NCBI RefSeq assembly: GCF_016107535.1
Contig: NZ_JABASQ010000004.1
Span: 124,001-188,000 of the forward strand
DNA length: 64,000 nucleotides
Source: Psychrobacter cibarius
GTDB lineage: Bacteria > Pseudomonadota > Gammaproteobacteria > Pseudomonadales > Moraxellaceae
Direction: 5' to 3'
Below, one piece after another: positions 1-64,000 of this stretch (the first letter of the stretch is position 1; every line of letters begins with the position of its first letter). A model generated the notes under the pieces. That model was not told the DNA's origin and did no database searches. It saw only the letters and a program-made list of their open reading frames with translations. The translations under genes and the position numbers were made by a program.

Positions 1-37
1 CTATCGATCGTATCTACAAAGTACCAAAATTAGATAT

Positions 38-355
38 TTACTCTACTGTTATCAGGGTATTTAAACGTACCAATTTTCCATTGTGCTCAAACCATACTTT
101 ATCCGCGTCATCGCGATAACTGTCAAATTTGGGTGTTAGTATCACGTCACCTTTATCATTAATCAGCCCAACCTTGCCAGCCTGTTTAAAGGTATAAAGC
201 TGATGATAGAGCAGTTTTCTAATAGGCGCATTAGAGGAAAAAGTCAGCTTACCATTAGCAGCAACAATGTCGGCACTAATAATATACTCTTGGATATCTT
301 CACTCATAGCAGTCGCTATGTCATCAGTAATCTCATGAGATAAGCTGCTGCGCAA
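38..355 (-). pseudogene. 3' part of WG-repeat protein, separated by an amber codon
   Basis: This frame carries one clear WG-type repeat (KVGLINDKGDVILTPKFD). It is in exactly the same frame as the gene at 398-1123, and only the TAG at 398-400 separates the two. The 14 codons between that stop and the TTG at 355 are open, so the two pieces read as one protein of about 361 residues if the TAG is ignored. The TTG start has no convincing ribosome site, and an internal ATG at 306 would lose conserved sequence. I therefore read it as the downstream half of a gene broken by a nonsense mutation; suppression or readthrough is possible. Its function is unknown; WG repeats form beta-rich modules. Confidence 0.6.
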
Positions 356-397
356 AAATAGTAGTGGATTGGCGTTATTATTAAAGGACTCTATATG

Positions 398-1123
398 CTA
401 ATTGGCTGCAAATGGAATGATGACGTCATTATTTTGGTCAATCAGTGCGGTCTCACCTTGCAAACTTACTTGCAGATATAAAGGCTGACCCGTACAAGCG
501 TTAAGCGGATTAATGGCTTCGTACTGCGGCATCACCGCCCAGTAGCCTTTATCATCAAGTAGTCCTGTCAGACTTTTATGATTGCTCGCTGCATTATCCG
601 TTACTAAAAAATAATCTTGGTCATAGTGCGCATGCTGGATATGAGCGTTTGCTAACGGATAAACCCACTCGCCATGACGATTGATAATACCTTGTTTGGT
701 ATTGCCCTCTGATGACTTAACGCTGACAATAAAGCTGGTCGTTATATCAGGTTCAGTTTGAATATCGTCATACTCAAAAGGCACAATTATCTTGCCAGCT
801 GCGTTTACGACACCATATTTTCCGTTTTTCTGAGCCAATAAATACTTATCCATCAATATATAGCCGTCTGTCAATCCATCGAGAATAACGGTGCCATTTA
901 AATCTTGTAGCTGCTGCGACCCATCTGTTAATTCGACTAACTTGCCAGCAAAGGGTACGTTAGTTTCAATACGCTCAAAATAGCTATTCGGTAAATAACC
1001 AGCGCAGCTGATGGTTGCCTGAGCGGTGCCAGTCGCGATAACCAAGACTCCAACTAAAACAACGGGCAGGGCGTTAGCAATCTTTGCGTTACCCACACTC
1101 TGTATAACCCTACTTAGCATCAT
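398..1123 (-). CDS. exported WG-repeat protein (5' part of interrupted gene)
   Basis: This encodes 241 residues. An N-terminal hydrophobic stretch (about residues 15-36) ends in an AQA-T cleavage-like site, so the protein is probably secreted to the periplasm. Several WG-like repeats follow, for example KYGVVNAAGKIIVPFEYDDI and KQGIINRHGEWVYP, each with the G-x-I/V-N-x-x-G-x-x-x-x-P pattern. The frame ends at a TAG in the middle of a repeat (DVIIPFAAN-stop), and coding-like sequence continues in the same frame to position 38. The start is one of two adjacent ATG codons. It lies just downstream of sbcC on the same strand. WG-repeat proteins have no single known function, and none is assigned here. 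Confidence 0.7.
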   Translation of the reverse strand: MMLSRVIQSVGNAKIANALPVVLVGVLVIATGTAQATISCAGYLPNSYFERIETNVPFAGKLVELTDGSQQLQDLNGTVILDGLTDGYILMDKYLLAQKNGKYGVVNAAGKIIVPFEYDDIQTEPDITTSFIVSVKSSEGNTKQGIINRHGEWVYPLANAHIQHAHYDQDYFLVTDNAASNHKSLTGLLDDKGYWAVMPQYEAINPLNACTGQPLYLQVSLQGETALIDQNNDVIIPFAAN

Positions 1124-1160
1124 AATAATATCATCATAGTCCTTTCATCTCTTTCACACT

Positions 1161-4100
1161 TTAAACAGCATCTTTAGTGGTGACTCTACTACAGCCTTGA
1201 CCACTTATTTCACTATAACCACCTGAGAGCTTCTTCACGTGAATTTGGGTAAAAATGCGTGCTTTCAGCGCTTGCACATGAGAGATGATACCAATGATTT
1301 TACCTTCTTGTTGCAAGTTGGTTAAGGTGTCGAGGGCAATATCTAATGACTCCTCATCAAGCGTGCCAAAACCTTCATCCAAAAACAGTGAATCGACCCG
1401 CGTATTTTGGCTGGCCATTTGTGATAAGCCAAGCGCTAGAGCGAGACTGATAATAAAACCTTCGCCACCTGATAGGTTCTTGGTACTACGAATATCACCG
1501 CCTTGATAATTATCAATAACGTTGAGCTCTAGCGGATTATTAATATCGGGTGTTAGCAAATAGCGGTCACTCATTTTCTTCAATTGAATATTGGCATGGT
1601 CAATCATAATTTTAAAGGTTAAACCTTGTGCAAAATTGCGATATTTTTTACCATCTGCTGAACCGATAAGCTCATACAGCTGCTGCCACACTTGTAAGGC
1701 TTCTTTTTGAGCATTTATGGCAATATTTTGCGTTGTTTGCGCCACTTTTTGTTGTTCATTGTCTATTAGTCGCTGCTTAATTGCCCCAATTGCGCCCAAT
1801 CGCTGCTCATTCTCTAACTTGAGTTCAGTATGCTTACTGGCAAGACTGTCTCGATTCTCATCTGTCAGCTCAGTTAATGCCAAAGATACCTTTTCATCGA
1901 ATGCATGCTGCGTCTGTTTTAATTGCATGTTGGCATGATTTAAAGCCTGTTCAATAGAGGCGTATTGCTGTTGGAGCGTATCACGTGTCGCTTTCGGCAG
2001 ACGAGCGTTAAAAAAATCAGTTTCAGTATCGAACTGCGATTGTATTAACACGCTTGAAAACTCACTTTCCTGTGTGCTAAGCGTGATAGAAATCTTACTA
2101 AGATCAGTTGATAGTTGTTGGGCACGATTCTGTAGTTGCAACAGCAACTGCTCGTTATTATCTCGTTGCCTTTGTGCTTCTACCTTTTTGGACTTCGCGT
2201 TATCAAGTGCTGTATGCAAACGATTGCTTTCTTCATCAGGATCTTTATCAGTGAATTTCTGTGTTCTATCGTCTTGTAATTGCTTAAGCGCTGTTGTTTG
2301 TTCTTCGATACTGTTGTTAAGCTTATTAAGCTCAGTATTTTCATTATCCAACTGTACTTGCTTGGCCTCAATTAGAGTGGTTAATTTACTACTTTCCGTT
2401 TGTAAGGTTTGGGCGCTGTCTTTTTGAGCATGAAAGTACTGTTTCAGCTGTTTTAAACCCAAACTTAGCTGGCGCAAATGACCAATATATGTATCACTAT
2501 CCTGTTGATTAACAACTATTTTATCTTGAATGCTATTGTTTAATATTGATAAAGTATTTTTTATTGCAGTAGAATCTGTTATTACACTATGGGTTGAATC
2601 ATTATCAGATATCTTGCTTAAATGATTTTGATATTGATCAGCCGGATAGGTTTCTACCACAGTCGCTACCGCAGCTATTACTGTGGTCAGCTCCACAAAA
2701 CTTGCCTGTAGCACGCGATCTATGTCGTCTATTCGTTGAGTGTTGAGCCTAATATCAGTGGTTATCTTATGATTATCATTATGATAGTGCTGCTGTTGTT
2801 TTTGAGTATTATCAAGCGCTTCGGTCGTCTCAGACAGTGTTTGAGTGAAGCTGTCATATTGGTTAAGCGTACTTTTGATCCTTTCTTTTTCTTGGCTCAG
2901 TGCTGCTTTAACATCGTTGACGGTAGATAATAAATGGCTAAGCAACTGTGGGTCTGTGCTTATACTGTCGGCAGCATCGCCAGCTAAATACTGAGTAACT
3001 GACAGTATTTTATTATTCATATCACTTATAGGCTGAACAATAGTGTTGATAGCAGTGTCAGTGTCAGTGTCAGTGTCAGTGTCAGTGTCAGTGTCAGTGT
3101 CAGTGTCAGTGTCAGTGTCAGTGTCAGTGTCAGAATTGATATTATTTTCGATATAGCTATTGATATCGCTACAAAGCGTTTGCGCTTGCATGCGTAATGT
3201 GGCGAGTTGATTGCTTTCATTTTGCAGCTGGTTTTGTTTGCCAGCATATTGACTTTGACAATCTGATAATTCGTGCGTCATATTATCTATACGCATATCA
3301 ATATTAATAATCTGTTGCCGTGTTTGTTCCGTTAATGAGGTCTCATGTTGGCTATTATGACTTTCTAATAGTGGGTGCTGCTGTCCGTAGGGGTGTTCAA
3401 GCGCTCCGCATAATGGACATGGCATGCCATCCTGTAACTCGATAATATAATTCTCAAGATTAGCAACTTTCTGTAGTGCTTCAAGATAGTCTTGCTTGTC
3501 TTGGCGTTGAGTTTTTTCGCCTTTAATAGCTGATTCATGATTAGTTATTATATCTCTAAGCGTATTCAATGCTTGTTGGATATCTGGCACAGCTGCGCTA
3601 ACAATAGTTATTCTTTCTGAAACGTCAGCCAGTTGCTGGAGTCCAAGGCGTATTTGTTCACTGTGCTGAGTAAGCGTGTCTATATAATCAATATCAGCAC
3701 GTAGCTCATTTGGTGACTTATCTTCTAATAATGCCGTTTGCTGCTGTTGTAATTCTTTAAGTACTTGTTGTTTTTGCTCAATAAGCTTGTTATCTGCTTC
3801 TTGTTGCTGATTGAGAGTCGAAAGTTGTTGTTGCAACTGGCTATTTGAGTGTTGATACGCCTGTTTATTGTCACTTGATTGAATATTGCTCTGTAGCAAT
3901 GATTTCATACGAGTGCAATTATTATTAAAGGTAATAATATCGCTATCAATATTATTTAGCGCACTACGCTCGCCTAGATAGCTTGCGATACGAGTCAGCT
4001 CGCTCTTAATATCTTGCTCTGCTGTTTGATGTATCATTATTTCTTGTGATAAGCGCTGGATACTCGATGATAAGATGTTTTTGCGCTGATTATCAGCGGC

Positions 4101-5216
4101 TAACGTATGTGTGTGCTGCTGTATTTTGGTATCGATTTTTCGCACGCTATCGATGATGGGCTGGGTATCGCGTAGCTCATTTTCCAGTTGGGATTCAGAG
4201 GTATTGGCAACGTTAAAAGTCGTGGTCGCTTGCTCTAATAATGTTGTTTGAGTAGGGATTTTATCAAGTAAATCCTGTTGTTCATTGCTGAGTTGTTTGC
4301 TTATATCACGACTGTGCGTCAGTGCTTGAAAAGCGCCTTCAATCTCAAGCGCCTTATTGGCCGCATTTAGACGCAAAGCATTGGGAACAAAGTCTTGCTC
4401 ATCTTGTGTGGCGTTGGTCAGTGCGGTGAGATTTTGCGCTAAGCTTTGCTTTAATTTCGCAACGTCATCTAGCCAGCCCAGTTGCTTAGTGATGGTATCA
4501 AAGTCTTGCTGCTGCGTTGTTTGTAAGCTTTGCTGCGTTTGTAGTTCTGTTATCAGTTGTGCTTCGTTTTCAGCACTCAATAAGGGTAAGCTATCCACAC
4601 CAGCTTGCAATTTAGCAAGCTCATGCTCCTTATCCCGTTTTTTCTCAAAGACATTTTTAGATATTTGCGCATAAATATCAGTGCCAGTTATTTTCTCTAA
4701 AATAGCGGCTCTTTCCCATGTATCTGATTTTAAAAAAGCAGCAAAACCACCTTGCGCCAACATAATTGAGCGCGTAAATTGGCTAAAATCCATGCCAATG
4801 AGTTCTTTGATAAACGGCGCTGTTTTAGACTTAGCATCCTCTAAGATATCACCTGTTTCAACGTCACTGATCTCATGGATAATAGAGGCAAGCTTGCCTT
4901 TGGGTTTTTTATGCGCGCGATGCTGATACCAAAAGCAGCGATAATGCTTACCGCCAATTTCTATAACCACTTCAGCTGAACACTCGCCAGTACCTTGGGT
5001 CATCATCTCATTAGATGCACCTGTGATATCACCCAGTCTCGGAGTCTGACTGTATAGCGCTAAGCAAATCGCATCCAAAATGGTAGTCTTGCCAGCGCCA
5101 GTATGTCCGGTAATGGCAAAAATACCTTCGCTAATAAAAGCGGGGTCGGTGAAGTCAATAAGCCACTCGCCTTTGAGCGAGTTTAGGTTTTTTAGGCGTA
5201 ATTCTATTAGGCGCAT
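1161..5216 (-). CDS. sbcC: exonuclease subunit SbcC
   Basis: ATPase subunit of the SbcCD (Mre11-Rad50 family) nuclease, which opens hairpins and processes DNA ends in the cytoplasm. It has 1351 residues, longer than the usual roughly 1050. The Walker A motif is GHTGAGKT at residues 37-44. Long coiled-coil arms surround a zinc hook (CPLCGALEHPYG near residue 600). The ABC signature LSGGEGFIISLALA and Walker B SLFLDEGFGTLDEE lie near the C terminus. About 95 residues after the hook is an acidic Asp-Thr repeat encoded by 13 copies of a hexanucleotide. It is the last gene of the sbcD-LRR-sbcC operon, starting 59 bases after the LRR stop. The extra length lies in the glutamine-rich coiled coil. 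Confidence 0.95.
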   Translation of the reverse strand: MRLIELRLKNLNSLKGEWLIDFTDPAFISEGIFAITGHTGAGKTTILDAICLALYSQTPRLGDITGASNEMMTQGTGECSAEVVIEIGGKHYRCFWYQHRAHKKPKGKLASIIHEISDVETGDILEDAKSKTAPFIKELIGMDFSQFTRSIMLAQGGFAAFLKSDTWERAAILEKITGTDIYAQISKNVFEKKRDKEHELAKLQAGVDSLPLLSAENEAQLITELQTQQSLQTTQQQDFDTITKQLGWLDDVAKLKQSLAQNLTALTNATQDEQDFVPNALRLNAANKALEIEGAFQALTHSRDISKQLSNEQQDLLDKIPTQTTLLEQATTTFNVANTSESQLENELRDTQPIIDSVRKIDTKIQQHTHTLAADNQRKNILSSSIQRLSQEIMIHQTAEQDIKSELTRIASYLGERSALNNIDSDIITFNNNCTRMKSLLQSNIQSSDNKQAYQHSNSQLQQQLSTLNQQQEADNKLIEQKQQVLKELQQQQTALLEDKSPNELRADIDYIDTLTQHSEQIRLGLQQLADVSERITIVSAAVPDIQQALNTLRDIITNHESAIKGEKTQRQDKQDYLEALQKVANLENYIIELQDGMPCPLCGALEHPYGQQHPLLESHNSQHETSLTEQTRQQIINIDMRIDNMTHELSDCQSQYAGKQNQLQNESNQLATLRMQAQTLCSDINSYIENNINSDTDTDTDTDTDTDTDTDTDTDTDTDTAINTIVQPISDMNNKILSVTQYLAGDAADSISTDPQLLSHLLSTVNDVKAALSQEKERIKSTLNQYDSFTQTLSETTEALDNTQKQQQHYHNDNHKITTDIRLNTQRIDDIDRVLQASFVELTTVIAAVATVVETYPADQYQNHLSKISDNDSTHSVITDSTAIKNTLSILNNSIQDKIVVNQQDSDTYIGHLRQLSLGLKQLKQYFHAQKDSAQTLQTESSKLTTLIEAKQVQLDNENTELNKLNNSIEEQTTALKQLQDDRTQKFTDKDPDEESNRLHTALDNAKSKKVEAQRQRDNNEQLLLQLQNRAQQLSTDLSKISITLSTQESEFSSVLIQSQFDTETDFFNARLPKATRDTLQQQYASIEQALNHANMQLKQTQHAFDEKVSLALTELTDENRDSLASKHTELKLENEQRLGAIGAIKQRLIDNEQQKVAQTTQNIAINAQKEALQVWQQLYELIGSADGKKYRNFAQGLTFKIMIDHANIQLKKMSDRYLLTPDINNPLELNVIDNYQGGDIRSTKNLSGGEGFIISLALALGLSQMASQNTRVDSLFLDEGFGTLDEESLDIALDTLTNLQQEGKIIGIISHVQALKARIFTQIHVKKLSGGYSEISGQGCSRVTTKDAV
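3055..3132. repeat. 13-copy GTGTCA hexanucleotide microsatellite inside sbcC
   Basis: Thirteen uninterrupted, identical copies of GTGTCA on the + strand (TGACAC on the coding strand) encode an Asp-Thr dipeptide run in SbcC. Because the unit is six bases, gain or loss of copies keeps the frame and changes only arm length or charge. Perfect identity between copies suggests slippage that is recent or ongoing. The tract sits in the returning coiled-coil arm, close to the zinc hook. Confidence 0.95.
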
Positions 5217-5275
5217 GGCAGGGTCTTATAAAATTTGGTAGTAAAATTAGGGTGTTTTATTTTTTGTCATCATTA

Positions 5276-6790
5276 TTAAGCAGGGATTCGCTTAAAAGGC
5301 TTGATAAAAAAACGGAAAATAAAATTACTTATAGATTTGAATATAGAGGGTTTGTAGTCATCCAAGATGACAATAAGGCTGGGTAACTGAATTAATTTTT
5401 GAAAGCTTTTAGGTAGCACTTTAATATTATTGTGTTCAAAATTAAGTACACTGAGGTTAGTTAGCTGGCCAATACTATCTGGAAACTCATTAAGTTGATT
5501 GTTGTCTAGTGTCAGTTGCTCTAACTCTATTAAATCACCAATGCTATCTGGAAGTTCAGTGAGTTGATTGTTGTCTAGTAAAAGAACTGCTAATTGATGG
5601 AGACAGCCTATATTACTAGGCAATGTGGTTATTTGATTGTTTTCGAGTGCTAGAACAGTCAACGTCGATATATTGCCAATACTGTCAGGTAATATGGATA
5701 TTTTATTACCACTAAGTGTTAATAGACCTACTTGAATGTCATTTGGAAACTCAGTGATTTTATTATTATTCAACGACAATCCGTATAACTCAGAAAAATC
5801 CCTAAAACTATTGGGTAATCGCTCAATTTGGTTGTTATTTACGCTAAGCAGTGTTACTTGTGTGCATCTTGGAAGTTCAGTGAGCTGATTAAAATCCAGA
5901 TTAAGCGTGTGTAATTGTGTCAAATTAGAGATATTAGATGTGATATTTGATATCTGATTATTAGGCAGATGAATATTTACTAGTGAAGGAACATTATACA
6001 AAGCTTCAGGAAATTGAGTAAGATTGTTATCGCTAGCATTAATGATAGATAGCTCGGTAAGCTTACTAATATCATTAGGTATGTGAGACAGGTTGTTTTC
6101 AGAGATTTCAAGATGCTCTAATAGATAAAGCTCAGTAATGATTTCAGGGAATTGACTGAAGCTGTTGTTACCAATACTCAGTAGTGAAAGCTGGGTTAAT
6201 TTGTTCATACTATCTGGTAATTCTTTGAGTTTATTGTCAGATAGCATCAGCTCGTCCAGCGCGGTGAGATCACCAATGCTATCAGGCAGAGAGGAGAGGT
6301 TATTTTCATGTACACTTAGTGTTTTTAGTTGCTGTAGTGCACCAATCCAGCTTGGTAGTTCAAGTAATCCACAATCAGAAGCTTCAAGAACTTCTAGTTT
6401 AGTAAGGTTGTAAATACAACTGGGTAAGTGTGTTAACGTATTATTTGCAAAAGCTAACTGAGTTAGTTGTGTCAGGCTAGCTATACTATCAGGCAGATTC
6501 TTCAAACTATTAAAATTCAGGTTAAGCTTAGTGAGATTAATAAGGTTGCTAAAATTATCAGGTAAGGTCGTTAAGTTGTTAAGGCTCACATCAAGCGTAG
6601 TAAGGTTAATAAGATTGCCAAAACTATCGGGCAGATCATTTATTTGCTTGGACGCCATATTTATTTCTGTGACTTGATCCAATTGTCTGACGCTTCTTGG
6701 AATAATGTCTTCTGAAATATTATTTTTAATAGCCCAATCAATAATCGGTTTTAATTTTTCGTACTTTGTATCCCAATTTTGTTCGGTCAT
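5276..6790 (-). CDS. leucine-rich-repeat protein in the sbcDC operon
   Basis: This encodes 504 residues built almost entirely of about 18 leucine-rich repeats of roughly 23 residues (pattern LPDSIGxLTxLxxLxLxxNxL), the SHOC2/Ras-group style. There is no signal peptide, so it should be cytoplasmic. The last 35 residues are hydrophobic and basic with many Phe and Lys, possibly a membrane-touching tail. Its ATG overlaps the sbcD stop by one base (TAATG), which indicates translational coupling, and sbcC follows 59 bases later. LRR domains usually bind proteins, so the position suggests a partner or regulator of SbcCD. That is inference; I know of no described role. It could instead be an unrelated insertion that kept the operon intact. 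Confidence 0.85.
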   Translation of the reverse strand: MTEQNWDTKYEKLKPIIDWAIKNNISEDIIPRSVRQLDQVTEINMASKQINDLPDSFGNLINLTTLDVSLNNLTTLPDNFSNLINLTKLNLNFNSLKNLPDSIASLTQLTQLAFANNTLTHLPSCIYNLTKLEVLEASDCGLLELPSWIGALQQLKTLSVHENNLSSLPDSIGDLTALDELMLSDNKLKELPDSMNKLTQLSLLSIGNNSFSQFPEIITELYLLEHLEISENNLSHIPNDISKLTELSIINASDNNLTQFPEALYNVPSLVNIHLPNNQISNITSNISNLTQLHTLNLDFNQLTELPRCTQVTLLSVNNNQIERLPNSFRDFSELYGLSLNNNKITEFPNDIQVGLLTLSGNKISILPDSIGNISTLTVLALENNQITTLPSNIGCLHQLAVLLLDNNQLTELPDSIGDLIELEQLTLDNNQLNEFPDSIGQLTNLSVLNFEHNNIKVLPKSFQKLIQLPSLIVILDDYKPSIFKSISNFIFRFFIKPFKRIPA

Positions 6791-8337
6791 TATTCTGCTC
6801 TACTGTCTGTATGATGAATGGCATGCAGTATTTGCTCATAAGCGTCGCGTAGGCTCAGCTTCTGCGCGTCTGTTACCTCATTAAGCGTCAGACAGCGTTC
6901 AAATACTTCTAACTCATTTAAATCTTGTAAGGTTTCAGAGGCTGACTCTTGATTGAGCACCTTATCATAAGTGGAAAGGTTTTTGATTTTCAGTACCTCA
7001 CATGGCAAGCCGTCTACTATAGCTTCTATTTGTTCACGCAGATTGGCAACAATGTCATCGCCAGTATAAATAACTTCAAGCCAAGTTGACTCTAACGATG
7101 AGCACGACTGCGTCAGCGTATGAATGGTTGTCTCAATGGTTTGCATATCACCTGAGACTTGCGCTAATGACTGAAAACAAGGAATGGGGACAGAGAGGAC
7201 TTGCATGTCACGGTCAGTGTCGTGATGCAGCAATGTCGAATCTTTACTAGGGTTTTTATCTCTCGTAAGTTGAGGTAATAACTGGTGATTACTACTTAGA
7301 GGGTCGTTACTTTCTGATTCTGATAACGATATAATTTCCTCTTTAGAAGTATCTTCAAAGCCAAATAAGTCATCCATAAAGTCGTTATTGCTCTTAGTAC
7401 TGCTCAAGGTTTTCTTATTTTCCGCAGGAGTAACTTCCGTTTGTAGGTCTGAGCTATTAATAACACTATCATTCATGAATTTTTCATTACCAAACTGTAC
7501 CAGTAATACTTGCTTTTGTTGCTTAGCCTCACCAAATCCCATCGCGATTGGCGAGCCTGAATAGCGAATGCTCTCACGACCACCGACGCGTTGCGGTACG
7601 TGCAAATGTCCAAGTGCAACGTAGTCAAAAATTTCATCGAACATGTCAGCAGAAATTTTACCGAGTGAGCCGACATAAAGCTCACGCACACCATCATCAT
7701 CAGTGGTGGTGCCACCAGCTGCAAATAGATGCCCTGTGGCAATGATGGGAATGTGATGCTGGTATACTTCAACTAATTGAGCTTGCTTCGCTTTAGCAAT
7801 GCTAGCTACTTCATCATAATGGGCACGAATGCCTTTAATGACATTGGCGTCTTTGCTATCAGCCGACTCGCCAGCACTACTGCTACGGACATCACGATCA
7901 CGCAAATAGGGAACAGCCGCAATAATACAATGCGGGTTTCCATTTGTATCGTCTAACACCAATACTTCATCGTTTAAGTCTTCACAAGCAGTACCAATAA
8001 CATGGACGTTTAAAAACTTGAGTACGTTACTTGGTGCATCTAAAAATGTCGGCGAATCGTGGTTACCTGCGACGATAACGATATGTTGACAGCATGATTT
8101 TGAAACCTTACCTAAAAATCCATAATATAGCGCTTGAGCTCTATTGCTTGGGGTCATGGTGTCAAAGATATCACCAGCAACGATTAGTATATCCACTTTC
8201 TGTAGGCTAATGGTGTCTTGCAACCAATCTAAAAACGACTCAAATTCGGCATAACGCATTCGTCCATAAAGCCTGCGCCCCAAATGCCAGTCGGAAGTAT
8301 GAAGGATAGTGAGAGGTTTGGTAGTAGATACAGGCAT
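6790..8337 (-). CDS. sbcD: exonuclease subunit SbcD
   Basis: Mre11-type metallophosphoesterase subunit of the SbcCD nuclease. The metal-binding motifs appear in order: TSDWHLGRR (Asp16, His18), VAGDIFDT, VAGNHDSP and ALGHLHVPQ, followed by SGSPIAMGFGE. It has 515 residues against about 400 in E. coli SbcD. The extra part is a Ser/Asp/Glu-rich linker (about residues 285-370) between the nuclease core and the C-terminal SbcC-binding region. It is the first gene of the leftward operon, and its stop overlaps the ATG of the LRR gene. The ATG start at 8337 comes right before the canonical first motif. Confidence 0.93.
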   Translation of the reverse strand: MPVSTTKPLTILHTSDWHLGRRLYGRMRYAEFESFLDWLQDTISLQKVDILIVAGDIFDTMTPSNRAQALYYGFLGKVSKSCCQHIVIVAGNHDSPTFLDAPSNVLKFLNVHVIGTACEDLNDEVLVLDDTNGNPHCIIAAVPYLRDRDVRSSSAGESADSKDANVIKGIRAHYDEVASIAKAKQAQLVEVYQHHIPIIATGHLFAAGGTTTDDDGVRELYVGSLGKISADMFDEIFDYVALGHLHVPQRVGGRESIRYSGSPIAMGFGEAKQQKQVLLVQFGNEKFMNDSVINSSDLQTEVTPAENKKTLSSTKSNNDFMDDLFGFEDTSKEEIISLSESESNDPLSSNHQLLPQLTRDKNPSKDSTLLHHDTDRDMQVLSVPIPCFQSLAQVSGDMQTIETTIHTLTQSCSSLESTWLEVIYTGDDIVANLREQIEAIVDGLPCEVLKIKNLSTYDKVLNQESASETLQDLNELEVFERCLTLNEVTDAQKLSLRDAYEQILHAIHHTDSRAE

Positions 8338-8611
8338 AATTGAGTTTCATGATGGATAAAAGACATCGATTATTCTAGCAAGAATTGGTGCGATTTGCTT
8401 TGTTATAAACTTACCAGTAAAGCAAAGTAGATAAGAATGAGTAGTGACATTTAGCCGTAAATGAAACGATGATCGTTTATTAAAAATAATGGCTATTTAA
8501 AAAAGCTGATTAACAAAGCGGATTTTTAATAGTATTAAGTAACAAATGAATGGTACTAGAAAAGGTCCATATTTAGTAACATCCAAGCCATTATTAATAT
8601 AAGGGTATGTT

Positions 8612-9277
8612 ATGTCGTTGATCAGATTATGCACATTGGCTTTAATTGCCACTTCCTCTTTGGCTGCTTGTAGCAGTTATGAGCAAGCAAATATGAATAA
8701 TAAAACCAGTGTGAGTCAAATAAAAGATAGCACCGCGTTTTTCCATTCGATCAAACCGAGTCATTCTGACGCAATCATTGGTCAAGTGATTGACGTCATC
8801 TCGCAAGACAGAGAGCAGCAAAAAGTCACTATCGTCGCTCAGGATGGACAGACGTATACCGCAGAAATCAGTAAAGCCAACTTTGCTCAGAAAAACGCCC
8901 ATCAAATGCAGAAATTAACCATAGGCGATTATGTTGAAGTGATGGGAGAGCAATCGACATCACAATCAGAGATAGATAGTAAGCGCCACATTACTGTCCA
9001 TGCGATGCCTTATATTTTGCGTAAAATTATCATCGCTGACCATCAAGTAGACTGTGTCGGTGTTGCGCCGCAATCATGCTTACTGACTAAGCCTGCTGAA
9101 CAAGCTAACGCCGACTGGGAGTATCGATATAGTGGTATAGAAGGTTTTGATTTTGAACCTAATTATGAATACACTTTGCTCATTAAGAATACACCTATTA
9201 GCAATCCGCCTGCTGACGCATCATCAATTCATAGCACGCTAATAAAAGTCATTGAGAAACAAAAGACCAAATCTTAA
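8612..9277 (+). CDS. putative lipoprotein of unknown function
   Basis: This encodes 221 residues. The N terminus is a lipoprotein signal with lipobox LAAC (Cys at residue 19), so the mature protein should be anchored in the inner or outer membrane. The rest is soluble with no motif I recognise; residues 55-110 (GQVIDVISQDREQQKVTIVAQDGQ) look like a small beta-barrel fold. An AAGGG sequence precedes the ATG. It stands alone, divergent from sbcD, and ends at a strong bidirectional terminator shared with cysG. Confidence 0.75.
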   Translation: MSLIRLCTLALIATSSLAACSSYEQANMNNKTSVSQIKDSTAFFHSIKPSHSDAIIGQVIDVISQDREQQKVTIVAQDGQTYTAEISKANFAQKNAHQMQKLTIGDYVEVMGEQSTSQSEIDSKRHITVHAMPYILRKIIIADHQVDCVGVAPQSCLLTKPAEQANADWEYRYSGIEGFDFEPNYEYTLLIKNTPISNPPADASSIHSTLIKVIEKQKTKS

Positions 9278-9328
9278 TTGTTAAAAATGAATAGCTCATA
9301 AAAGATCAATAGCGTTATACTAAATACT

Positions 9329-9362
9329 AAAAAGCCCTACTAATCTACTGGCAGGGCTTTTT
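9329..9362. terminator. bidirectional terminator between lipoprotein gene and cysG
   Basis: A perfect 10-bp inverted repeat (AAAAAGCCCT ... AGGGCTTTTT) with a 14-base loop lies between two convergent genes. T-runs on both strands fit a shared intrinsic terminator. Confidence 0.9.
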
Positions 9363-9381
9363 AGAAATTGAAGATCATACG

Positions 9382-10986
9382 TCAACCAATCACTAACTGC
9401 TCCAAACCATCATCAGCCGTTGCCAAATTAGCCACCATAGATAACGCATGGGCTTGCTGGCTAGTATGATTTGCCTTTGGTGTAGCCGCTGTGCCACCAC
9501 GTAGCCAGTTACTAGCTGTGGTGTCACTATTGTTGTTTTTCTGCTGATTTTGCAAATTATACCAAGCCAAATCATGATGGAGTGCGACCACGTCTCCCAT
9601 AATGAGCAAGGCTGGCGTGGGTAGCTGGTTTTTTTCTTGCAACTCAACGATGTCGGCAAGCGTTCCCGTTAATACCTGCTGATTGGGCATGCTGGCATTG
9701 GAGACAATGGCAATCGGGGTATCACTACTGCGCCCTGCATCAATCAAGCCTGTCGTCAAACGCGCCAGCGAATGCAATCCCATATAAAATACGACTGTTT
9801 CATCCGTATTCAAAAAGCTCTTAAAATTACTATTGGGCGCGCCAGCCTTTAAAAATCCAGTGACAAAACGTACCGACTGTGAATGGTCACGATGGGTCAG
9901 CGGAATGCCAGCATAGCTTGCGGCGGCATTGGCAGCGGTAATGCCGGGGACGACTTGATAAGGGATACTGTGCGCACGCAAGCTCTCAATTTCTTCGCCG
10001 CCCCGCCCAAAGATGAAGGGATCACCGCCTTTCAGACGCACCACACGGCGACCTTCTTTAGCACTATTGACCAACAATTCATTAATGCCTAATTGCGCTA
10101 CTGCATGATTGCTGCGTTTTTTGCCAACAAATACTTTATCAGCATCACGGCGGCATAGATCTAACACTTGCGGTGAGACGAGCGCATCATAGTAGACGAT
10201 ATCCGCTTGTTGCATCAAACGCAGCGCTTTAAAAGTGAGCAGCTCTGGGTCACCTGGGCCTGCACCAACGATATAGACTTCGCCTACATTATTTTGTAGG
10301 GTTTGAGGTTCTGTGGATATATCATTTTCTGTATGTTTTTCAGTGATAATTGATGCTGTTTTATCTAAATCGGCTTGTAATTGTGCCGCCGCTTCATCTT
10401 CATTACCAGCAAACATCAGCTGACTGACTGGACCTTCAAATGCTTTTTCCCAAAACTGCCTGCGTCCTGTCAGCGTAGGTATTTTAGTTTTCACTTCGCT
10501 ACGAAAATCCCCAGCAAGCTTTGCCAATTTACCATAGCCTTGTGGAATCAAGGTTTCGAGGCGAGCGCGTAATAGACGTGCCAACACTGGCGCTTTGCCG
10601 TTTGACGATATGCCAATCACGATTGGATTGCGATCAACAATCGCAGGGAAGATAAAATCGCATAAATGTGGCGTATCGACGACGTTTACAGGGATATTTA
10701 ATGCCGTAGCATCGGCATGAATTTGATGGTTCAGCGCTTCGTCATCCGTGCCAGCGATAATGACGCGTGCGCCTGTCATATAAGTTTTATTATAATTCTC
10801 ATAAATGAGTGCGTGCTTACTGTCACTGAGCAAGGCTTGTAGTTCAACACAGATATTTGGCGCAAGAACAGTGATGCACGCGCCAGCACGGCTGAGCAAA
10901 TCTGCTTTACGTAGCGCCACATCACCGCCGCCAACAATGAGTACTTTACGGTCTTCTAATTTAAAAAATAATGGAAAGGTGTTCAT
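9382..10986 (-). CDS. cysG: siroheme synthase CysG
   Basis: Trifunctional enzyme making siroheme from uroporphyrinogen III. The N-terminal part is the NAD-dependent precorrin-2 dehydrogenase/ferrochelatase (VLIVGGGDVALRKADLL, residues 15-31). The C-terminal part is the SAM-dependent uroporphyrinogen methyltransferase (VYIVGAGPGDPELLTFKALR, then VRLKGGDPFIFGRGGEE). Siroheme is the cofactor of the sulfite reductase CysI encoded 4 kb away. Its 534 residues exceed the usual roughly 460 because of a Glu/Thr-rich linker between the domains and a C-terminal tail of about 60 residues after the methyltransferase (rich in Asn, Ala and Thr) with no motif I recognise. Confidence 0.95.
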   Translation of the reverse strand: MNTFPLFFKLEDRKVLIVGGGDVALRKADLLSRAGACITVLAPNICVELQALLSDSKHALIYENYNKTYMTGARVIIAGTDDEALNHQIHADATALNIPVNVVDTPHLCDFIFPAIVDRNPIVIGISSNGKAPVLARLLRARLETLIPQGYGKLAKLAGDFRSEVKTKIPTLTGRRQFWEKAFEGPVSQLMFAGNEDEAAAQLQADLDKTASIITEKHTENDISTEPQTLQNNVGEVYIVGAGPGDPELLTFKALRLMQQADIVYYDALVSPQVLDLCRRDADKVFVGKKRSNHAVAQLGINELLVNSAKEGRRVVRLKGGDPFIFGRGGEEIESLRAHSIPYQVVPGITAANAAASYAGIPLTHRDHSQSVRFVTGFLKAGAPNSNFKSFLNTDETVVFYMGLHSLARLTTGLIDAGRSSDTPIAIVSNASMPNQQVLTGTLADIVELQEKNQLPTPALLIMGDVVALHHDLAWYNLQNQQKNNNSDTTASNWLRGGTAATPKANHTSQQAHALSMVANLATADDGLEQLVIG

Positions 10987-11144
10987 AGGATTACCTGTAA
11001 TTCATTCAATGTAAGGTATGTCGCTATTATGAGGTATCACAGGCATACGCTCACGTAGCGAATTGGCATTAGCATATTCGTTTTTGTCATGTTGGTGAGG
11101 GTTTTTGGTGTAAAAGGGAATAGGTAAGGCGTGAAATACAGAAC

Positions 11145-11180
11145 TAAAAAAGCCACAGGCTTACGTCAAAGCTTGTGGCT
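11145..11180 (-). terminator. terminator downstream of the acyltransferase gene
   Basis: A 12-bp stem with one wobble pair (AGCCACAGGCTT ... AAGCTTGTGGCT, 11151-11162 with 11169-11180) is followed on the minus strand by six Ts (11145-11150). It lies just after the leftward acyltransferase gene. Confidence 0.8.
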
Positions 11181-11244
11181 GTCATGTAGATTAGATTTTT
11201 GCATTAGATATTAGCAATAATGAGATTTGACCACGTACAAAAAC

Positions 11245-12195
11245 CTACTCAAACTCACTCAGCATCTTAGTCATACGGGCATCTTTTTGTTGCCAGATAT
11301 CCTCTAACCAGTCAAACATCATTTTTTTGGTGGTTTCATCACGGTCATAGCCGCCGTCCATGATGGCAGCAAATAATTCATCTGGTATCTTTAAGCGAGT
11401 CACATCGACGCCCAAACGGCGAATATTACCTTTCCATAAATCATCATAGTCAGGCGCGCCGTCTGGGTAGACAATGGTCACGTCCAAGATAGAATCCAAC
11501 TCATTGCCTAACGCATTAATGGCTAATGACAAACCGCCAGCCCGTGGTTTTAACAAATGCTGATAAGGGGATTTTTGCTGGTCGTGTTTTTCTGGGGTAA
11601 AGCGCGTGCCTTCCAAATAGTTTAATAGCGCGAAAGGTTTGTTTTTTAATTGACGACAGGCACGCTTAGCCTCAAGCAAGTTTTGTTTTTTAAGCTCTGG
11701 ATTCTTGGCCATCGCTTTGGCAGAAAAGCGCTTCATCATCGGAAAGTCTAAGAAATAAAAGGCTTGACCGATAACAGGAATATAAATCAGATTAAACTTG
11801 GTAAAAAACCGTGTCAGAGGCAACGTATCTTGGCTGATATATTGCACAATGCTGGTATCAACCCATGATTGATGGTTGCTTACCAATAGATACTGTTTGT
11901 CTTCGCTCAGATCGTCAGGCAGGTTAATGCGCCAGTCTTTGTGAGGTAGGGCATGATCAATGACGGCGTTATTACTATTAATCCAGTATTTGGTAATCGC
12001 AATCAGCGCATCATCCGCAGCTTTTGCTCCTGTCAATACTTTTGCCGCTCCCAAAGTCCAGATGGGCAAGCCCACCATTGCACTATTGGCAGTAAGAACA
12101 CTCGTACCAGTTAAAAAAGAGGCGGTCTTGCCTACCGCTGGTAGCTTATCGTGCAGTTTTTCATAGAGTGAATCGATTTTTTTTATAAAAGACAT
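11245..12195 (-). CDS. PlsC-type acyltransferase (YihG-like)
   Basis: Membrane-associated glycerolipid acyltransferase. The catalytic motif is NHQSWVD (an NHx4D box) and the acceptor motif is YLEGTRFTP. Overall it resembles E. coli YihG, which adds acyl chains to lysophospholipids. A hydrophobic segment before the NH motif probably anchors it to the inner membrane. I prefer the ATG at 12195 (MSFIKKIDSL, with GGA 11 bases upstream). The frame is open to an ATG at 12264, but that extension lacks a ribosome site and family-like sequence. It is a single gene with its own terminator. Exact substrate is not deducible. Confidence 0.85.
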   Translation of the reverse strand: MSFIKKIDSLYEKLHDKLPAVGKTASFLTGTSVLTANSAMVGLPIWTLGAAKVLTGAKAADDALIAITKYWINSNNAVIDHALPHKDWRINLPDDLSEDKQYLLVSNHQSWVDTSIVQYISQDTLPLTRFFTKFNLIYIPVIGQAFYFLDFPMMKRFSAKAMAKNPELKKQNLLEAKRACRQLKNKPFALLNYLEGTRFTPEKHDQQKSPYQHLLKPRAGGLSLAINALGNELDSILDVTIVYPDGAPDYDDLWKGNIRRLGVDVTRLKIPDELFAAIMDGGYDRDETTKKMMFDWLEDIWQQKDARMTKMLSEFE

Positions 12196-12416
12196 AATAA
12201 ATATCCATATTAATGAGCGCGAGTGCCTATAAGGAAATAAAAAAGGATGAGTAACTTTGTCCATGATGTGGCTTTACAGCGTCGGTTTAATGCTGAGCAG
12301 CCACTGAGGCAAGCCATAGAATACCGCAATGTTAGACAATAAAACGTTCAAGAAACGTTAATTATTCAAATACTGACTTCTTTATACAGATAGAGATATT
12401 CAAAAATAATAGAAAA

Positions 12417-12446
12417 TTGTCTATTAAGCGGAGTATTTGCTATAGT
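12417..12446 (+). promoter_or_regulatory. predicted promoter for the DUF817 gene
   Basis: TTGTCT and TATAGT are separated by 18 bases, with TGC directly before the -10 (extended -10). The predicted start is near 12453, giving a leader of about 130 bases that contains a 13-codon reading frame. Confidence 0.5.
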
Positions 12447-12509
12447 TTAGCGGCCTCTAATGAATACTTTATATAATAAGCTATTGTGAGGAATAGGAGG
12501 ATGTATGTC

Positions 12510-12551
12510 ATGGTTCACCATAGCGTATTAAGCGAGCTGTTAAAGCAATAA
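12510..12551 (+). CDS. possible leader peptide upstream of the DUF817 gene
   Basis: A 13-codon frame (MVHHSVLSELLKQ) lies behind a perfect AGGAGG (12495-12500) with 9-base spacing, a much better ribosome site than that of the following gene. It ends 34 bases before the DUF817 start. It could couple or attenuate translation of that gene. Chance occurrence cannot be excluded. Confidence 0.35.
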   Translation: MVHHSVLSELLKQ

Positions 12552-12585
12552 ACGGTAGTCAATATGATTGTAGTGCTAATCTAAG

Positions 12586-13401
12586 GTGTTGAACATTATT
12601 CCGCGTGGCGCCGCGCTGAGTTTAGCGTCTGCTTTGTTTGGCATACTTTTATTATTGGCTTTTGTACTGACTCATCAAATAAGTTGGTCAATTTCTGGTA
12701 TCTATCGCTATGATCTGTTGTTGGCTTATGCTTTGATTATTCAGGTTTTTTTGGTTTATTTCAAATTAGAGACACCACGTGAGGTATGGGTCATTGCTAT
12801 TTTTCATATCATGGCCATGGCAATGGAGTTGTTTTTAACCCATCCCAAAATTGGTTCTTGGTATTATCCTGAACCATCCATTTTTAGAGTTGCCACTGTG
12901 CCACTTTTTGCCGGTTTTATGTATTCGGCCGTAGGTAGTTTTTTAGCGCGTGGCTTAAGATTGTTTAATGCCTCTTTTACCGACTTGCCACGTTTACTAT
13001 GGGTGAGTGTATTGGTTATTTTTTCTTATGCCAACTTCTTCACTAAGTTTTTTGTCCCTGATATTCGCAATATATTGTTCATCGCTTCGATAATTTTATT
13101 TTGGAAAACCAGAGTGTTTTTTCAAATCCATCACAAAAATAATCTTCAATTGCATGATACCAAGCAATATCAATGTCCATTTTTACCATTACTGTTGTTC
13201 CTCGCTTTTTTGGTTTGGTTGGCAGAAAATATTGCTACTTTTACCAATATTTGGCGTTATCCGTCACAAGCAAATGCATGGCATATGGTAGGTTGGGGTA
13301 AGCTGGGCTCTTGGTACTTATTACTTATGTTAAGTCTAGTGTTGGTTTTGGCAGTCATGGGTAAAAGGGATGAGAAAGGCGGTTGGCAGTTAGCTCGATA
13401 A
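12586..13401 (+). CDS. DUF817 family integral membrane protein
   Basis: This encodes 271 residues with about eight hydrophobic segments, so it is an inner-membrane protein. It matches the DUF817 family from memory, with landmarks ETPREVWVIAIFHIMAMAMELF, IGSWYYPEP, VPLFAGFMYSAVGS and, near the end, WHMVGWGKLGSW. No function is established for this family. The start is uncertain: GTG at 12586 and TTG at 12589 both follow TAAGG too closely, and an AGGAGG-led 13-codon frame lies just upstream. It is bounded downstream by a terminator shared with cysH. Confidence 0.8.
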   Translation: MLNIIPRGAALSLASALFGILLLLAFVLTHQISWSISGIYRYDLLLAYALIIQVFLVYFKLETPREVWVIAIFHIMAMAMELFLTHPKIGSWYYPEPSIFRVATVPLFAGFMYSAVGSFLARGLRLFNASFTDLPRLLWVSVLVIFSYANFFTKFFVPDIRNILFIASIILFWKTRVFFQIHHKNNLQLHDTKQYQCPFLPLLLFLAFLVWLAENIATFTNIWRYPSQANAWHMVGWGKLGSWYLLLMLSLVLVLAVMGKRDEKGGWQLAR

Positions 13402-13500
13402 TTTTGATACTTACGTGTGTCCTCATTGTTTTGGCGGTAGCGATTGAATGATATATTCAAATTTTGTGGGACTGAATATTGAATCTACTATGACAATAAA

Positions 13501-13530
13501 AAAACACCTCTTATATCTAAGAAGTGTTTT
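13501..13530. terminator. bidirectional terminator between DUF817 and cysH
   Basis: A 13-bp stem (AAAACACCTCTTA ... TAAGAAGTGTTTT, one wobble pair) with a TATC loop and A/T runs on both sides lies between convergent genes. Confidence 0.85.
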
Positions 13531-13540
13531 TATCGTAAAG

Positions 13541-13574
13541 CTACGAAATACCTAAAGCTACGAAATACCTAAAG
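13541..13574. repeat. 17-bp tandem duplication at the cysH stop codon
   Basis: Two identical, directly adjacent 17-mers (CTACGAAATACCTAAAG) occur at 13541-13557 and 13558-13574. The second overlaps the cysH stop codon (13569-13571). Exact identity points to a recent slippage duplication. Confidence 0.9.
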
Positions 13575-14207
13575 CTGCGTATGCAAACCACACTCACGGC
13601 TTTCTTCTACTTTCGTTGGATCAAAGTAATCAAATTCATTCGGTAAGTGATGCTCTTCGAGATAAACATCTAAATCGGCGTCAGTGTTTTCAAACAATGG
13701 CGCTACTTTTAAGACGCCATCTTTTGACAAGCTAAGCACATCAAGACCTTGGCGGAATTCAGTTTGATCTTTACGAATCGCATTAAACCAAACATCTGGC
13801 TTTAACTCATCTAGCGCACGGCGGAAGGGCTCTAATTTTACTTGGTCAGTGAATTCATCATGCTGTGGGTTGTCGATACCTGGGATACCGTTCATGGTCG
13901 CGTCACGATACGCTGCCGTTTGCTTAGGAATATAGGTGATGACGTTTAAGTTTAAATCACGGATGACTTTATTGGCAAATTGATAGGTCGCATCAGTATT
14001 GTAGCCTGAGTCTACCCACAATACCGTGATGTCAGGGCGCTGTTTGGCCACCAAATGCAGAATCGCTGACTCGTATGGGCGGAAGTTAGTCGTGATGATT
14101 GGATTTTTTGCTTGAGTCAGTGCCCACTCAACGATTTGCTCAGGTGACTTACCTTGCAGGTCTTGGTTGGCTTGGTCGAGGTCTAAACTTGGATGTAATT
14201 GGCTCAT
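13569..14207 (-). CDS. cysH: phosphoadenylyl-sulfate reductase CysH
   Basis: Cytoplasmic thioredoxin-dependent reductase that produces sulfite. It ends in the redox motif ECGLH, seven residues from the C terminus. The nucleotide-binding part is NFRPYESAILHLVAKQRPDI with VLWVDSGYNTDATYQFA. It lacks the two Cys pairs of iron-sulfur APS reductases, so PAPS rather than APS is the expected substrate. The ATG at 14207 is preferred over an upstream in-frame start at 14264, because AAGGAAGG lies five bases before it. It is the last gene of the cysI-DUF934-cysH operon. PAPS formation would need an APS kinase, which is not in this window. Confidence 0.9.
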   Translation of the reverse strand: MSQLHPSLDLDQANQDLQGKSPEQIVEWALTQAKNPIITTNFRPYESAILHLVAKQRPDITVLWVDSGYNTDATYQFANKVIRDLNLNVITYIPKQTAAYRDATMNGIPGIDNPQHDEFTDQVKLEPFRRALDELKPDVWFNAIRKDQTEFRQGLDVLSLSKDGVLKVAPLFENTDADLDVYLEEHHLPNEFDYFDPTKVEESRECGLHTQL

Positions 14208-14272
14208 AATACCTTCCTTAATGGTTGTTAATATAAAATCGTTGATTAAAAAATTTATGATCATTGTTAAAG

Positions 14273-14893
14273 CTAGGCAATTGAGGGTTCTGACGGTTTA
14301 GCAAACATCGGTAAATCCGAAGCACTTTGTCCATCATAACTACTGGCAAGGGCAGTAAATGCGTGCTCAATACCGAATTTAGAGTCTGGCTGCATGTCAT
14401 GCTCGCTCAATACAAAGCTATCAACACCCATGCGCAGTAGATACGCGATTTGATCACGGCCAAACGCGCCAGCCACCCGAATCTCACCTTGGTAGCCAAT
14501 TTGGCGTAGGGTACGTGCAAAGCTAAAGTTGCGACCATCAGCGAATTTAGGTACATCGATAACGATAAGCGCCTGCGTTGATAAGAAATCACTAAGACCT
14601 TCTAACGCATCAGCATCGGTGTCAGCCGTCACCCACAATCCAAGTCGACTACTGTGCTGTACAATCAGCTCATAAACCTCTTTAACCAGACCACCGACCT
14701 GCGCGCCTGATTCGTCTAATAGGTCAGCGAGCGGTACAATCACATCGGGCTTTTCTTGCCTTTGTAGCAACTCAAGCAACGTGATGTTTGTCGATACAAT
14801 ACTCTCTGGTAGCGCGTCCGTAGTGAGCACATGCCAGTTATCTTGACTGCTGATATCTGTGCCATGACTGTCCAAAATATGATGATTAGCCAT
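14273..14893 (-). CDS. DUF934 family protein of the sulfite reductase operon
   Basis: This encodes 206 residues from the ATG at 14893, which overlaps the last eight bases of cysI in another frame and so is probably translationally coupled. DUF934 proteins regularly sit between cysI and cysH in proteobacteria and are often labelled oxidoreductase, without a proven role. The core FADGRNFSFARTLRQIGYQGEIRVAG and the segment LLRMGVDSFVL match the family from memory. There is no signal peptide. It may help electron delivery to or maturation of CysI, which is inference from context. Confidence 0.85.
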   Translation of the reverse strand: MANHHILDSHGTDISSQDNWHVLTTDALPESIVSTNITLLELLQRQEKPDVIVPLADLLDESGAQVGGLVKEVYELIVQHSSRLGLWVTADTDADALEGLSDFLSTQALIVIDVPKFADGRNFSFARTLRQIGYQGEIRVAGAFGRDQIAYLLRMGVDSFVLSEHDMQPDSKFGIEHAFTALASSYDGQSASDLPMFAKPSEPSIA

Positions 14894-16577
14894 AGACCTT
14901 CTCCTTAAATGGATCAATACCAACGCGCTCAACCAATTGACCAAAGCTTTCGACATCATTGTCGGTGCTGGCACGCAAGTCTACATAGACATCGACGATC
15001 TGCTGTATGGTATTGGCAACCTCAAGAGCAGGGACAGATTTACCTAATATTTTGCCAAGTTTGGCATCGTCACTGGAATTGCCACCAATGCTGATCTGAT
15101 ACCAATGCTCACCTTTTTTATCGACACCCAAGATACCAATGTCACCTGTATGATGGTGCGCACAAGCATTGATACAACCAGACATGTTTAAGCGAATCTC
15201 ACCCAAATCATACAGATAGTCCAGATCATCGAACTGTTTTTCGATCTGTTCAGCGATGTTATGCGTGGTCGCATTAGCAAGCGAGCAGTAGTCCCAACCT
15301 GGGCAAACAATCATATCTGTTAGGGTATTAATATTAGCGCGTGCTAAATGCAACTCTGCTAGCTGCTGCCACAATTCATAGAGAGTGTTGGTTCGCACAT
15401 CAGCGAATACCAGATTCTGCTGATAAGTACCACGCAGTTCACCAAAGCTGTATTTGTCAGACAGATCAGCCAGTGCATCCATCTGCGACTCGCTGACATC
15501 ACCAGAGGGCACATATTTGCCATCGATCAAGCCTGCTTTGAGCGAAATAACGACCGCACGATAACCAGCGACTTTATGCGCCACCGTGTTTTGGTTATAC
15601 CAATTGGCAAAGTCTTTATCAGCACTCAGTTGCTGTTGTAGCTCAGACTGTACTTGCAATGCGTCAAACGATGCATAGTCAGGCTCACTAAAGAAGCTGC
15701 TCGCGGTCGCAAAGTTCTCATCAGTCAACGTAAGTGGACCGTCTTTAGTATGGGATTCCCACTCGGCATTGACCAACTTAGCAAATGATGGGCCGCCCAT
15801 GCTTTCGACCAAAATCTTGATACGTGATCTGTATTTGCTGCCTTTGTCACGGCGACCGTGCAAGTTATAGACACGCAAGATAGCGTCTAAATAACTCAGC
15901 AGATGCTGACGCGGCAAGAACTTATTGATGACTTTACCAAGGACTGGGATACGTCCTAGACCGCCACCGACCAATACTTCAAAGCCAATCTCGCCTTCAT
16001 CGTTGGTTTTGATATGCAGACCCACATCATGTACTTGGGTTGCCGCGCGGTCATCATTGGTCCCGATAACGGCAATCTTAAATTTACGCGGTAAAAAAGC
16101 AAACTCAGGATGGAAGGTTGACCACTGACGAATAATCTCACAATAGGGACGTGGATCAGCGATTTCTTCTTTATGGATACCAGCATATGGATCGGTGGTT
16201 GTGTTACGAATACAGTTGCCCGAGGTTTGGATCGAATGCATCTGTACTGATGCCAGCTCTGCCAAAATATCAGGCACGTCTTCTAGCTTTGGCCAATTCA
16301 GCTGGATATTGGTACGGGTAGTGAAGTGCCCATAACCTTTGTCATATTTACGAGTAATCTCAGCCAATTTTCGCAATTGGTAGCTGGCAAGTAGCCCGTA
16401 AGGAATGGCGATACGCAACATCGGTGCATAACGCTGAATATAAAGGCCGTTTTGCAAGCGCAGCGGCAAAAATTGCTCTTCTGGCAGCTCACCTGCCAAA
16501 AACCGTTCGGTTTGGTCGCGAAACTGAGCGACTCGTTCTTCTACCAAGGTTTGGTCAGCGTAATTATATTGATACAT
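14886..16577 (-). CDS. cysI: sulfite reductase hemoprotein CysI
   Basis: Reduces sulfite to sulfide using siroheme coupled to a 4Fe-4S cluster. The cluster cysteines are visible in CPGWDYC (about residues 425-431) and GCINAC (about 466-471). The substrate-binding segment includes SGNCIRNTTTDPYAG. Its 563 residues are normal for the class without a fused flavoprotein, and no cysJ is present nearby, so electrons may come from ferredoxin or another reductase. It is first in the leftward operon cysI-DUF934-cysH and divergent from sat. The shared 240-base region at 16578-16819 probably holds the control sites. Confidence 0.95.
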   Translation of the reverse strand: MYQYNYADQTLVEERVAQFRDQTERFLAGELPEEQFLPLRLQNGLYIQRYAPMLRIAIPYGLLASYQLRKLAEITRKYDKGYGHFTTRTNIQLNWPKLEDVPDILAELASVQMHSIQTSGNCIRNTTTDPYAGIHKEEIADPRPYCEIIRQWSTFHPEFAFLPRKFKIAVIGTNDDRAATQVHDVGLHIKTNDEGEIGFEVLVGGGLGRIPVLGKVINKFLPRQHLLSYLDAILRVYNLHGRRDKGSKYRSRIKILVESMGGPSFAKLVNAEWESHTKDGPLTLTDENFATASSFFSEPDYASFDALQVQSELQQQLSADKDFANWYNQNTVAHKVAGYRAVVISLKAGLIDGKYVPSGDVSESQMDALADLSDKYSFGELRGTYQQNLVFADVRTNTLYELWQQLAELHLARANINTLTDMIVCPGWDYCSLANATTHNIAEQIEKQFDDLDYLYDLGEIRLNMSGCINACAHHHTGDIGILGVDKKGEHWYQISIGGNSSDDAKLGKILGKSVPALEVANTIQQIVDVYVDLRASTDNDVESFGQLVERVGIDPFKEKVYG

Positions 16578-16819
16578 GACGTAATCTCAATTTTGTTTTT
16601 AGTCTTAAAAGCAGTGACGAAAATGATTTGCGTGTGTAATCGGTCTTATTGCCAGTCGCAAGGTAAACCATTCAGAGTCACATCATATAAGCTTGCGTCT
16701 ATAAACATAAATTCCTTTAAGACATATGTATATCCAAACACAGCATAAATTTTCATAACGAAAGTTAGGTAGCCTATGCTTATCAAACTTATCACTACCC
16801 ATAAAGGTTATAAATCAAT

Positions 16820-18070
16820 ATGACATCTATCACCTCTAAGCAACCATCAAAACTCGTTCCTCCACATGGCAGTACTGAGCTGAAGCCACTATTGTTGAAT
16901 GCTGAGGCACGCGCACAAGCATTGAAACTTGCCAGCACATTGCCGACCATTACGCTAAGCTCACGTGAGCGTGGTGATTTAATCATGTTTGGTATTGGCG
17001 GCTTTACGCCATTGAATGGCTTTATGAATCAAGCAGATTGGCAGGGTGTGGTTGATGATATGCGTTTGCAAAGTGGTGACAATGCGGGTCTGTTTTGGCC
17101 AATTCCGATCACCTTGTCTGCACCAAAAGCGACTGCAGATAGTTTGAGTCAAGGCGATAAAGTAGCCTTGATCGCTCAAGACGGCGAAATCATGGGTATC
17201 TTGACGGTAGAAGAAACCTATACCATCGATAAAAAGCATGAGTGTCAGCAAGTATTCACCACAACAGACCCAGAACATCCGGGCGTACAACAAGTTTTAG
17301 AGCAAGGCGAAGTCAATATTGCAGGTAGTGTCGAGGTATTGAGCGAAGGCGAGTTCCCAACGTTATATCCAGAAATCTACAAAACGCCAGCAGAAACGCG
17401 TGCTATTTTGGACGCTAAAGGTTGGAAAACGGTTGCTGCTTTCCAAACGCGTAATCCAATGCATCGCTCACATGAGTATTTGGCAAAAATTGCAATTGAG
17501 ATCTGTGATGGCGTATTGATTCATTCATTGCTAGGGGCATTGAAACCTGGTGATATCCCAGCCGACGTGCGCCAAGAAGCCATTAAAACCTTGATTGATA
17601 ATTACTTTAGACAAGACACTGTTATTCAAGCAGGTTATCCGCTAGATATGCGCTATGCCGGTCCACGTGAAGCACTGTTGCATGCCGTATTCCGTCAAAA
17701 CTATGGCTGTAGCCACTTGATTGTTGGTCGTGACCATGCTGGTGTCGGCGATTATTATGGTGCATTTGATGCACAAACGATTTTTGAACAGGTTGGTAAA
17801 GATGATCTTATCACTCAACCACTCAAAATTGGCTGGACGTTCTGGTGTAATGCCTGTAATGCCATGGCTTCCGACAAGACTTGCCCGCATGAAGCGTCTG
17901 AACACGTTAAAGTATCAGGTACCAAGCTGCGTAAAGCGCTATCAGAAGATGAAGAAGTACCAGACAACTTTAGCCGTCCAGAAGTACTACAAATTTTGCG
18001 TGATTATTATGCTGGTATCGCAAGAGAGGAACGTGCTGAAGTAAAATTGGTTGGTGCCTCTGCGGTGTAA
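16820..18070 (+). CDS. sat: sulfate adenylyltransferase Sat
   Basis: Homomeric ATP sulfurylase making APS from sulfate and ATP. Landmarks are [14 protein letters not shown] at the N terminus, [17 protein letters not shown] (about residue 210, the QxRNPxHxxH active-site motif), [13 protein letters not shown], and a Cys pair with following Cys/His ([16 protein letters not shown]) near the C terminus. There is no fused APS kinase domain. It is divergent from the cysI operon and followed by a very strong terminator. Using Sat rather than CysND next to a PAPS-type CysH implies that an APS kinase is encoded elsewhere. Confidence 0.95.
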
Positions 18071-18090
18071 ACCAAGATTATCAGCATACA

Positions 18091-18149
18091 AACCAGTATC
18101 AAAAAAAGGTGTCAGACGATAAGTCTGACACCTTTTTTTGATACTGGTT
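18091..18149. terminator. 26-bp perfect inverted-repeat terminator after sat
   Basis: A perfect 26-bp stem (18091-18116 with 18124-18149) with a 7-base loop contains A7 in one arm and T7 in the other. It therefore works as an intrinsic terminator in both directions, between sat and the convergent lipoprotein gene. Confidence 0.9.
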
Positions 18150-18186
18150 TTCAACGCCTCTTGCCTAAACTAGCGTTCGTTATCTA

Positions 18187-18708
18187 TTAAATCTCTAAAT
18201 CTGTTGTCAGCTTTTGATACTCACCGACCAATGTGCCACCGCCCGAACAAAAATAATTCAACGCGTATTTATCTTGACTATCAATAGTCAGCTTATCATC
18301 CTTAAATTGAAAGAATGCCGTACTGTCATTGACTTTGCTTTGGAAAATAATGCCGTGCGCGTCATCTTGACCCATTAATGTCGCCTTGCCATCAAACTGG
18401 CAACTGGGCTTTTTAATATCGCTACGGGCGCGAACCTTTATGTTGATTTGCTGATCACTCTCTGCCCGTACCATGACGCCAACCCAATCATAGCCTTGCG
18501 CGCGCTTTTCATAACCTTCATCAGCATAATCTCCAACGACTGCTTGCACAGCTGGCATGACATCGGCTATTGGTTGTTTTACGGCTTGGTGATTCACGCT
18601 AGGTGTCACGTTATTACAGCCACTTAAGGCAAACAGAGCCGCCGATGCGGTGAAAAATACCGAAAAAAAGCGTGAGTGACGAGCGGCACGAGGTGGAGAC
18701 ATGATCAT
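18187..18708 (-). CDS. putative lipoprotein of unknown function
   Basis: This encodes 173 residues. A basic N terminus and hydrophobic stretch end in lipobox LSGC (Cys about residue 30). The mature part has no motif I recognise; the central KVRARSDIKKPSCQFDGKA could be a small beta domain, and two Cys may form a disulfide. The start is ATG 18708 or the second ATG at 18702, with AGG upstream. It converges on sat and lies beside the IS element, but looks native. Confidence 0.7.
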   Translation of the reverse strand: MIMSPPRAARHSRFFSVFFTASAALFALSGCNNVTPSVNHQAVKQPIADVMPAVQAVVGDYADEGYEKRAQGYDWVGVMVRAESDQQINIKVRARSDIKKPSCQFDGKATLMGQDDAHGIIFQSKVNDSTAFFQFKDDKLTIDSQDKYALNYFCSGGGTLVGEYQKLTTDLEI

Positions 18709-18828
18709 TTAAGTACCTTTGATAAAGGAGTGATTAAGAGGAATGGTCGTTATCTAAACGAAACGCCTAACAGCATGGCTGTAAGGATATTAGAGATAGT
18801 ATCGTTTACATAAAGGCTCGTCTATTTG

Positions 18829-18960
18829 ACATACTCCCACCACTTTCGCCAAGCTCAAGTGGGGGATTCTAAAAGCAAACGCTCTTAGGCAACATTCTCA
18901 CGAATATCACAAGTTTTCTGTTTCAACGGGCGACCCTTTACCGCATCTTCCCTCCGCAGA
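18829..18960 (-). ncRNA. predicted TnpB omega RNA (reRNA) at the element right end
   Basis: In IS200/IS605 elements the 3' end of tnpB and the right end are transcribed as a guide RNA for TnpB. Here the minus strand after tnpB folds into two hairpins: CTAAGAGC with GCTTTTAG (18875-18895 area), and CCCCCACTT with AAGTGGTGGG (18833-18870 area). It ends in TATGTCAA, and the guide would be the sequence left of 18829. The upstream limit, inside tnpB, is a guess. Confidence 0.55.
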
Positions 18961-20190
18961 CAACACGGCATGCCCTGCCGCTAATATGTTGCGAGCCGCG
19001 TTAACATCTGCGTTCGCAACATAACCACATTGGACGCACTCAAATTTTGATTGAGTTTGTCTATTTTCTTTGGCGACATGCTTGCAGTTAAAGCAGGTTT
19101 GGCTGGTGTAACGTGGATTGATTTTCACTAGCAGCCCACCTTGCCATTGCTGCTTGTACTCAAGCATATTGACCCAGCCTTGATCCAAAATTGATTTATT
19201 CAATCCTGATTTGGCTTTGACATTATAACCTTTTTTCTCCATCGACCCGCTTGCAGACTTCGACATATTGGCTACTTTTAAGTCCTCACAAGCAATCATA
19301 GCGTGGTTTTTGCTGATGCTGGTGGTGATTTTATGCAAGTAGTCATGACGAATATTGGCGATATGATGGTGCAATTTCTGTATCTTACGGTTTTGCTTTT
19401 TCCAGTTTTCACTGAATTTTACTTTCTTGATTAATTGACGCTGTAATCTAGCAAGCTTGAGTTGATTGGCTTTAAAGCTGTTTTTAGGTTTGATGTATTC
19501 ACCATTTGAGGTGGTGAGTAGTTTGCTGATACCCATGTCTAACCCAATAGCGCTTATGGCAGGATGCCGAGGGTTCTCAGCCAGTTCACGTTCACACCCA
19601 AACGACACGTACCAGCGCCCTGATTTCTTGCTGATGGTGACGTTTTTGATGGTGCCGATAATGTTTTGGGATTTTCTAAACTTCACCAAGCCAATACCGT
19701 TGGGTAGTTTGACTCGATTGTCCTCAACACGGCAATATTTATCAAACTGAACCAAGCGAATTGAGTCGCAGCCATCGGACTTGTGCTTAAATCTTGGCAT
19801 CAGTGGGCGTAGTTGGATCTCCGATCCATCAGCCAATTTAAAGAACTTGGGTTTACGGAGTTTCTTTTTATTTTCTTTTAACCTGGCATGGACTTTGGGG
19901 TCAAAAAAACGTGACCAAGCAGAGGCGAGATCACGTACTTTTTGTTGTAAAGCCACCGCATTTGAACTGGTTTTTAGGAAATTAAAATCAGGATTACTTT
20001 TTAAATCTATAATTTTATTAACCAGATTGGTGGCATTAATAAACTCGTTGTTAGCAAACATCTCAAATGAGATTACCAGCATTTGATTCCAAACAAAACG
20101 CGCAGAGCCGACAAGATTATTTAAAATAACCGTTTGCTCCGTATTAGGCTCAAGCCTAAATTTATACGCTTTGTTGATCTTCATAAACAC
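18907..20190 (-). CDS. tnpB: RNA-guided nuclease TnpB (OrfB) of the IS element
   Basis: This encodes 427 residues, a usual TnpB length. The RuvC catalytic residues are all present: Asp218 in IGLDMGISKLL, Glu302 in ACEDLKV, and the late Asp in NADVNAARNIL. The zinc finger is CFNCKHVAKENRQTQSKFECVQC. The N-terminal helix-rich domain begins INKAYKFRLEPN. TnpB uses the omega RNA to cut the donor or target site next to a short motif and so helps retain the element. It is divergent from tnpA, with 68 bases between them. It appears fully functional. Confidence 0.93.
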   Translation of the reverse strand: MFMKINKAYKFRLEPNTEQTVILNNLVGSARFVWNQMLVISFEMFANNEFINATNLVNKIIDLKSNPDFNFLKTSSNAVALQQKVRDLASAWSRFFDPKVHARLKENKKKLRKPKFFKLADGSEIQLRPLMPRFKHKSDGCDSIRLVQFDKYCRVEDNRVKLPNGIGLVKFRKSQNIIGTIKNVTISKKSGRWYVSFGCERELAENPRHPAISAIGLDMGISKLLTTSNGEYIKPKNSFKANQLKLARLQRQLIKKVKFSENWKKQNRKIQKLHHHIANIRHDYLHKITTSISKNHAMIACEDLKVANMSKSASGSMEKKGYNVKAKSGLNKSILDQGWVNMLEYKQQWQGGLLVKINPRYTSQTCFNCKHVAKENRQTQSKFECVQCGYVANADVNAARNILAAGHAVLSAEGRCGKGSPVETENL

Positions 20191-20258
20191 TTTCTTTATT
20201 AATGAGTGTGTATTTGATATTATGCTTATAATTCTAGCACTTAAGGGTATTTATTACA

Positions 20259-20657
20259 ATGAGTGAGATATATAAAAATCGCTATGCCGCCTTTAACCTG
20301 CACGTTCATTTGGTTTTTTTTACCAAGTACCGAAAAAAAGCTTTAGTTGAGTTGCATCATGATTATTTTAGTGAGTGTGTTGCTGAGGTCTGTAAAAGTT
20401 TTGACGCTGAGCTAAAGGAGTGTAACGGTGAGGCAGATCACATTCACATGCTTATTCAGTATCCGCCAACGGTGCAGTTAAGCAAGTTGGTTAATAATCT
20501 AAAGTCAGTCACAAGTAGACGAATGAGAGGCGATTTCATTGAGTTAAGAGCAGCTTATGCCAAGCCGGTGCTTTGGTCCCGATCTTATTTTGCAAGCTCT
20601 TGTGGTGGTGCGCCATTAGATATTATTAAGCAATATATTCAGAATCAGCGAGGCTAG
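20259..20657 (+). CDS. tnpA: Y1 transposase TnpA (IS200/IS605 family)
   Basis: Single-strand DNA transposase of 132 residues. The HUH metal-binding pair is His61-Ile-His63 and the nucleophile is Tyr126 (IIKQYIQNQ). Other family marks are LVFFTKYRKKAL, SKLVNNLKSVTSR and VLWSRSYFASSCGGA. It acts as a dimer that cuts and rejoins hairpin-marked ends during replication. The frame is complete, with ATG start and TAG stop inside a palindrome that probably belongs to the element end. Confidence 0.93.
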   Translation: MSEIYKNRYAAFNLHVHLVFFTKYRKKALVELHHDYFSECVAEVCKSFDAELKECNGEADHIHMLIQYPPTVQLSKLVNNLKSVTSRRMRGDFIELRAAYAKPVLWSRSYFASSCGGAPLDIIKQYIQNQRG

Positions 20658-20856
20658 CCTAAGCCTTGTAAAATAATTAATAAAATGACTTATGCCAAGT
20701 TAATCACTCGATAAGCGCATTTGTCACTAAGCATTTAACTCACATGCTGTTAGCATATTTCTCATTATCTATAGAACCGCATCCAAAGAATTATGCGCAT
20801 TAATAAGATTGTTAATGCTGTGGAAAACGCTTCTATCAAAATTATCGAGAGCACTC

Positions 20857-22014
20857 ATGCAACCAGATAACAAAAGTATTCAGCAAATATCTCAAAAGCA
20901 TCATTTTGCTAACCTCCATACATTTATTAAGGATAAAAAGACGCCAACGCCGCTCGCCAATATCAGTGTTAAAGTTGGTAGCGTACTAGCCTTTGCCATG
21001 CTAATGACAGGCTGTAATCCTACCGAAGCCACTCAACAAGACGGCTCGAACGCGACAGGTGATGCAAAAAATATCAGTTTATTAAATGTCTCTTATGATG
21101 TATCACGCGATTTTTATAAAGATTATAACGCTTTATTTAGCGCAGATTATCAACAAAAGCATTCAGACAGTCAGGTCAATATCAACCAATCACATGGTGG
21201 GTCAAGCAAACAAGCATTGTCGGTTGCCAATGGTCTGCAAGCAGATGTAGTCACTTTAAACCAAGAAAGTGATATGAATCTGTTGGTGAAAAAAGGCTTG
21301 GTCACAGCTGATTGGCAGCAAGCGTTCCCGAACAATGCGGTGCCTTATACCAGTATCATGGTGTTATTGGTGCGCGATGGTAACCCCAAAAACATCAAAG
21401 ACTGGTCGGACTTGGCGCGTAACGATATCGACGTAGTGATACCAAACCCGAAAACCAGTGGCACCGCGCGTTATGCGTTTTTGGGTGCTTATGGTTACGG
21501 ATTACATCAATTTAAAGAAACGATGCAAAGTCCTGCCAAAACGGATGATTTTATCAAAAAGCTACTGGCAAACGTGGTCACTTATGACAATGGCGCACGC
21601 GCCGCAACGACCAGCTTTACTCAGCGCGGGCTGGGCGATGTGCTCATCACGACCGAAAATGAAGCGCATTTAGCCGCCAAGCAATTTGCCAAAGGACAGG
21701 TCAATATCGTTTATCCCAGTTATTCTATTGTGATTGCGAACCCAGTGGCGGTCGTAACAGCCGTCACTGACAAAGACGGCAAGACGGCAGCGGCGAATGC
21801 TTACTTAAAAGGCTTATGGGACACCCCAGCACAAGAGCTGATGGCAGAGATGTATATGCGTCCAAGTAACCCACAAGTGCTGGCAGCTCACAAAGCAACT
21901 TTGCCTGATATTGAGACTTTTGAGCCGGTAGCAGTGTTTGGTTCTTGGGAGCAGATCATGAGCACTTTCTTTGTCGATGGTGGGCGTTTTGATCAGCTGG
22001 CAAGAGTGAAGTAG
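20857..22014 (+). CDS. sbp: sulfate/thiosulfate-binding protein, copy 1
   Basis: Extracytoplasmic solute-binding protein of the sulfate ABC importer. The N terminus ends in lipobox LMTGC, so it is probably a lipoprotein rather than free periplasmic. Family landmarks are LLNVSYDVSRDFYKDYN, SHGGSSKQALSVANGLQADV, and GTARYAFLGAYGYGL. I take the ATG at 20857 (MQPDNKS, GAGAG upstream); the frame is open to 20809. It is the first of two tandem paralogues upstream of cysTWA. The native target could be sulfate or thiosulfate. Confidence 0.9.
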   Translation: MQPDNKSIQQISQKHHFANLHTFIKDKKTPTPLANISVKVGSVLAFAMLMTGCNPTEATQQDGSNATGDAKNISLLNVSYDVSRDFYKDYNALFSADYQQKHSDSQVNINQSHGGSSKQALSVANGLQADVVTLNQESDMNLLVKKGLVTADWQQAFPNNAVPYTSIMVLLVRDGNPKNIKDWSDLARNDIDVVIPNPKTSGTARYAFLGAYGYGLHQFKETMQSPAKTDDFIKKLLANVVTYDNGARAATTSFTQRGLGDVLITTENEAHLAAKQFAKGQVNIVYPSYSIVIANPVAVVTAVTDKDGKTAAANAYLKGLWDTPAQELMAEMYMRPSNPQVLAAHKATLPDIETFEPVAVFGSWEQIMSTFFVDGGRFDQLARVK

Positions 22015-22264
22015 GGAGCCGTTTATCAAGAGATTGTCAATGGCCTGATACATACTCAAAGTGCTCAATTTGTATGAGCCAGAGCGGGTAGTTAGTAGTG
22101 TGTCAGCGTTATGTATTAACGATACTATTTAAGTGATTGATAACCTTGTATTTATCCCTTTGTTATTCCATTTTGGCAATAACATACGCATATTCATCAT
22201 TAAACATAATAAGATGGCACTGTTAGCATACTTGCATTACTTAACAGATACCTTTGAGGGATTT

Positions 22265-23359
22265 ATGACATACGCTTTGCACTATCAACAAAAAAGTAAA
22301 AAACGTAACGTCTTGAGCATTGCAGGCGTTGCATTAACCTTGGGGCTGGCTGGCTGTAGCAATAGCGAGACAGAGACGACTGCTAATGCAGATGGCACCG
22401 CTGCCACAGAAGGTCAAAATATTGAGCTACTGAACGTCTCATATGATGTGGCACGTGACTTTTATAAAGACTACAACCCATTATTCGTTGAGCATTATAA
22501 AGCGGAAAATCCAAACAGCAATATTCTAATCAAGCAGTCACATGGTGGCTCAAGCAAACAAGCGCTGTCGGTTGCCAATGGTCTGCAAGCAGATGTCGCT
22601 ACCATGAACCAAGGCTCTGATATTGAGTTACTTGAGAAAAAGGGTTTGGTTGAGTCAGATTGGGAAAGTAAATTCCCAGACAATGCCGTTCCTTTTACCA
22701 GCACCATCGTATTCCTAGTCCGTAAAGACAATCCAAAAGGTATCAATGACTGGGAAGACTTGACCAAAGAAGGCGTTGAGATTGTCATGGCCAATCCAAA
22801 AGTGACGGGTAATGGTCGTTATGCATTCTTGGGCGCTTATGGTTATGGCTTGCACGCTTTTGATAAAAACGAGACCAGTGCCAAAAACTACGTGAAAGAC
22901 ATGCTTAAAAACGTCAAAGTTTATGAGAATGGCGGGCGCGCCGCGACCACTACATTCGTTCAACGTGGTATCGGTGATGTCCTAGTGACTTTTGAAAATG
23001 AAGCCAACCTTGCTGCCACTGATTTCGGTGCTGGTAAAGTAGACATCGTTTATCCTAAGTACTCTATTAAATCAGAAAGCCCTGTTGCGATTGTCAAGTC
23101 AGTGACAGATAAAAAAGGCACAACGGATGCTGCAAAGGCTTATCTTGACTACTTATGGAGCGAGCCTGCTCAGCAGCTAGCAGCCAATCTATACTTGCGT
23201 CCTAGCGTCAAAAGCGTCCTTGATAAAAATGGTGATAAATTACCACCGATCGAAACCTTCCGTCCAAATGATGCCTTTGGCACGTGGGATGAAATCATGG
23301 GTACTTACTTCAGTGATGGCGGTGTATTCGACCAGCTAGCCATTAACGCACCGCAGTAA
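22265..23359 (+). CDS. sbp: sulfate/thiosulfate-binding protein, copy 2
   Basis: Paralogue of the preceding gene with the same landmarks (LLNVSYDVARDFYKDYN, SHGGSSKQALSVANGLQADV, GNGRYAFLGAYGYGL). Lipobox is LAGC (about residue 26 from the chosen start). ATG 22265 follows GAGGG at good spacing; the longer open frame back to 22133 has no family-like sequence. The two copies differ mainly at the N terminus and C-terminal third, so they may differ in affinity or anion preference. An 11-bp hairpin separates it from cysT. Confidence 0.92.
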   Translation: MTYALHYQQKSKKRNVLSIAGVALTLGLAGCSNSETETTANADGTAATEGQNIELLNVSYDVARDFYKDYNPLFVEHYKAENPNSNILIKQSHGGSSKQALSVANGLQADVATMNQGSDIELLEKKGLVESDWESKFPDNAVPFTSTIVFLVRKDNPKGINDWEDLTKEGVEIVMANPKVTGNGRYAFLGAYGYGLHAFDKNETSAKNYVKDMLKNVKVYENGGRAATTTFVQRGIGDVLVTFENEANLAATDFGAGKVDIVYPKYSIKSESPVAIVKSVTDKKGTTDAAKAYLDYLWSEPAQQLAANLYLRPSVKSVLDKNGDKLPPIETFRPNDAFGTWDEIMGTYFSDGGVFDQLAINAPQ

Positions 23360-23435
23360 TCACTTGCTAAGTGCATAAGAGAAGCTACTGCGCTAGCAAA
23401 TGCAGCCAGTCACACCATTAGTCATGCAGAACCTC

Positions 23436-23470
23436 ATAAAGGACATGGTCATATACGCTATGTCCTTTAT
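23436..23470. terminator. hairpin between binding-protein gene and cysT
   Basis: An 11-bp perfect stem (ATAAAGGACAT ... ATGTCCTTTAT) with a 13-base loop has no long T-run after it. It may be a weak or partial terminator, or an mRNA-stabilising hairpin that sets a high ratio of binding protein to permease. Confidence 0.5.
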
Positions 23471-23642
23471 ACCGTAAGCACACTAATAACTACCTGATAG
23501 CATGGTTTTATGGACGATATCATCGTTAAATGCTTTCTGTTAAGTGCTCTTTTTAAGTATCAATAGTGAAAACCCACGTGAAGCAATAACAATAAATAGT
23601 AATCATCGCTAAGTACGATTGGTTAGGCAATAGGACATCATT

Positions 23643-24527
23643 ATGAGTGCAAAAACATCTCCTGCCAGCAAAGCCCCTGCAAAAAAAGGGTGGTTAACAC
23701 GTTTGCGCCAACGCAATGTGCTGCCAGGGTTCGGCCTGAGCATGGGTATCACGGTCTTTAGCTTGTCGCTATTGGTGGTATTACCGTTTGCCATGATGGC
23801 CTACACCACGACTCAGATGGGTTGGACTGGATTCTGGGAGACGATTAGTCAACCGCAAGTCACTGCTGCTATCAAGCTAAGCTTATGGATGTCGTTTTTA
23901 GCGATGCTCACCAATATGGTGTTTGGCACATTGGTCGCTTGGGTGCTCGTACGCTACGAGTTCTGGGGTAAGTCGTTGATTAATGCGCTAGTTGATTTAC
24001 CATTTGCATTACCAACGGCGGTCACAGGCATTTCGCTTGCGACCCTTTATGCCCCTAATGGTTTGATTGGACAGTGGTTTGATAAATTTGGCATTCAGGT
24101 CGCCTTTACACCTATAGGTATTTGGCTCGCCTTGGTTGTGGTCAGTTTTCCCTTTATTGTCCGTGCGGTACAGCCTGTACTCGCTGAGCTATCGGTTGAA
24201 TTTGAAGAGGCAGCCGCGGTATTGGGTGCCAATCGCTTGACGACGTTTCGCAAAGTAATTTTGCCAGAGCTGTTGCCCGCTTTACTCATGGGTGCAGGGA
24301 TGATGTTTGCTCGTGCCACTGGCGAGTACGGTTCGGTTATCTTTATCGCTGGCAATATTCCCATGCAATCAGAGATTTTACCGCTCATTATCATTAGTAA
24401 ACTAGAGCAGTTTGATGTTCAAGGGGCTTCTGCAGTTGCATTATTTATGCTACTGATCTCATTTGTGATCTTATTGACCATTAACATCATGCAGTGGAAA
24501 CTGTCGCGCCGTGTAGGAGCTCGCTAA
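23643..24527 (+). CDS. cysT: sulfate ABC transporter permease CysT
   Basis: Inner-membrane permease subunit (also called CysU), 294 residues with six predicted membrane segments. The EAA loop that contacts CysA is EEAAAVLGANRLTTFRKVILPELLPAL. A basic N-terminal extension precedes the first segment (VLPGFGLSMGITVFSLSLLV). Its stop overlaps the cysW ATG (TAATG), so the two permeases are coupled. It pairs with CysW and CysA to import sulfate or thiosulfate. Confidence 0.95.
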   Translation: MSAKTSPASKAPAKKGWLTRLRQRNVLPGFGLSMGITVFSLSLLVVLPFAMMAYTTTQMGWTGFWETISQPQVTAAIKLSLWMSFLAMLTNMVFGTLVAWVLVRYEFWGKSLINALVDLPFALPTAVTGISLATLYAPNGLIGQWFDKFGIQVAFTPIGIWLALVVVSFPFIVRAVQPVLAELSVEFEEAAAVLGANRLTTFRKVILPELLPALLMGAGMMFARATGEYGSVIFIAGNIPMQSEILPLIIISKLEQFDVQGASAVALFMLLISFVILLTINIMQWKLSRRVGAR

Positions 24528-25483
24528 TGCAAATATCTAATAGCTACGACTACCAGAGCAACGCAGCGACTAAAGATACGCCATGGATACGCCTTACCTT
24601 TATCGTCATCGCAGTGCTATTTATGGTCATCATGTTGGTCATTCCGTTGCTGGCTGTGTTCTATGAAGCTTTTAAAGGTGGCTGGCAGTTGTATATTGCC
24701 TCGCTGGTTGATCCAGAAGCCTTACAAGCCATTAAACTGACGTTAATTACCGCGGCTATCGTCTTACCCATCAATATGGTGATGGGTATCGCAATCGCAT
24801 GGTTAGTAACGCGCTATCAGTTTAAAGGTAAGCAGCTGGTCACCACTTTGCTTGATCTGCCATTTTCAGTATCACCCGTCGTTGCAGGTTTGATGTTTGT
24901 TTTACTATTCGGACTCAATTCCACCATTGGCGGCTGGCTTGAGAGCATGGGATTCCAAGTTATTTATGCGGTTCCAGGGATCGTGCTCGCTACTTTATTT
25001 GTCACCTTTCCCTTTGTAGCACGTGAGCTGATACCGCTGATGCAGACGCAAGGCGACTCTGAAGAGCAAGCGGCATTGACCTTGGGCGCAACTGGTTGGC
25101 AGACGTTTTGGCATGTGACATTACCCAATATCAAATGGGCACTACTTTATGGTTTAATTTTGACCAATGCGCGGGCAATGGGTGAGTTTGGGGCAGTGAG
25201 TGTGGTATCTGGTCATATTCGCGGCGAGACCAATACCATGCCACTACTGGTTGAGATTGCTTACAATGATTATAACTTTACCGCCGCTTTTGCCTTATCA
25301 AGTCTACTTGCCGCGCTGGCGCTCGTGACGTTGCTTATTCAACAAGTCATGACTAAGCTACAAGAGCGCAAATTTGCCAAGTCCGAACGGCTGGCAAGTG
25401 TGCCTGAGTTACTGGTAAGTGCCAACGCTACTAAGGCTACCAATACTACTGATGCAACAACCACTGAAAGTTCGGATAAATGA
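24527..25483 (+). CDS. cysW: sulfate ABC transporter permease CysW
   Basis: Second permease of the importer, 318 residues from the ATG that overlaps the cysT stop by one base. The EAA loop is EEQAALTLGATGWQTFWHVTLPNI, and SPVVAGLMFVLLFG and GAVSVVSGHIRGETNTMPL are family landmarks. The last 30 residues are a Thr/Ala-rich tail of no evident function. The open frame extends upstream to 24494 inside cysT, but the overlap start is the natural one. Confidence 0.95.
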   Translation: MQISNSYDYQSNAATKDTPWIRLTFIVIAVLFMVIMLVIPLLAVFYEAFKGGWQLYIASLVDPEALQAIKLTLITAAIVLPINMVMGIAIAWLVTRYQFKGKQLVTTLLDLPFSVSPVVAGLMFVLLFGLNSTIGGWLESMGFQVIYAVPGIVLATLFVTFPFVARELIPLMQTQGDSEEQAALTLGATGWQTFWHVTLPNIKWALLYGLILTNARAMGEFGAVSVVSGHIRGETNTMPLLVEIAYNDYNFTAAFALSSLLAALALVTLLIQQVMTKLQERKFAKSERLASVPELLVSANATKATNTTDATTTESSDK

Positions 25484-25602
25484 TAAGCAAAATTATCTAC
25501 ACTTGGTCTGCACAAGGGCTGGCATTAGATTTAATTTAATAATGTAAAGGCGGTAACTAAAAAATCTGCCACGATACCAAAGATATAATAAGAGAACCCA
25601 TT

Positions 25603-26325
25603 ATGAGCATCGAGATTCGCAACGTTAATAAAAAATTCGGTCAGTTTACCGCCTTAGATAATATCAATATCACCGTGCCGACTGGCAAGCTGACCACTTT
25701 GCTGGGACCATCAGGCTGTGGCAAAACGACGTTGCTACGCATTATCGCCGGCTTAGAATATGCTGACTCAGGGCAAATATTGTTTGATGAGATGGATGTG
25801 ACCAATACGCCAGTACAAAAGCGCCATATTGGCTTTATGTTTCAGCATTACGCATTGTTTCGTCATAAAAATATCGCCGATAATGTCGCCTTTGGACTGA
25901 CCTTGTTACCAAAGAATGAGCGGCCAAGTAAGGCAGATATCAATAAGCGCGTTGCTGAGCTATTAGACTTGGTGCAGTTACCACAAGTGGCCAATGCTTA
26001 TCCGCATCAACTCTCTGGTGGTCAGCGTCAACGGATTGCGCTGGCTCGTGCCTTAGCAGTGAAGCCGAAGTTATTGTTGCTCGATGAGCCTTTTGGCGCA
26101 CTCGATGCCAAGGTACGTAAAGAGCTGCGCACGTGGCTAAAGAACATCCATCATGAGCTTGGTATTACCAGTATCATGGTTACTCACGATCAAGAAGAAG
26201 CCCGCGCCGTCTCAGATGAGATCGTGATCATGAATCAAGGGCGGGTAGAGCAGGTAGGCACATCGGAGGAGCTGATACACCAGCCAGCCAATGCGTTTAT
26301 CAGTGATTTTTTAGATTTGGCATAG
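25603..26325 (+). CDS. cysA: sulfate ABC transporter ATP-binding protein CysA (short form)
   Basis: ATPase of the importer. Walker A is GPSGCGKTT (about residues 34-42), Q-loop FMFQHYALF, signature LSGGQRQR, Walker [14 protein letters not shown] and switch His in MVTHDQEEA. It stops at 240 residues, right after the core domain, whereas CysA proteins are usually about 350 with a C-terminal TOBE regulatory domain. The truncation is clean: no frameshift continuation is visible, and a strong terminator follows 28 bases later. All ATPase motifs are intact, so it should still work. Confidence 0.93.
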
Positions 26326-26353
26326 TAAAATTTGGTGCAGTTCTTCTATTATC

Positions 26354-26398
26354 ACCCATAAAAAAAGACCTACAATAAATAGGTCTTTTTTTATGGGT
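26354..26398. terminator. bidirectional terminator after cysA
   Basis: An 18-bp perfect stem (26354-26371 with 26381-26398) contains A7 and T7 runs and lies between convergent cysA and the ArsR-type gene. Confidence 0.92.
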
Positions 26399-26474
26399 TA
26401 AAGCAGGTCTCAATTTCATTTGGTATCTAGCGTTATTGAGATCAAATGTTGATAGCAATAATGCTAGATAGTCA

Positions 26475-26804
26475 TCATATCTCAGCAGGCTTGGACATAT
26501 CGATATCTTTGCTAGATATTTGTTTATAAGTAATATCCAAAATCTCTTGGCACCATTCTGGCAAGTCGTCAGCGACTTCATACCACATCCACGTACCGTC
26601 GCGAACACAGCTTAAAATACCGAGTTTCTTTAAATGGTTCAGATGACGCGATATCGTTGGCTGTGGTTGATCTAGTATTTCTACTAACTCACCAACACAG
26701 CGCGATTCTTTGTTAAATAGAATTTGAAATATTTTTAAGCGCGTCGGGTCAGATAAGACTTTAAATAACTCGATAGGTCGTATCGTAAAATTATTATCAG
26801 ACAT
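26475..26804 (-). CDS. ArsR-family transcriptional regulator
   Basis: A small winged-helix repressor of 109 residues from ATG 26804 (MSDNNFTIRP; GGA upstream). The recognition helix is in QPQPTISRHLNHLKKLGIL, and the wing is VRDGTWMWYEVAD. The usual metal-binding ELCVCDL in helix 3 is replaced by SRCVGEL, with one Cys left and a second in PEWCQE, so an arsenic/cadmium sensor role is doubtful. No resistance genes are beside it. It is divergent from bfd and might respond to another signal; no target is assigned. Confidence 0.82.
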   Translation of the reverse strand: MSDNNFTIRPIELFKVLSDPTRLKIFQILFNKESRCVGELVEILDQPQPTISRHLNHLKKLGILSCVRDGTWMWYEVADDLPEWCQEILDITYKQISSKDIDMSKPAEI

Positions 26805-27028
26805 AGAACAATTCCAATTGGGCTTTGTTAATAGGGGTTCAATATAACAGCAGTTATCTACAAAATCGATTAAAAAATGGGCTAAATTACAGTTCGTCGT
26901 TAATTTACTACCTTTCATCATATTCGGTTACACGCACGCTTATATTCACTTACATCAATTAACTGCGTGCAATATAACTCTACTTTCATGACTGTACTTT
27001 TATACCAATAATATATCAAATGCTATTG

Positions 27029-27051
27029 CAAATGATAATAGTTATCGTTAT
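27029..27051. promoter_or_regulatory. predicted Fur box upstream of bfd
   Basis: AAATGATAATAGTTATCGTT matches the Fur consensus (GATAATGATAATCATTATC type) at most positions and is partly palindromic. It lies about 130 bases upstream of bfd, in the region shared with the divergent ArsR-type gene. Confidence 0.65.
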
Positions 27052-27182
27052 TATATATCAAGCCATAAAAATGACCGTGAATATCAAGACAAACACTCTA
27101 TTCACCATTTTTATCATCAATGCACTAAATTTATGAGCAATAAAAGCAGTTACCGAATAGCGGTATTCAGAGGAGCCAGACC

Positions 27183-27374
27183 ATGTACGTATGCATCTGT
27201 AATGACGTAAAAGAAAAGCAAATCAAAGCAGCCATTGCTTCAGGTATCGATACCCTTGACGGTCTAAAAGATACCCTCGATGTTGCGACTTGCTGTGGCT
27301 GCTGCGAACCGATGGTTAACGATTACCTAGATGAGTATCATGCGAGACTCGATGTCTTGGCTTACGCTGTTTAA
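27183..27374 (+). CDS. bfd: bacterioferritin-associated ferredoxin Bfd
   Basis: A 63-residue 2Fe-2S protein. The four ligands are Cys4 and Cys6 (MYVCICNDV) and two in the TCCGCCEP cluster. Bfd delivers electrons to bacterioferritin to release stored iron and is typically made under iron starvation, which fits the Fur box upstream. AGGAG precedes the ATG. The two bacterioferritin genes follow after 436 bases. Confidence 0.93.
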   Translation: MYVCICNDVKEKQIKAAIASGIDTLDGLKDTLDVATCCGCCEPMVNDYLDEYHARLDVLAYAV

Positions 27375-27810
27375 GCGTTATCAAACCAGAGATTTACTAC
27401 CCAGCTGTTCATCACCTCATTACACCAATATCACTAGTACGCCTCGATATCACATACATTCAATATTCCGCACTTATCCTTTGGTCATTATACATAAAGG
27501 GTAAGTTGCGAGCGTCCATATAACTTTACCTATACACCTACTACAATGATATTGAGCATCATTAGCAGCCATTATTGTGATAAACCAGTGACTACTAAAG
27601 CTAGTTAATTATGATTCTCAATTAGCATCTTATTCTTAGTTCATAACATTACAAGCTGTATAGAGCCTATATGCTACTATATCTGTCTCACGTTGTAAGA
27701 CGTTTTGTTGATTTTGATCTTTACTGATCAGTTTACCAATAGTACTATCCTTATATGGATAATTATGAATGTATGGTGATCTGTAAAATATAAATAGGGG
27801 AGTATAGGTT
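27375..27810. other. intergenic region between bfd and bfr with Fur-like site
   Basis: No gene is seen here. Around 27606-27626 the sequence ATTATGATTCTCAATTAG resembles a Fur box in inverted form. An AT-rich stretch with possible promoters follows. Separate control of the storage genes from bfd is likely, since the two are usually needed under opposite iron states. Confidence 0.4.
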
Positions 27811-28299
27811 ATGATAGGTAGCCCAAAAGTCATTGATTATTTGAATTTTTTGTTAGGCGGTGAGCTTGCTGCCCGTGACCAGTATTTTATTCACTCAGAA
27901 ATGTATGCTGAGTGGCATTATGGTAAATTGTACGACCGTATCCATCATGAGATGGCAGATGAGACGCTACATGCCCAATCTATTATTCGCCGTATCCTAA
28001 TGTTGAGCGGCACACCGAAAATGACGGTCAATGCCATCAATATCGGCGCGACAGTTCCTGAAATGCTGCAACTTGACCTTGAGCTAGAGTATCAAGTACA
28101 ACAGCACTTAAAAGACGGTATTGCTCTTTGTGAAGCAGAGCGCGATTATGTCACGCGTGAGATGTTGGTAGAACAACTAAAAGACACTGAAGAAGATCAT
28201 GCGCATTGGCTTGAGCAACAGTTGCGCTTAATTGAGATGATCAGTCTGCCCAATTATCTGCAAAGCCAAATGGCTGAAGTCACTCCCAATCTTGTTTAA
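27811..28299 (+). CDS. bfr: bacterioferritin subunit with ferroxidase centre, no heme Met
   Basis: A 162-residue iron-storage subunit of the 24-mer shell. By alignment from memory with E. coli Bfr, the ferroxidase ligands are present: Glu18 (GGELAARDQYF), Tyr25, Glu51 and His54 (ADETLHA), Glu94 (LELEYQ), and Glu127/His130 (TEEDHAHW). The heme ligand Met52 is replaced by Thr. It should oxidise iron but not bind heme between subunits. It is followed after 67 bases by a second bfr with the opposite pattern, so the two probably form mixed shells. Confidence 0.92.
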   Translation: MIGSPKVIDYLNFLLGGELAARDQYFIHSEMYAEWHYGKLYDRIHHEMADETLHAQSIIRRILMLSGTPKMTVNAINIGATVPEMLQLDLELEYQVQQHLKDGIALCEAERDYVTREMLVEQLKDTEEDHAHWLEQQLRLIEMISLPNYLQSQMAEVTPNLV

Positions 28300-28366
28300 T
28301 GTCACGAAGATATGAACAATAACCATAGTATTTAGCATAAATAACGACATGAAAGGGAGAGAGATA

Positions 28367-28846
28367 ATGAAAGGGGATAAAGAGGTTATTCGCGCTTTAA
28401 ATAAAGTGCTCGGACAGTCATTGATTGCCATCAACCAGTACTTTTTACATGCGCGCATTGCGCGCCATTGGGGATTAGAAGCCCTTAATGAGAGTTTCTA
28501 CAAACAATCCATCGCTGAGATGAAATGGTCTGATGAGCTGATTACCCGAATTTTATTGCTAGGCGGTTTACCAAATTTGCAAGATTACGGCAAGATGTTC
28601 ATCGGTGAAGATGTGCCAGAGATTATCGAATGCAATTTGCGCTTAGAAAAACAAAAGTTCGAGATCATTACCGATGCTATTACTCTATGTGAAACAAAGT
28701 CTGACTATGTGTCACGCCAGCTATTGGTGACGCTAAAAGATGGTAATGAAGAGTATCAAGACTGGTTAGAGACTCAAGAAGACTTGATCGAAAGCGTTGG
28801 GGTTGAGCGCTATATCCAATCACAAATGGATGATGACGCGCCTTAA
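28367..28846 (+). CDS. bfr: bacterioferritin subunit with heme Met, degenerate ferroxidase centre
   Basis: A 159-residue bacterioferritin subunit (MKGDKEVIRALNKVLGQS). Compared with E. coli Bfr, the heme ligand Met52 is kept (IAEMKWSDE), but Glu18 is Ser, His54 is Trp and His130 is Tyr, so the di-iron centre is broken. It should supply heme sites for electron transfer while its neighbour supplies ferroxidase sites. I use ATG 28367, which matches other Bfr starts and follows GGGAG; the ATG at 28349 adds six residues. A terminator follows. Confidence 0.92.
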   Translation: MKGDKEVIRALNKVLGQSLIAINQYFLHARIARHWGLEALNESFYKQSIAEMKWSDELITRILLLGGLPNLQDYGKMFIGEDVPEIIECNLRLEKQKFEIITDAITLCETKSDYVSRQLLVTLKDGNEEYQDWLETQEDLIESVGVERYIQSQMDDDAP

Positions 28847-28883
28847 TGGTTCATTATTGATGCAATGAGCCGTACTGTGCTCT

Positions 28884-28935
28884 AAAAATGCCAGCGTGTC
28901 TTGTGGTTTATAATCACTTACATGTTGGCATTTTT
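28884..28935. terminator. terminator after the bfr pair
   Basis: A 15-bp stem with two wobble pairs (AAAAATGCCAGCGTG ... CATGTTGGCATTTTT) and a T-run lies between convergent bfr and the MFS gene. Confidence 0.75.
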
Positions 28936-29037
28936 ATGTCTCATATTTGACAACGCGTGCTATCAGCACTGCTGACAAAAGCAACGCTTAATCAATATTT
29001 TTTCAAACTCTTTATTCAAAATCTAAATATCAGCGGC

Positions 29038-30414
29038 TCAGTATAAGCCGCGCCCATCTTCGGGCTTAAGTCGTAAGAAGTACAGCCCCGAGAGAATGGT
29101 CAAGACCCCAAGTATCCAATAGGTGGTTTGAAACGCTGTCAGCGTATCCATTTGTAGGCGCTCACGTAACAGCGTCAGTACCGCTGCCCCAAAAGCAATA
29201 CCGAAACTAATCGCTAACTGCTGATTGACCGCCATCAAGCTATTGCCGCTACTGGTTTGAGCGCCTTCTAAATCACCGATAGTAATCGTATTCATCGCGC
29301 TGAATTGCATAGAATTACAAGCGCCCATTATGGTCAAAATAGGGATAAACCATAACCACTGTGAGGCATCGGTAAACTGTGCCAACACAATGATGAGAGT
29401 GCCCATCAAAAACGTGTTGAAGACCAGCACTTTGCGATAAGTATAACGCTGAATAATTTTACTGACCCAGGGTTTAATCCCGATAGCACCGACTGCGATG
29501 GGCGCGAGTAGCCAACCTGCCTGCGATGGTGAATATTCAAACACCACTTGCAGCAACAGCGGCAGCAAAAACGGTACAGCGCTAATACCTAAGCGCGTGA
29601 ATAGGTTACCAGTGATGCCAATACGAAAGGTGCGAATGTCAAACAAACTCAAGGGGAACAACGGTGCTTGACGACGCTTGGCGTGCCAGATATAAGCGCC
29701 GATCAATAAACTGGCCACCAAACTAAGCAGCAACCCATAAAACCCTCGACCAGTCTGTGAGCCGAACTCTACAGCAAGCGTAAACCCACAAGCAGCGGCG
29801 GCAAACAATAAAAATCCTGTCCAATCAAGCCGCTTGGTATCCTCAAATAGTGCGGGAACCAGTTTTTTGCCCATGATAAAACCAAAAATGCCCATCGGTA
29901 TATTGATCAAAAATATCCAATGCCAACTGGTATATTGTACGATATAGCCACCTAAGACCGGTCCTACTAGCGGTGCTACCAAAGCAGGAATTACCGCAAA
30001 GTTCATGACGGTCAGCAGCTTATTGCGTGGGTAGGATTTGACCAATATTAAGCGAGCCACAGGCGTCATCATCGCCCCGCCAATACCTTGTATAACCCGT
30101 GAACCAATCAAAAAATCCAACGTTGGTGACGCAGCACATAGTAGTGAGCCAATACAAAAGATAATAATCGCTGCCAAAAATACTCGGCGCGTGCCGTATT
30201 TATCCGCCAAAAAACCACTGATGGGAATAAATATGGCCAAAGTTAGCGCATAACTGATCACCGCCCACTGCATTTTTAATGGAGACTCACCCAGCGCCTG
30301 TGCCATCTGCGGTAATGAGGTATTTAGTATAGTGGCATCCAAAATTTGCATAAATAGCGCCACCGCTAGCACATAGGGCAAGTATTTATCTTGTGTCGGG
30401 GTTAGCGTTACCAT
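29038..30414 (-). CDS. MFS transporter, DHA2 family (MdtD-like)
   Basis: This encodes 458 residues with about 14 hydrophobic segments, a proton-coupled exporter of the inner membrane. Motif A is GFLADKYGTRRV; motif C, typical of exporters, is PALVAPLVGPVLGG; the N-terminal segment has LDATILNTSLPQMAQALGESP, and SWHWIFLINIPMG is also shared with E. coli MdtD. The substrate is unknown; drug or metabolite efflux is the family role. It is a single gene divergent from yghU. Confidence 0.87.
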   Translation of the reverse strand: MVTLTPTQDKYLPYVLAVALFMQILDATILNTSLPQMAQALGESPLKMQWAVISYALTLAIFIPISGFLADKYGTRRVFLAAIIIFCIGSLLCAASPTLDFLIGSRVIQGIGGAMMTPVARLILVKSYPRNKLLTVMNFAVIPALVAPLVGPVLGGYIVQYTSWHWIFLINIPMGIFGFIMGKKLVPALFEDTKRLDWTGFLLFAAAACGFTLAVEFGSQTGRGFYGLLLSLVASLLIGAYIWHAKRRQAPLFPLSLFDIRTFRIGITGNLFTRLGISAVPFLLPLLLQVVFEYSPSQAGWLLAPIAVGAIGIKPWVSKIIQRYTYRKVLVFNTFLMGTLIIVLAQFTDASQWLWFIPILTIMGACNSMQFSAMNTITIGDLEGAQTSSGNSLMAVNQQLAISFGIAFGAAVLTLLRERLQMDTLTAFQTTYWILGVLTILSGLYFLRLKPEDGRGLY

Positions 30415-30769
30415 GTAAATCTCATTAGATATCCCATCATAAAATGAACAAAATAGTCTATTGACGACTAATTCGCTATACCAACCGAGTAGTATAAGAA
30501 AGACTCAATCATAATAAAAGGGAATCAAAGTAACGGCTGGCGGTTGAGGTTATAAAATTCTGTGCTTAGAGGTAATAATATTAACACTGCTTACAAGAGA
30601 GGGCTTTAATATCAGGGTTGGTTATCGTTATAGTAAACCCTCGCTAACGACTTAAGCCAATAGATAAGCAATACAGCCAATCTCATCTCAATCATATGAG
30701 ATGGAATTGACTACCGACGATATAAGTAGAAGCATCAACAATACGATAAAGATAAACTGAGGATATATT
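30415..30769. other. intergenic region between MFS and yghU genes with inverted repeat
   Basis: This region has no gene. It holds an inverted repeat CATCTCAATCATATGAGATG (30684-30703; 7-bp arms, 6-base centre), about 66 bases upstream of yghU, that could be an operator. Promoter-like AT-rich sequence lies on both sides. Confidence 0.4.
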
Positions 30770-31624
30770 ATGAGTCAGGAAAATAACAAAGCTTGCAATC
30801 ATACCGATGGGCAAAACGATAAATATGTCCCGCCAAAGGTTTGGACGCAGGACAAAGAAAACGGTGGTAAGTTTGCCAGTATCAATCGCCCAACAGCGGG
30901 TGCGCGCTATGAGAAAGCGCTGCCAGTAGGCGATGCGCCATTACAGCTGTACTCATTGAATACGCCAAATGGCGTCAAGGTTAATATCCTGTTAGAAGAG
31001 CTTGCCGAGATTGGTGTTAAAGGTGCTGAATATGATGCCTATAAAATTGATATCTCTCAAGGAGAGCAGTTTGGTTCTGGCTTTGTAGCAATAAACCCTA
31101 ACTCAAAAATTCCAGCCTTGGTTGATCATTCTGCCGATATAGCTGGCGAGCCGATAGCGCTTTTCGAGTCTGGTGCTATCTTGATGTATCTGGCAGAAAA
31201 ATTTGACCAATTTATGCCTTTGTCACTTGGCAAAGCACGGGCAGAGTGTTTGTCTTGGGTCATGTGGCAGATGGGTAGTGCGCCTTTCTTAGGTGGCGGC
31301 TTCGGACATTTTTATGCTTATGCACCTGAACCGCTAGAGTACCCGATCAACCGCTATACCATGGAAACCAAACGCCAGCTCGATGTGCTGGATACCCATC
31401 TAAAAGACAGCACATATATGTGTGGCAACAACGAAGCCGATTATAATATTGCAGATATGATTATTTGGGCATGGTATGGACAATTGGTGCTTGGAAAGCT
31501 TTATGACGCTGCCGAATTCCTGCAAGTTGATGACTACAAGCATGTAAAGCGTTGGGCACAGGCAATTGCTGAACGTCCAGCCGTTAAGCGTGCCGTAGAC
31601 TTGTCATTAAAGCCTATTGACTAA
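30770..31624 (+). CDS. yghU: glutathione S-transferase family disulfide reductase YghU
   Basis: This encodes 284 residues, matching E. coli YghU closely from memory: PPKVWTQDKENGGKFASINRP at the N terminus, then LYSLNTPNGVKVNILLEEL, NPNSKIPALVDH (the glutathione-binding thioredoxin fold), FESGAILMYLAEKF and APFLGGGFGHFYAYAP. The C-terminal helical domain ends RWAQAIAERPAVKRAV. YghU binds two glutathiones and shows disulfide-bond reductase activity in the cytoplasm. It is a single gene with its own terminator. Confidence 0.93.
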   Translation: MSQENNKACNHTDGQNDKYVPPKVWTQDKENGGKFASINRPTAGARYEKALPVGDAPLQLYSLNTPNGVKVNILLEELAEIGVKGAEYDAYKIDISQGEQFGSGFVAINPNSKIPALVDHSADIAGEPIALFESGAILMYLAEKFDQFMPLSLGKARAECLSWVMWQMGSAPFLGGGFGHFYAYAPEPLEYPINRYTMETKRQLDVLDTHLKDSTYMCGNNEADYNIADMIIWAWYGQLVLGKLYDAAEFLQVDDYKHVKRWAQAIAERPAVKRAVDLSLKPID

Positions 31625-31649
31625 ACCTATCGATAACATACGCATTAAT

Positions 31650-31692
31650 AAAATCAAGGCTGATAGGCTATTTGCTTATCAGCCTTGATTTT
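31650..31692. terminator. terminator after yghU
   Basis: A 16-bp perfect stem AAAATCAAGGCTGATA ... TATCAGCCTTGATTTT with an 11-base loop and T-run lies 26 bases after the yghU stop. Confidence 0.9.
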
Positions 31693-31977
31693 ATCCGACA
31701 TCTTGCTATTCTATATTCATATATGGTTATATTAAAATAGAGATATACTTACCTGTTTACACAATGATACATTAGTACAACAGATAGAAACCTTAGTACG
31801 TTAAGATAGCTTGAGTGCCTCAAGCAGATAGCACCTTAATAAGCGGGTATTTGTACTGCTCATTTAATTGGCTCAATACCATTGGGATACCAGTAAGGCG
31901 AATAGAGCGACTTATAATAGACTGAGTAAGTCACACAGAATATTTGATTGAAATAAGATTGACTATATTGATGGATA

Positions 31978-33255
31978 ATGATTATGAAGGATGATAACCG
32001 TAAACGGATCAACTTCTCACGACAGGCGATGGCTAGCGAATTAAAAGTTATTAATACTAAACTCAGCGCCATTCATAACGATCAACAGATAGATGCTAAT
32101 CGATACTCAATATTGCAATACAAAGCCAACTTAACCACCCATCCTAAAAAAATAAAAAAGATACTCTTATTGATGATAAAAAATAAAATACGATTACCTA
32201 TGTTTGCTGCTATCAGCGCAGCTTTATTTAGTACAGCGACGATGGCCAGCAATGGCGTTGAATTTACCAATCAAGACTGGCAAGTAGTCTGCGACAATAC
32301 CCGTACGTGCCGGCTGGCAGGCTATCAAGCAGAAAACAATAGTGAATTTCCTATATCGGTATTGCTCATACGCCGTGCAGGCGCAAATGCTGGTGTGGAT
32401 GGCAAGGTAAAGCTGGGCGGTGCTAAAGAAAGCTCATCTAAAGCCTTGATGCAACTTGGCAATCGTCATCGTATATCGTTGTTCATCAATGGTAGAGACT
32501 ATGGCGAAACCAAGCCGTTTTCAACTGCAGCAGGTAATGCTGATCTGACCCCAACACAAGTCACAGCGCTACTAGAAGCACTGACTAAGTCAAGCAAAAT
32601 TGAGCTAGTGCTACGTAACTCACGCTGGCAACTCTCTGATAAAGGGGCTAGCGCCGTCATGCTCAAAGCAGATGAAGCCCAAGGTCGAGTAGGGACATCA
32701 TCTGCCTTTATCAATACTGATGGTGCCGCCAAATCAAATAGCACTGTATTGTCACCCAAGTCCGCACCAAAACTGCACTTTGTGGCGCCCAATCCGAAAG
32801 CCGTCGCTAGTGACAATAGAAAGTTTGTGATGAAATCGTCGCAGCTAGCGGCGCTGATGAAAAGTACGATGAAAGATGCGGATAGTGACTGTCCCAATCT
32901 ATCAGATAAATCACCATGGCGTGTGAGCCGACTGAATGGCTCACAGCTGTTGGCACAACACGATTGCTGGACAGGTGCTTATAATACTGGTGCAGGTATC
33001 TGGGTCATCAATGACAGTAAACCTTATAAACCGACATTGGTAACCACCAACGCCACTGGCTATGATAAGGGTAAAATCACTTCCGTACAAAAAGGTCGCG
33101 GCATTGGTGATTGTTTAACCAAGACTGATTGGGTATGGACAGGTAAGGCATTTGAAAAAAGCCATGAAAGTACCACAGGACTTTGCCGTATGATTGAAGC
33201 GGGCGGTGCGTGGCAGCTGCCGACGTATGTCACTGAAGTTAAAATGGTGCGATAG
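31978..33255 (+). CDS. exported DUF1176 family protein
   Basis: The family-like part starts with a signal peptide (MIKNKIRLPMFAAISAALF, cleavage after ATMA) at ATG 32173, giving about 360 residues. The frame is open back to 31978, where the extra 65 residues look unlike an exported protein. The mature part has DWQVVCDNTRTCRLAGYQ at its start and paired Cys near the end (CPNLSDKSPW, HDCWTGAYNTGAG, GDCLTKTDWVWTG), matching DUF1176 as I remember it. It is probably periplasmic with disulfides. No function is established. Neither start has a strong ribosome site. Confidence 0.78.
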   Translation: MIMKDDNRKRINFSRQAMASELKVINTKLSAIHNDQQIDANRYSILQYKANLTTHPKKIKKILLLMIKNKIRLPMFAAISAALFSTATMASNGVEFTNQDWQVVCDNTRTCRLAGYQAENNSEFPISVLLIRRAGANAGVDGKVKLGGAKESSSKALMQLGNRHRISLFINGRDYGETKPFSTAAGNADLTPTQVTALLEALTKSSKIELVLRNSRWQLSDKGASAVMLKADEAQGRVGTSSAFINTDGAAKSNSTVLSPKSAPKLHFVAPNPKAVASDNRKFVMKSSQLAALMKSTMKDADSDCPNLSDKSPWRVSRLNGSQLLAQHDCWTGAYNTGAGIWVINDSKPYKPTLVTTNATGYDKGKITSVQKGRGIGDCLTKTDWVWTGKAFEKSHESTTGLCRMIEAGGAWQLPTYVTEVKMVR

Positions 33256-33838
33256 CCGCCAATAATACTGCTGATTGTCTTATTACTCAGCATATTGAAT
33301 GCGTACATCTATAAGTAATTTTGCTTTATTTACCGAGAAATTTAATAAATAGCTACATATAATATTTTATTGTGCTATACTGCGTCGCCACGTTAGCTTA
33401 GGCTTTCGTGAATTATGAGATTGATAACATCGCCTGCGATTTTGGGTCTAGGATGACCATAAGTAATTGTTGCCGATGATTTTGTGTACTTGAATAACCT
33501 GTCATGAAAATAGCAGTTATTTTTGACTCATATCTTATCTACCGAACCATAAATGTGGTTTAAATTGGTTGTTATTCGCGATTATTTGCTTTGGACAAAG
33601 CATTAATAATACGCTTATATCAAACAAGGATGAGACACTCGGCACTACCACCAAAATACGTCAGACAGCACGAACGCATTTATTGTAGAGGCTCTAAGCT
33701 TTATTGGCTTGGCTTCTGATTATCGACACTTACATGTGGTCCGGTAATTCTTTAATAAAGGCAGCGTGGTGAACGGTTATCAGTGGTATGCATCAAGCTT
33801 GCTGAATTTACAGCAACTTATACTTACCAAGGATTCTC
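33256..33838. promoter_or_regulatory. long leader region of the DEAD-box helicase gene
   Basis: This 583-base region has no gene. An extended -10 promoter (TGCTATACT, 33373-33381) predicts a transcript starting near 33388 and so a leader of about 450 bases. Long leaders are typical of cold-shock RNA helicases and proteins, where they control mRNA stability and translation. I do not recognise a defined riboswitch in it. Confidence 0.45.
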
Positions 33839-35506
33839 ATGACTGATATTTTATCTGCAATCGCCGCTGAAAACGGCATCATCGAAAACACTGACACTCC
33901 AAATACTGATACTAATAATCAAGCGGCTACTACTGACGCGACTGATGAAGATCAAATTACCTTTGCTGAACTAGACATTGCCAAGCCGATTTTGACCGCG
34001 CTTGATCGCAGTGGTTATACCAATCCAACCCCTATCCAAGCACAAGCGATTCCTTTTGCTCTAGCAGGTCGTGACTTACTATTGTCTGCGCAAACCGGTA
34101 GTGGTAAAACAGCGGCATTCGTTATCCCTGTACTTGACCGTTTAAGCCGTGCCACTAGCTTTGATAAACTAACTAAAGCCCTTATCTTAACGCCAACGCG
34201 TGAACTTGCTCAGCAAGTACATGATAGCGTACGTACTTATTCTAAAGATATGCGTGGTCTATTCTGCGTACCTTTAGTTGGCGGCGCACCATACAATGGT
34301 CAGATCACTGCGTTGAAAAAAGGCGTTCAAGTTATCGTTGCGACCCCAGGTCGTCTACTTGACCATATCAATGCTGGTCGTGTTGACTTATCAAGCCTAG
34401 AAATTTTGGTCCTTGATGAAGCTGACCGTATGCTAGACATGGGTTTTGCTGATGACATCAGTGACATCCTTCGTGCCGCACCAATTGATCGTCAAACGAT
34501 CATGTGTTCTGCAACTTGGGATGGCCCAGTAGGTAAAATCGCTGCCAGCTTCACTAAGAACCCTGAGCGTGTATCAATCAAAGTAGAATCTGCACACATC
34601 GAAGAAAAAGTGTACTACTGTGATGATTTTGATCATAAAAACCGTTTGCTTGACAAAATCGTTTGCCAGCAAGATATGGAACAGATCATTATCTTTGCTG
34701 CTACCAAACGTAGCACTGAAAAACTGGCCAAACAGCTACAAGAAGCAGGTCATAAAGCCAGCTTCCTACATGGTGATTTGCCACAAAGCAAGCGTAACCG
34801 TATCGTTCAAGACTTGCGTAATGGTAAAGTTAAAATCCTAGTAGCGACTGACGTTGCTGCTCGTGGTCTAGATATCCCAGCTATCTCGCACGTTATTAAC
34901 TATGATCTTCCACGTCAGACTGAAGATTACGTCCATCGTATCGGTCGTTGTGGTCGTGCTGGTCGTACTGGTATCGCTATCAGCTTATGTAGCATGGATG
35001 ATCGTCCACAGCTAAACGCTATCAACCGTTATTTAGATCGCAAAATGGAAGTATGTATCATCGAAGGCATGGAGCCTAAGAAGACTTATGTACCTAGCGA
35101 AAATAAAGGTAATGGTCGTGGCCGTGGTCGCGGTCGTTCAAACGGCGGCGGTGGTAATGGTCAAGGCCGTGGTCGCGCGGGTGGTGGTTATCAAGGTAAT
35201 CCTGCTAATGCTCGCGGTCGTTCAAGCGACAGCTCATCAACTGGTCAACGCGCTAGCAATGACAGCGGTTATCAAGGTAAGCCACGTGACACGTCAGGCA
35301 AGCCAAATGAGCGTTCAGGTGGCAAGCCGTATCAAGGCAAGCGCACTGGTGCTCCTAGCCGCGGCGATAGCACTGGCGTTCCACGTGGTGAGCGTGCTGC
35401 AACAGGTCGTGGTCGTCCAAGTGGCAGCCAAGGTCGCCCAGCAGGTCGTTCTGACAGCCGTGGTCAAGGTCGTCCAAACGGCGGCAACCGTGGTAACAAC
35501 TCGTAA
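33839..35506 (+). CDS. DEAD-box RNA helicase (RhlE-type) with RG-rich tail
   Basis: ATP-dependent RNA helicase of 555 residues. The Q motif is near GYTNPTPIQAQAIP; motif I AQTGSGKT; Ia PTRELAQQ; II DEAD; III SATW (in CSATWDGPV); V ARGLDIPAI; VI HRIGRCGRAGRTG. An acidic N-terminal stretch of about 40 residues precedes the core. The last 140 residues are Gly/Arg/Ser/Asn-rich (RGRGRGRS, GGGYQGN, many repeats), a typical RNA-binding disordered tail that also promotes condensates. The role is in ribosome assembly or RNA decay, often in cold adaptation. The long leader supports cold control. Confidence 0.92.
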   Translation: MTDILSAIAAENGIIENTDTPNTDTNNQAATTDATDEDQITFAELDIAKPILTALDRSGYTNPTPIQAQAIPFALAGRDLLLSAQTGSGKTAAFVIPVLDRLSRATSFDKLTKALILTPTRELAQQVHDSVRTYSKDMRGLFCVPLVGGAPYNGQITALKKGVQVIVATPGRLLDHINAGRVDLSSLEILVLDEADRMLDMGFADDISDILRAAPIDRQTIMCSATWDGPVGKIAASFTKNPERVSIKVESAHIEEKVYYCDDFDHKNRLLDKIVCQQDMEQIIIFAATKRSTEKLAKQLQEAGHKASFLHGDLPQSKRNRIVQDLRNGKVKILVATDVAARGLDIPAISHVINYDLPRQTEDYVHRIGRCGRAGRTGIAISLCSMDDRPQLNAINRYLDRKMEVCIIEGMEPKKTYVPSENKGNGRGRGRGRSNGGGGNGQGRGRAGGGYQGNPANARGRSSDSSSTGQRASNDSGYQGKPRDTSGKPNERSGGKPYQGKRTGAPSRGDSTGVPRGERAATGRGRPSGSQGRPAGRSDSRGQGRPNGGNRGNNS

Positions 35507-35563
35507 TACTGTTATATTTGGTGATTAAAATTATTAATTACTTGATCGCCTAAAGATAGCACT

Positions 35564-35595
35564 AAAAAGCCAGATACTCGTTATCTGGCTTTTTT
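35564..35595 (+). terminator. terminator after the helicase gene
   Basis: A 13-bp stem AAAAAGCCAGATA ... TATCTGGCTTTTT with a short loop and T-run lies 58 bases after the stop codon. Confidence 0.9.
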
Positions 35596-35681
35596 GTGTT
35601 TATTCGATCGCTGCTTGCGCGTTTTTTTCGCCTTGTCTATACTAACAAGCTTTTATTCATCGTGTGCTGCGGAGCTATTTG

Positions 35682-36926
35682 ATGCCCGATATTTCTCATT
35701 TAACTATTGATAGCCTGCCATTGGCTTTTGGCATCATTATGGCCATTATCGGTTTGGTTTTTTATACCCAAGGATTACCCGGTAAATTCTGGCAGCGCTT
35801 TTATGCGGTATTGCCGGGTATTGTGCTGTGCTGCTTTATCCCTGCAACGCTTAATAGTTTAGGCGTCTTCGCTGACGGTATCGGCTCACAGATTTATGGC
35901 TTTACTGCCACGTATCTGTTGCCAGCAAGTTTGCTGTTAATGACCTTATCGATGGATGTACCGGAGATATTGGGGCTAGGCTGGAAAGCCATCGCCATGT
36001 TTTTTGCTGCTAGTATCGCGATTATTATTAGTGGTCCAATAAGCTTAGGTGTCGCTAAATGGATATCGCCTGAGATGTTTACTGATGACACGCTATGGCG
36101 TGGGTTTTCGGCGGTGGCGGGTAGCTGGATCGGCGGCGCGGCAAATCAAGCAGCGATGAAAGAGTTGTTTGGCGTCAGTGATGATTTATTTGGGATGATG
36201 ATTTTGGTCGATACCACCAATGCTTCATTATGGTTATTGGCTATCTTGGTATTGGCGAAGCATAGCGATAAGATAGATAGGCTATTGAGGGCAGACACCA
36301 GTAGTATTGATAAAGTGATTAAGGCGGTTGAGAATTATGAGCGTGACAATGCTCGTCCAGCAACTTTAAATGACTTGATGGTGATGTTTGGCTTATGCTT
36401 TGCTATGGTGGGTGTCGCACACTTTGTTGGTGGGCAAATTGCAGGGTTTTTTGCGCCCTATAGCTGGGCAGTACAATATAGCTTTGCCAGCTCATTCTTT
36501 TGGATGGTTGTGATTATAACCTTGATAGGGGTTATTTTTTCCTTTACCAAGATTCGTAGGCTCGACCATGTGGGCGCTTCCAAAATTGGTACGGTATTTA
36601 TCTTTATCTTAATTGCTGCCATTGGTATGCAAATCAATCTTGCGGGTATCGTTTCGCAATGGCGACTGCTCCTTATTGGTTTATTATGGATGAGCATTCA
36701 CGTTGTCATTATCTTTGCTGTGGCTAGGATGATTCGTGCGCCGTTTTTCTTTTTGGCAGTCGGCTCCAATGCCAATACTGGCGGTGCCTCATCAGCACCC
36801 ATTGTCGCAACAGCGTTTCACCCATCGCTTGCACCTGTGGGTGTGTTTTTGGGTATTATGGGCTATGCGGTGGGTACGTTTGGCGGGTATATCAGTACCC
36901 AATTGATGCGCTTGGTAGTGGGTTAG
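35682..36926 (+). CDS. DUF819 family membrane protein
   Basis: This encodes 414 residues from ATG 35682 (GGAG upstream), with about 11 membrane segments. DUF819 (YjcL-like) proteins share the blocks SWIGGAANQAAMKELF and VGSNANTGGASSAPIVATAFHPSLAPVGV, both seen here. The fold resembles secondary transporters with two inverted halves, and the paired Gly/Ala-rich blocks would be re-entrant loops. The substrate is unknown. It is a single gene with its own terminator. Confidence 0.85.
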   Translation: MPDISHLTIDSLPLAFGIIMAIIGLVFYTQGLPGKFWQRFYAVLPGIVLCCFIPATLNSLGVFADGIGSQIYGFTATYLLPASLLLMTLSMDVPEILGLGWKAIAMFFAASIAIIISGPISLGVAKWISPEMFTDDTLWRGFSAVAGSWIGGAANQAAMKELFGVSDDLFGMMILVDTTNASLWLLAILVLAKHSDKIDRLLRADTSSIDKVIKAVENYERDNARPATLNDLMVMFGLCFAMVGVAHFVGGQIAGFFAPYSWAVQYSFASSFFWMVVIITLIGVIFSFTKIRRLDHVGASKIGTVFIFILIAAIGMQINLAGIVSQWRLLLIGLLWMSIHVVIIFAVARMIRAPFFFLAVGSNANTGGASSAPIVATAFHPSLAPVGVFLGIMGYAVGTFGGYISTQLMRLVVG

Positions 36927-36964
36927 TATTTAGGTTATCCATATTCTGATAGCATTTTTTCCTC

Positions 36965-36993
36965 AAAAAACCTGCAATGATTGCGGGTTTTTT
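36965..36993 (+). terminator. terminator after the DUF819 gene
   Basis: A 13-bp stem with one wobble pair (AAAAAACCTGCAA ... TTGCGGGTTTTTT) has a 3-base loop and a T-run. Confidence 0.88.
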
Positions 36994-37139
36994 TATTATA
37001 AGGTGCCTAATGACTTAAGTTGTCGTTTTGTCTATCTATGCTATGGATATGTAAGCCTTGCCAAGCCCTGACATCAGTACGTGTTAACATTTGCACCACT
37101 TATAAAAATAACCACAAATTCGTTAGGAACAGTAGCGCT

Positions 37140-39707
37140 ATGGCCCATTCAAAAACATTAGAAGAAAATTCAAATCAGACAGACACGGCGAAACATGGCT
37201 ATCCTCACTATAACCGAGACATTATCCAAGTCAGAGGCGCACGCGTTCATAATTTAAAGAACGTCGATGTGGATTTACCGCGCAATGCCTTAGTGGTCTT
37301 TACGGGTATATCTGGATCGGGAAAATCATCACTGGCATTCGGTACGCTATTTGCCGAGTCACAGCGCCGCTATCTTGATTCAGTATCGCCTTATGCCAGA
37401 AGGCTCATCGATCAGGTTGATGAACCCGATGTCGATACTATAGAAGGGTTACCGCCAGCAGTTGCCTTACAGCAGCAGCGGGGTACGCCGTCAGTACGCT
37501 CGTCCGTCGGTAGTGTAACAACCATATCTAATGGTCTTCGTATGCTGTACTCACGAGCCGGAGAGTATCCCGCCGGCCAAGAGATACTGTATGCCGATGC
37601 GTTCTCGCCCAATACGCCAGATGGTGCCTGTCCCACGTGTTCAGGTATCGGCCGTGTGTTTGAGGTCACCGAGGATCTGCTGGTACCAGATAATACCAAG
37701 AGCATTCGCGAGCGTGCCATTGCGGCATGGCCACCGGCATGGCAAGGTCAAAACCTGAGCCGTATATTGACCACACTAGGCTATGATATCGATAAGCCTT
37801 GGCACACCCTGCCAAAGAAGACCCGCGACTGGATCTTGTTTACCGATGAGACACCAACAGTGCCTGTTTATCCTGAGTATGATATAGAACAGACACGGGA
37901 GGCAATTGAGAAAGGGGAAAAGCCAAACTATATGGGTACGTTTACCAGTGCCAAAAACTTTATTTTGCATTCTTTTGCCACTACTCAAAGCCCGCGCACC
38001 AAGAAACGCGTCTCGCAATTTATGCAGATATCCGAGTGTCCAGAATGTCACGGCAAAAAACTTAATAAAGAATCACTGTCGGTTAAATTTGCAGGACTCG
38101 ATATCGGTGAGCTATCGCAGCTCACATTGACGGATATGGCCATCAAACTTGAGAAAACAGCACACACCAAAGTGGCAGATGACACACCAAACCGCGAAAA
38201 AGCCATCGTTGCCCAGCGTATTGCCAGTGATATTCTCTCTCGTATTGAGGCACTAACAAGGCTTGGTCTGGGCTATCTGTCGCTTGAGCGTACCACACCA
38301 ACGCTATCGCCTGGTGAGCTACAGCGATTGCGATTAGCGACCCAGATTCGCTCGCAACTGTTTGGCGTGGTTTATGTCCTTGATGAGCCATCAGCAGGTC
38401 TGCACCCTGCTGACACGCAGGCGCTACTTGGGGCGCTAGATGAGTTGATCGCGTCTGGTAACTCGGTGTTTGTGGTTGAGCACGACGTGAGTGTGATTGG
38501 GCATGCTGATTGGGTGGTAGATGTCGGGCCACAGGCTGGCACGCATGGCGGAGAGATTGTCTATAGTGGGCCTGTAGAAGGGCTACGTGAGGTTGCGCAG
38601 TCGCATACGGGTCAATATCTCTTTGCTAACGACACGGCGAATCATCAGTCAAAATCTGACACAAGGCAACCGACAGCGTGGCTGAAACTCGCAAATATCG
38701 AGCGCAATAATATAACAGGCTTGGATGTTGAGTTTCCGCTTGGGGTGATGACTAGTGTCACGGGTGTCTCAGGGTCAGGTAAGTCGAGTCTTGTCAGCCA
38801 AGCATTGGTAGAGCTTATCAGTGAAGTATTGGGGCAAAAGACGGTTGCTGAAGCGCCTGTAGGTGAGGCAGATTTGCTTGAGCAAGAGCTTGAGACAGCC
38901 ACTGGTGGTGAAATTGTCGCTGGCATGGAGCAAGTCCGTCGTCTTATTAATATCAATCAAAAGGCGATTGGGCGGACACCGCGCTCAAACCTAGCAACCT
39001 ATACAGGATTGTTCGATGATGTGCGTAAGCTGTTTGCCGCAACTAAGCAAGCAAAAGCACATGGCTATGACGCTGGACGTTTCTCGTTTAACACCAAAAA
39101 AGGCCGCTGTCCAAATTGTGAAGGTTTGGGTTTTGTCAGTGTGGAGCTGCTATTTTTACCAAGTGTCTATGCACCTTGCCAGGTCTGTCATGGGCAACGC
39201 TATGACGAAGAAACACTTACCATCACGTATCGAGATAAAAACATTGCTGAAGTATTAAATTTAACCGTTGAAGCGGCTCATGAGTTCTTTGTTGATGAAG
39301 CGCCTATCTTGCGCGCATTGGATGCATTGCTGCAAGTGGGGCTTGGCTACTTACGTTTGGGGCAGCCCGCCACTGAGCTGTCAGGGGGTGAAGCACAGCG
39401 CATCAAGCTTGCCACTGAACTACAACGCACGCAACGAGGCGATACGCTCTATATCTTAGATGAGCCAACCACAGGTTTACATCCTGCTGATGTATCCATG
39501 CTGATGAAGCAATTAAACGGTTTGGTCGATGCAGGGAACACCGTCATCATGGTTGAGCATGATATGCAAGTAGCCAGTAATAGCGACTGGATGATTGATA
39601 TGGGGCCAGGGGCAGGTGATGAGGGCGGGTTAATTGTCGCTCAAGGTACGCCAGAAGACGTGGCCCAATCAGAAGACAGTCGCACCGCACCGTTTTTATT
39701 GGTGTGA
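37140..39707 (+). CDS. uvrA2: UvrA2-type excinuclease ATPase paralogue
   Basis: This encodes 855 residues from ATG 37140 (AGGA upstream; the frame is open to 37020). It has two ABC modules: Walker A GISGSGKSSLAFG and GVSGSGKSSLVSQ, signatures LSPGELQRLRLA and LSGGEAQRIKLA, Walker B VLDEPSAGLHP and ILDEPTTGLHP. It keeps the inserted zinc modules (CPTCSGIG, CPECHGKK, CPNCEGLG, CQVCHGQ). After EGLPPAVALQQQ the sequence jumps quickly to the zinc module, so the UvrB-interaction domain of UvrA1 (about 130 residues) is missing. This is the class II UvrA pattern, linked in some bacteria to DNA-damaging drug tolerance. Confidence 0.9.
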   Translation: MAHSKTLEENSNQTDTAKHGYPHYNRDIIQVRGARVHNLKNVDVDLPRNALVVFTGISGSGKSSLAFGTLFAESQRRYLDSVSPYARRLIDQVDEPDVDTIEGLPPAVALQQQRGTPSVRSSVGSVTTISNGLRMLYSRAGEYPAGQEILYADAFSPNTPDGACPTCSGIGRVFEVTEDLLVPDNTKSIRERAIAAWPPAWQGQNLSRILTTLGYDIDKPWHTLPKKTRDWILFTDETPTVPVYPEYDIEQTREAIEKGEKPNYMGTFTSAKNFILHSFATTQSPRTKKRVSQFMQISECPECHGKKLNKESLSVKFAGLDIGELSQLTLTDMAIKLEKTAHTKVADDTPNREKAIVAQRIASDILSRIEALTRLGLGYLSLERTTPTLSPGELQRLRLATQIRSQLFGVVYVLDEPSAGLHPADTQALLGALDELIASGNSVFVVEHDVSVIGHADWVVDVGPQAGTHGGEIVYSGPVEGLREVAQSHTGQYLFANDTANHQSKSDTRQPTAWLKLANIERNNITGLDVEFPLGVMTSVTGVSGSGKSSLVSQALVELISEVLGQKTVAEAPVGEADLLEQELETATGGEIVAGMEQVRRLININQKAIGRTPRSNLATYTGLFDDVRKLFAATKQAKAHGYDAGRFSFNTKKGRCPNCEGLGFVSVELLFLPSVYAPCQVCHGQRYDEETLTITYRDKNIAEVLNLTVEAAHEFFVDEAPILRALDALLQVGLGYLRLGQPATELSGGEAQRIKLATELQRTQRGDTLYILDEPTTGLHPADVSMLMKQLNGLVDAGNTVIMVEHDMQVASNSDWMIDMGPGAGDEGGLIVAQGTPEDVAQSEDSRTAPFLLV

Positions 39708-39757
39708 TTTTATTGATGTGACGACCAGCCTTCAAATTGGGTCTAAGGGTGAAGGGT

Positions 39758-40366
39758 CTATCCCCAATAATTATCAGGGCATTTAGGCAATTCAACTAAC
39801 GTGCGACGTAACGCATCTGACCATTGATGACGGATGGTATTAAAATATTCATCACGCTCATCAATACGGCGACCTTTGGGTAAGATTAAACTGTCATTTT
39901 CATAAAGCACAAAATCTATCGGCATACCGACTGATAGATTTGAGTGAATCGTGGAATCAAATGATAGCATCAAGGCACGTGCCGCGTGTCTTACATCCGT
40001 GTTATAGCTGACAGAACGATCCAAAATAGGTTTGCCGTATTTGCTTTCGCCCAACTGAAAGAAAGGCATATCTTCTGTGGCTTTGATGCAATTGCCTTCA
40101 GGATAAATTAGGTATAACTCAGGCGGATGTCCTTTAATTTGACCACCAAGCATAAATGAGCTAGTAAAAGCCCCATCGCGACTAGAATTAGCGACTGCTT
40201 TTGCATGATTCATAATATCACGCATACATTCGCCAACCATTTGCGCCGCATCAAACAACGTCGCTACCGTATTGAGGTTGCTCTCAGCACGCTGGTCAAT
40301 GTCGTTTTGTAGTTTATTGAACACTGCCTGCGACGTCGCTAAGCTACCCGCTGTCTGTAGCACCAT
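39758..40366 (-). pseudogene. N-terminally truncated proteasome-like protease (Anbu type)
   Basis: The 202 residues match the bulk of Anbu/BPH proteasome-like peptidases (VLQTAGSLATSQAVFNKL, LFDAAQMVGECMRDI, SFMLGGQIKGHPPELYLIYP, YGKPILDRS). Members begin with about 50 more residues carrying the N-terminal catalytic Thr and the FASDSRTNAG-like loop. Here family-like sequence extends only 14 codons upstream of the ATG (KLYQYSVEGERF) before an in-frame TAG. The catalytic residue is therefore gone and the product cannot be an active protease. The 5' portion seems to have been replaced by the end of the next gene. The usual partners (ATP-grasp, alpha-E, transglutaminase-like) are also absent. Confidence 0.8.
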
Positions 40367-40385
40367 AAAGCGCTCGCCCTCAACG

Positions 40386-40637
40386 CTATACTGATATAAC
40401 TTTTGACTCTAAGACTGCCATTATCGCTACACGCTCTGCAAACTGTGCTTCAGGAGGCTGCTCTCGGAACGAATAACTCAGAACCTTATGTAGAAATCGC
40501 TCAAATGTCAGCTCGTCCTCTGATATAGGTGATTCAGGTAACGGATCGGGTTGCTGGGATAATAAACAAAGCTTTTCGACCAAGCTTGGATCTTGTACCT
40601 GCCAAGCATGCTGAATTTGTTCGAACGACAGACTCAT
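40386..40637 (-). CDS. hypothetical protein abutting the truncated protease
   Basis: This encodes 83 residues from ATG 40637 (MSLSFEQIQHAWQVQDPSL), with AAGG upstream; the frame is open to 40688. It is helical and acidic in the middle, soluble, and not recognised. Its last five or so codons overlap, in another frame, the protease-like sequence KLYQYS. The true C terminus may therefore have been lost when a deletion joined the two genes. Confidence 0.5.
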   Translation of the reverse strand: MSLSFEQIQHAWQVQDPSLVEKLCLLSQQPDPLPESPISEDELTFERFLHKVLSYSFREQPPEAQFAERVAIMAVLESKVISV

Positions 40638-40839
40638 AGCGGTGTGCCTTAATAATAATGTAGTCAGCGAATGATATTTTGTAAGCACATAAAAGCCTAT
40701 TTGATAATAAATATCAAAAACTTTTGTTAATTAAAAATAGAAACACGACATCTTATGACGCGCAAATGAACAAGTAAAACTGTGCGACACTAAATGACGC
40801 ATACATATTAATAGTTACCACTATTGGATAAAGATTGAT

Positions 40840-41127
40840 TGACAGCTTGCTTGAGACTGGGGCAGAATAGGGACGTTGTGAGATTTAGCGTTTCACCGTT
40901 TTCGGTGAAGGACGATGCTGCGTCCACGAGTCAAGCCATTGCATTTTACCCAAGGAAGACTGTTTCAGTCCTGCTAATGCACTAGGGGCACTATCTAGGT
41001 GCAGTCCAGTGAGTCTTCCATGTACCAGGTTATGAGGTAGATTAAACAACACTGAATGAGACATCGTTATGATGCTATTCAAAACACCAAACCCAAGTCA
41101 GTCATTATGTACTGGCTTGGGTTTTTT
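40840..41127 (+). ncRNA. candidate structured RNA ending at an intrinsic terminator
   Basis: This non-coding stretch is rich in exact stems: TTCACCG/CGGTGAA (40892-40909), GGACG/CGTCC (40910-40925), GACTG/CAGTC (40958-40970), GGAAGACT/AGTCTTCC (40954-40961 with 41012-41019) and GCACTAG/CTAGGTGC (40979-41002, one bulge). The third and fourth share bases, so they exclude each other. A strong terminator closes it on the + strand. I do not recognise a known family. On the other strand a 65-codon frame covers the same bases without a ribosome site. Confidence 0.4.
41089..41127 (+). terminator. intrinsic terminator of the candidate RNA
   Basis: A 14-bp stem with one wobble pair (AAACCCAAGTCAGT ... 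ACTGGCTTGGGTTT) and a T6 run. No + strand protein gene precedes it within 1 kb, so it must end another kind of transcript, or be a relic. Confidence 0.85.
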
Positions 41128-41258
41128 GTTGTCCTAATTATCATCGATGTACTTAAAAGTTAGATAGCTTAAGATATCGTTATTTTTATTAGATTATAGT
41201 GTGTTATTACGCGACGAGAGCTCTTTATGAATAGATCTCTTGCAAAAGTACCAGTTCA

Positions 41259-41984
41259 TTGACTTCCACTGACGGAATTACAAGGGCTGACGATGACTTA
41301 TGCAAGAAGTCTAATGATGATGCGGTAAAAGTAGAGATATACGAAAGTGCTGATGGACAGACTCGGATTGAGATTCGCTTAGAGCATGATACTTTGTGGC
41401 TCTCACAAGCACAATTAGCCACACTGTTTGAAAAGGACTCTGACACGATTGGTTTGCACCTAAAAAACATCTATAAAGAAGGCGAACTCGACCCCGAAGC
41501 AACTACCGAGCAATCCTCGGTAGTTCGTAAAGAGGGAAACCGACAAGTGCGACGCAACATTCGCTTTTACAATCTAGATGCCATTATTTCTGTGGGTTAT
41601 CGGGTTAATTCTAAAAAAGGCACGCAGTTTCGTATATGGGCGACCCAGCGCTTACGTGAGTACTTGGTGAAAGGATATACGCTTAACCAACAGCGCCTTG
41701 ATAAAAACTCCAATGAATTGCAGCAAGCGTTAAACCTTATCAGAAAGACAGCTCAAAGCCCTGAGTTGAATACCAATGAAGGGCGCGGCCTGATTGAAAT
41801 AATCAGTCGCTATACACAGACGTTTTTGTGGTTACAGCGCTATGACGTTCAAATCGAGACGTTTGAGCTGAGTGTGAGTAACAAGGTTCATAACAATGTC
41901 TATGCTTATCTGAATGGTGATACCACCTTTGCACGTGATGATAAAGACAGCTCAGTACAGTTAGGCTTACAATATCAATTTTAA
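41259..41984 (+). pseudogene. RhuM-like N terminus fused to an outer-membrane protein C terminus
   Basis: Residues about 25-195 match RhuM/virulence-protein family sequence (ADGQTRIEIRLEHDTLWLSQAQLATLF, KNIYKEGELD, YNLDAIISVGYRVNSKKGTQFRIWA, LREYLVKGYTL). The family should continue to about 330 residues. Instead, after LWLQRYD the sequence becomes ETFELSVSNKVHNNVYAYLNGDTTF and ends SSVQLGLQYQF, an alternating pattern with terminal Phe typical of the last strands of an outer-membrane barrel. There is no signal peptide. The only usable start is TTG 41259. The simplest reading is a deletion that joined two genes. Confidence 0.6.
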
Positions 41985-42009
41985 AACATAATGTATGGAT
42001 GACAGTCTG

Positions 42010-42046
42010 CGCCGCTCAGTAATGTATTTATGAGCGGCGTTTTTTA
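42010..42046 (+). terminator. terminator after the chimeric gene
   Basis: A 9-bp GC-rich stem CGCCGCTCA ... TGAGCGGCG with a T6 run. It fits the original 3' end of an outer-membrane protein gene. Confidence 0.88.
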
Positions 42047-42146
42047 TACATTTTAATATAGTAATTATCATGGCGTGCTACTGGTTATCGCTATAATATA
42101 CGTAGAACGGCTGGCCTATATACTAAGAAGAATAGGGATAAAGTGT

Positions 42147-42890
42147 ATGTTTGACATCATAAAAGACTGGCGCGAGCAGCGCATATTGGACAACAGTGAG
42201 TTTACTCATGCTGACTGGCTGCAAGCGGCTCAGCGTATTGTGATACTTGATCGGTTAAATGAGGACGAGCTAACACGCTTGTTTGAGCTGGCGACGCTGT
42301 TTTTGGCGGATAAGTCAATCACGGGCGCACAAGGTTTTGAGATTAGCGATACGGTGCGGCAATCCATCGCCTTGCAAGCTTGCTTGCCTATCTTAAACCT
42401 TAGCCTTGAGTGGTATGCTGGCTGGTCAGCCATTATTATTTATCCTAGTTCCTACAAGAGCGAAACCACCACTGTCGATGAGCTGGGCATTGTCCATGAG
42501 GGCAGTCAGCACCGTAGCGGCGAAGCATGGCTGCGCGGCCCCGTTATTCTGTCGTGGAAGGATGCCAAACACTCAGGGGAGCGCGACGGTCATAATGTCG
42601 TCATTCATGAGTTTGTGCATAAACTTGATATGTTAAATGGTCGTGCCAACGGCTTTCCACCGCTACAAGTGGATATGAATCCTGCGCGCTGGACTGAAAT
42701 TATGACACGAGATTTTGAGGATTTTCAAAGCCATCATAAATCAGGTCTTGATCGTTATGGCGCGACTAATCCTGCGGAGTTTTTTGCGGTACTCAGTGAG
42801 GTGTTTTTTGAGACGCCGCAAAAGCTGATCGATGCTTACCCTGATATTTACGACATAATGATGAAGTTTTTTCGCCAAACACCACTTTAA
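42147..42890 (+). CDS. mtfA: zinc metallopeptidase MtfA
   Basis: This encodes 247 residues from ATG 42147. MtfA (Mlc titration factor) is a cytosolic gluzincin. The zinc motif is HEFVH (His154, Glu155, His158), with a downstream Glu in NPAEFFAVLSEVFFE. Family marks are GAQGFEISDTVRQSIALQACLPIL and GPVILSWKDAKHSG. E. coli MtfA binds the repressor Mlc and affects sugar PTS expression; whether Mlc exists here is unknown. It is a single gene followed by a terminator. Confidence 0.92.
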   Translation: MFDIIKDWREQRILDNSEFTHADWLQAAQRIVILDRLNEDELTRLFELATLFLADKSITGAQGFEISDTVRQSIALQACLPILNLSLEWYAGWSAIIIYPSSYKSETTTVDELGIVHEGSQHRSGEAWLRGPVILSWKDAKHSGERDGHNVVIHEFVHKLDMLNGRANGFPPLQVDMNPARWTEIMTRDFEDFQSHHKSGLDRYGATNPAEFFAVLSEVFFETPQKLIDAYPDIYDIMMKFFRQTPL

Positions 42891-42952
42891 TCAAAATCAT
42901 TAATAGTCACTATTAATGTTCGATAATGAATATATAGGCATGAAAAAGCAAT

Positions 42953-42994
42953 AAAAAAGGGCAGTGCATAGGTTTTATGACACCGCCTTTTTTT
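42953..42994. terminator. bidirectional terminator between mtfA and lipoprotein gene
   Basis: AAAAAAGGGCAGTG pairs imperfectly with CACCGCCTTTTTTT around a 14-base loop, with runs on both sides. A second palindrome (CATTAATAGT-C-ACTATTAATG) lies at 42898-42918. Confidence 0.7.
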
Positions 42995-43039
42995 TGCTTA
43001 TTTTTCATTTAAGTCTATGTTTTTATAGATAAAAATTAT

Positions 43040-43705
43040 TTAAGTTGTCCATTGCTCATTCACAATAGCGACCAAATAGCGTTTACCTTGATATTCTTCA
43101 AACACTAAACGCATGATACGCCAATCCATACCGGAATATTCCTCTGAGCCTTTATGATAAAACTCGACAACCTCTGAATTGGGATAAATTTTCTTTAGGT
43201 TGTTAATCATATTCCCACTGTGTTGGAACTCATTAATACTGATATTGGCATTGTTAAATTGGCTAGCATCAATCCACGTGTCTAAATATGTAGGTAGTGG
43301 CGTGACGAGTAGATCGCCCGTACCGTCTTTTTCACCCCAAGTAAAACGAATTTTGGACTGTTGCAAATATTGGGCGAATTGTTCACGGCTAAAGACTTTA
43401 TCCGTCTCAGGACGCACATAGGCATACATCGAAAAACGGACGCCACGGGTCGGATGAATATCATTGGTGATGCGAGCGAAGTCTTTATTCGCAAGCGCGC
43501 GCTGAATACGTAAGGCTTGCTGCTTAAGGGTTTGCTGACTGATATCGGAGACAACGGGCGTTGATGAATGGCCGTTAGATTGATTTGGAGTGGCTATATT
43601 GGATTCAGCAGAAGATTGACAGCCAGTTGCTGCTAGCGCCAAAGCCAATGCGCCGCCAACGGTTAATTTAGATGAACGGTCTTTGAAAGTAGATAATAGG
43701 GTCAT
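43040..43705 (-). CDS. putative lipoprotein of unknown function
   Basis: This encodes 221 residues with signal VGGALALALAATGC (lipobox AATGC, Cys about residue 29). A Ser/Asn-rich linker follows, then a soluble domain containing IHPTRGVRFSMYAYV, YLDTWIDASQFNNANISINEF and a late WRIMRLVFEEYQGKRYLVAIVNEQWT. I have seen this domain pattern in uncharacterised proteins of many bacteria but cannot name a function. It is a single gene, transcribed toward mtfA. Confidence 0.75.
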   Translation of the reverse strand: MTLLSTFKDRSSKLTVGGALALALAATGCQSSAESNIATPNQSNGHSSTPVVSDISQQTLKQQALRIQRALANKDFARITNDIHPTRGVRFSMYAYVRPETDKVFSREQFAQYLQQSKIRFTWGEKDGTGDLLVTPLPTYLDTWIDASQFNNANISINEFQHSGNMINNLKKIYPNSEVVEFYHKGSEEYSGMDWRIMRLVFEEYQGKRYLVAIVNEQWTT

Positions 43706-43928
43706 GAAGCATCCTTATCGCAGTGGTTTTCGAAATATACGTTACTGTGAATATAATTGGGCAAATTTCACAAGATTACTAAGCAAAAATTTATTATTTA
43801 AAAGTTATTAAGTAATAGATCGTTTTTAGTAGATAAACCGGAATGATACGATAATACAGCAGAGTCATAATATGGTTATGATGTAATGGTTTATAACACT
43901 TATATCATTGAAGCTCGTAGAGAACGCC

Positions 43929-44414
43929 ATGCCAACACATTATTCACTGACGCTGCTAGCTATGGGACTGATAGCAACCAATTTTGCTATAGCTGATATA
44001 GCAGAGTCAACTCAGACTTATGCAGCCATAAAAATAGCGACCATTAGCAACATGTATCAGCAAGACGTCAACAATCAAGGCATGGATAATCCGGTCGTAT
44101 TGCAACAGTATGCCGACCCAGATCTACAAGCCGCGATGCAGATTGAGCAAGACTATTTTGATAGAGAGCAAATATCTTGTCATGTTGATTATGATGTATT
44201 GTGGGATTCGCAAGATCCTGATTATACCCAAGACAAACAGTTTTCGATGACTGACCAAGGATTGGTGCAAGTGAGTTTGGCACATGGCAGCAATGTTTAT
44301 TATGAGTTGTCATGTAATGGTACCGATGACGATGCTAATTGCCGAGTGGCAGATGTGATTTTAGATGAAGATGGCAAGTCTTTTCGCAAGCATTTACTAG
44401 AAACCTGTCGCTAG
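43929..44414 (+). CDS. small exported protein of unknown function
   Basis: This encodes 161 residues from ATG 43929 (MPTHYSLTLLAMGLIA), with a signal peptide likely cleaved after ADIA or nearby. The mature part is acidic with four Cys (two likely disulfides): SCHVDYDV, ELSCNGTDDDANCRV and ETCR at the end. No family is recognised. It is the last gene before the gene-poor terminus region; a short hairpin AATGCT-G-AGCATT follows the stop and leads into a T-rich tract. Confidence 0.65.
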   Translation: MPTHYSLTLLAMGLIATNFAIADIAESTQTYAAIKIATISNMYQQDVNNQGMDNPVVLQQYADPDLQAAMQIEQDYFDREQISCHVDYDVLWDSQDPDYTQDKQFSMTDQGLVQVSLAHGSNVYYELSCNGTDDDANCRVADVILDEDGKSFRKHLLETCR

Positions 44415-44553
44415 CCAATGCTGAGCATTATTTTTATTGATACCTAAATATAAAAAGTTATAAACCCTGAATAAAAATCACAGAAATAATCATGAGAGCT
44501 TATAAATGGCACTGTATAAAACTATGAGCCTAACTTCTAAAGCCATTGGTTTG

Positions 44554-44581
44554 TTTTCGCATAATGTATATTATGTTAAAC
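44554..44581. other. dif: dif chromosome-dimer resolution site (XerC/XerD)
   Basis: The 28-mer has an 11-base XerC arm TTTTCGCATAA, a 6-base centre TGTATA and an 11-base XerD arm TTATGTTAAAC. It matches the E. coli dif (from memory) at 23 of 28 positions, with 22 in a row (GCATAATGTATATTATGTTAAA). XerCD recombine here, under FtsK, to resolve chromosome dimers. It marks the replication terminus, which fits the surrounding gene desert. The differences are only in the outer ends of the arms, as expected between genera. Confidence 0.93.
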
Positions 44582-44866
44582 TAGAGCTACCGTACAATAA
44601 GTTCATGGGATTATGATTATATGATAAACCCTTATTAAGGTTGGTTGATGATTGATTAATTCTCATACGTACTAACTATTCATAAAGTCATCTTCATTAA
44701 CACTGATACAGTTACTAGCTAAGCTTTCTTAAGGAGTCAATGTACAGAGCTATCACTGATCCTATTATATTTGTAATCGAGCTTAACGTATTGAGCCATG
44801 TCGCTAGTTAACCTATTTGATAAACTTGTTCTACTCATCATTGTTAAGTTTACTACCTTCATACGG

Positions 44867-44952
44867 CACAATAATCCCTCTGAATAATCTGCCATTCCTA
44901 ATCATCACCTAATCACCAAATTACTCATCAATCGATTGTTGGTAGCTTAGCC
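44867..44952. repeat. diverged direct repeat, left copy
   Basis: About 86 bases from CACAATAATCCCT to GATTGTTGGTAGCTTAGCC align with 47055-47141 at roughly 70-75% by eye, same orientation. The copies bracket the integrase gene. See the finding on this pair. Confidence 0.7.
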
Positions 44953-45503
44953 GACTTCCTCATTAATGCGAATGTGCTTGAACTACGTTAGGTACAGAAA
45001 TATTCGCCACCAAGTGACAATCTCAAAATAGAAGCAATAACCTCTCTGGATGACTATTACTCTATATCATTGATAAAAACGTATACAAGCTCTGACAATG
45101 ATCCTATTTGGCATCTCAGTGAGTCCAAGTCTAGATACACCTTATAGCTGCTATTATCATAGCTAACCAAGTTGTAATACGTTTTTATTGAGAGTCACCG
45201 AAAAAGCCTTTTCAGATTAGTACAATATTCATTGGTCTTTTCTAGCTTCTCTTGCTCTTTCTGAAATATCTTAATCTAAAGCATTGAGTTGATACCTTCC
45301 AAATTTGCACAGAACAGCACTATCACCCTGATTAAGGTATTCTGTGCGAGTACAGGAGCACGGTTTTTCGTGCAAGTATGTCAAAGGACTCTATTGCCAA
45401 TAGCAAACAGCACTCTTACTTTTAATCTATGTGAAGTTTATTCCTTCAAACGCCATATATATCAACAAAAAAAATAGCTTACTCCTTCTTTCTCCACTAT
45501 ACT

Positions 45504-45538
45504 ATAATCATCCCCAAGTGAAGGTTGGGGATGATTAT
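45504..45538. terminator. strong hairpin upstream of the integrase gene
   Basis: A 14-bp perfect stem ATAATCATCCCCAA ... TTGGGGATGATTAT with a 7-base loop. No clear gene ends here, so it may be a relic terminator or a recombination-related structure. Confidence 0.6.
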
Positions 45539-45735
45539 ACTTTAAAACCTTTCATTTAAAGGGTTTTGCAAAATAACTAATGAATAACAGTGTCCATGTT
45601 AGTGTCCAATAGCTATCTGTATTTCTCAGAAGACGCTTTTCAAGATTTATAAAACGTGCGCAAAGATTGCTCTAAATCTAAGTATAGAGTTAATAGATTA
45701 ACATTCACAATTTACCTAGCTTATAAAACTGACGG

Positions 45736-47013
45736 ATGTACATCATGACTGTCGATAATTTAAATGATATCAATAAACTTGAATGCCGAGATAAAGATTA
45801 CTCGGTCAGTGTCTCAGGTATCGCGGGTTTAAGTATTCGTACTTATCCAAATGGTAAAAAGGAATACTACTTACGGTACGCTCATCCGCATATCGATGGT
45901 AAGCGCCCTAGAATGATGTTAGGTAAGGTCGAAGATGTCAGTCTATATGAAGCTAAGTATAAAGCAGAAACTATACTTAGCACGGTCGCACAAGGCTCCG
46001 ACCCTAAAGCCATTCATAAAAAAGAACAAGTCAATAAGTATGCTCATCTAAAGAACGCCACATTTTCTGAAATCACACAAGCGTGGCGAGATCACAAAAC
46101 GTCAAGTCGTCACCATAGTAAATCTAGAAAGCGCGCGTTTAGTGACTCAACCCTTAAATTTTGGGATTTATGTCTAGGATATATGTGTCGTGAGATTGGC
46201 GACTTAAGAATGAACGATATCACAAGCGAGATGATATTGAGTGTATGTGAGGCGATTCAAAACAATGAAAATCAAGCAACCTTCGTTGGTGCAAGCACTA
46301 GGCTTTATACCGAAAAAGTCTTCTCATTTGCTGTTGCAAGAGGATTATGCGATAGAAATGTAGCTATTGATACACGTGGCGAGCTCGCACCTGCCAGTTC
46401 AGGCAACCACTTACCAGCCATTACCAAGCCTGATCAGTTTGCTACCCTCCTGAACGATATGTCCCATTTCAAAGGTGCAAGTAAAACCACATTAGAAGCG
46501 ATGAATTTACTACCGTATGTCTTTGTGCGTAGTATCGATTTGCGGTCTATGCGTTGGCAAGATATAGATTGGGATAATAAGCTATGGGAGTTTTCTCCTA
46601 CTAAAGGCGAAGGTCGTGATGACATGGTATCTCATTTAGTTGTACCACTAGCCACTCAAGTAATTGAGCGCTTACGAAAAATACAAGCAATCACAGGTCA
46701 CAAAGAACATGTATTTGCATCGATACGTGTCTCAAGCAATCCTTATATTAGCAAAGCAACACTAGTACAAATATTTCATAGGCTTGGCTACAAAGATGTG
46801 CAATGCGCTCATGGATTTCGAGCATCAGCTAAAACCTTACTTATGGAGCAACCTGAGTTGCGTTATTCAGATATCGTGACCGAGCTGCAATTAGGACATC
46901 GAATAAAGGATACGCATGGCGGCGCTTATAACCGATTAGATGAAATTGATACTCGAATACTGATGATGCAAGATTGGGCTGATTATATAGATAAGCTCCG
47001 GGGTTCAACGTAA
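45736..47013 (+). CDS. tyrosine recombinase / integrase
   Basis: This encodes 425 residues of the P4-type phage integrase group. The N-terminal DUF4102-like arm-binding domain contains GLSIRTYPNGKKEYYLRYAHP. Catalytic residues: Arg in YVFVRSIDLRSMRW, His-x-x-Arg in HGFRASAKTL, His in LQLGHRIKDTHGG and the nucleophile Tyr in GAYNRLDE. All look present. The start is ATG 45736 or 45745, with a weak ribosome site. No other mobile-element genes accompany it. It lies 1.2 kb from dif between two diverged direct repeats, so it may be the remnant of an integrated element. Confidence 0.9.
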   Translation: MYIMTVDNLNDINKLECRDKDYSVSVSGIAGLSIRTYPNGKKEYYLRYAHPHIDGKRPRMMLGKVEDVSLYEAKYKAETILSTVAQGSDPKAIHKKEQVNKYAHLKNATFSEITQAWRDHKTSSRHHSKSRKRAFSDSTLKFWDLCLGYMCREIGDLRMNDITSEMILSVCEAIQNNENQATFVGASTRLYTEKVFSFAVARGLCDRNVAIDTRGELAPASSGNHLPAITKPDQFATLLNDMSHFKGASKTTLEAMNLLPYVFVRSIDLRSMRWQDIDWDNKLWEFSPTKGEGRDDMVSHLVVPLATQVIERLRKIQAITGHKEHVFASIRVSSNPYISKATLVQIFHRLGYKDVQCAHGFRASAKTLLMEQPELRYSDIVTELQLGHRIKDTHGGAYNRLDEIDTRILMMQDWADYIDKLRGST

Positions 47014-47054
47014 TACTTACTTTACGTTAATAATATACCTATTAGCATTCACAA

Positions 47055-47141
47055 TGCACAATAAGCCCTTTGCATAGCATCTCATTCCCAGTCATCACAT
47101 AACAACCAAAACACCCTAACATTCTATTGTTGGTAGCCTAG
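47055..47141. repeat. diverged direct repeat, right copy
   Basis: The sequence from CACAATAAGCCCT to CTATTGTTGGTAGCCTAG aligns with the copy at 44867-44952 in the same orientation. The best-kept blocks are CACAATAA, TCATCAC and ATTGTTGGTAGC. Confidence 0.7.
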
Positions 47142-47259
47142 ATATTGGAATTTCTGCAACCTCGCGCTTGTGATCAACGACCAATCTGACGGCTTCTAAT
47201 CTCCGGTATCTTATCTGCATGAGCTCACTTCATGTACTGACAAACTCTATAGCCTCAGT

Positions 47260-48402
47260 TTAATTATCCAGTTTTACCAAACAGTCAGAATTAATATCAG
47301 CAATCGTTTTGGCACCAGTCAAGGTCATTGCGACGCGTATTTCTTTATCTAGCAGTTCTAACAAATTGCTTACCCCTGCACCGCCATCCGCTGCTAAAGC
47401 ATAAATAAAAGCGCGCCCTAGCATGCAAATATCAGCGCCCAAAGCCAACATACGCACAATATCTAAGCCATTACGTATGCCAGAGTCGGCTAAAATTTTA
47501 ATCTCTCCTTTAACCGCATCGGCAATAGGAGGCAGCGCCCGTGCACTGGATAAAACACCGTCCAGTTGTCGCCCACCATGATTGGATACGACTATGCCGT
47601 CTGCCCCAAAACGCACCGCATCTTTGGCATCTTCTGGGTCCAAAATACCTTTGATGACCATAGGCCCATCCCAGTACTCGCGAATCCAATCTAAATCTTT
47701 CCAAGAAATAGAGGGGTCAAAGTTATTACCTAGCCAGCCTATATAGTCTTCCAATCCTGTTGTCTTGCCTAAATAAGTAGAGATATTACCCAGATCGTGC
47801 GGACGGCCATTCAGTCCTACATCCCATGCCCATTGCGGATGCATCACAGACTGGAAGTAACGGCGCATAGCGGCATTTTTACCGCTCATACCAGAGTGCA
47901 TATCTCGGTAGCGTGCCCCTGGTACCGGCATATCCACCGTGAAAACCAAGGTCGAACACCCCGCCGCTTTGGCACGCTCCAAGGCATTTTTCATAAAACC
48001 TCGGTCCTTTAATACGTAAAGCTGAAACCACATTGGACGGTTAATTTTAGGCACTACTTCCTCAATCGGACAAACCGAAACTGTCGACATGGTAAACGGA
48101 ATGCCTTTTTGATCGGCTGCCATAGCGGCCTGCACTTCTCCGCGGCGGGCATACATACCTGTCAGACCTACGGGTGACAACGCGACAGGCATAGACAGAG
48201 TTTCATTAAATAACTGCGTCTCGAGACTAAGCTGTGACATATCATTCAGTACACGTTGTCTAAGGGCAATTTTTGATAAATCTTCAACATTATGTTTTAA
48301 GGTATATTCCTCATAAGCACCGCCATCTATATAATGAAATAGAAATGGTGGCAGTCGGCGCTTGGCAGCAGCCCTGTAGTCGTTTGGAGATGAAATAATC
48401 AT
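47260..48402 (-). CDS. lldD: L-lactate dehydrogenase (quinone, FMN) LldD
   Basis: FMN-dependent membrane-associated enzyme that oxidises L-lactate to pyruvate. It has 380 residues, the E. coli length. The active-site and FMN motifs are [12 protein letters not shown] (catalytic His), [35 protein letters not shown] and [21 protein letters not shown]. It is the third gene of the leftward lldP-dld-lldD cluster, 127 bases after dld, so it may be cotranscribed. Confidence 0.95.
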
Positions 48403-48529
48403 ACGCTTGCCCTTATTCTGTTAGATATCTATGTAATATTTTTGAATCTCTAATTATTTATTGATTAGTGCTAAACGATGGATGCAATTGGCTTGTTTTT
48501 GAAGCAGCAAGCTTAGCCCAAACTGCCTA

Positions 48530-50302
48530 TTACAAACAGCACGAGCAGTTACGTTTGGTTTTTGACATTTTACCGATGCCGGGATTAAAGCTATTGGTTG
48601 GGTCTAGACTTTTATAGAAATTCTGCAAATCAGGCTCTGCTTCGTATAGATGACCGACATTATGCTCAGCAGGATATTTGGCTCCGCGTGCGCTCAATAG
48701 CTCTAACATCATCTTTTTAACAAGCTTGGCATCACTGCCCTTCTTTAATATATAGTCTTGATGAAACACATAACAAAAGAAATGTCCGTAATACAGCTTC
48801 TTTTCTAAGTGTTTTTCAATGTCTTCAGGCAAGCTTTCAAGCCACTCTAGCTCGTTACGTGGTATGGCAATATCCAGCGCTAATATCTCACCGACCTCTT
48901 TTTCATGTATAACTTCATAGCGTAATGCGGCACCGGCTGCGGCAAAACGATTTAAAAGCGCGCTTTCTGATTCTTCCTGACTACATTCAAAATAGTTACC
49001 CGTGTCCGACGCATCAAAAAACGTCTTCAGAAAATCTTGAGCCTCTGCTATACCTTCATCACTCATTTTTATGATGAGGTGATGCTCGTATTGATTACGG
49101 TACTCCATCATGCGCTTGGGCAAATGCTTTGGAAATAGAGTAGCGATAAACTGCATGACTTTGTCAGTGAAATGCTTTGGCATCCATGACCACTTATGAA
49201 ATTTTGCATCCATAGCGCCTTTGATAGAGAACAGTCTAGGTAAAGCATTTGTACCGAGATGCTTGATACTCAAGAACGTGTCTTTACCGTATTTAGCGGA
49301 GACATCAAATATATCACGATGCATATACTCGCCCACTTCAGGGATATTGTCGAAGCGGGATAGTATCTGTCTTCTGAGCTGTGCAAGCTCACTCACACTG
49401 TTGGTGCCTATGTAGAAAGTTTGCTCTTTTGCCGCTATTGGATAAGTGTCAAGACGTACTGCAAATACGGCAAGCTTGCCAGCACAGCCGCTTGCTTCAT
49501 ACAGTCTGCGCTTGTCCGCATTAAAGCGACTGGGCGTGCTTGCATCAACATCTTTTACTCGGGCGATGTACTCTCTGTCAGATGCGAGCTTACCAGTGTC
49601 AGGTAATTCTCTTCTATCAAAATGACCGTTTTGCAAATTCGTTAATATTTCTTCAGGAGTATCACCCAACTTGACGTCTAGATGATTGACTAGCACCAGT
49701 TGACCGTGTTCATTTATTTGGGCAAACAATGCAAGCTCGGTGTAAGCAGGCCCTCTTTTAACCAGAGCTCCACCAGAGTTATTAGATATACCACCAATAA
49801 TAGACGCACCTAACGTCGAGGAACCGATGACAGAGTGAGGCGCTCTATTGACAGCATTAAGCTGACTTTGCAACTGATGCAATGTCGCCCCAGACAAGCT
49901 AATCACTTGCTCGCCATCATTCACCAAATACAACTGGTTTATGGCAAGCGTATTAATCACCACAACGGGTCTATCGTAGTCATTACCGCTTGGTGTTGAG
50001 CCTTCAGTCAGGCCTGTTTTTGCCGCTTGCATAATGATAATACAGTCGCCTTCAACGCACACTTCTAGGCTACGCCAAATGTCCAGCAATGTTTGCGGAA
50101 ACAAAACCGCTAAGGCACTGCCGCCACCAGAGCGCCACCCCATTCTATAGTGCTCATTTTTCTCTGGATCAGCTTGTACATTACTCGCGCCTAGCAAGTT
50201 GGTTAGTTTATCTAACACCTGATCAGGACTAAGCATGCCTTGAGAAGCTTGATTTGACGAAGATATATGACGCTCCTTATCTTGTAATGGTGTGTCACTC
50301 AT
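48530..50302 (-). CDS. dld: D-lactate dehydrogenase (quinone) Dld
   Basis: FAD-dependent respiratory enzyme oxidising D-lactate at the inner membrane, 590 residues. The FAD-binding PCMH domain carries IIIMQAAKTGLTEGSTPSG and GSSTLGASIIGGISNNSGG. The C-terminal membrane-binding cap contains KWSWMPKHFTDKVMQF and AEHNVGHLY. The last residues are KRNCSCCL, a Cys-rich end that is unusual. Its ATG overlaps the lldP stop by four bases (ATGA), so it is translationally coupled to the permease. Confidence 0.94.
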   Translation of the reverse strand: MSDTPLQDKERHISSSNQASQGMLSPDQVLDKLTNLLGASNVQADPEKNEHYRMGWRSGGGSALAVLFPQTLLDIWRSLEVCVEGDCIIIMQAAKTGLTEGSTPSGNDYDRPVVVINTLAINQLYLVNDGEQVISLSGATLHQLQSQLNAVNRAPHSVIGSSTLGASIIGGISNNSGGALVKRGPAYTELALFAQINEHGQLVLVNHLDVKLGDTPEEILTNLQNGHFDRRELPDTGKLASDREYIARVKDVDASTPSRFNADKRRLYEASGCAGKLAVFAVRLDTYPIAAKEQTFYIGTNSVSELAQLRRQILSRFDNIPEVGEYMHRDIFDVSAKYGKDTFLSIKHLGTNALPRLFSIKGAMDAKFHKWSWMPKHFTDKVMQFIATLFPKHLPKRMMEYRNQYEHHLIIKMSDEGIAEAQDFLKTFFDASDTGNYFECSQEESESALLNRFAAAGAALRYEVIHEKEVGEILALDIAIPRNELEWLESLPEDIEKHLEKKLYYGHFFCYVFHQDYILKKGSDAKLVKKMMLELLSARGAKYPAEHNVGHLYEAEPDLQNFYKSLDPTNSFNPGIGKMSKTKRNCSCCL

Positions 50303-52005
50303 GATGCCAAGGGACCTTGAAAACCAAAAATATAAATGGCGGCCATGACGATGATGCCACAGAACAACACATAGTATATGGTGGGTAAAATAGTACGCCT
50401 AAGTGTGGCGCCCTCCATACCAAGTAAACCCACCGTTGCTGATGCAGCCACCACGTTATGTATGGCAACCATATTACCGGCTGCGGCACCAACCGCTTGC
50501 GCTGCGATGATTAGAGAAGGTGAAATATGTAAGCTCATGGCGGCTTCATATTGGAATTGACTGAACATCATATTAGATACGGTATTAGAGCCTGCGATAA
50601 ATGCACCTAAAGCACCAATGGTTGCACTAATCAATGGAAAAACATTGCCAAAAGTACCTGAAAACAACTCTGCACTGGCGACTGGCATACTCGCCACATC
50701 TGATAAGTTTATGCCTGAATTAATAAAAATTCTAACCATTGGAATCGTAAAGATAAGTACAAAACCTGCCCCTAACACAGTCTTACCTGATTCTTTAAAG
50801 GCACTGTTTAGTGCGCTGACGGGCTTTCTAGTTTGAAAAGCGGCGGCAACCAAAGCACTAATTAGTAACAAGCCGCCCGGTAAGTATAAAGGACTAAAAC
50901 TGGCACTGATATCTGTCTCACCTAAAATCGAGGTTAGGTCTACTGCTACACTGTTAAGTAAAGACTGAAAGCCTGTAAATACTCTTGAAAACACCAGTAA
51001 AAGGGCAACCAATAAATAAGGGAACCACGCCATAAGGGTGGACATCTTCTTATCACTCAAGGTTAGCGTAATATCTTCTTTACTGACCACTAACTTACCA
51101 AGCCATTCACTCGGCCAGTTTTTTTGCGGTTCAAAATCCCATGTGGTTTTTGGTACCAAAAACCCTCTTTTAGCAGCATTAACAACGACAGTAATACTGA
51201 CCAAGCCACCGACCAGTGACGGAAACTCTGGCCCTAAAAAAACACCGGTTATCATATAAGGGATTGTAAATGCCAAGCCTGCAAAAATTGCAAACGGCCA
51301 AATCGCAAAGCCTTCCCGCCAGCTTTTGTTTTTACCAAAGAAGCGAGTGAGCATCATCACCATAAAAAGTGGCATAAACGTACCAATGACACCGTGAATA
51401 ATGGCGACTTGACTGGTAATCAGTTGTAAAAATTCGCCCCACTGTACTCCTTGTTGTGCCAGTTGAGCACTAATGGCAGCTTTATCTAACCCATCATTTA
51501 CCCCTATCACAATAGGCGTACCGACCGCACCAAATGATACAGGTGTACTTTGTATCATCATTCCCATCAACACCGCACCCAGCGCCGGAAATCCTACTGC
51601 CACCAGCAAAGGCGCTGCAATAGCGGCAGCTGTACCAAAACCAGAGGCGCCCTCAAGAAAGCAACCAAAGCACCATGCAATAATAATGGCTTGCACACGC
51701 CTATCTGGCGATACATTAGTAAACCCAGCACGGATAACGGCGATTGCACCAGTATGTTTTAATGTATTCAACAAAAAAATAGCACCAAAGACTATCCACA
51801 ATACCGAAACCGTAATGACCAAACCCTGAATAATAGATGATGACACTCGGTTAAGCGTCATATCCCATATAAAAATGGCAAGCGCAGCGGTAACCACTAA
51901 AATGATAGGCATTGTTTTTTTAGCTGACCATTGCAAACCTATCAGAAAAATACCACAGAGAACGATTGGCAGTAATGCCAAAAGCCCATATATTGTTTGA
52001 TTCAA
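50299..52005 (-). CDS. lldP: L-lactate permease LldP
   Basis: Inner-membrane lactate/proton symporter of 568 residues with about 13 membrane segments. The LctP family blocks WCFGCFLEGASGFGTAAAIAAPLLV, GMMIQSTPVSFGAVGTPI and GSNTVSNMMFSQFQ are present. It is the first gene of the lactate operon and divergent from the LysR gene. The product supplies both the D- and L-lactate dehydrogenases encoded behind it. Confidence 0.95.
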   Translation of the reverse strand: MNQTIYGLLALLPIVLCGIFLIGLQWSAKKTMPIILVVTAALAIFIWDMTLNRVSSSIIQGLVITVSVLWIVFGAIFLLNTLKHTGAIAVIRAGFTNVSPDRRVQAIIIAWCFGCFLEGASGFGTAAAIAAPLLVAVGFPALGAVLMGMMIQSTPVSFGAVGTPIVIGVNDGLDKAAISAQLAQQGVQWGEFLQLITSQVAIIHGVIGTFMPLFMVMMLTRFFGKNKSWREGFAIWPFAIFAGLAFTIPYMITGVFLGPEFPSLVGGLVSITVVVNAAKRGFLVPKTTWDFEPQKNWPSEWLGKLVVSKEDITLTLSDKKMSTLMAWFPYLLVALLLVFSRVFTGFQSLLNSVAVDLTSILGETDISASFSPLYLPGGLLLISALVAAAFQTRKPVSALNSAFKESGKTVLGAGFVLIFTIPMVRIFINSGINLSDVASMPVASAELFSGTFGNVFPLISATIGALGAFIAGSNTVSNMMFSQFQYEAAMSLHISPSLIIAAQAVGAAAGNMVAIHNVVAASATVGLLGMEGATLRRTILPTIYYVLFCGIIVMAAIYIFGFQGPLAS

Positions 52006-52299
52006 AATTACATCCTTTTGATTGTGTGATCTTCCTTGAACTAAGTCATCGAAGCCTTTATTTTGACGAATCTATGATGACTAAGTTGTATTAAATATTC
52101 ACAAATAGGGACTGCTTATTTACTAAAGCTGTCTTGTAGACAAAGCCGAGCACGACTTGCGACAGTTTATGTCCCAATGTTAAAAATGCCCTGAAATAGT
52201 CTACGCCTTGTTAATTCATTGATATATTGCATCAATGGACAATGTTATTTTCCTTTTTTGCTATAATTAGAAACACATTACTAAAATTGGAGAACAAGT
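52006..52299. promoter_or_regulatory. divergent lldP / lysR control region
   Basis: An extended -10 promoter for lysR (TGCTATAAT, 52259-52267) predicts a leader of about 26 bases. Toward lldP, GTCTTGTAGAC (52131-52141) is a short inverted repeat and could be part of a LysR site. No gene is present. Confidence 0.45.
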
Positions 52300-53205
52300 G
52301 TGACCAAAGCTGACGACATGATTTTATTCGTTCAAGTTGTCGAAGAAGGGTCATTCTCTAGAGTCGCTGAAAAATTATCATTGACGAACTCGGTAGTGAG
52401 CAAGCGCATTGCGAGATTAGAAGAGAACTTAAATATACAACTGCTTTATAGAACCACTAGAAAGTTGAGCTTAACCGATGCAGGCAGGGCGCTTTATAAC
52501 AAAGCTAAAATTGCTAAATCCGCCTTTCAAGAAGCTGAAAATGCTGTCACGGGTTACGGCGAAGATATGAAAGGTCATATACGTATAACCATGCCTGTGG
52601 TCTCTGCGAATTTCATATTTAGCGAATCTATTGCCGAATTCTGTAAACAACACCCTGAAGTATCAGTAGAGTTACAAATTACCAATCGATTGGTTGACTT
52701 GATAGAGGAAGGATTTGATTTGGCACTAAGGACCGCTGTGCTTGAAGATTCTTCACTCATTGCAAGGCGCCTTATAGATAGCCAGTGGATTATATGCGCG
52801 ACTCCAGCCTATTTAGAGCAACATGGTGCGCCTCAAACTCCTGAACAGTTACAAAATCATGAGTGCTTGGTTTATAAGTTTGATAATACGGCTAACAGTA
52901 CATGGCCGCTATATATAGACGGCAAAGAGCAATTAATATCTGTCCATGGTCGGTTTCATAGCAATCATCTGAGTGCAATTAAACAAGCCGCGCTTAGCGA
53001 TTTAGGTATCGCTTTTTTACCACAAGTGTTGATCTATGAGGAGATACAGAAAAATACACTCACGCAGATTTTACAATGTTTTACCAGCAAGAAGCTGGGG
53101 CTATATGCGGTTTATCCTAAGGCCAGACAACCGGATCAAAAGTTAAAACTGCTCGTTGCACATTTACGAGACTCATTACATCAAAAACAGGCTTACTACT
53201 ACTAA
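52300..53205 (+). CDS. LysR-family regulator next to the lactate operon
   Basis: This encodes 301 residues. The N-terminal HTH is VVEEGSFSRVAEKLSLTNSVVSKRIARLE and the substrate-binding domain follows. It resembles the CrgA/DmlR subgroup. GTG 52300 is chosen since GGAG sits six bases upstream. Being divergent from lldP-dld-lldD, it probably controls that operon with lactate or a related acid as the signal. This is inference; E. coli uses the GntR-type LldR instead. Confidence 0.9.
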   Translation: MTKADDMILFVQVVEEGSFSRVAEKLSLTNSVVSKRIARLEENLNIQLLYRTTRKLSLTDAGRALYNKAKIAKSAFQEAENAVTGYGEDMKGHIRITMPVVSANFIFSESIAEFCKQHPEVSVELQITNRLVDLIEEGFDLALRTAVLEDSSLIARRLIDSQWIICATPAYLEQHGAPQTPEQLQNHECLVYKFDNTANSTWPLYIDGKEQLISVHGRFHSNHLSAIKQAALSDLGIAFLPQVLIYEEIQKNTLTQILQCFTSKKLGLYAVYPKARQPDQKLKLLVAHLRDSLHQKQAYYY

Positions 53206-53228
53206 GTAATAAGCCTGTTTTTGATGTA
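53177..53228. terminator. 19-bp inverted repeat at the lysR 3' end
   Basis: A perfect 19-bp stem TACATCAAAAACAGGCTTA ... TAAGCCTGTTTTTGATGTA has its left arm in the last lysR codons. The T5 in the right arm gives terminator function. Confidence 0.88.
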
Positions 53229-53415
53229 TATAAAAAAACTAATAAAGCGGTCTTAAAATTAAAGAGATGGTGAAGAATTTTTTATAGATAAATTAGATTT
53301 TTAATCATATTCGAAGTTCATGAACTTAGTCACTGAATGCCTGTTTAAATACAGTCTATATGATAATGCTATAGGCTTACTATTATAAGAAATGGCATTG
53401 ATTTTGAAAAATGTA

Positions 53416-53456
53416 AAAACCTTTTACGCTATCCAATAATTAGCGTAAAAGGTTTT
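53416..53456. terminator. terminator downstream of the first TonB receptor gene
   Basis: A 16-bp perfect stem AAAACCTTTTACGCTA ... TAGCGTAAAAGGTTTT with a 9-base loop lies just after the leftward receptor gene and converges with lysR. Confidence 0.85.
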
Positions 53457-53468
53457 CTGATATTATTT

Positions 53469-55859
53469 TTAATAATCCACAGTGTAGCTCAAGCCGTAAG
53501 TTGTACCCGAGGCAGGCAAACGATTCAAATCGCCATAGGTTGTTTGATGATAGACCGTTAGATAGTCCTTATTGAGTAAGTTATAAATCCCATAGTCTAC
53601 TCGACCTACCGGCATTTTGACTTGTCCTAATACATCAAGTGTCATATAACCTGTGACTGGCAATGCGCTAGAATCAGGGTCTTTTTGTTGATCCTTAAAG
53701 GCTTTATCATCACCGCCAATTGCCAATGCTTGTAGACGTATATTACTGCCTTCATCGAAGTTGTATTGTGCAAATGCGGTGCCTTTAAGTGGTGTCAAGC
53801 GTACGGCATCCAGCTCCAACCAATCACCATCTTTATCATACTGGCCACGAGTATAGGCGACACTGCCACCCACTTGCCATTGATCATCAATATCATGGCT
53901 GAGCGAGCCTTCTACGCCGTAGACGCGCTCATCGGTATCGACGACTTCTACCGTATAGTCATTGGTAAAGCGTACCGTTTTATCTGATTCATTGTAAAAA
54001 CCGCTCAATCGTGCAGCAGTACTGCCATGCTTACCTTGCCAGCCCAACTCGTAATTGTCGATCGCAATAGGCTGTACGTTGTCTGAGTTGACGACAAAGC
54101 CTGCTCGTACATCACGTAGCGCACGCTGAATGTCAGCAGTGGTAAAGCCTTGTGAGAAATTGGCAAATACTTGGTCATTTGGGGTTAATTGATAGCTGGT
54201 ACCGATATTAAATAGGGTTTTATCGTGGTCTGTATGGCCCTTTTCCACTTGACCAGCCTGATAGTCAATGCCATAAGCATCACTGACACCGTTGATGAGA
54301 GGATCATTAAAATACTCTTCGAGCAATTGCTCATAAATGGGCGTGAAAGTAGCCGTTTCTGCTTTGAGTTTTTGATAGCGCACGCCAGCACTGGTATGCC
54401 ATTTATCAGTGATATCTATATCCGCATTGACAAAAGCGCCCCATTTATCAATGGTGGTATCTGGTCCACCATTATAGCTAAGACCATTTGGCTGAGCACT
54501 TAGACCGTTACTGGTTTTAAATTTATCTAAGTCTTGACCTTCATAAGTTTGCTCGCTTTTTTCGCGTTCAAAATCAGCCCCATAGCTAAACAGCGTTTTT
54601 TTACCACCAATTTCACTATCTGTTTGCATGGCGGCGCGTAGACCCATCACCTCAATGTCAGCTTCTGATTGAGTGACGACGACTGCCCCGCCCAGTAATT
54701 CTTTTAGCGTACTCTCATCGGTAAGGCCATTAGCCACCCAGACTTCGCCCGCTTGTGCAGGGAAAACTTTACCAGAAGGATAAAAACGGCCTTTTTCGTC
54801 TCGATAGTACCCTGTGACGCTCAAATTTGAGCCCGCAATATCATCATTATTATAGTTAAGGTTCACTGATGTTTTGGTGGTATAAGGCTCGTTTGCTACG
54901 TCAGCACCATCAATCGCTTTTAAAGATGGTGGTAATTTTTTCGGTTTTAATAATACTTGTAAATTTTTACCATAATCTGGACCGTAGTCCGTATCCTGCT
55001 CATCTTTGTAGTAAGTCACTGCCAAATCGAGACGCTGACTGTCAGTGAGCTCTATACCCAAGCTACCGTTAATACTTAGCGACTCAGTATCTTGTTGGTC
55101 AGTTTGGTTAACGTCTGGGCTGATGCGATTATCATGACTATCGAACTTGCCGCCTTTCGTTTCATAATCCACATCTAGGCGACCATAAACTCGCTCACCG
55201 CCATAGCCTAATGTCTGCCCCACATGATAACCCACTGAATCTGAGTCAAAATTACGACTGCTACTGACGCCGACTCTGGTTTGCCTGATAGAGCCATACC
55301 CCACCATAGATTTTGTGACGAGATTAATCAGACCACCAGCCGCGCCAGCCCCATAAATACTGGTCGCACCAGAGAGCACCTCTACCCGCTCAAGCTGCGA
55401 AGGGTCGATACTGTTTAGCTCGCGTGACAGGCTGCGTGAGCCACTCAATGGCACACCATTCAGCAAAAACTGCACGGGACGGCCATGCATGGTCGTGCCG
55501 TAGTTACTGGTTGAGCCACTACTTGCCCCCAAACTTGGAATCAGCTGAGCCAATATATCTCCAGTAGTACGATTGCCTGTCGCCTGCATCTGCAGCTCAT
55601 TTTCGGTAATTACCTGCGTGACGGCAGGCATCTCACTAATTTTTTGTGCCAAAGCCGTTCCTGTCCTTGCTTTAGCAGTGACCGTAATGGTATCTAAAGT
55701 CACGTTTGGTAACTCACTTGAGGCGGCGTTGACAGCTAAGTCTTCTGAAAGCATCGTATTTGAAGCGATGTCCATAGCACTGACATTGTTTTGTGCATAT
55801 AGTTGCTGGCTGATACAAAAGGTAAGAAAGGATAGAGCAACTTGATGGTGGCGTTTCAT
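53469..55859 (-). CDS. TonB-dependent siderophore receptor 1
   Basis: Outer-membrane receptor, 796 residues from ATG 55859 (MKRHHQVAL). A signal peptide (to about LYA-Q) is followed by a TonB box-like LDTITVTA, the plug domain (GDILAQLIPSLG to YGAGAAGGLINLVTK) and a 22-strand barrel ending GTTYGLSYTVDY. It resembles ferric siderophore receptors, and plug mark RPVQFLLNGVPLSGSRSL fits. The siderophore is not deducible. The upstream Fur box implies iron repression. The frame is open to 55943, but the chosen start gives a proper signal peptide. Confidence 0.92.
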   Translation of the reverse strand: MKRHHQVALSFLTFCISQQLYAQNNVSAMDIASNTMLSEDLAVNAASSELPNVTLDTITVTAKARTGTALAQKISEMPAVTQVITENELQMQATGNRTTGDILAQLIPSLGASSGSTSNYGTTMHGRPVQFLLNGVPLSGSRSLSRELNSIDPSQLERVEVLSGATSIYGAGAAGGLINLVTKSMVGYGSIRQTRVGVSSSRNFDSDSVGYHVGQTLGYGGERVYGRLDVDYETKGGKFDSHDNRISPDVNQTDQQDTESLSINGSLGIELTDSQRLDLAVTYYKDEQDTDYGPDYGKNLQVLLKPKKLPPSLKAIDGADVANEPYTTKTSVNLNYNNDDIAGSNLSVTGYYRDEKGRFYPSGKVFPAQAGEVWVANGLTDESTLKELLGGAVVVTQSEADIEVMGLRAAMQTDSEIGGKKTLFSYGADFEREKSEQTYEGQDLDKFKTSNGLSAQPNGLSYNGGPDTTIDKWGAFVNADIDITDKWHTSAGVRYQKLKAETATFTPIYEQLLEEYFNDPLINGVSDAYGIDYQAGQVEKGHTDHDKTLFNIGTSYQLTPNDQVFANFSQGFTTADIQRALRDVRAGFVVNSDNVQPIAIDNYELGWQGKHGSTAARLSGFYNESDKTVRFTNDYTVEVVDTDERVYGVEGSLSHDIDDQWQVGGSVAYTRGQYDKDGDWLELDAVRLTPLKGTAFAQYNFDEGSNIRLQALAIGGDDKAFKDQQKDPDSSALPVTGYMTLDVLGQVKMPVGRVDYGIYNLLNKDYLTVYHQTTYGDLNRLPASGTTYGLSYTVDY

Positions 55860-55947
55860 ATTCACTTCACTTAATTGGAGGATCAAAGAGTGGTAAAAGT
55901 TATATTTAGCTAATAATGCTGTGTGTACTAACTTTGTGAACAATATT

Positions 55948-55968
55948 GTAAATGATAATCATTGTTGT
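55948..55968. promoter_or_regulatory. Fur box upstream of receptor 1
   Basis: TGTAAATGATAATCATTGTTG contains the near-perfect palindrome AATGATAATCATT and closely matches the Fur consensus. It lies 90 bases from the chosen start codon. Confidence 0.85.
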
Positions 55969-56905
55969 TTCTATAATTATTTACAATATCGAAAACCCTT
56001 ATTGCTCCCAAAAAATACTGCTCCAGCGTCACTCAAGATTCGATATCTAAGCGGTATCCATAATTCAATTAATAGCTCTCTATATGGCTCAACACTGATA
56101 TATTATTCATATCACCCAAGCGCCTGAACAAGGCTTCTTAGAGCATATGATGGCCTTGGTACGATAGAAGATGCCAAACGTACCAGAACGCCAAATGAGA
56201 TTGAACTGACTATATTGCCGTCCTCTCAAAAGGCAAACTCATTGCTATTTTTATTTCAGTGGCTTTGTTAGTTTGCTTAATTTCGACAACGATTGGCGTA
56301 GTAGTCATGAGCTGGATGCTCAAGCTAAGGTGATTGTGATCTTGGGACGAGCGGTGGAAGCTGCTGGCGACGTCGATGTACTATGGATTTAGAACAACAA
56401 TTACCAGAAGTGGCTCGCCGTGGTAGTACGCTACTGCTCATTTCATTAATATTAGACCAATACGGTCTTATGAATTTGCCGGCAAGAGAGATAAATACTG
56501 GGTGTTCAGTAGGTGTCACTTTCGTTCTGCTAGGCATGATCATGGAGCTGTGGCTCACTCCTTCATTTTAAGTGCCATAAAAAGCACTCCAATAGGCACC
56601 GCTAAATCTACTTTTCATCTTAAGAATTAATCGGGTGCGTTAATATGATGTGTTTAAATATAATTCAGTAAGCCTATAACAAGCTTTCAATGAGCACCAT
56701 TCTATTTATGCTTTAGGTAACAACTTGCCAGTAGAATAACGAGTAATTATTGATATCGCTAAGTCTACGTCTCATCTACTTTTTGAGCCTTGAACTCACA
56801 GAAGAGTGAATTATATGCTAATAAATTTCCTATTTGGGTGCGGCAAATCTTTAGCACTATAATTCACTAATCTATAATGATATTACAAACACGCCTTAAC
56901 TCAAA
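55969..56905. other. long non-coding region with decayed coding fragments
   Basis: About 940 bases between the two receptor genes. On the + strand, short frames with protein-like composition follow one another (near 56120-56165, 56165-56260, 56285-56390, and the 62-codon frame 56383-56571 that ends in a membrane-like stretch). They are in different frames and none has a start with a ribosome site. They look like remnants of one or two broken genes, which I could not identify. Confidence 0.45.
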
Positions 56906-59203
56906 TCAAAAATCCATTGTGGCTGACAGCATAAATGTACGCGGCTCACCCAAGCCAAGACTGGTATAATGCGGCTTTGCCCAATAAGCTTTATTAGTTA
57001 CGTTAGCAACACTCGTTCTTAATGTCAGCGGCTTTTTATCAATAGAGGTGGCATAACGTGCACCTAAATCATATACAGTGCGACCTGGTAATGACAGTGA
57101 GTTGCCTGCGTCAAGATATTGCTTAGATATCGAGTTTGCATTAGCTGTCAATGTCAAGTCTTGAATAAAAGGTAGATCCCATTCAACACCAAGCTTAGAC
57201 TGCCATTGTGGGACACCTGTAGCTCTATTACCCTCATTAACGCCACCAAGCGTCTTGGTTAGCTTCGCATCAATATATGAAACCCCACCCATTAGGCGTA
57301 TATCTTCAATGGGTGAGCCAAAAAACCCCCATTCAACACCTCGGTTACGCTGTTCGCCAGCATAAGAAAAGATATTACTAACAGGGTCTAAATAGCTATT
57401 AGGTTTCTCTATTTCATAAACACTTAGGGTATGTGAGAACTCACCAAGATCAAGCTTTACGCCAACTTCTTTTTGTTGCGTCTTATAAGGGGCAAACATT
57501 TCACCAGCATTTTCTGCATCTATCGGTGCAGTAGAACCTTGGCTCAAACCTTCTATATAGTTAGCATACAAAGAAACTTGATCGTTTACTTTACTTAGTA
57601 GCGCTATTGATGGCGTAGTCGCACTTTCGTTGTAATCCTTTGCTGATGCCAGCATACCTGCTTGTTTACTTTCTACCTGTTGATGTCGCAGTCCTAAAGT
57701 CAGCTGATATTTATCCTCAGCAAAAGACAGTGTGTCTGCAAGACCATAGCTGGTCAAATTCGTTTTTGTGTTCAGTAGCGCAGGAGAATTGAAGGGAATA
57801 TTACGCGACTCCCATACTGGTTTATATATGTTCGTGACCCAGTCTTCAGCTAATAAACCCCTTCTAGCACTTAAATCATAATCTTCCTGATAGTCAACGA
57901 TGTTAAATGCCAATTGATGATTAACTCGTCCTGTTTGGAATTTACTTTTTAACCCTATCTCAGCAGACTGTCTTTCGACTTCATCATCAACTTCTCCAAG
58001 GTTAGTCCGATAATCTCCTGCGGCATTGATAATCTGCGCGACAGAGGCACTCTGCGACTTAAATTTTGTTTTACTATTTCCGCCCGCACCATAAATCATT
58101 AAATCGTCAGTCACATCATATTCACCACGTATCATTAGCCCCTTATCTTCACTATCATTAAATGCCCAGCTTGGGTTCAGTAGCGTCTCTGGTTTGGGCG
58201 GCTTAGGAATCGACAATCCTGGTGCTAGGGTGAGACCGCGAGTCGGTCCATCGACACGATCTTTACTATGATAAAGATCTGTCGATAATCGAGCACGCTC
58301 TCCTTTCCAGTCCAGTGCAACAGAAGCCAGTTGCGCTTGTTTTTTTTGATCATTTACTGCACTATCACCCTCTCTATAAGCACCATTAATCCGAACACCA
58401 AACTGCTTGTCTTCACCAAAACGACGTCCTACATCCACATGCCCACCAAGTTGTGAGTCTGATAAATATCTTGCCGTCACTCGCGTCAACGGCTCATCGC
58501 CTGCTCGTTTAGGCACTAGGTTGACTGCACCGCCTACTGAGCCTTTGGGCGGCATACCATTCAATAAAGCTGAGGGCCCTTTGAGTACTTCGATACGCTC
58601 AAACATCTCAGGTGAGCTACGATAATAAGGTGCCATACCGAATAGCCCGTCTACCGTAACATCACCAACGTCTGAAGAGAATCCACGGATAGAATAACTT
58701 TCAAGATTCTGGCCACCAACCCCACTGCTAAAGACGGCAGGATCAGTAGCAGCGATGACAGCCGTAATATCGGTGGCTTGCTGATCTTCAATAAATTTAT
58801 CGGTATAGCTGATGGCACTAAACGGCGTCTCTAAAAAATCCTTATTTCCCAAGAATCCAGCGTGATTGGTATAGGTCACCTGCCCACCTGAGTAGATAGG
58901 ATTGTCGTTGCGTTCTGCCACTACTGTTATCGCAGGCAAGGTCACTGTAGGAACGTTGTTATCCTCCTCTAACGGTGGGTTTTGCGCTCCATTGCCAGAC
59001 TCAGTGGTTTGCTCACTATGTGTCACATTACTATTTGTCTGTGCATACGCTGATGGCATACAGATGAATACCGTCCCAGCGACTAGGCTCAAAGACATGG
59101 CAAGTCTTGCTGATACGATATAATTGAGCGCGAAAGAAGGTTTGGTCAGTGTCGCCCGCTGTTTGACCCTATTTTTATGATCTAAGTGTTGAAGTTGGTG
59201 CAT
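56906..59203 (-). CDS. TonB-dependent siderophore receptor 2
   Basis: Outer-membrane receptor of 765 residues from ATG 59203 (MHQLQHLDHKN; GAGGA upstream). An extended signal region ends at AYAQ. The TonB-box region is VTLPAITVVAE, and the plug runs from DITAVIAATDPAVFSSG through RGFSSDVGDVTVDGLFGMAPYY to GSVGGAVNLVPKRA; the barrel ends PRTFMLSATMDF, with terminal Phe. It is the FhuA/FhuE/FpvA type of ferric-siderophore receptor. A Fur box is 50 bases upstream. It is the outer-membrane partner most likely served by the ABC importer genes behind it. Confidence 0.92.
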   Translation of the reverse strand: MHQLQHLDHKNRVKQRATLTKPSFALNYIVSARLAMSLSLVAGTVFICMPSAYAQTNSNVTHSEQTTESGNGAQNPPLEEDNNVPTVTLPAITVVAERNDNPIYSGGQVTYTNHAGFLGNKDFLETPFSAISYTDKFIEDQQATDITAVIAATDPAVFSSGVGGQNLESYSIRGFSSDVGDVTVDGLFGMAPYYRSSPEMFERIEVLKGPSALLNGMPPKGSVGGAVNLVPKRAGDEPLTRVTARYLSDSQLGGHVDVGRRFGEDKQFGVRINGAYREGDSAVNDQKKQAQLASVALDWKGERARLSTDLYHSKDRVDGPTRGLTLAPGLSIPKPPKPETLLNPSWAFNDSEDKGLMIRGEYDVTDDLMIYGAGGNSKTKFKSQSASVAQIINAAGDYRTNLGEVDDEVERQSAEIGLKSKFQTGRVNHQLAFNIVDYQEDYDLSARRGLLAEDWVTNIYKPVWESRNIPFNSPALLNTKTNLTSYGLADTLSFAEDKYQLTLGLRHQQVESKQAGMLASAKDYNESATTPSIALLSKVNDQVSLYANYIEGLSQGSTAPIDAENAGEMFAPYKTQQKEVGVKLDLGEFSHTLSVYEIEKPNSYLDPVSNIFSYAGEQRNRGVEWGFFGSPIEDIRLMGGVSYIDAKLTKTLGGVNEGNRATGVPQWQSKLGVEWDLPFIQDLTLTANANSISKQYLDAGNSLSLPGRTVYDLGARYATSIDKKPLTLRTSVANVTNKAYWAKPHYTSLGLGEPRTFMLSATMDF

Positions 59204-59252
59204 GGAAACGTCCTCTTGTTTTGATGGAAAATAATAATGCGAATAAAAACAC

Positions 59253-59271
59253 AAATGATAATCATTAACAA
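59253..59271. promoter_or_regulatory. Fur box upstream of receptor 2
   Basis: AAATGATAATCATTAACAA closely matches the Fur consensus. It lies 50 bases upstream of the receptor start and just after the binding-protein gene. Confidence 0.85.
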
Positions 59272-59377
59272 TTTAGGATAAAAAGAGCCCTCTCTTTCTC
59301 ACTTAATTATTCACTAGAGCGTGTCCTAGTCCTACGTTAAAAAACATCGTTCGTCTTAGAAGGTTCCTAGAGTGTCT

Positions 59378-60364
59378 CTAGGACGTTGGCTGATAGCCTT
59401 TGAGGACATCGTCCATTATGATGTTTAATGAGGTTGGGCTAGCGGCTGCTATATACCACGCATCTGCATCAACAAAAACAACACGACCATTTTTCCATGC
59501 TGTTGTTTGACGAAGTAAAGGGTTGCTCACATCATCAGGATTGATAATAGCGCGATGCTCCATGACAGCGGTACGGTCTACAATATAAAGAATGTCTGGA
59601 TCTGCCTGCTGTATAAACTCACTAGAAATCGGCTGTCCATGTAGGCTGGTCTCTACAATCGTACTCGCAGGCTTGACACCCAAGTCATTAAAGATAAAAC
59701 CATAGCGTGATTGCAGCCCAAAATTGCTAAAAGCCCCATTATTGTGTAAGACAACCAGTGCTTTTTCTGAGCGGTTTTTTGTGAAGTCCTGAACCTCTTT
59801 GACTCTTGCATCTAACTGCGTGGCTTTTTGTTCTGCCAATGCCTCTTTATCAAAAATACGACCTAGAGTTAATAAGTGGCTTTTAACACTGGCTATATGC
59901 TGCTGACTGTTATTAAAATTCACATCGAAATGCAGAGTCGGTGCAATCTCTGACAGCTCTTGATAGTTAGCGGCGTGAAGCGGGGTCATTAAAATCAGAT
60001 CAGGATGTAGCGCATGGATACGTTCCATATTTGGCTGAACAATAGCGCCCAAGTCCTCTACTGCGGCATCCGCTTTGTACTGCGAAAGAAAGTGCGGAAT
60101 ATAGTCTTTGACCATTCCTGCAATCGGAACATCGAGCTGATCCAAAAAATCAGCTTCATTCATATCCAGTACCGCGACGCGTTGCGGTCGAGTATTGATG
60201 ACAGTAGTACCAAGCTCATGCTTGATCGTGATGGGCGTCTCAAGTTTTTGTGACGCGTGTGCTGGCTCATTTGTCAGCTCAGTAGATTTTTTTTCGCATC
60301 CTTGTAATGATACGGCGGCCGACATGACCAGTATCCAAACCCAATCTCTCTTACTCAAATTCAT
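59378..60364 (-). CDS. siderophore ABC transporter binding lipoprotein (FatB/CeuE-like)
   Basis: This encodes 328 residues from ATG 60364, overlapping the ATPase stop (ATGA). The signal ends in a lipobox SLQGC (Cys about residue 23). The fold is the class III binding protein: RPQRVAVLDMNEADFLDQL, DYIPHFLSQY, EDLGAIVQPNMERIHALHPDLIL, and GRVVFVDADAWYIAAASPTSL. The group includes FatB, CeuE, VctP and YclQ, which bind catecholate or mixed siderophores. It is the last gene of the importer operon. Exact ligand unknown. Confidence 0.9.
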   Translation of the reverse strand: MNLSKRDWVWILVMSAAVSLQGCEKKSTELTNEPAHASQKLETPITIKHELGTTVINTRPQRVAVLDMNEADFLDQLDVPIAGMVKDYIPHFLSQYKADAAVEDLGAIVQPNMERIHALHPDLILMTPLHAANYQELSEIAPTLHFDVNFNNSQQHIASVKSHLLTLGRIFDKEALAEQKATQLDARVKEVQDFTKNRSEKALVVLHNNGAFSNFGLQSRYGFIFNDLGVKPASTIVETSLHGQPISSEFIQQADPDILYIVDRTAVMEHRAIINPDDVSNPLLRQTTAWKNGRVVFVDADAWYIAAASPTSLNIIMDDVLKGYQPTS

Positions 60365-61137
60365 ACTGCATCCCCTGATAAATTGAAGTAGTTGCACAGG
60401 CAACCACGTTCACTACGAATGATCTCAAAATCAAGATCGTATAACTCACTTAAATTGGTTTCTGTCACGACCTGCTCGGACAGTCCGCTAAAGCTAAGCG
60501 TGCCATTTTTTAAAGCCACAATATGGTCAGAATAGTTGGCTGCAAAATTGATATCATGAATCACCAAAATCACCGTGCGCCCCCGCTCATCACATAGACG
60601 GCGTAAGGCTTGCATGATTTGCACTGCATGCTTCATGTCAAGATTGTTTAGTGGCTCATCCAATAACAACACATCTGTCTGTTGCGCGATGGTCATCGCC
60701 AAAAAAGCCATTTGCCGCTGTCCACCACTTAATTCATCCAGATAAGAATGACGTAGAGGCTCTAATGCCAAAAAATCAATGGCCTCATCAATGATGCGTC
60801 GATCTTCTGTGGTTAGCGCACCACGGCTATACGGAAAGCGTCCAAAGGAGATCAGCTCCTCCACGGTTAATCGTAGATTAAACCCTGGAGACTGCCGCAG
60901 TGTCGCAACATGATGCGCGTATTCAGAAGTACCAATCTCACGGATGTTGCGATCATTGAATGATATCTCACCGCTACTTGTTTCCAATAGCCTTGCCATC
61001 ATCATCAACAAGGTGGATTTTCCAGCACCATTAGGACCAATTAAAGAGGTAACACTGCCAGCCTGAAATTCTAGGCTGATATCTGATAGCACAGATTTTT
61101 TGCCATAGTTTTTATGGACATGGTTGATGGTAATCAT
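60361..61137 (-). CDS. siderophore ABC transporter ATP-binding protein
   Basis: This encodes 258 residues. Walker A is GPNGAGKST (about residues 34-42), Q-loop LRQSPGF, signature LSGGQRQMAFLAM, Walker B VLLLDEPLNNLD and switch His LVIHDIN. It matches the FecE/FepC/VctC group. It overlaps both neighbours by four bases (ATGA), so the whole operon is translationally coupled. Three Cys/Asn-rich residues near its end (RGCLCNYFN) are not part of the usual domain. Confidence 0.93.
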   Translation of the reverse strand: MITINHVHKNYGKKSVLSDISLEFQAGSVTSLIGPNGAGKSTLLMMMARLLETSSGEISFNDRNIREIGTSEYAHHVATLRQSPGFNLRLTVEELISFGRFPYSRGALTTEDRRIIDEAIDFLALEPLRHSYLDELSGGQRQMAFLAMTIAQQTDVLLLDEPLNNLDMKHAVQIMQALRRLCDERGRTVILVIHDINFAANYSDHIVALKNGTLSFSGLSEQVVTETNLSELYDLDFEIIRSERGCLCNYFNLSGDAV

Positions 61138-62084
61138 GTGAACCCTCTAGTACGGACGGTCAGCGCAAGAAAATAGATGCCACCCACAAGGTTGACGAGA
61201 ATACTGACACTGGTTTTATAATTAAAGACATGCTCAACAAATATTTGAGCGACTAAAAATATGGCGATAGTAATGGCACAAGCGATGGGTAAGGTGACTT
61301 TGTGTTGGTTACTCCCTGCAAGCGCATAAGCGATGTTGGCAATGAACACACCCATAAATACCGTAGGACCAATCAAGCTCGTTGACACAGCCACCAAAAT
61401 GGCAATTAAAGCCAGATATAACTTAACATATCTAGGATGGTTTACACCAAGAGACAGCGACTGCTCACGGCCAAGCGCCATCACATCTAAGACAGGCAGT
61501 GTCTTACGACTAACCCATAGTACGGTGGCTACCGCAAGCGCTCCATAAAACAGAGTCTCTGGCTGAGATCGATTAAACGAGGTGTAGCTTAACCCCTGAA
61601 AAACCGAAAACTCGCCAGGGCTAATACGCAGCTGAATAAACTGCGTAACCGTACCGATGACCATCGTCAACACCAAGCCAAATAACAACAAGGTATAGAC
61701 ATCATTTTTACATCGAGGGAAAAGCCAGTGATGAAGTGCCCAAGAATATGCCAGCATCAATACGATTGATACGATAAAATTACCACTGACACCTAGCAGC
61801 ATCAGTCCATTTGTACCCATCACAAAGAGCAGCAGCACTTGCCACAATAAATAAACAGCCTCATAGCCCATGATAGAAGGCGCCAAAATACGATTGCCAA
61901 CAATAGTTTGAAAGATTATAGATGAAAAAGCTAAGCATATACTACCGAGAACAATAGTCGCTAGACGCATCAAACGCTTAGGAATTAAGTAATCAAAATC
62001 TAAATCAGAGCCTATCAATAAGAAGATAAGCGCCAGCAATATAATCAGTATCACGGTCGCCCAAACCTTTGCCGCAGCACTCAT
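61134..62084 (-). CDS. siderophore ABC transporter permease (FecCD family), second
   Basis: This encodes 316 residues with about nine membrane segments. Family marks are GSICLAFSSIIFQTIVGNRILAPSIMG and GREQSLSLGVNH, then STSLIGPTVFMGVFIANIAYAL, which is the ATPase coupling area. It corresponds to FatC/VctG. It overlaps the first permease by four bases and the ATPase by four bases. It forms a permease heterodimer with the product of 62081-63019. Confidence 0.92.
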   Translation of the reverse strand: MSAAAKVWATVILIILLALIFLLIGSDLDFDYLIPKRLMRLATIVLGSICLAFSSIIFQTIVGNRILAPSIMGYEAVYLLWQVLLLFVMGTNGLMLLGVSGNFIVSIVLMLAYSWALHHWLFPRCKNDVYTLLLFGLVLTMVIGTVTQFIQLRISPGEFSVFQGLSYTSFNRSQPETLFYGALAVATVLWVSRKTLPVLDVMALGREQSLSLGVNHPRYVKLYLALIAILVAVSTSLIGPTVFMGVFIANIAYALAGSNQHKVTLPIACAITIAIFLVAQIFVEHVFNYKTSVSILVNLVGGIYFLALTVRTRGFT

Positions 62085-63019
62085 CTCACCCCCTTCATGA
62101 TTAACACAAGGAATATTACACCGCCTACCCCGCCTGCGGTAAGGCCAATGGGAACCTCAAAAGGATAAATGACGAGCCGCCCAAAAATATCACAAATCAG
62201 CAGCAAACAAGCACCGCCTAAGGCGACTACTGGCAGTGTCCGCGACAGGTTTTCCCCGTACTTTAGAGCGACTAGATTTGGAATAACCAGCCCCACAAAA
62301 GGTATGGCGCCGATGGTGATGACTGAAGCGGCCACCGTTACTGAGACTAGCATAAGCCCTAAGGCAGCTGTCGCCGCATAGCCGAGTCCTAGACTGGCGG
62401 CCATGTCCTCGCCCATACCCAGTACCGTAAAGCGATGGGCATAAATATAGGCTAATACAATGATGGGCAAAATAATATAAATCAGCTCGTAATGACCTTG
62501 TATAACCCTTGAAAAATCTCCCAATAACCACCCTTGCATACTTTGTAAAATATTATGGCGATACGCATAAAACTCCGCAATTGATCTCAGCACACTGCCA
62601 TACATCAACCCAAGAACAGGAATAAGCACAGCGCTCTTAAACTTAATACGACTGATAATGAGAATAAAAAGTAAGCTTGCGGCAAAGCAAAAAACCAGCG
62701 CAAAGATCATTTTACTACTCGTACTGGCATTAGGAAGCATGGTGAGCGAGACCAAAATGCCAAGTTTGGCAGCATCCAAACCCCCTGAAGTTGCGGGCTC
62801 AACAAACTTGTTACGGACGATGTGCTGTAAAATCACGCCGCTAACAGACAAACCCACTCCTGTCAGTACCAGCGCAATCAGCCGTGGTATACGGCTCGCC
62901 GTTAAGGTCAACCATGCATCGTTGGAGAAATTAAAGAGAGCTATAAGTGAGGTCTGTTTTGAGCCCAGCATAAGAGAAACGGCACAGAGTAAAATGAGTA
63001 ACAAAGATAGTGAGCGCAT
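62081..63019 (-). CDS. siderophore ABC transporter permease (FecCD family), first
   Basis: This encodes 312 residues with about nine membrane segments. Landmarks are RIPRLIALVLTGVGLSVSGVILQ, NKFVEPATSGGLDAAKLG, GEDMAASLGLG and GAIPFVGLVIPNLVALKYG. It corresponds to FatD/VctD. It is the first gene of the leftward operon (permease, permease, ATPase, binding protein), all overlapping by ATGA. A Fur box lies about 100 bases upstream. Confidence 0.92.
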   Translation of the reverse strand: MRSLSLLLILLCAVSLMLGSKQTSLIALFNFSNDAWLTLTASRIPRLIALVLTGVGLSVSGVILQHIVRNKFVEPATSGGLDAAKLGILVSLTMLPNASTSSKMIFALVFCFAASLLFILIISRIKFKSAVLIPVLGLMYGSVLRSIAEFYAYRHNILQSMQGWLLGDFSRVIQGHYELIYIILPIIVLAYIYAHRFTVLGMGEDMAASLGLGYAATAALGLMLVSVTVAASVITIGAIPFVGLVIPNLVALKYGENLSRTLPVVALGGACLLLICDIFGRLVIYPFEVPIGLTAGGVGGVIFLVLIMKGVR

Positions 63020-63118
63020 TATTGAAGTTCTTCTTACTTATTACGAATGACTTTTTACTACGCTGAAACATACCACCAACAGTCTATAAAACTCATTGCT
63101 AGGATTTTTCATTAAAGC

Positions 63119-63139
63119 ATAAATGAGAATCAATCATAC
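63119..63139. promoter_or_regulatory. Fur box upstream of the siderophore importer operon
   Basis: ATAAATGAGAATCAATCATAC resembles the Fur consensus (AATGAGAAT half-site). On the minus strand it overlaps a -10-like TATGAT, so bound Fur would block the promoter of 63019. Confidence 0.7.
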
Positions 63140-63356
63140 TATGCTTGTTTGAATAGGTAAGTTGAATATAAGGTGAAATTGGGAAGTTATACCGTGAATA
63201 AGGGAACTTATTCGGAACGATACCTCAGCATTTACCAAGGTTTAAAGATTGAATTAACTCAGGCGCAACATAGGTTTGGCATAAATAAGTCGTATATCAG
63301 CAATGCTTATTTAGCTGATTTCAGAAGATTGTGGCAGCTTGACATCTATTGGTTGG

Positions 63357-64000
63357 CTAGATAAGTTGTGTGGGTGTAACGCCATAAAATTTGGCAAAAG
63401 CTTTACTGAAATTGCTAGGATCACGATAGCCAACATACCATGCAGTCTCTTGGACGCTTTTATATTCATCTAGCAACAAACGCATTGCTTCCTGCATACG
63501 CAGTTCACGGATAAAGCTGCCGATTGTTTTACCCGTTTGTTGTTTGAACTGTTGCTTGAGATAGCATTCGTTTATACCCACTCGTTGAGCCAACAAGGAA
63601 ATTGTTAATTTATTACTGTACTCTTGGCGAATAATATCAACGGCCTGATCAATTTGGCTTTTTTGGTTTGCTAATCGGCCTGATATATCTTGAATGCCTA
63701 AAATATCTTGGCAAAGCAGCAATGCTTGACTCTCTAAAGCTAATCGATCACTCAAAGTACAGCAAGGTAAAGAGAGGATATAAGCTGCACGAGCAAGTAG
63801 ACGTGGCTGGTTGGATAAGCTGACTTGAACCATTTCAGGATCTTGATTATTAGAAGGTAATAGCCATGTTGGAACAGCGAAGCTTTCTGCCCAGCGCGAC
63901 AACAATGTTTGATTAAAATCGATTGTTACGATATGGCTATTTATAGGGGAATTCTGCAAATATTCAGTATCAACTATAGAGTTTATATCACCAAAATCTC
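63357..64000 (-). CDS. AraC-family regulator, 5' end beyond the window
   Basis: The C-terminal double HTH is complete: LTISLLAQRVGINECYLKQQFKQQTGKTIGSFI and SVQETAWYVGYRDPSNFSKAFAKFYGVTPTQ. The TTG at 63959 is not a convincing start, because the frame stays open to the window edge, so the gene is partial. Siderophore-responsive AraC regulators (PchR, AlcR, DhbR type) have this arrangement and sit beside the uptake genes they control. Here it follows the importer operon on the same strand upstream side, with the Fur-controlled promoter between. Confidence 0.88.
   Translation of the reverse strand, partial: DFGDINSIVDTEYLQNSPINSHIVTIDFNQTLLSRWAESFAVPTWLLPSNNQDPEMVQVSLSNQPRLLARAAYILSLPCCTLSDRLALESQALLLCQDILGIQDISGRLANQKSQIDQAVDIIRQEYSNKLTISLLAQRVGINECYLKQQFKQQTGKTIGSFIRELRMQEAMRLLLDEYKSVQETAWYVGYRDPSNFSKAFAKFYGVTPTQLI

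Follow-up and report, generated by a model that had tools for sequence, protein, structure and literature searches.

The chromosomal dif site as the probable attachment site of integrase-bearing islands in Psychrobacter

The window, a stretch of 64,000 nucleotides (64 kb) from a draft contig of Psychrobacter cibarius, contains a dif-like site followed on its right by an integrase gene and by genes for lactate use and iron uptake. The features are as follows.

44554-44581, + strand: dif, with XerC arm TTTTCGCATAA, centre TGTATA and XerD arm TTATGTTAAAC
44575-44580, + strand: GTTAAA, dif positions 22-27, the inferred exchange region, common to island left ends and right-end scars
44588-44605, + strand: putative left end of the island, TACC-N9-GTTCA, mirroring the right-end motif TGAAC-N9-GGTA
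45736-47013, + strand: tyrosine integrase (int), 425 aa (Pfam Arm-DNA-bind_3, Phage_int_M and Phage_integrase)
47260-48402, - strand: cargo, FMN-dependent dehydrogenase of the L-lactate dehydrogenase type (lldD; Pfam FMN_dh)
48530-50302, - strand: cargo, D-lactate dehydrogenase type (dld; Pfam Lact-deh-memb)
50299-52005, - strand: cargo, lactate permease (Pfam Lactate_perm)
52300-53205, + strand: cargo, LysR regulator (Pfam)
53469-55943, - strand: cargo, TonB-dependent receptor (Pfam)
56906-59254, - strand: cargo, TonB-dependent receptor (Pfam)
59378-63019, - strand: cargo, Fec-type importer with binding protein, ATPase and two FecCD permeases (Pfam Peripla_BP_2, ABC_tran and FecCD twice)
63357-63959, - strand: cargo, AraC-type regulator (Pfam)

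The sequence at 44554-44581 has the layout of proteobacterial dif, two 11-bp arms around a 6-bp centre, and we assume that the arm names can be carried over from E. coli dif. The initial annotation had called the site a near-exact match to E. coli dif with 23 of 28 identical bases; the near-exact match stands, but a recount against the E. coli sequence gives 24/28. As that annotation had also described, dif lies in a gene desert. It is non-coding; the ORF before it ends at 44414, the next one starts at 45736, and no ORF longer than 62 aa was found between dif and int (44582-45735). When the 3.24-Mb draft genome (78 contigs) was searched with the dif core pattern and a free 6-base centre, a single exact match was obtained. 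The runners-up carried 2 mismatches in the 16 fixed bases and lacked the dif centre, and matches with up to 3 mismatches numbered 42, versus 65 for a reversed control pattern. A second dif-like 28-mer, for which a search had been suggested, was thus not found in the draft with this core pattern. Across the genus the site is present in 104 of 105 genomes and single in 103, the exceptions being G039, which has none, and G081 (77% complete), which has two.

An imperfect palindrome resembling AARCCRTTGGTTTG adjoins dif on the XerC side (44540-44553). A loose pattern of it fits 28 of 32 distinct left flanks and most of the others nearly, and it is missing from G010 (L020). It is a possible protein-binding site.

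Within the window, GC skew calculated in 4-kb steps was mostly positive left of ~44 kb, with three slightly negative values, and negative in every step from 44001 on. The sign change at ~44-46 kb and the maximum of the cumulative value in the interval 42001-46000 agree with a terminus at this point of the draft genome. The octamer GGGNAGGG, which we take from E. coli to be the FtsK signal of Psychrobacter as well, occurs on the 217-kb contig six times on the + strand and never on the - strand left of dif, and twice on the - strand and never on the + strand to its right. All 8 copies are therefore directed towards dif, displaying the strand switch for which a check had been proposed. The lone octamer GGGCAGGG cited earlier at position 1064 is really present, but one occurrence against 2.07 expected in the window is not above chance, so it proves nothing for dif.

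A relative assembled as one contig (G090) was sampled in 20 stretches. Its skew was positive left and negative right of dif, with two exceptions of +0.018 each: the 19 kb that adjoin dif on its right, and the final sample at 3.04 Mb, which is presumably beyond the origin. GGGNAGGG was distributed there as 7 copies on + and none on - left of dif, none on + and 10 on - to the right up to 2.74 Mb, and one on + and none on - in the last sample. The 19-kb stretch that adjoins dif on the right in this genome (L210) has the skew sign of the other replichore, as a recent insert would show. The P. cibarius genome encodes XerD above the NCBIfam cut-off and a XerC homologue of 296.8 bits, which falls under the model cut-off of 335, a strict threshold passed by only 2 of 14 control genomes.

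The single dif, the skew flip, the octamer polarity, the pattern in G090 and the presence of XerD and a XerC homologue back the initial placement of the replication terminus inside the window. The 28-mer could alternatively be fortuitous, or a decayed secondary dif with the terminus elsewhere, since unassembled sequence of a draft in 78 contigs could hide another copy. We ruled out a chance match on the single core match in the genome and the conservation of the site throughout the genus; with the skew switch and the octamer polarity added, this explanation is hardly credible. Judged by its sequence, 44554-44581 is the chromosome's true, ordinary dif.

Relatives of int were collected by a scan of named genomes in which the best 80 of 258 stretches were kept, corresponding to 78 loci. 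Among these best matches, 52 loci (L040-L091) belong to Psychrobacter and are 78-98% identical to int, and 26 (L092-L117) are distant, at 29-34%. Outside the genus, five of 299 family genomes match int at E up to 1e-60, with only 36-38% identity. The dif-linked integrases form one group with a support of 100 in a quick tree that carries a long-branch warning. The gene is intact in 50 of 53 cases (broken in L084, L087 and L091), and R265 or R270, K290, H359, R362, H388 and Y398, which we take by their motifs to be the catalytic set, are invariant in all 50 intact relatives. dN/dS against the int of the window was 0.03-0.12 in 47 of 49 comparisons with a computable dS, many dS values exceeding 1; by this measure int is under purifying selection.

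To relate the integrases to dif we compared 69 clade integrase places in 63 genomes, taking rows of 76-100% identity and broken pieces of the clade (merged, or counted once each) and leaving out rows of 35-43%. For 56 of the 69 dif is on the same contig, and all 56 integrases are right of dif and share its orientation, 38 at a distance of 1,042-1,233 bp and 18 at 1.46-60 kb; the other 13 are on contigs that lack dif. The integrase had initially been put down to the general character of terminus DNA. Its position is better accounted for in another way, namely because dif appears to serve as its attachment site.

The ~1.15 kb between dif and int (44582-45735) are unusually long for an integrase. 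The part from 45289 to 45735 is kept in most relatives, and a 20-bp inverted repeat lies at 45498-45544. A direct repeat (44858-44950 and 47048-47141, 75-86% alike in two blocks) brackets int, and several relatives have matching copies; recombination between the copies could delete the gene. G082 contains dif, lactate cargo and a scar of the kind described below, and is without a clade integrase.

Between genomes the left side of dif aligns and the right side differs. We surveyed 20 regions of ~20 kb, each running rightward from dif, and met a core block, whose genes were named by eye (a LysR gene, an NRAMP-like transporter and prp-type genes), in 12 of them. The block starts 2.2 to 16.5 kb from dif in these regions, with differing genes in between, and one further region touches its edge at 19.8 kb. 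In the P. cibarius genome the LysR gene of the core block lies 22.8 kb right of dif, past the window. With the left side aligned, the right side variable and the core block at that distance, the island of the window begins at dif. Both this position and the one-sidedness can be read from the sequences.

What the far end of an island looks like is suggested by loci with no dif nearby. In five of these (L041, L042, L045, L071 and L074) a GTGAACCTAACTTTAGGTACGCATAAGTTAAA-like sequence stands in the place of dif and is followed by an island left end. This scar has the form TTTA(A/G)GTA..CATA(A/T)GTTAAA, and a search of the genus found it in more genomes. In all 8 genomes that combine dif and a scar of no more than 2 mismatches on one contig (G018, G021, G066, G070, G075, G082, G099 and G102), the scar lies right of dif and on the same strand, 4.2-75 kb away. 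Directly behind 9 of 17 distinct scars we found the left end of another island (score 35-60, versus 17-18 for shuffled sequence). For three others, comparison with the dif flank of a genome with no clade integrase at dif gave a score slightly above the control; one scored slightly above it against an island left end, and for four no sequence was recognisable behind the scar.

Island left and right ends are mirror images around GTTAAA. The motif GAAC-N9-RGTA-N7-GTTAAA is present in all 12 distinct scar left parts (TGAAC in 11), and N7-TAYY follows GTTAAA in 26 of 29 distinct left ends; the outer RTTCA was seen in 14 of these 29 and is absent from 15. Base 28 of dif tracks the island end, being C with TARRGSTACC (10/10) and G with GGACGGTACC (2/2), and hence appears to come from the island. 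Together with the mirrored ends, this tracking points to an exchange within GTTAAA. A complete dif was present at the left junction in 29/29 distinct cases, which had been selected by the dif pattern. On these junctions, integration seems to restore its target, as in tRNA/tmRNA-type islands.

These junctions bear on whether host XerC and XerD integrate the islands at dif, with the integrase as incidental cargo. Such integrative mobile elements exploiting Xer (IMEX) are well documented at dif in the available parts of two accounts (PMC2731167, PMC5357621), and the right-end scar has CGCATAA-like letters beside GTTAAA, similar to dif arms. However, had Xer recombined at the dif centre, the right junction should have kept the complete XerD arm TTATGTTAAA of the chromosome, and a search allowing up to 2 mismatches, 700-1,800 bp upstream of int, returned the exact arm in 0/22 loci; the zero in the 12 collected scars follows from the pattern used to collect them and carries no weight. 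The right-end scars contain neither the dif centre nor a complete XerD arm. They are not hybrid dif sites, which argues against a hijacking of Xer. Moreover, in 103 of the 104 dif-bearing genomes of the genus only one site has both inner arms, and the integrase is conserved at a near-constant distance from dif. The absence of the exact arm upstream of int in the 22 loci led us to reject Xer-mediated integration, and we regard this explanation of the islands as unlikely.

Exchange of int between strains was apparent from sequence identities. In four locus pairs int DNA is 99.9-100% identical and the 2.5-kb left flanks are 72-73% identical. Among 284 locus pairs, from which those with short alignments were left out, similarity was higher in int than in the flank by 8 points or more in 63 pairs, and higher in the flank by that margin in 19. 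These 19 pairs, like the near-constant distance and orientation of 38 of the 69 integrases, would be expected if int were an old, vertically inherited chromosomal gene beside dif and the variable DNA had come otherwise. Against such a resident gene stand the buried integrase copies up to 60 kb from dif, the scars joined to left ends of other islands, the identical int genes of strains with dissimilar flanks, and genomes of the genus with no integrase match. A purely vertical neighbour in its simple form is refuted by the joins of scars to left ends and by the exchange of int, and the explanation as a whole is very improbable. Displaced scars, buried copies and the exchange of int between strains, all legible in the assemblies, instead indicate island integration within GTTAAA.

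We propose, with a probability of roughly 80%, that dif is also the attachment site (attB) of Psychrobacter islands that encode a tyrosine integrase of their own. In circular form, an island would have the symmetric site TGAAC-N9-GGTA-N7-GTTAAA-N7-TACC-N9-GTTCA, as obtained by placing both ends together. The integrase would align the GTTAAA of the island with positions 22-27 of dif and carry out the strand exchange within these bases. On the left, the junction would then retain the whole of dif, with base 28 from the island; on the right, the old flank would come to lie behind a right-end scar having neither the dif centre nor a complete XerD arm. Since the insertion leaves dif intact, the next island could enter at the same spot, always on its XerD side and with the same orientation, and islands would stack; each insertion would push older islands away from dif, leaving the youngest nearest to it. 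We infer catalysis by the clade integrase, the age order of the islands and their manner of travel from these patterns. Neither excision nor a circular island was seen in the assemblies, where circular forms cannot show.

For the island of the window, the cargo on this annotation is lactate and iron-uptake genes. A candidate right end lies 1.3 kb past the window at positions 189281-189301 of contig C44, with 5/20 mismatches to the scar; the whole contig holds two such 5/20 matches on both strands and none better. Homology to the right flank of a relative starts 47 bp beyond the candidate end, and the stretch in between is unlike the native flanks observed. Among 13 island proteins run against Pfam there was no transfer protein, and the one AlpA-type protein of the genome is encoded on another contig. 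An Rfam search of the 64-kb window gave no match at the gathering threshold, and no tRNA or tmRNA gene was found there. Left of dif, the ORF at 41259-41984 covers no more than the opening third of a RhuM-type domain (profile positions 1-86 of 252), continues in an unrelated tail, and looks truncated or fused.

The surroundings of more distant integrases suggest where this use of dif came from. Around the 26 distant integrases, drawn from the best 80 of 258 stretches, a tmRNA (13) or tRNA (8) gene ends at most 300 bp upstream on the same strand in 21; one more has a tRNA gene 705 bp away, and two of the remaining four are too near the contig start. A search around these 26 for dif-like cores, tolerating up to 5 mismatches, gave a single match, in L110, with 5 mismatches. 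Twelve of 16 chosen nearer paralogues from the 299-genome family sample adjoin a tRNA gene. The four nearest to the dif clade (L246, L242, L244 and L247; support 90 in the quick tree) have no tRNA gene beside them. L246 lies behind the apparent 3' end of a surA-like gene and a terminator-like hairpin. As the distant relatives mostly stand behind tmRNA or tRNA genes, a target switch from RNA genes to dif, perhaps via another target, would be the simplest reading.

Comparison with known systems is based on the available parts of the cited papers. Dimer resolution by dif and XerCD in Proteobacteria (PMC2731167) uses the same single, non-coding 28-bp site at a skew switch, together with Xer homologues; the site itself is no different in Psychrobacter, and what is added is its apparent use by an island-borne integrase. 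The IMEX, including filamentous prophages and the gonococcal island (PMC5357621) and LME-1 of Legionella (PMC9765430), likewise insert at dif and keep a working dif on one side. IMEX use host Xer, whereas the Psychrobacter islands have a conserved integrase of their own under selection, exchange that appears to take place on the outer edge of the XerD arm, and a non-dif scar; neither the lack of an own recombinase nor Xer-type junctions on both sides applies to them. Tailless prophages at Vibrio dif (PMC11630473) are also integrase-bearing elements, and the acting recombinase was left open there. Those elements are phages, in contrast to the cargo islands of Psychrobacter, whose junctions point to their own integrase.

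Islands in tRNA and tmRNA genes (Islander; PMC4383910) share the arm-binding tyrosine integrase near one end, a restored target and the possibility of stacking. An arm-binding domain is present in int, but dif takes the place of an RNA gene as target, the exchange region comprises only ~6 shared bases, and int lies ~1.15 kb from the junction. The Psychrobacter islands would work like target-restoring tRNA islands at dif, and two defining features of IMEX do not apply to them. Within the same family, the pdif and chromosomal dif modules of Acinetobacter (PMC6449649, PMC12907356) also tie cargo to dif-type sites. These modules are Xer-dependent and lie between many sites, whereas nearly all Psychrobacter genomes have one dif; in the available part of the 2019 paper of this pair, the Psychrobacter plasmids under study lacked pdif sites. 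The literature consulted, in the parts available, describes Xer-driven insertion at dif, and puts at 14.2% the share of dif sites that adjoin an insertion sequence or a gene for a transposase or integrase (PMC2731167, PMC5357621, PMC11630473, PMC6449649, PMC12907356, PMC4383910, PMC10111431, PMC9765430). No integrase-driven island family at Psychrobacter dif appeared in the literature searched, which comprised titles and abstract openings and included few subscription journals. The unreported part is the integrase islands beside dif; dif itself is ordinary.

Elements at dif are usually put down to hijacked XerCD, and the 2024 Vibrio prophage study (PMC11630473), as far as its available text goes, left open whether integrases of dif-integrated elements act themselves. 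The Psychrobacter islands provide junction evidence for an own integrase using dif, and they illustrate insertion that does not destroy an important site. It is about an even bet that one clade of integrases of the tRNA/tmRNA type has adopted dif as its target and employs the XerD half of the site as a core arm of its own. Host dimer resolution and island integration would then depend on the same stretch of DNA, with possible competition between them, and the terminus of the genus would be a one-sided, age-ordered stack of exchangeable cargo. The order of insertion would be readable from island position, and the terminus would be a predictable place for recently acquired Psychrobacter genes.
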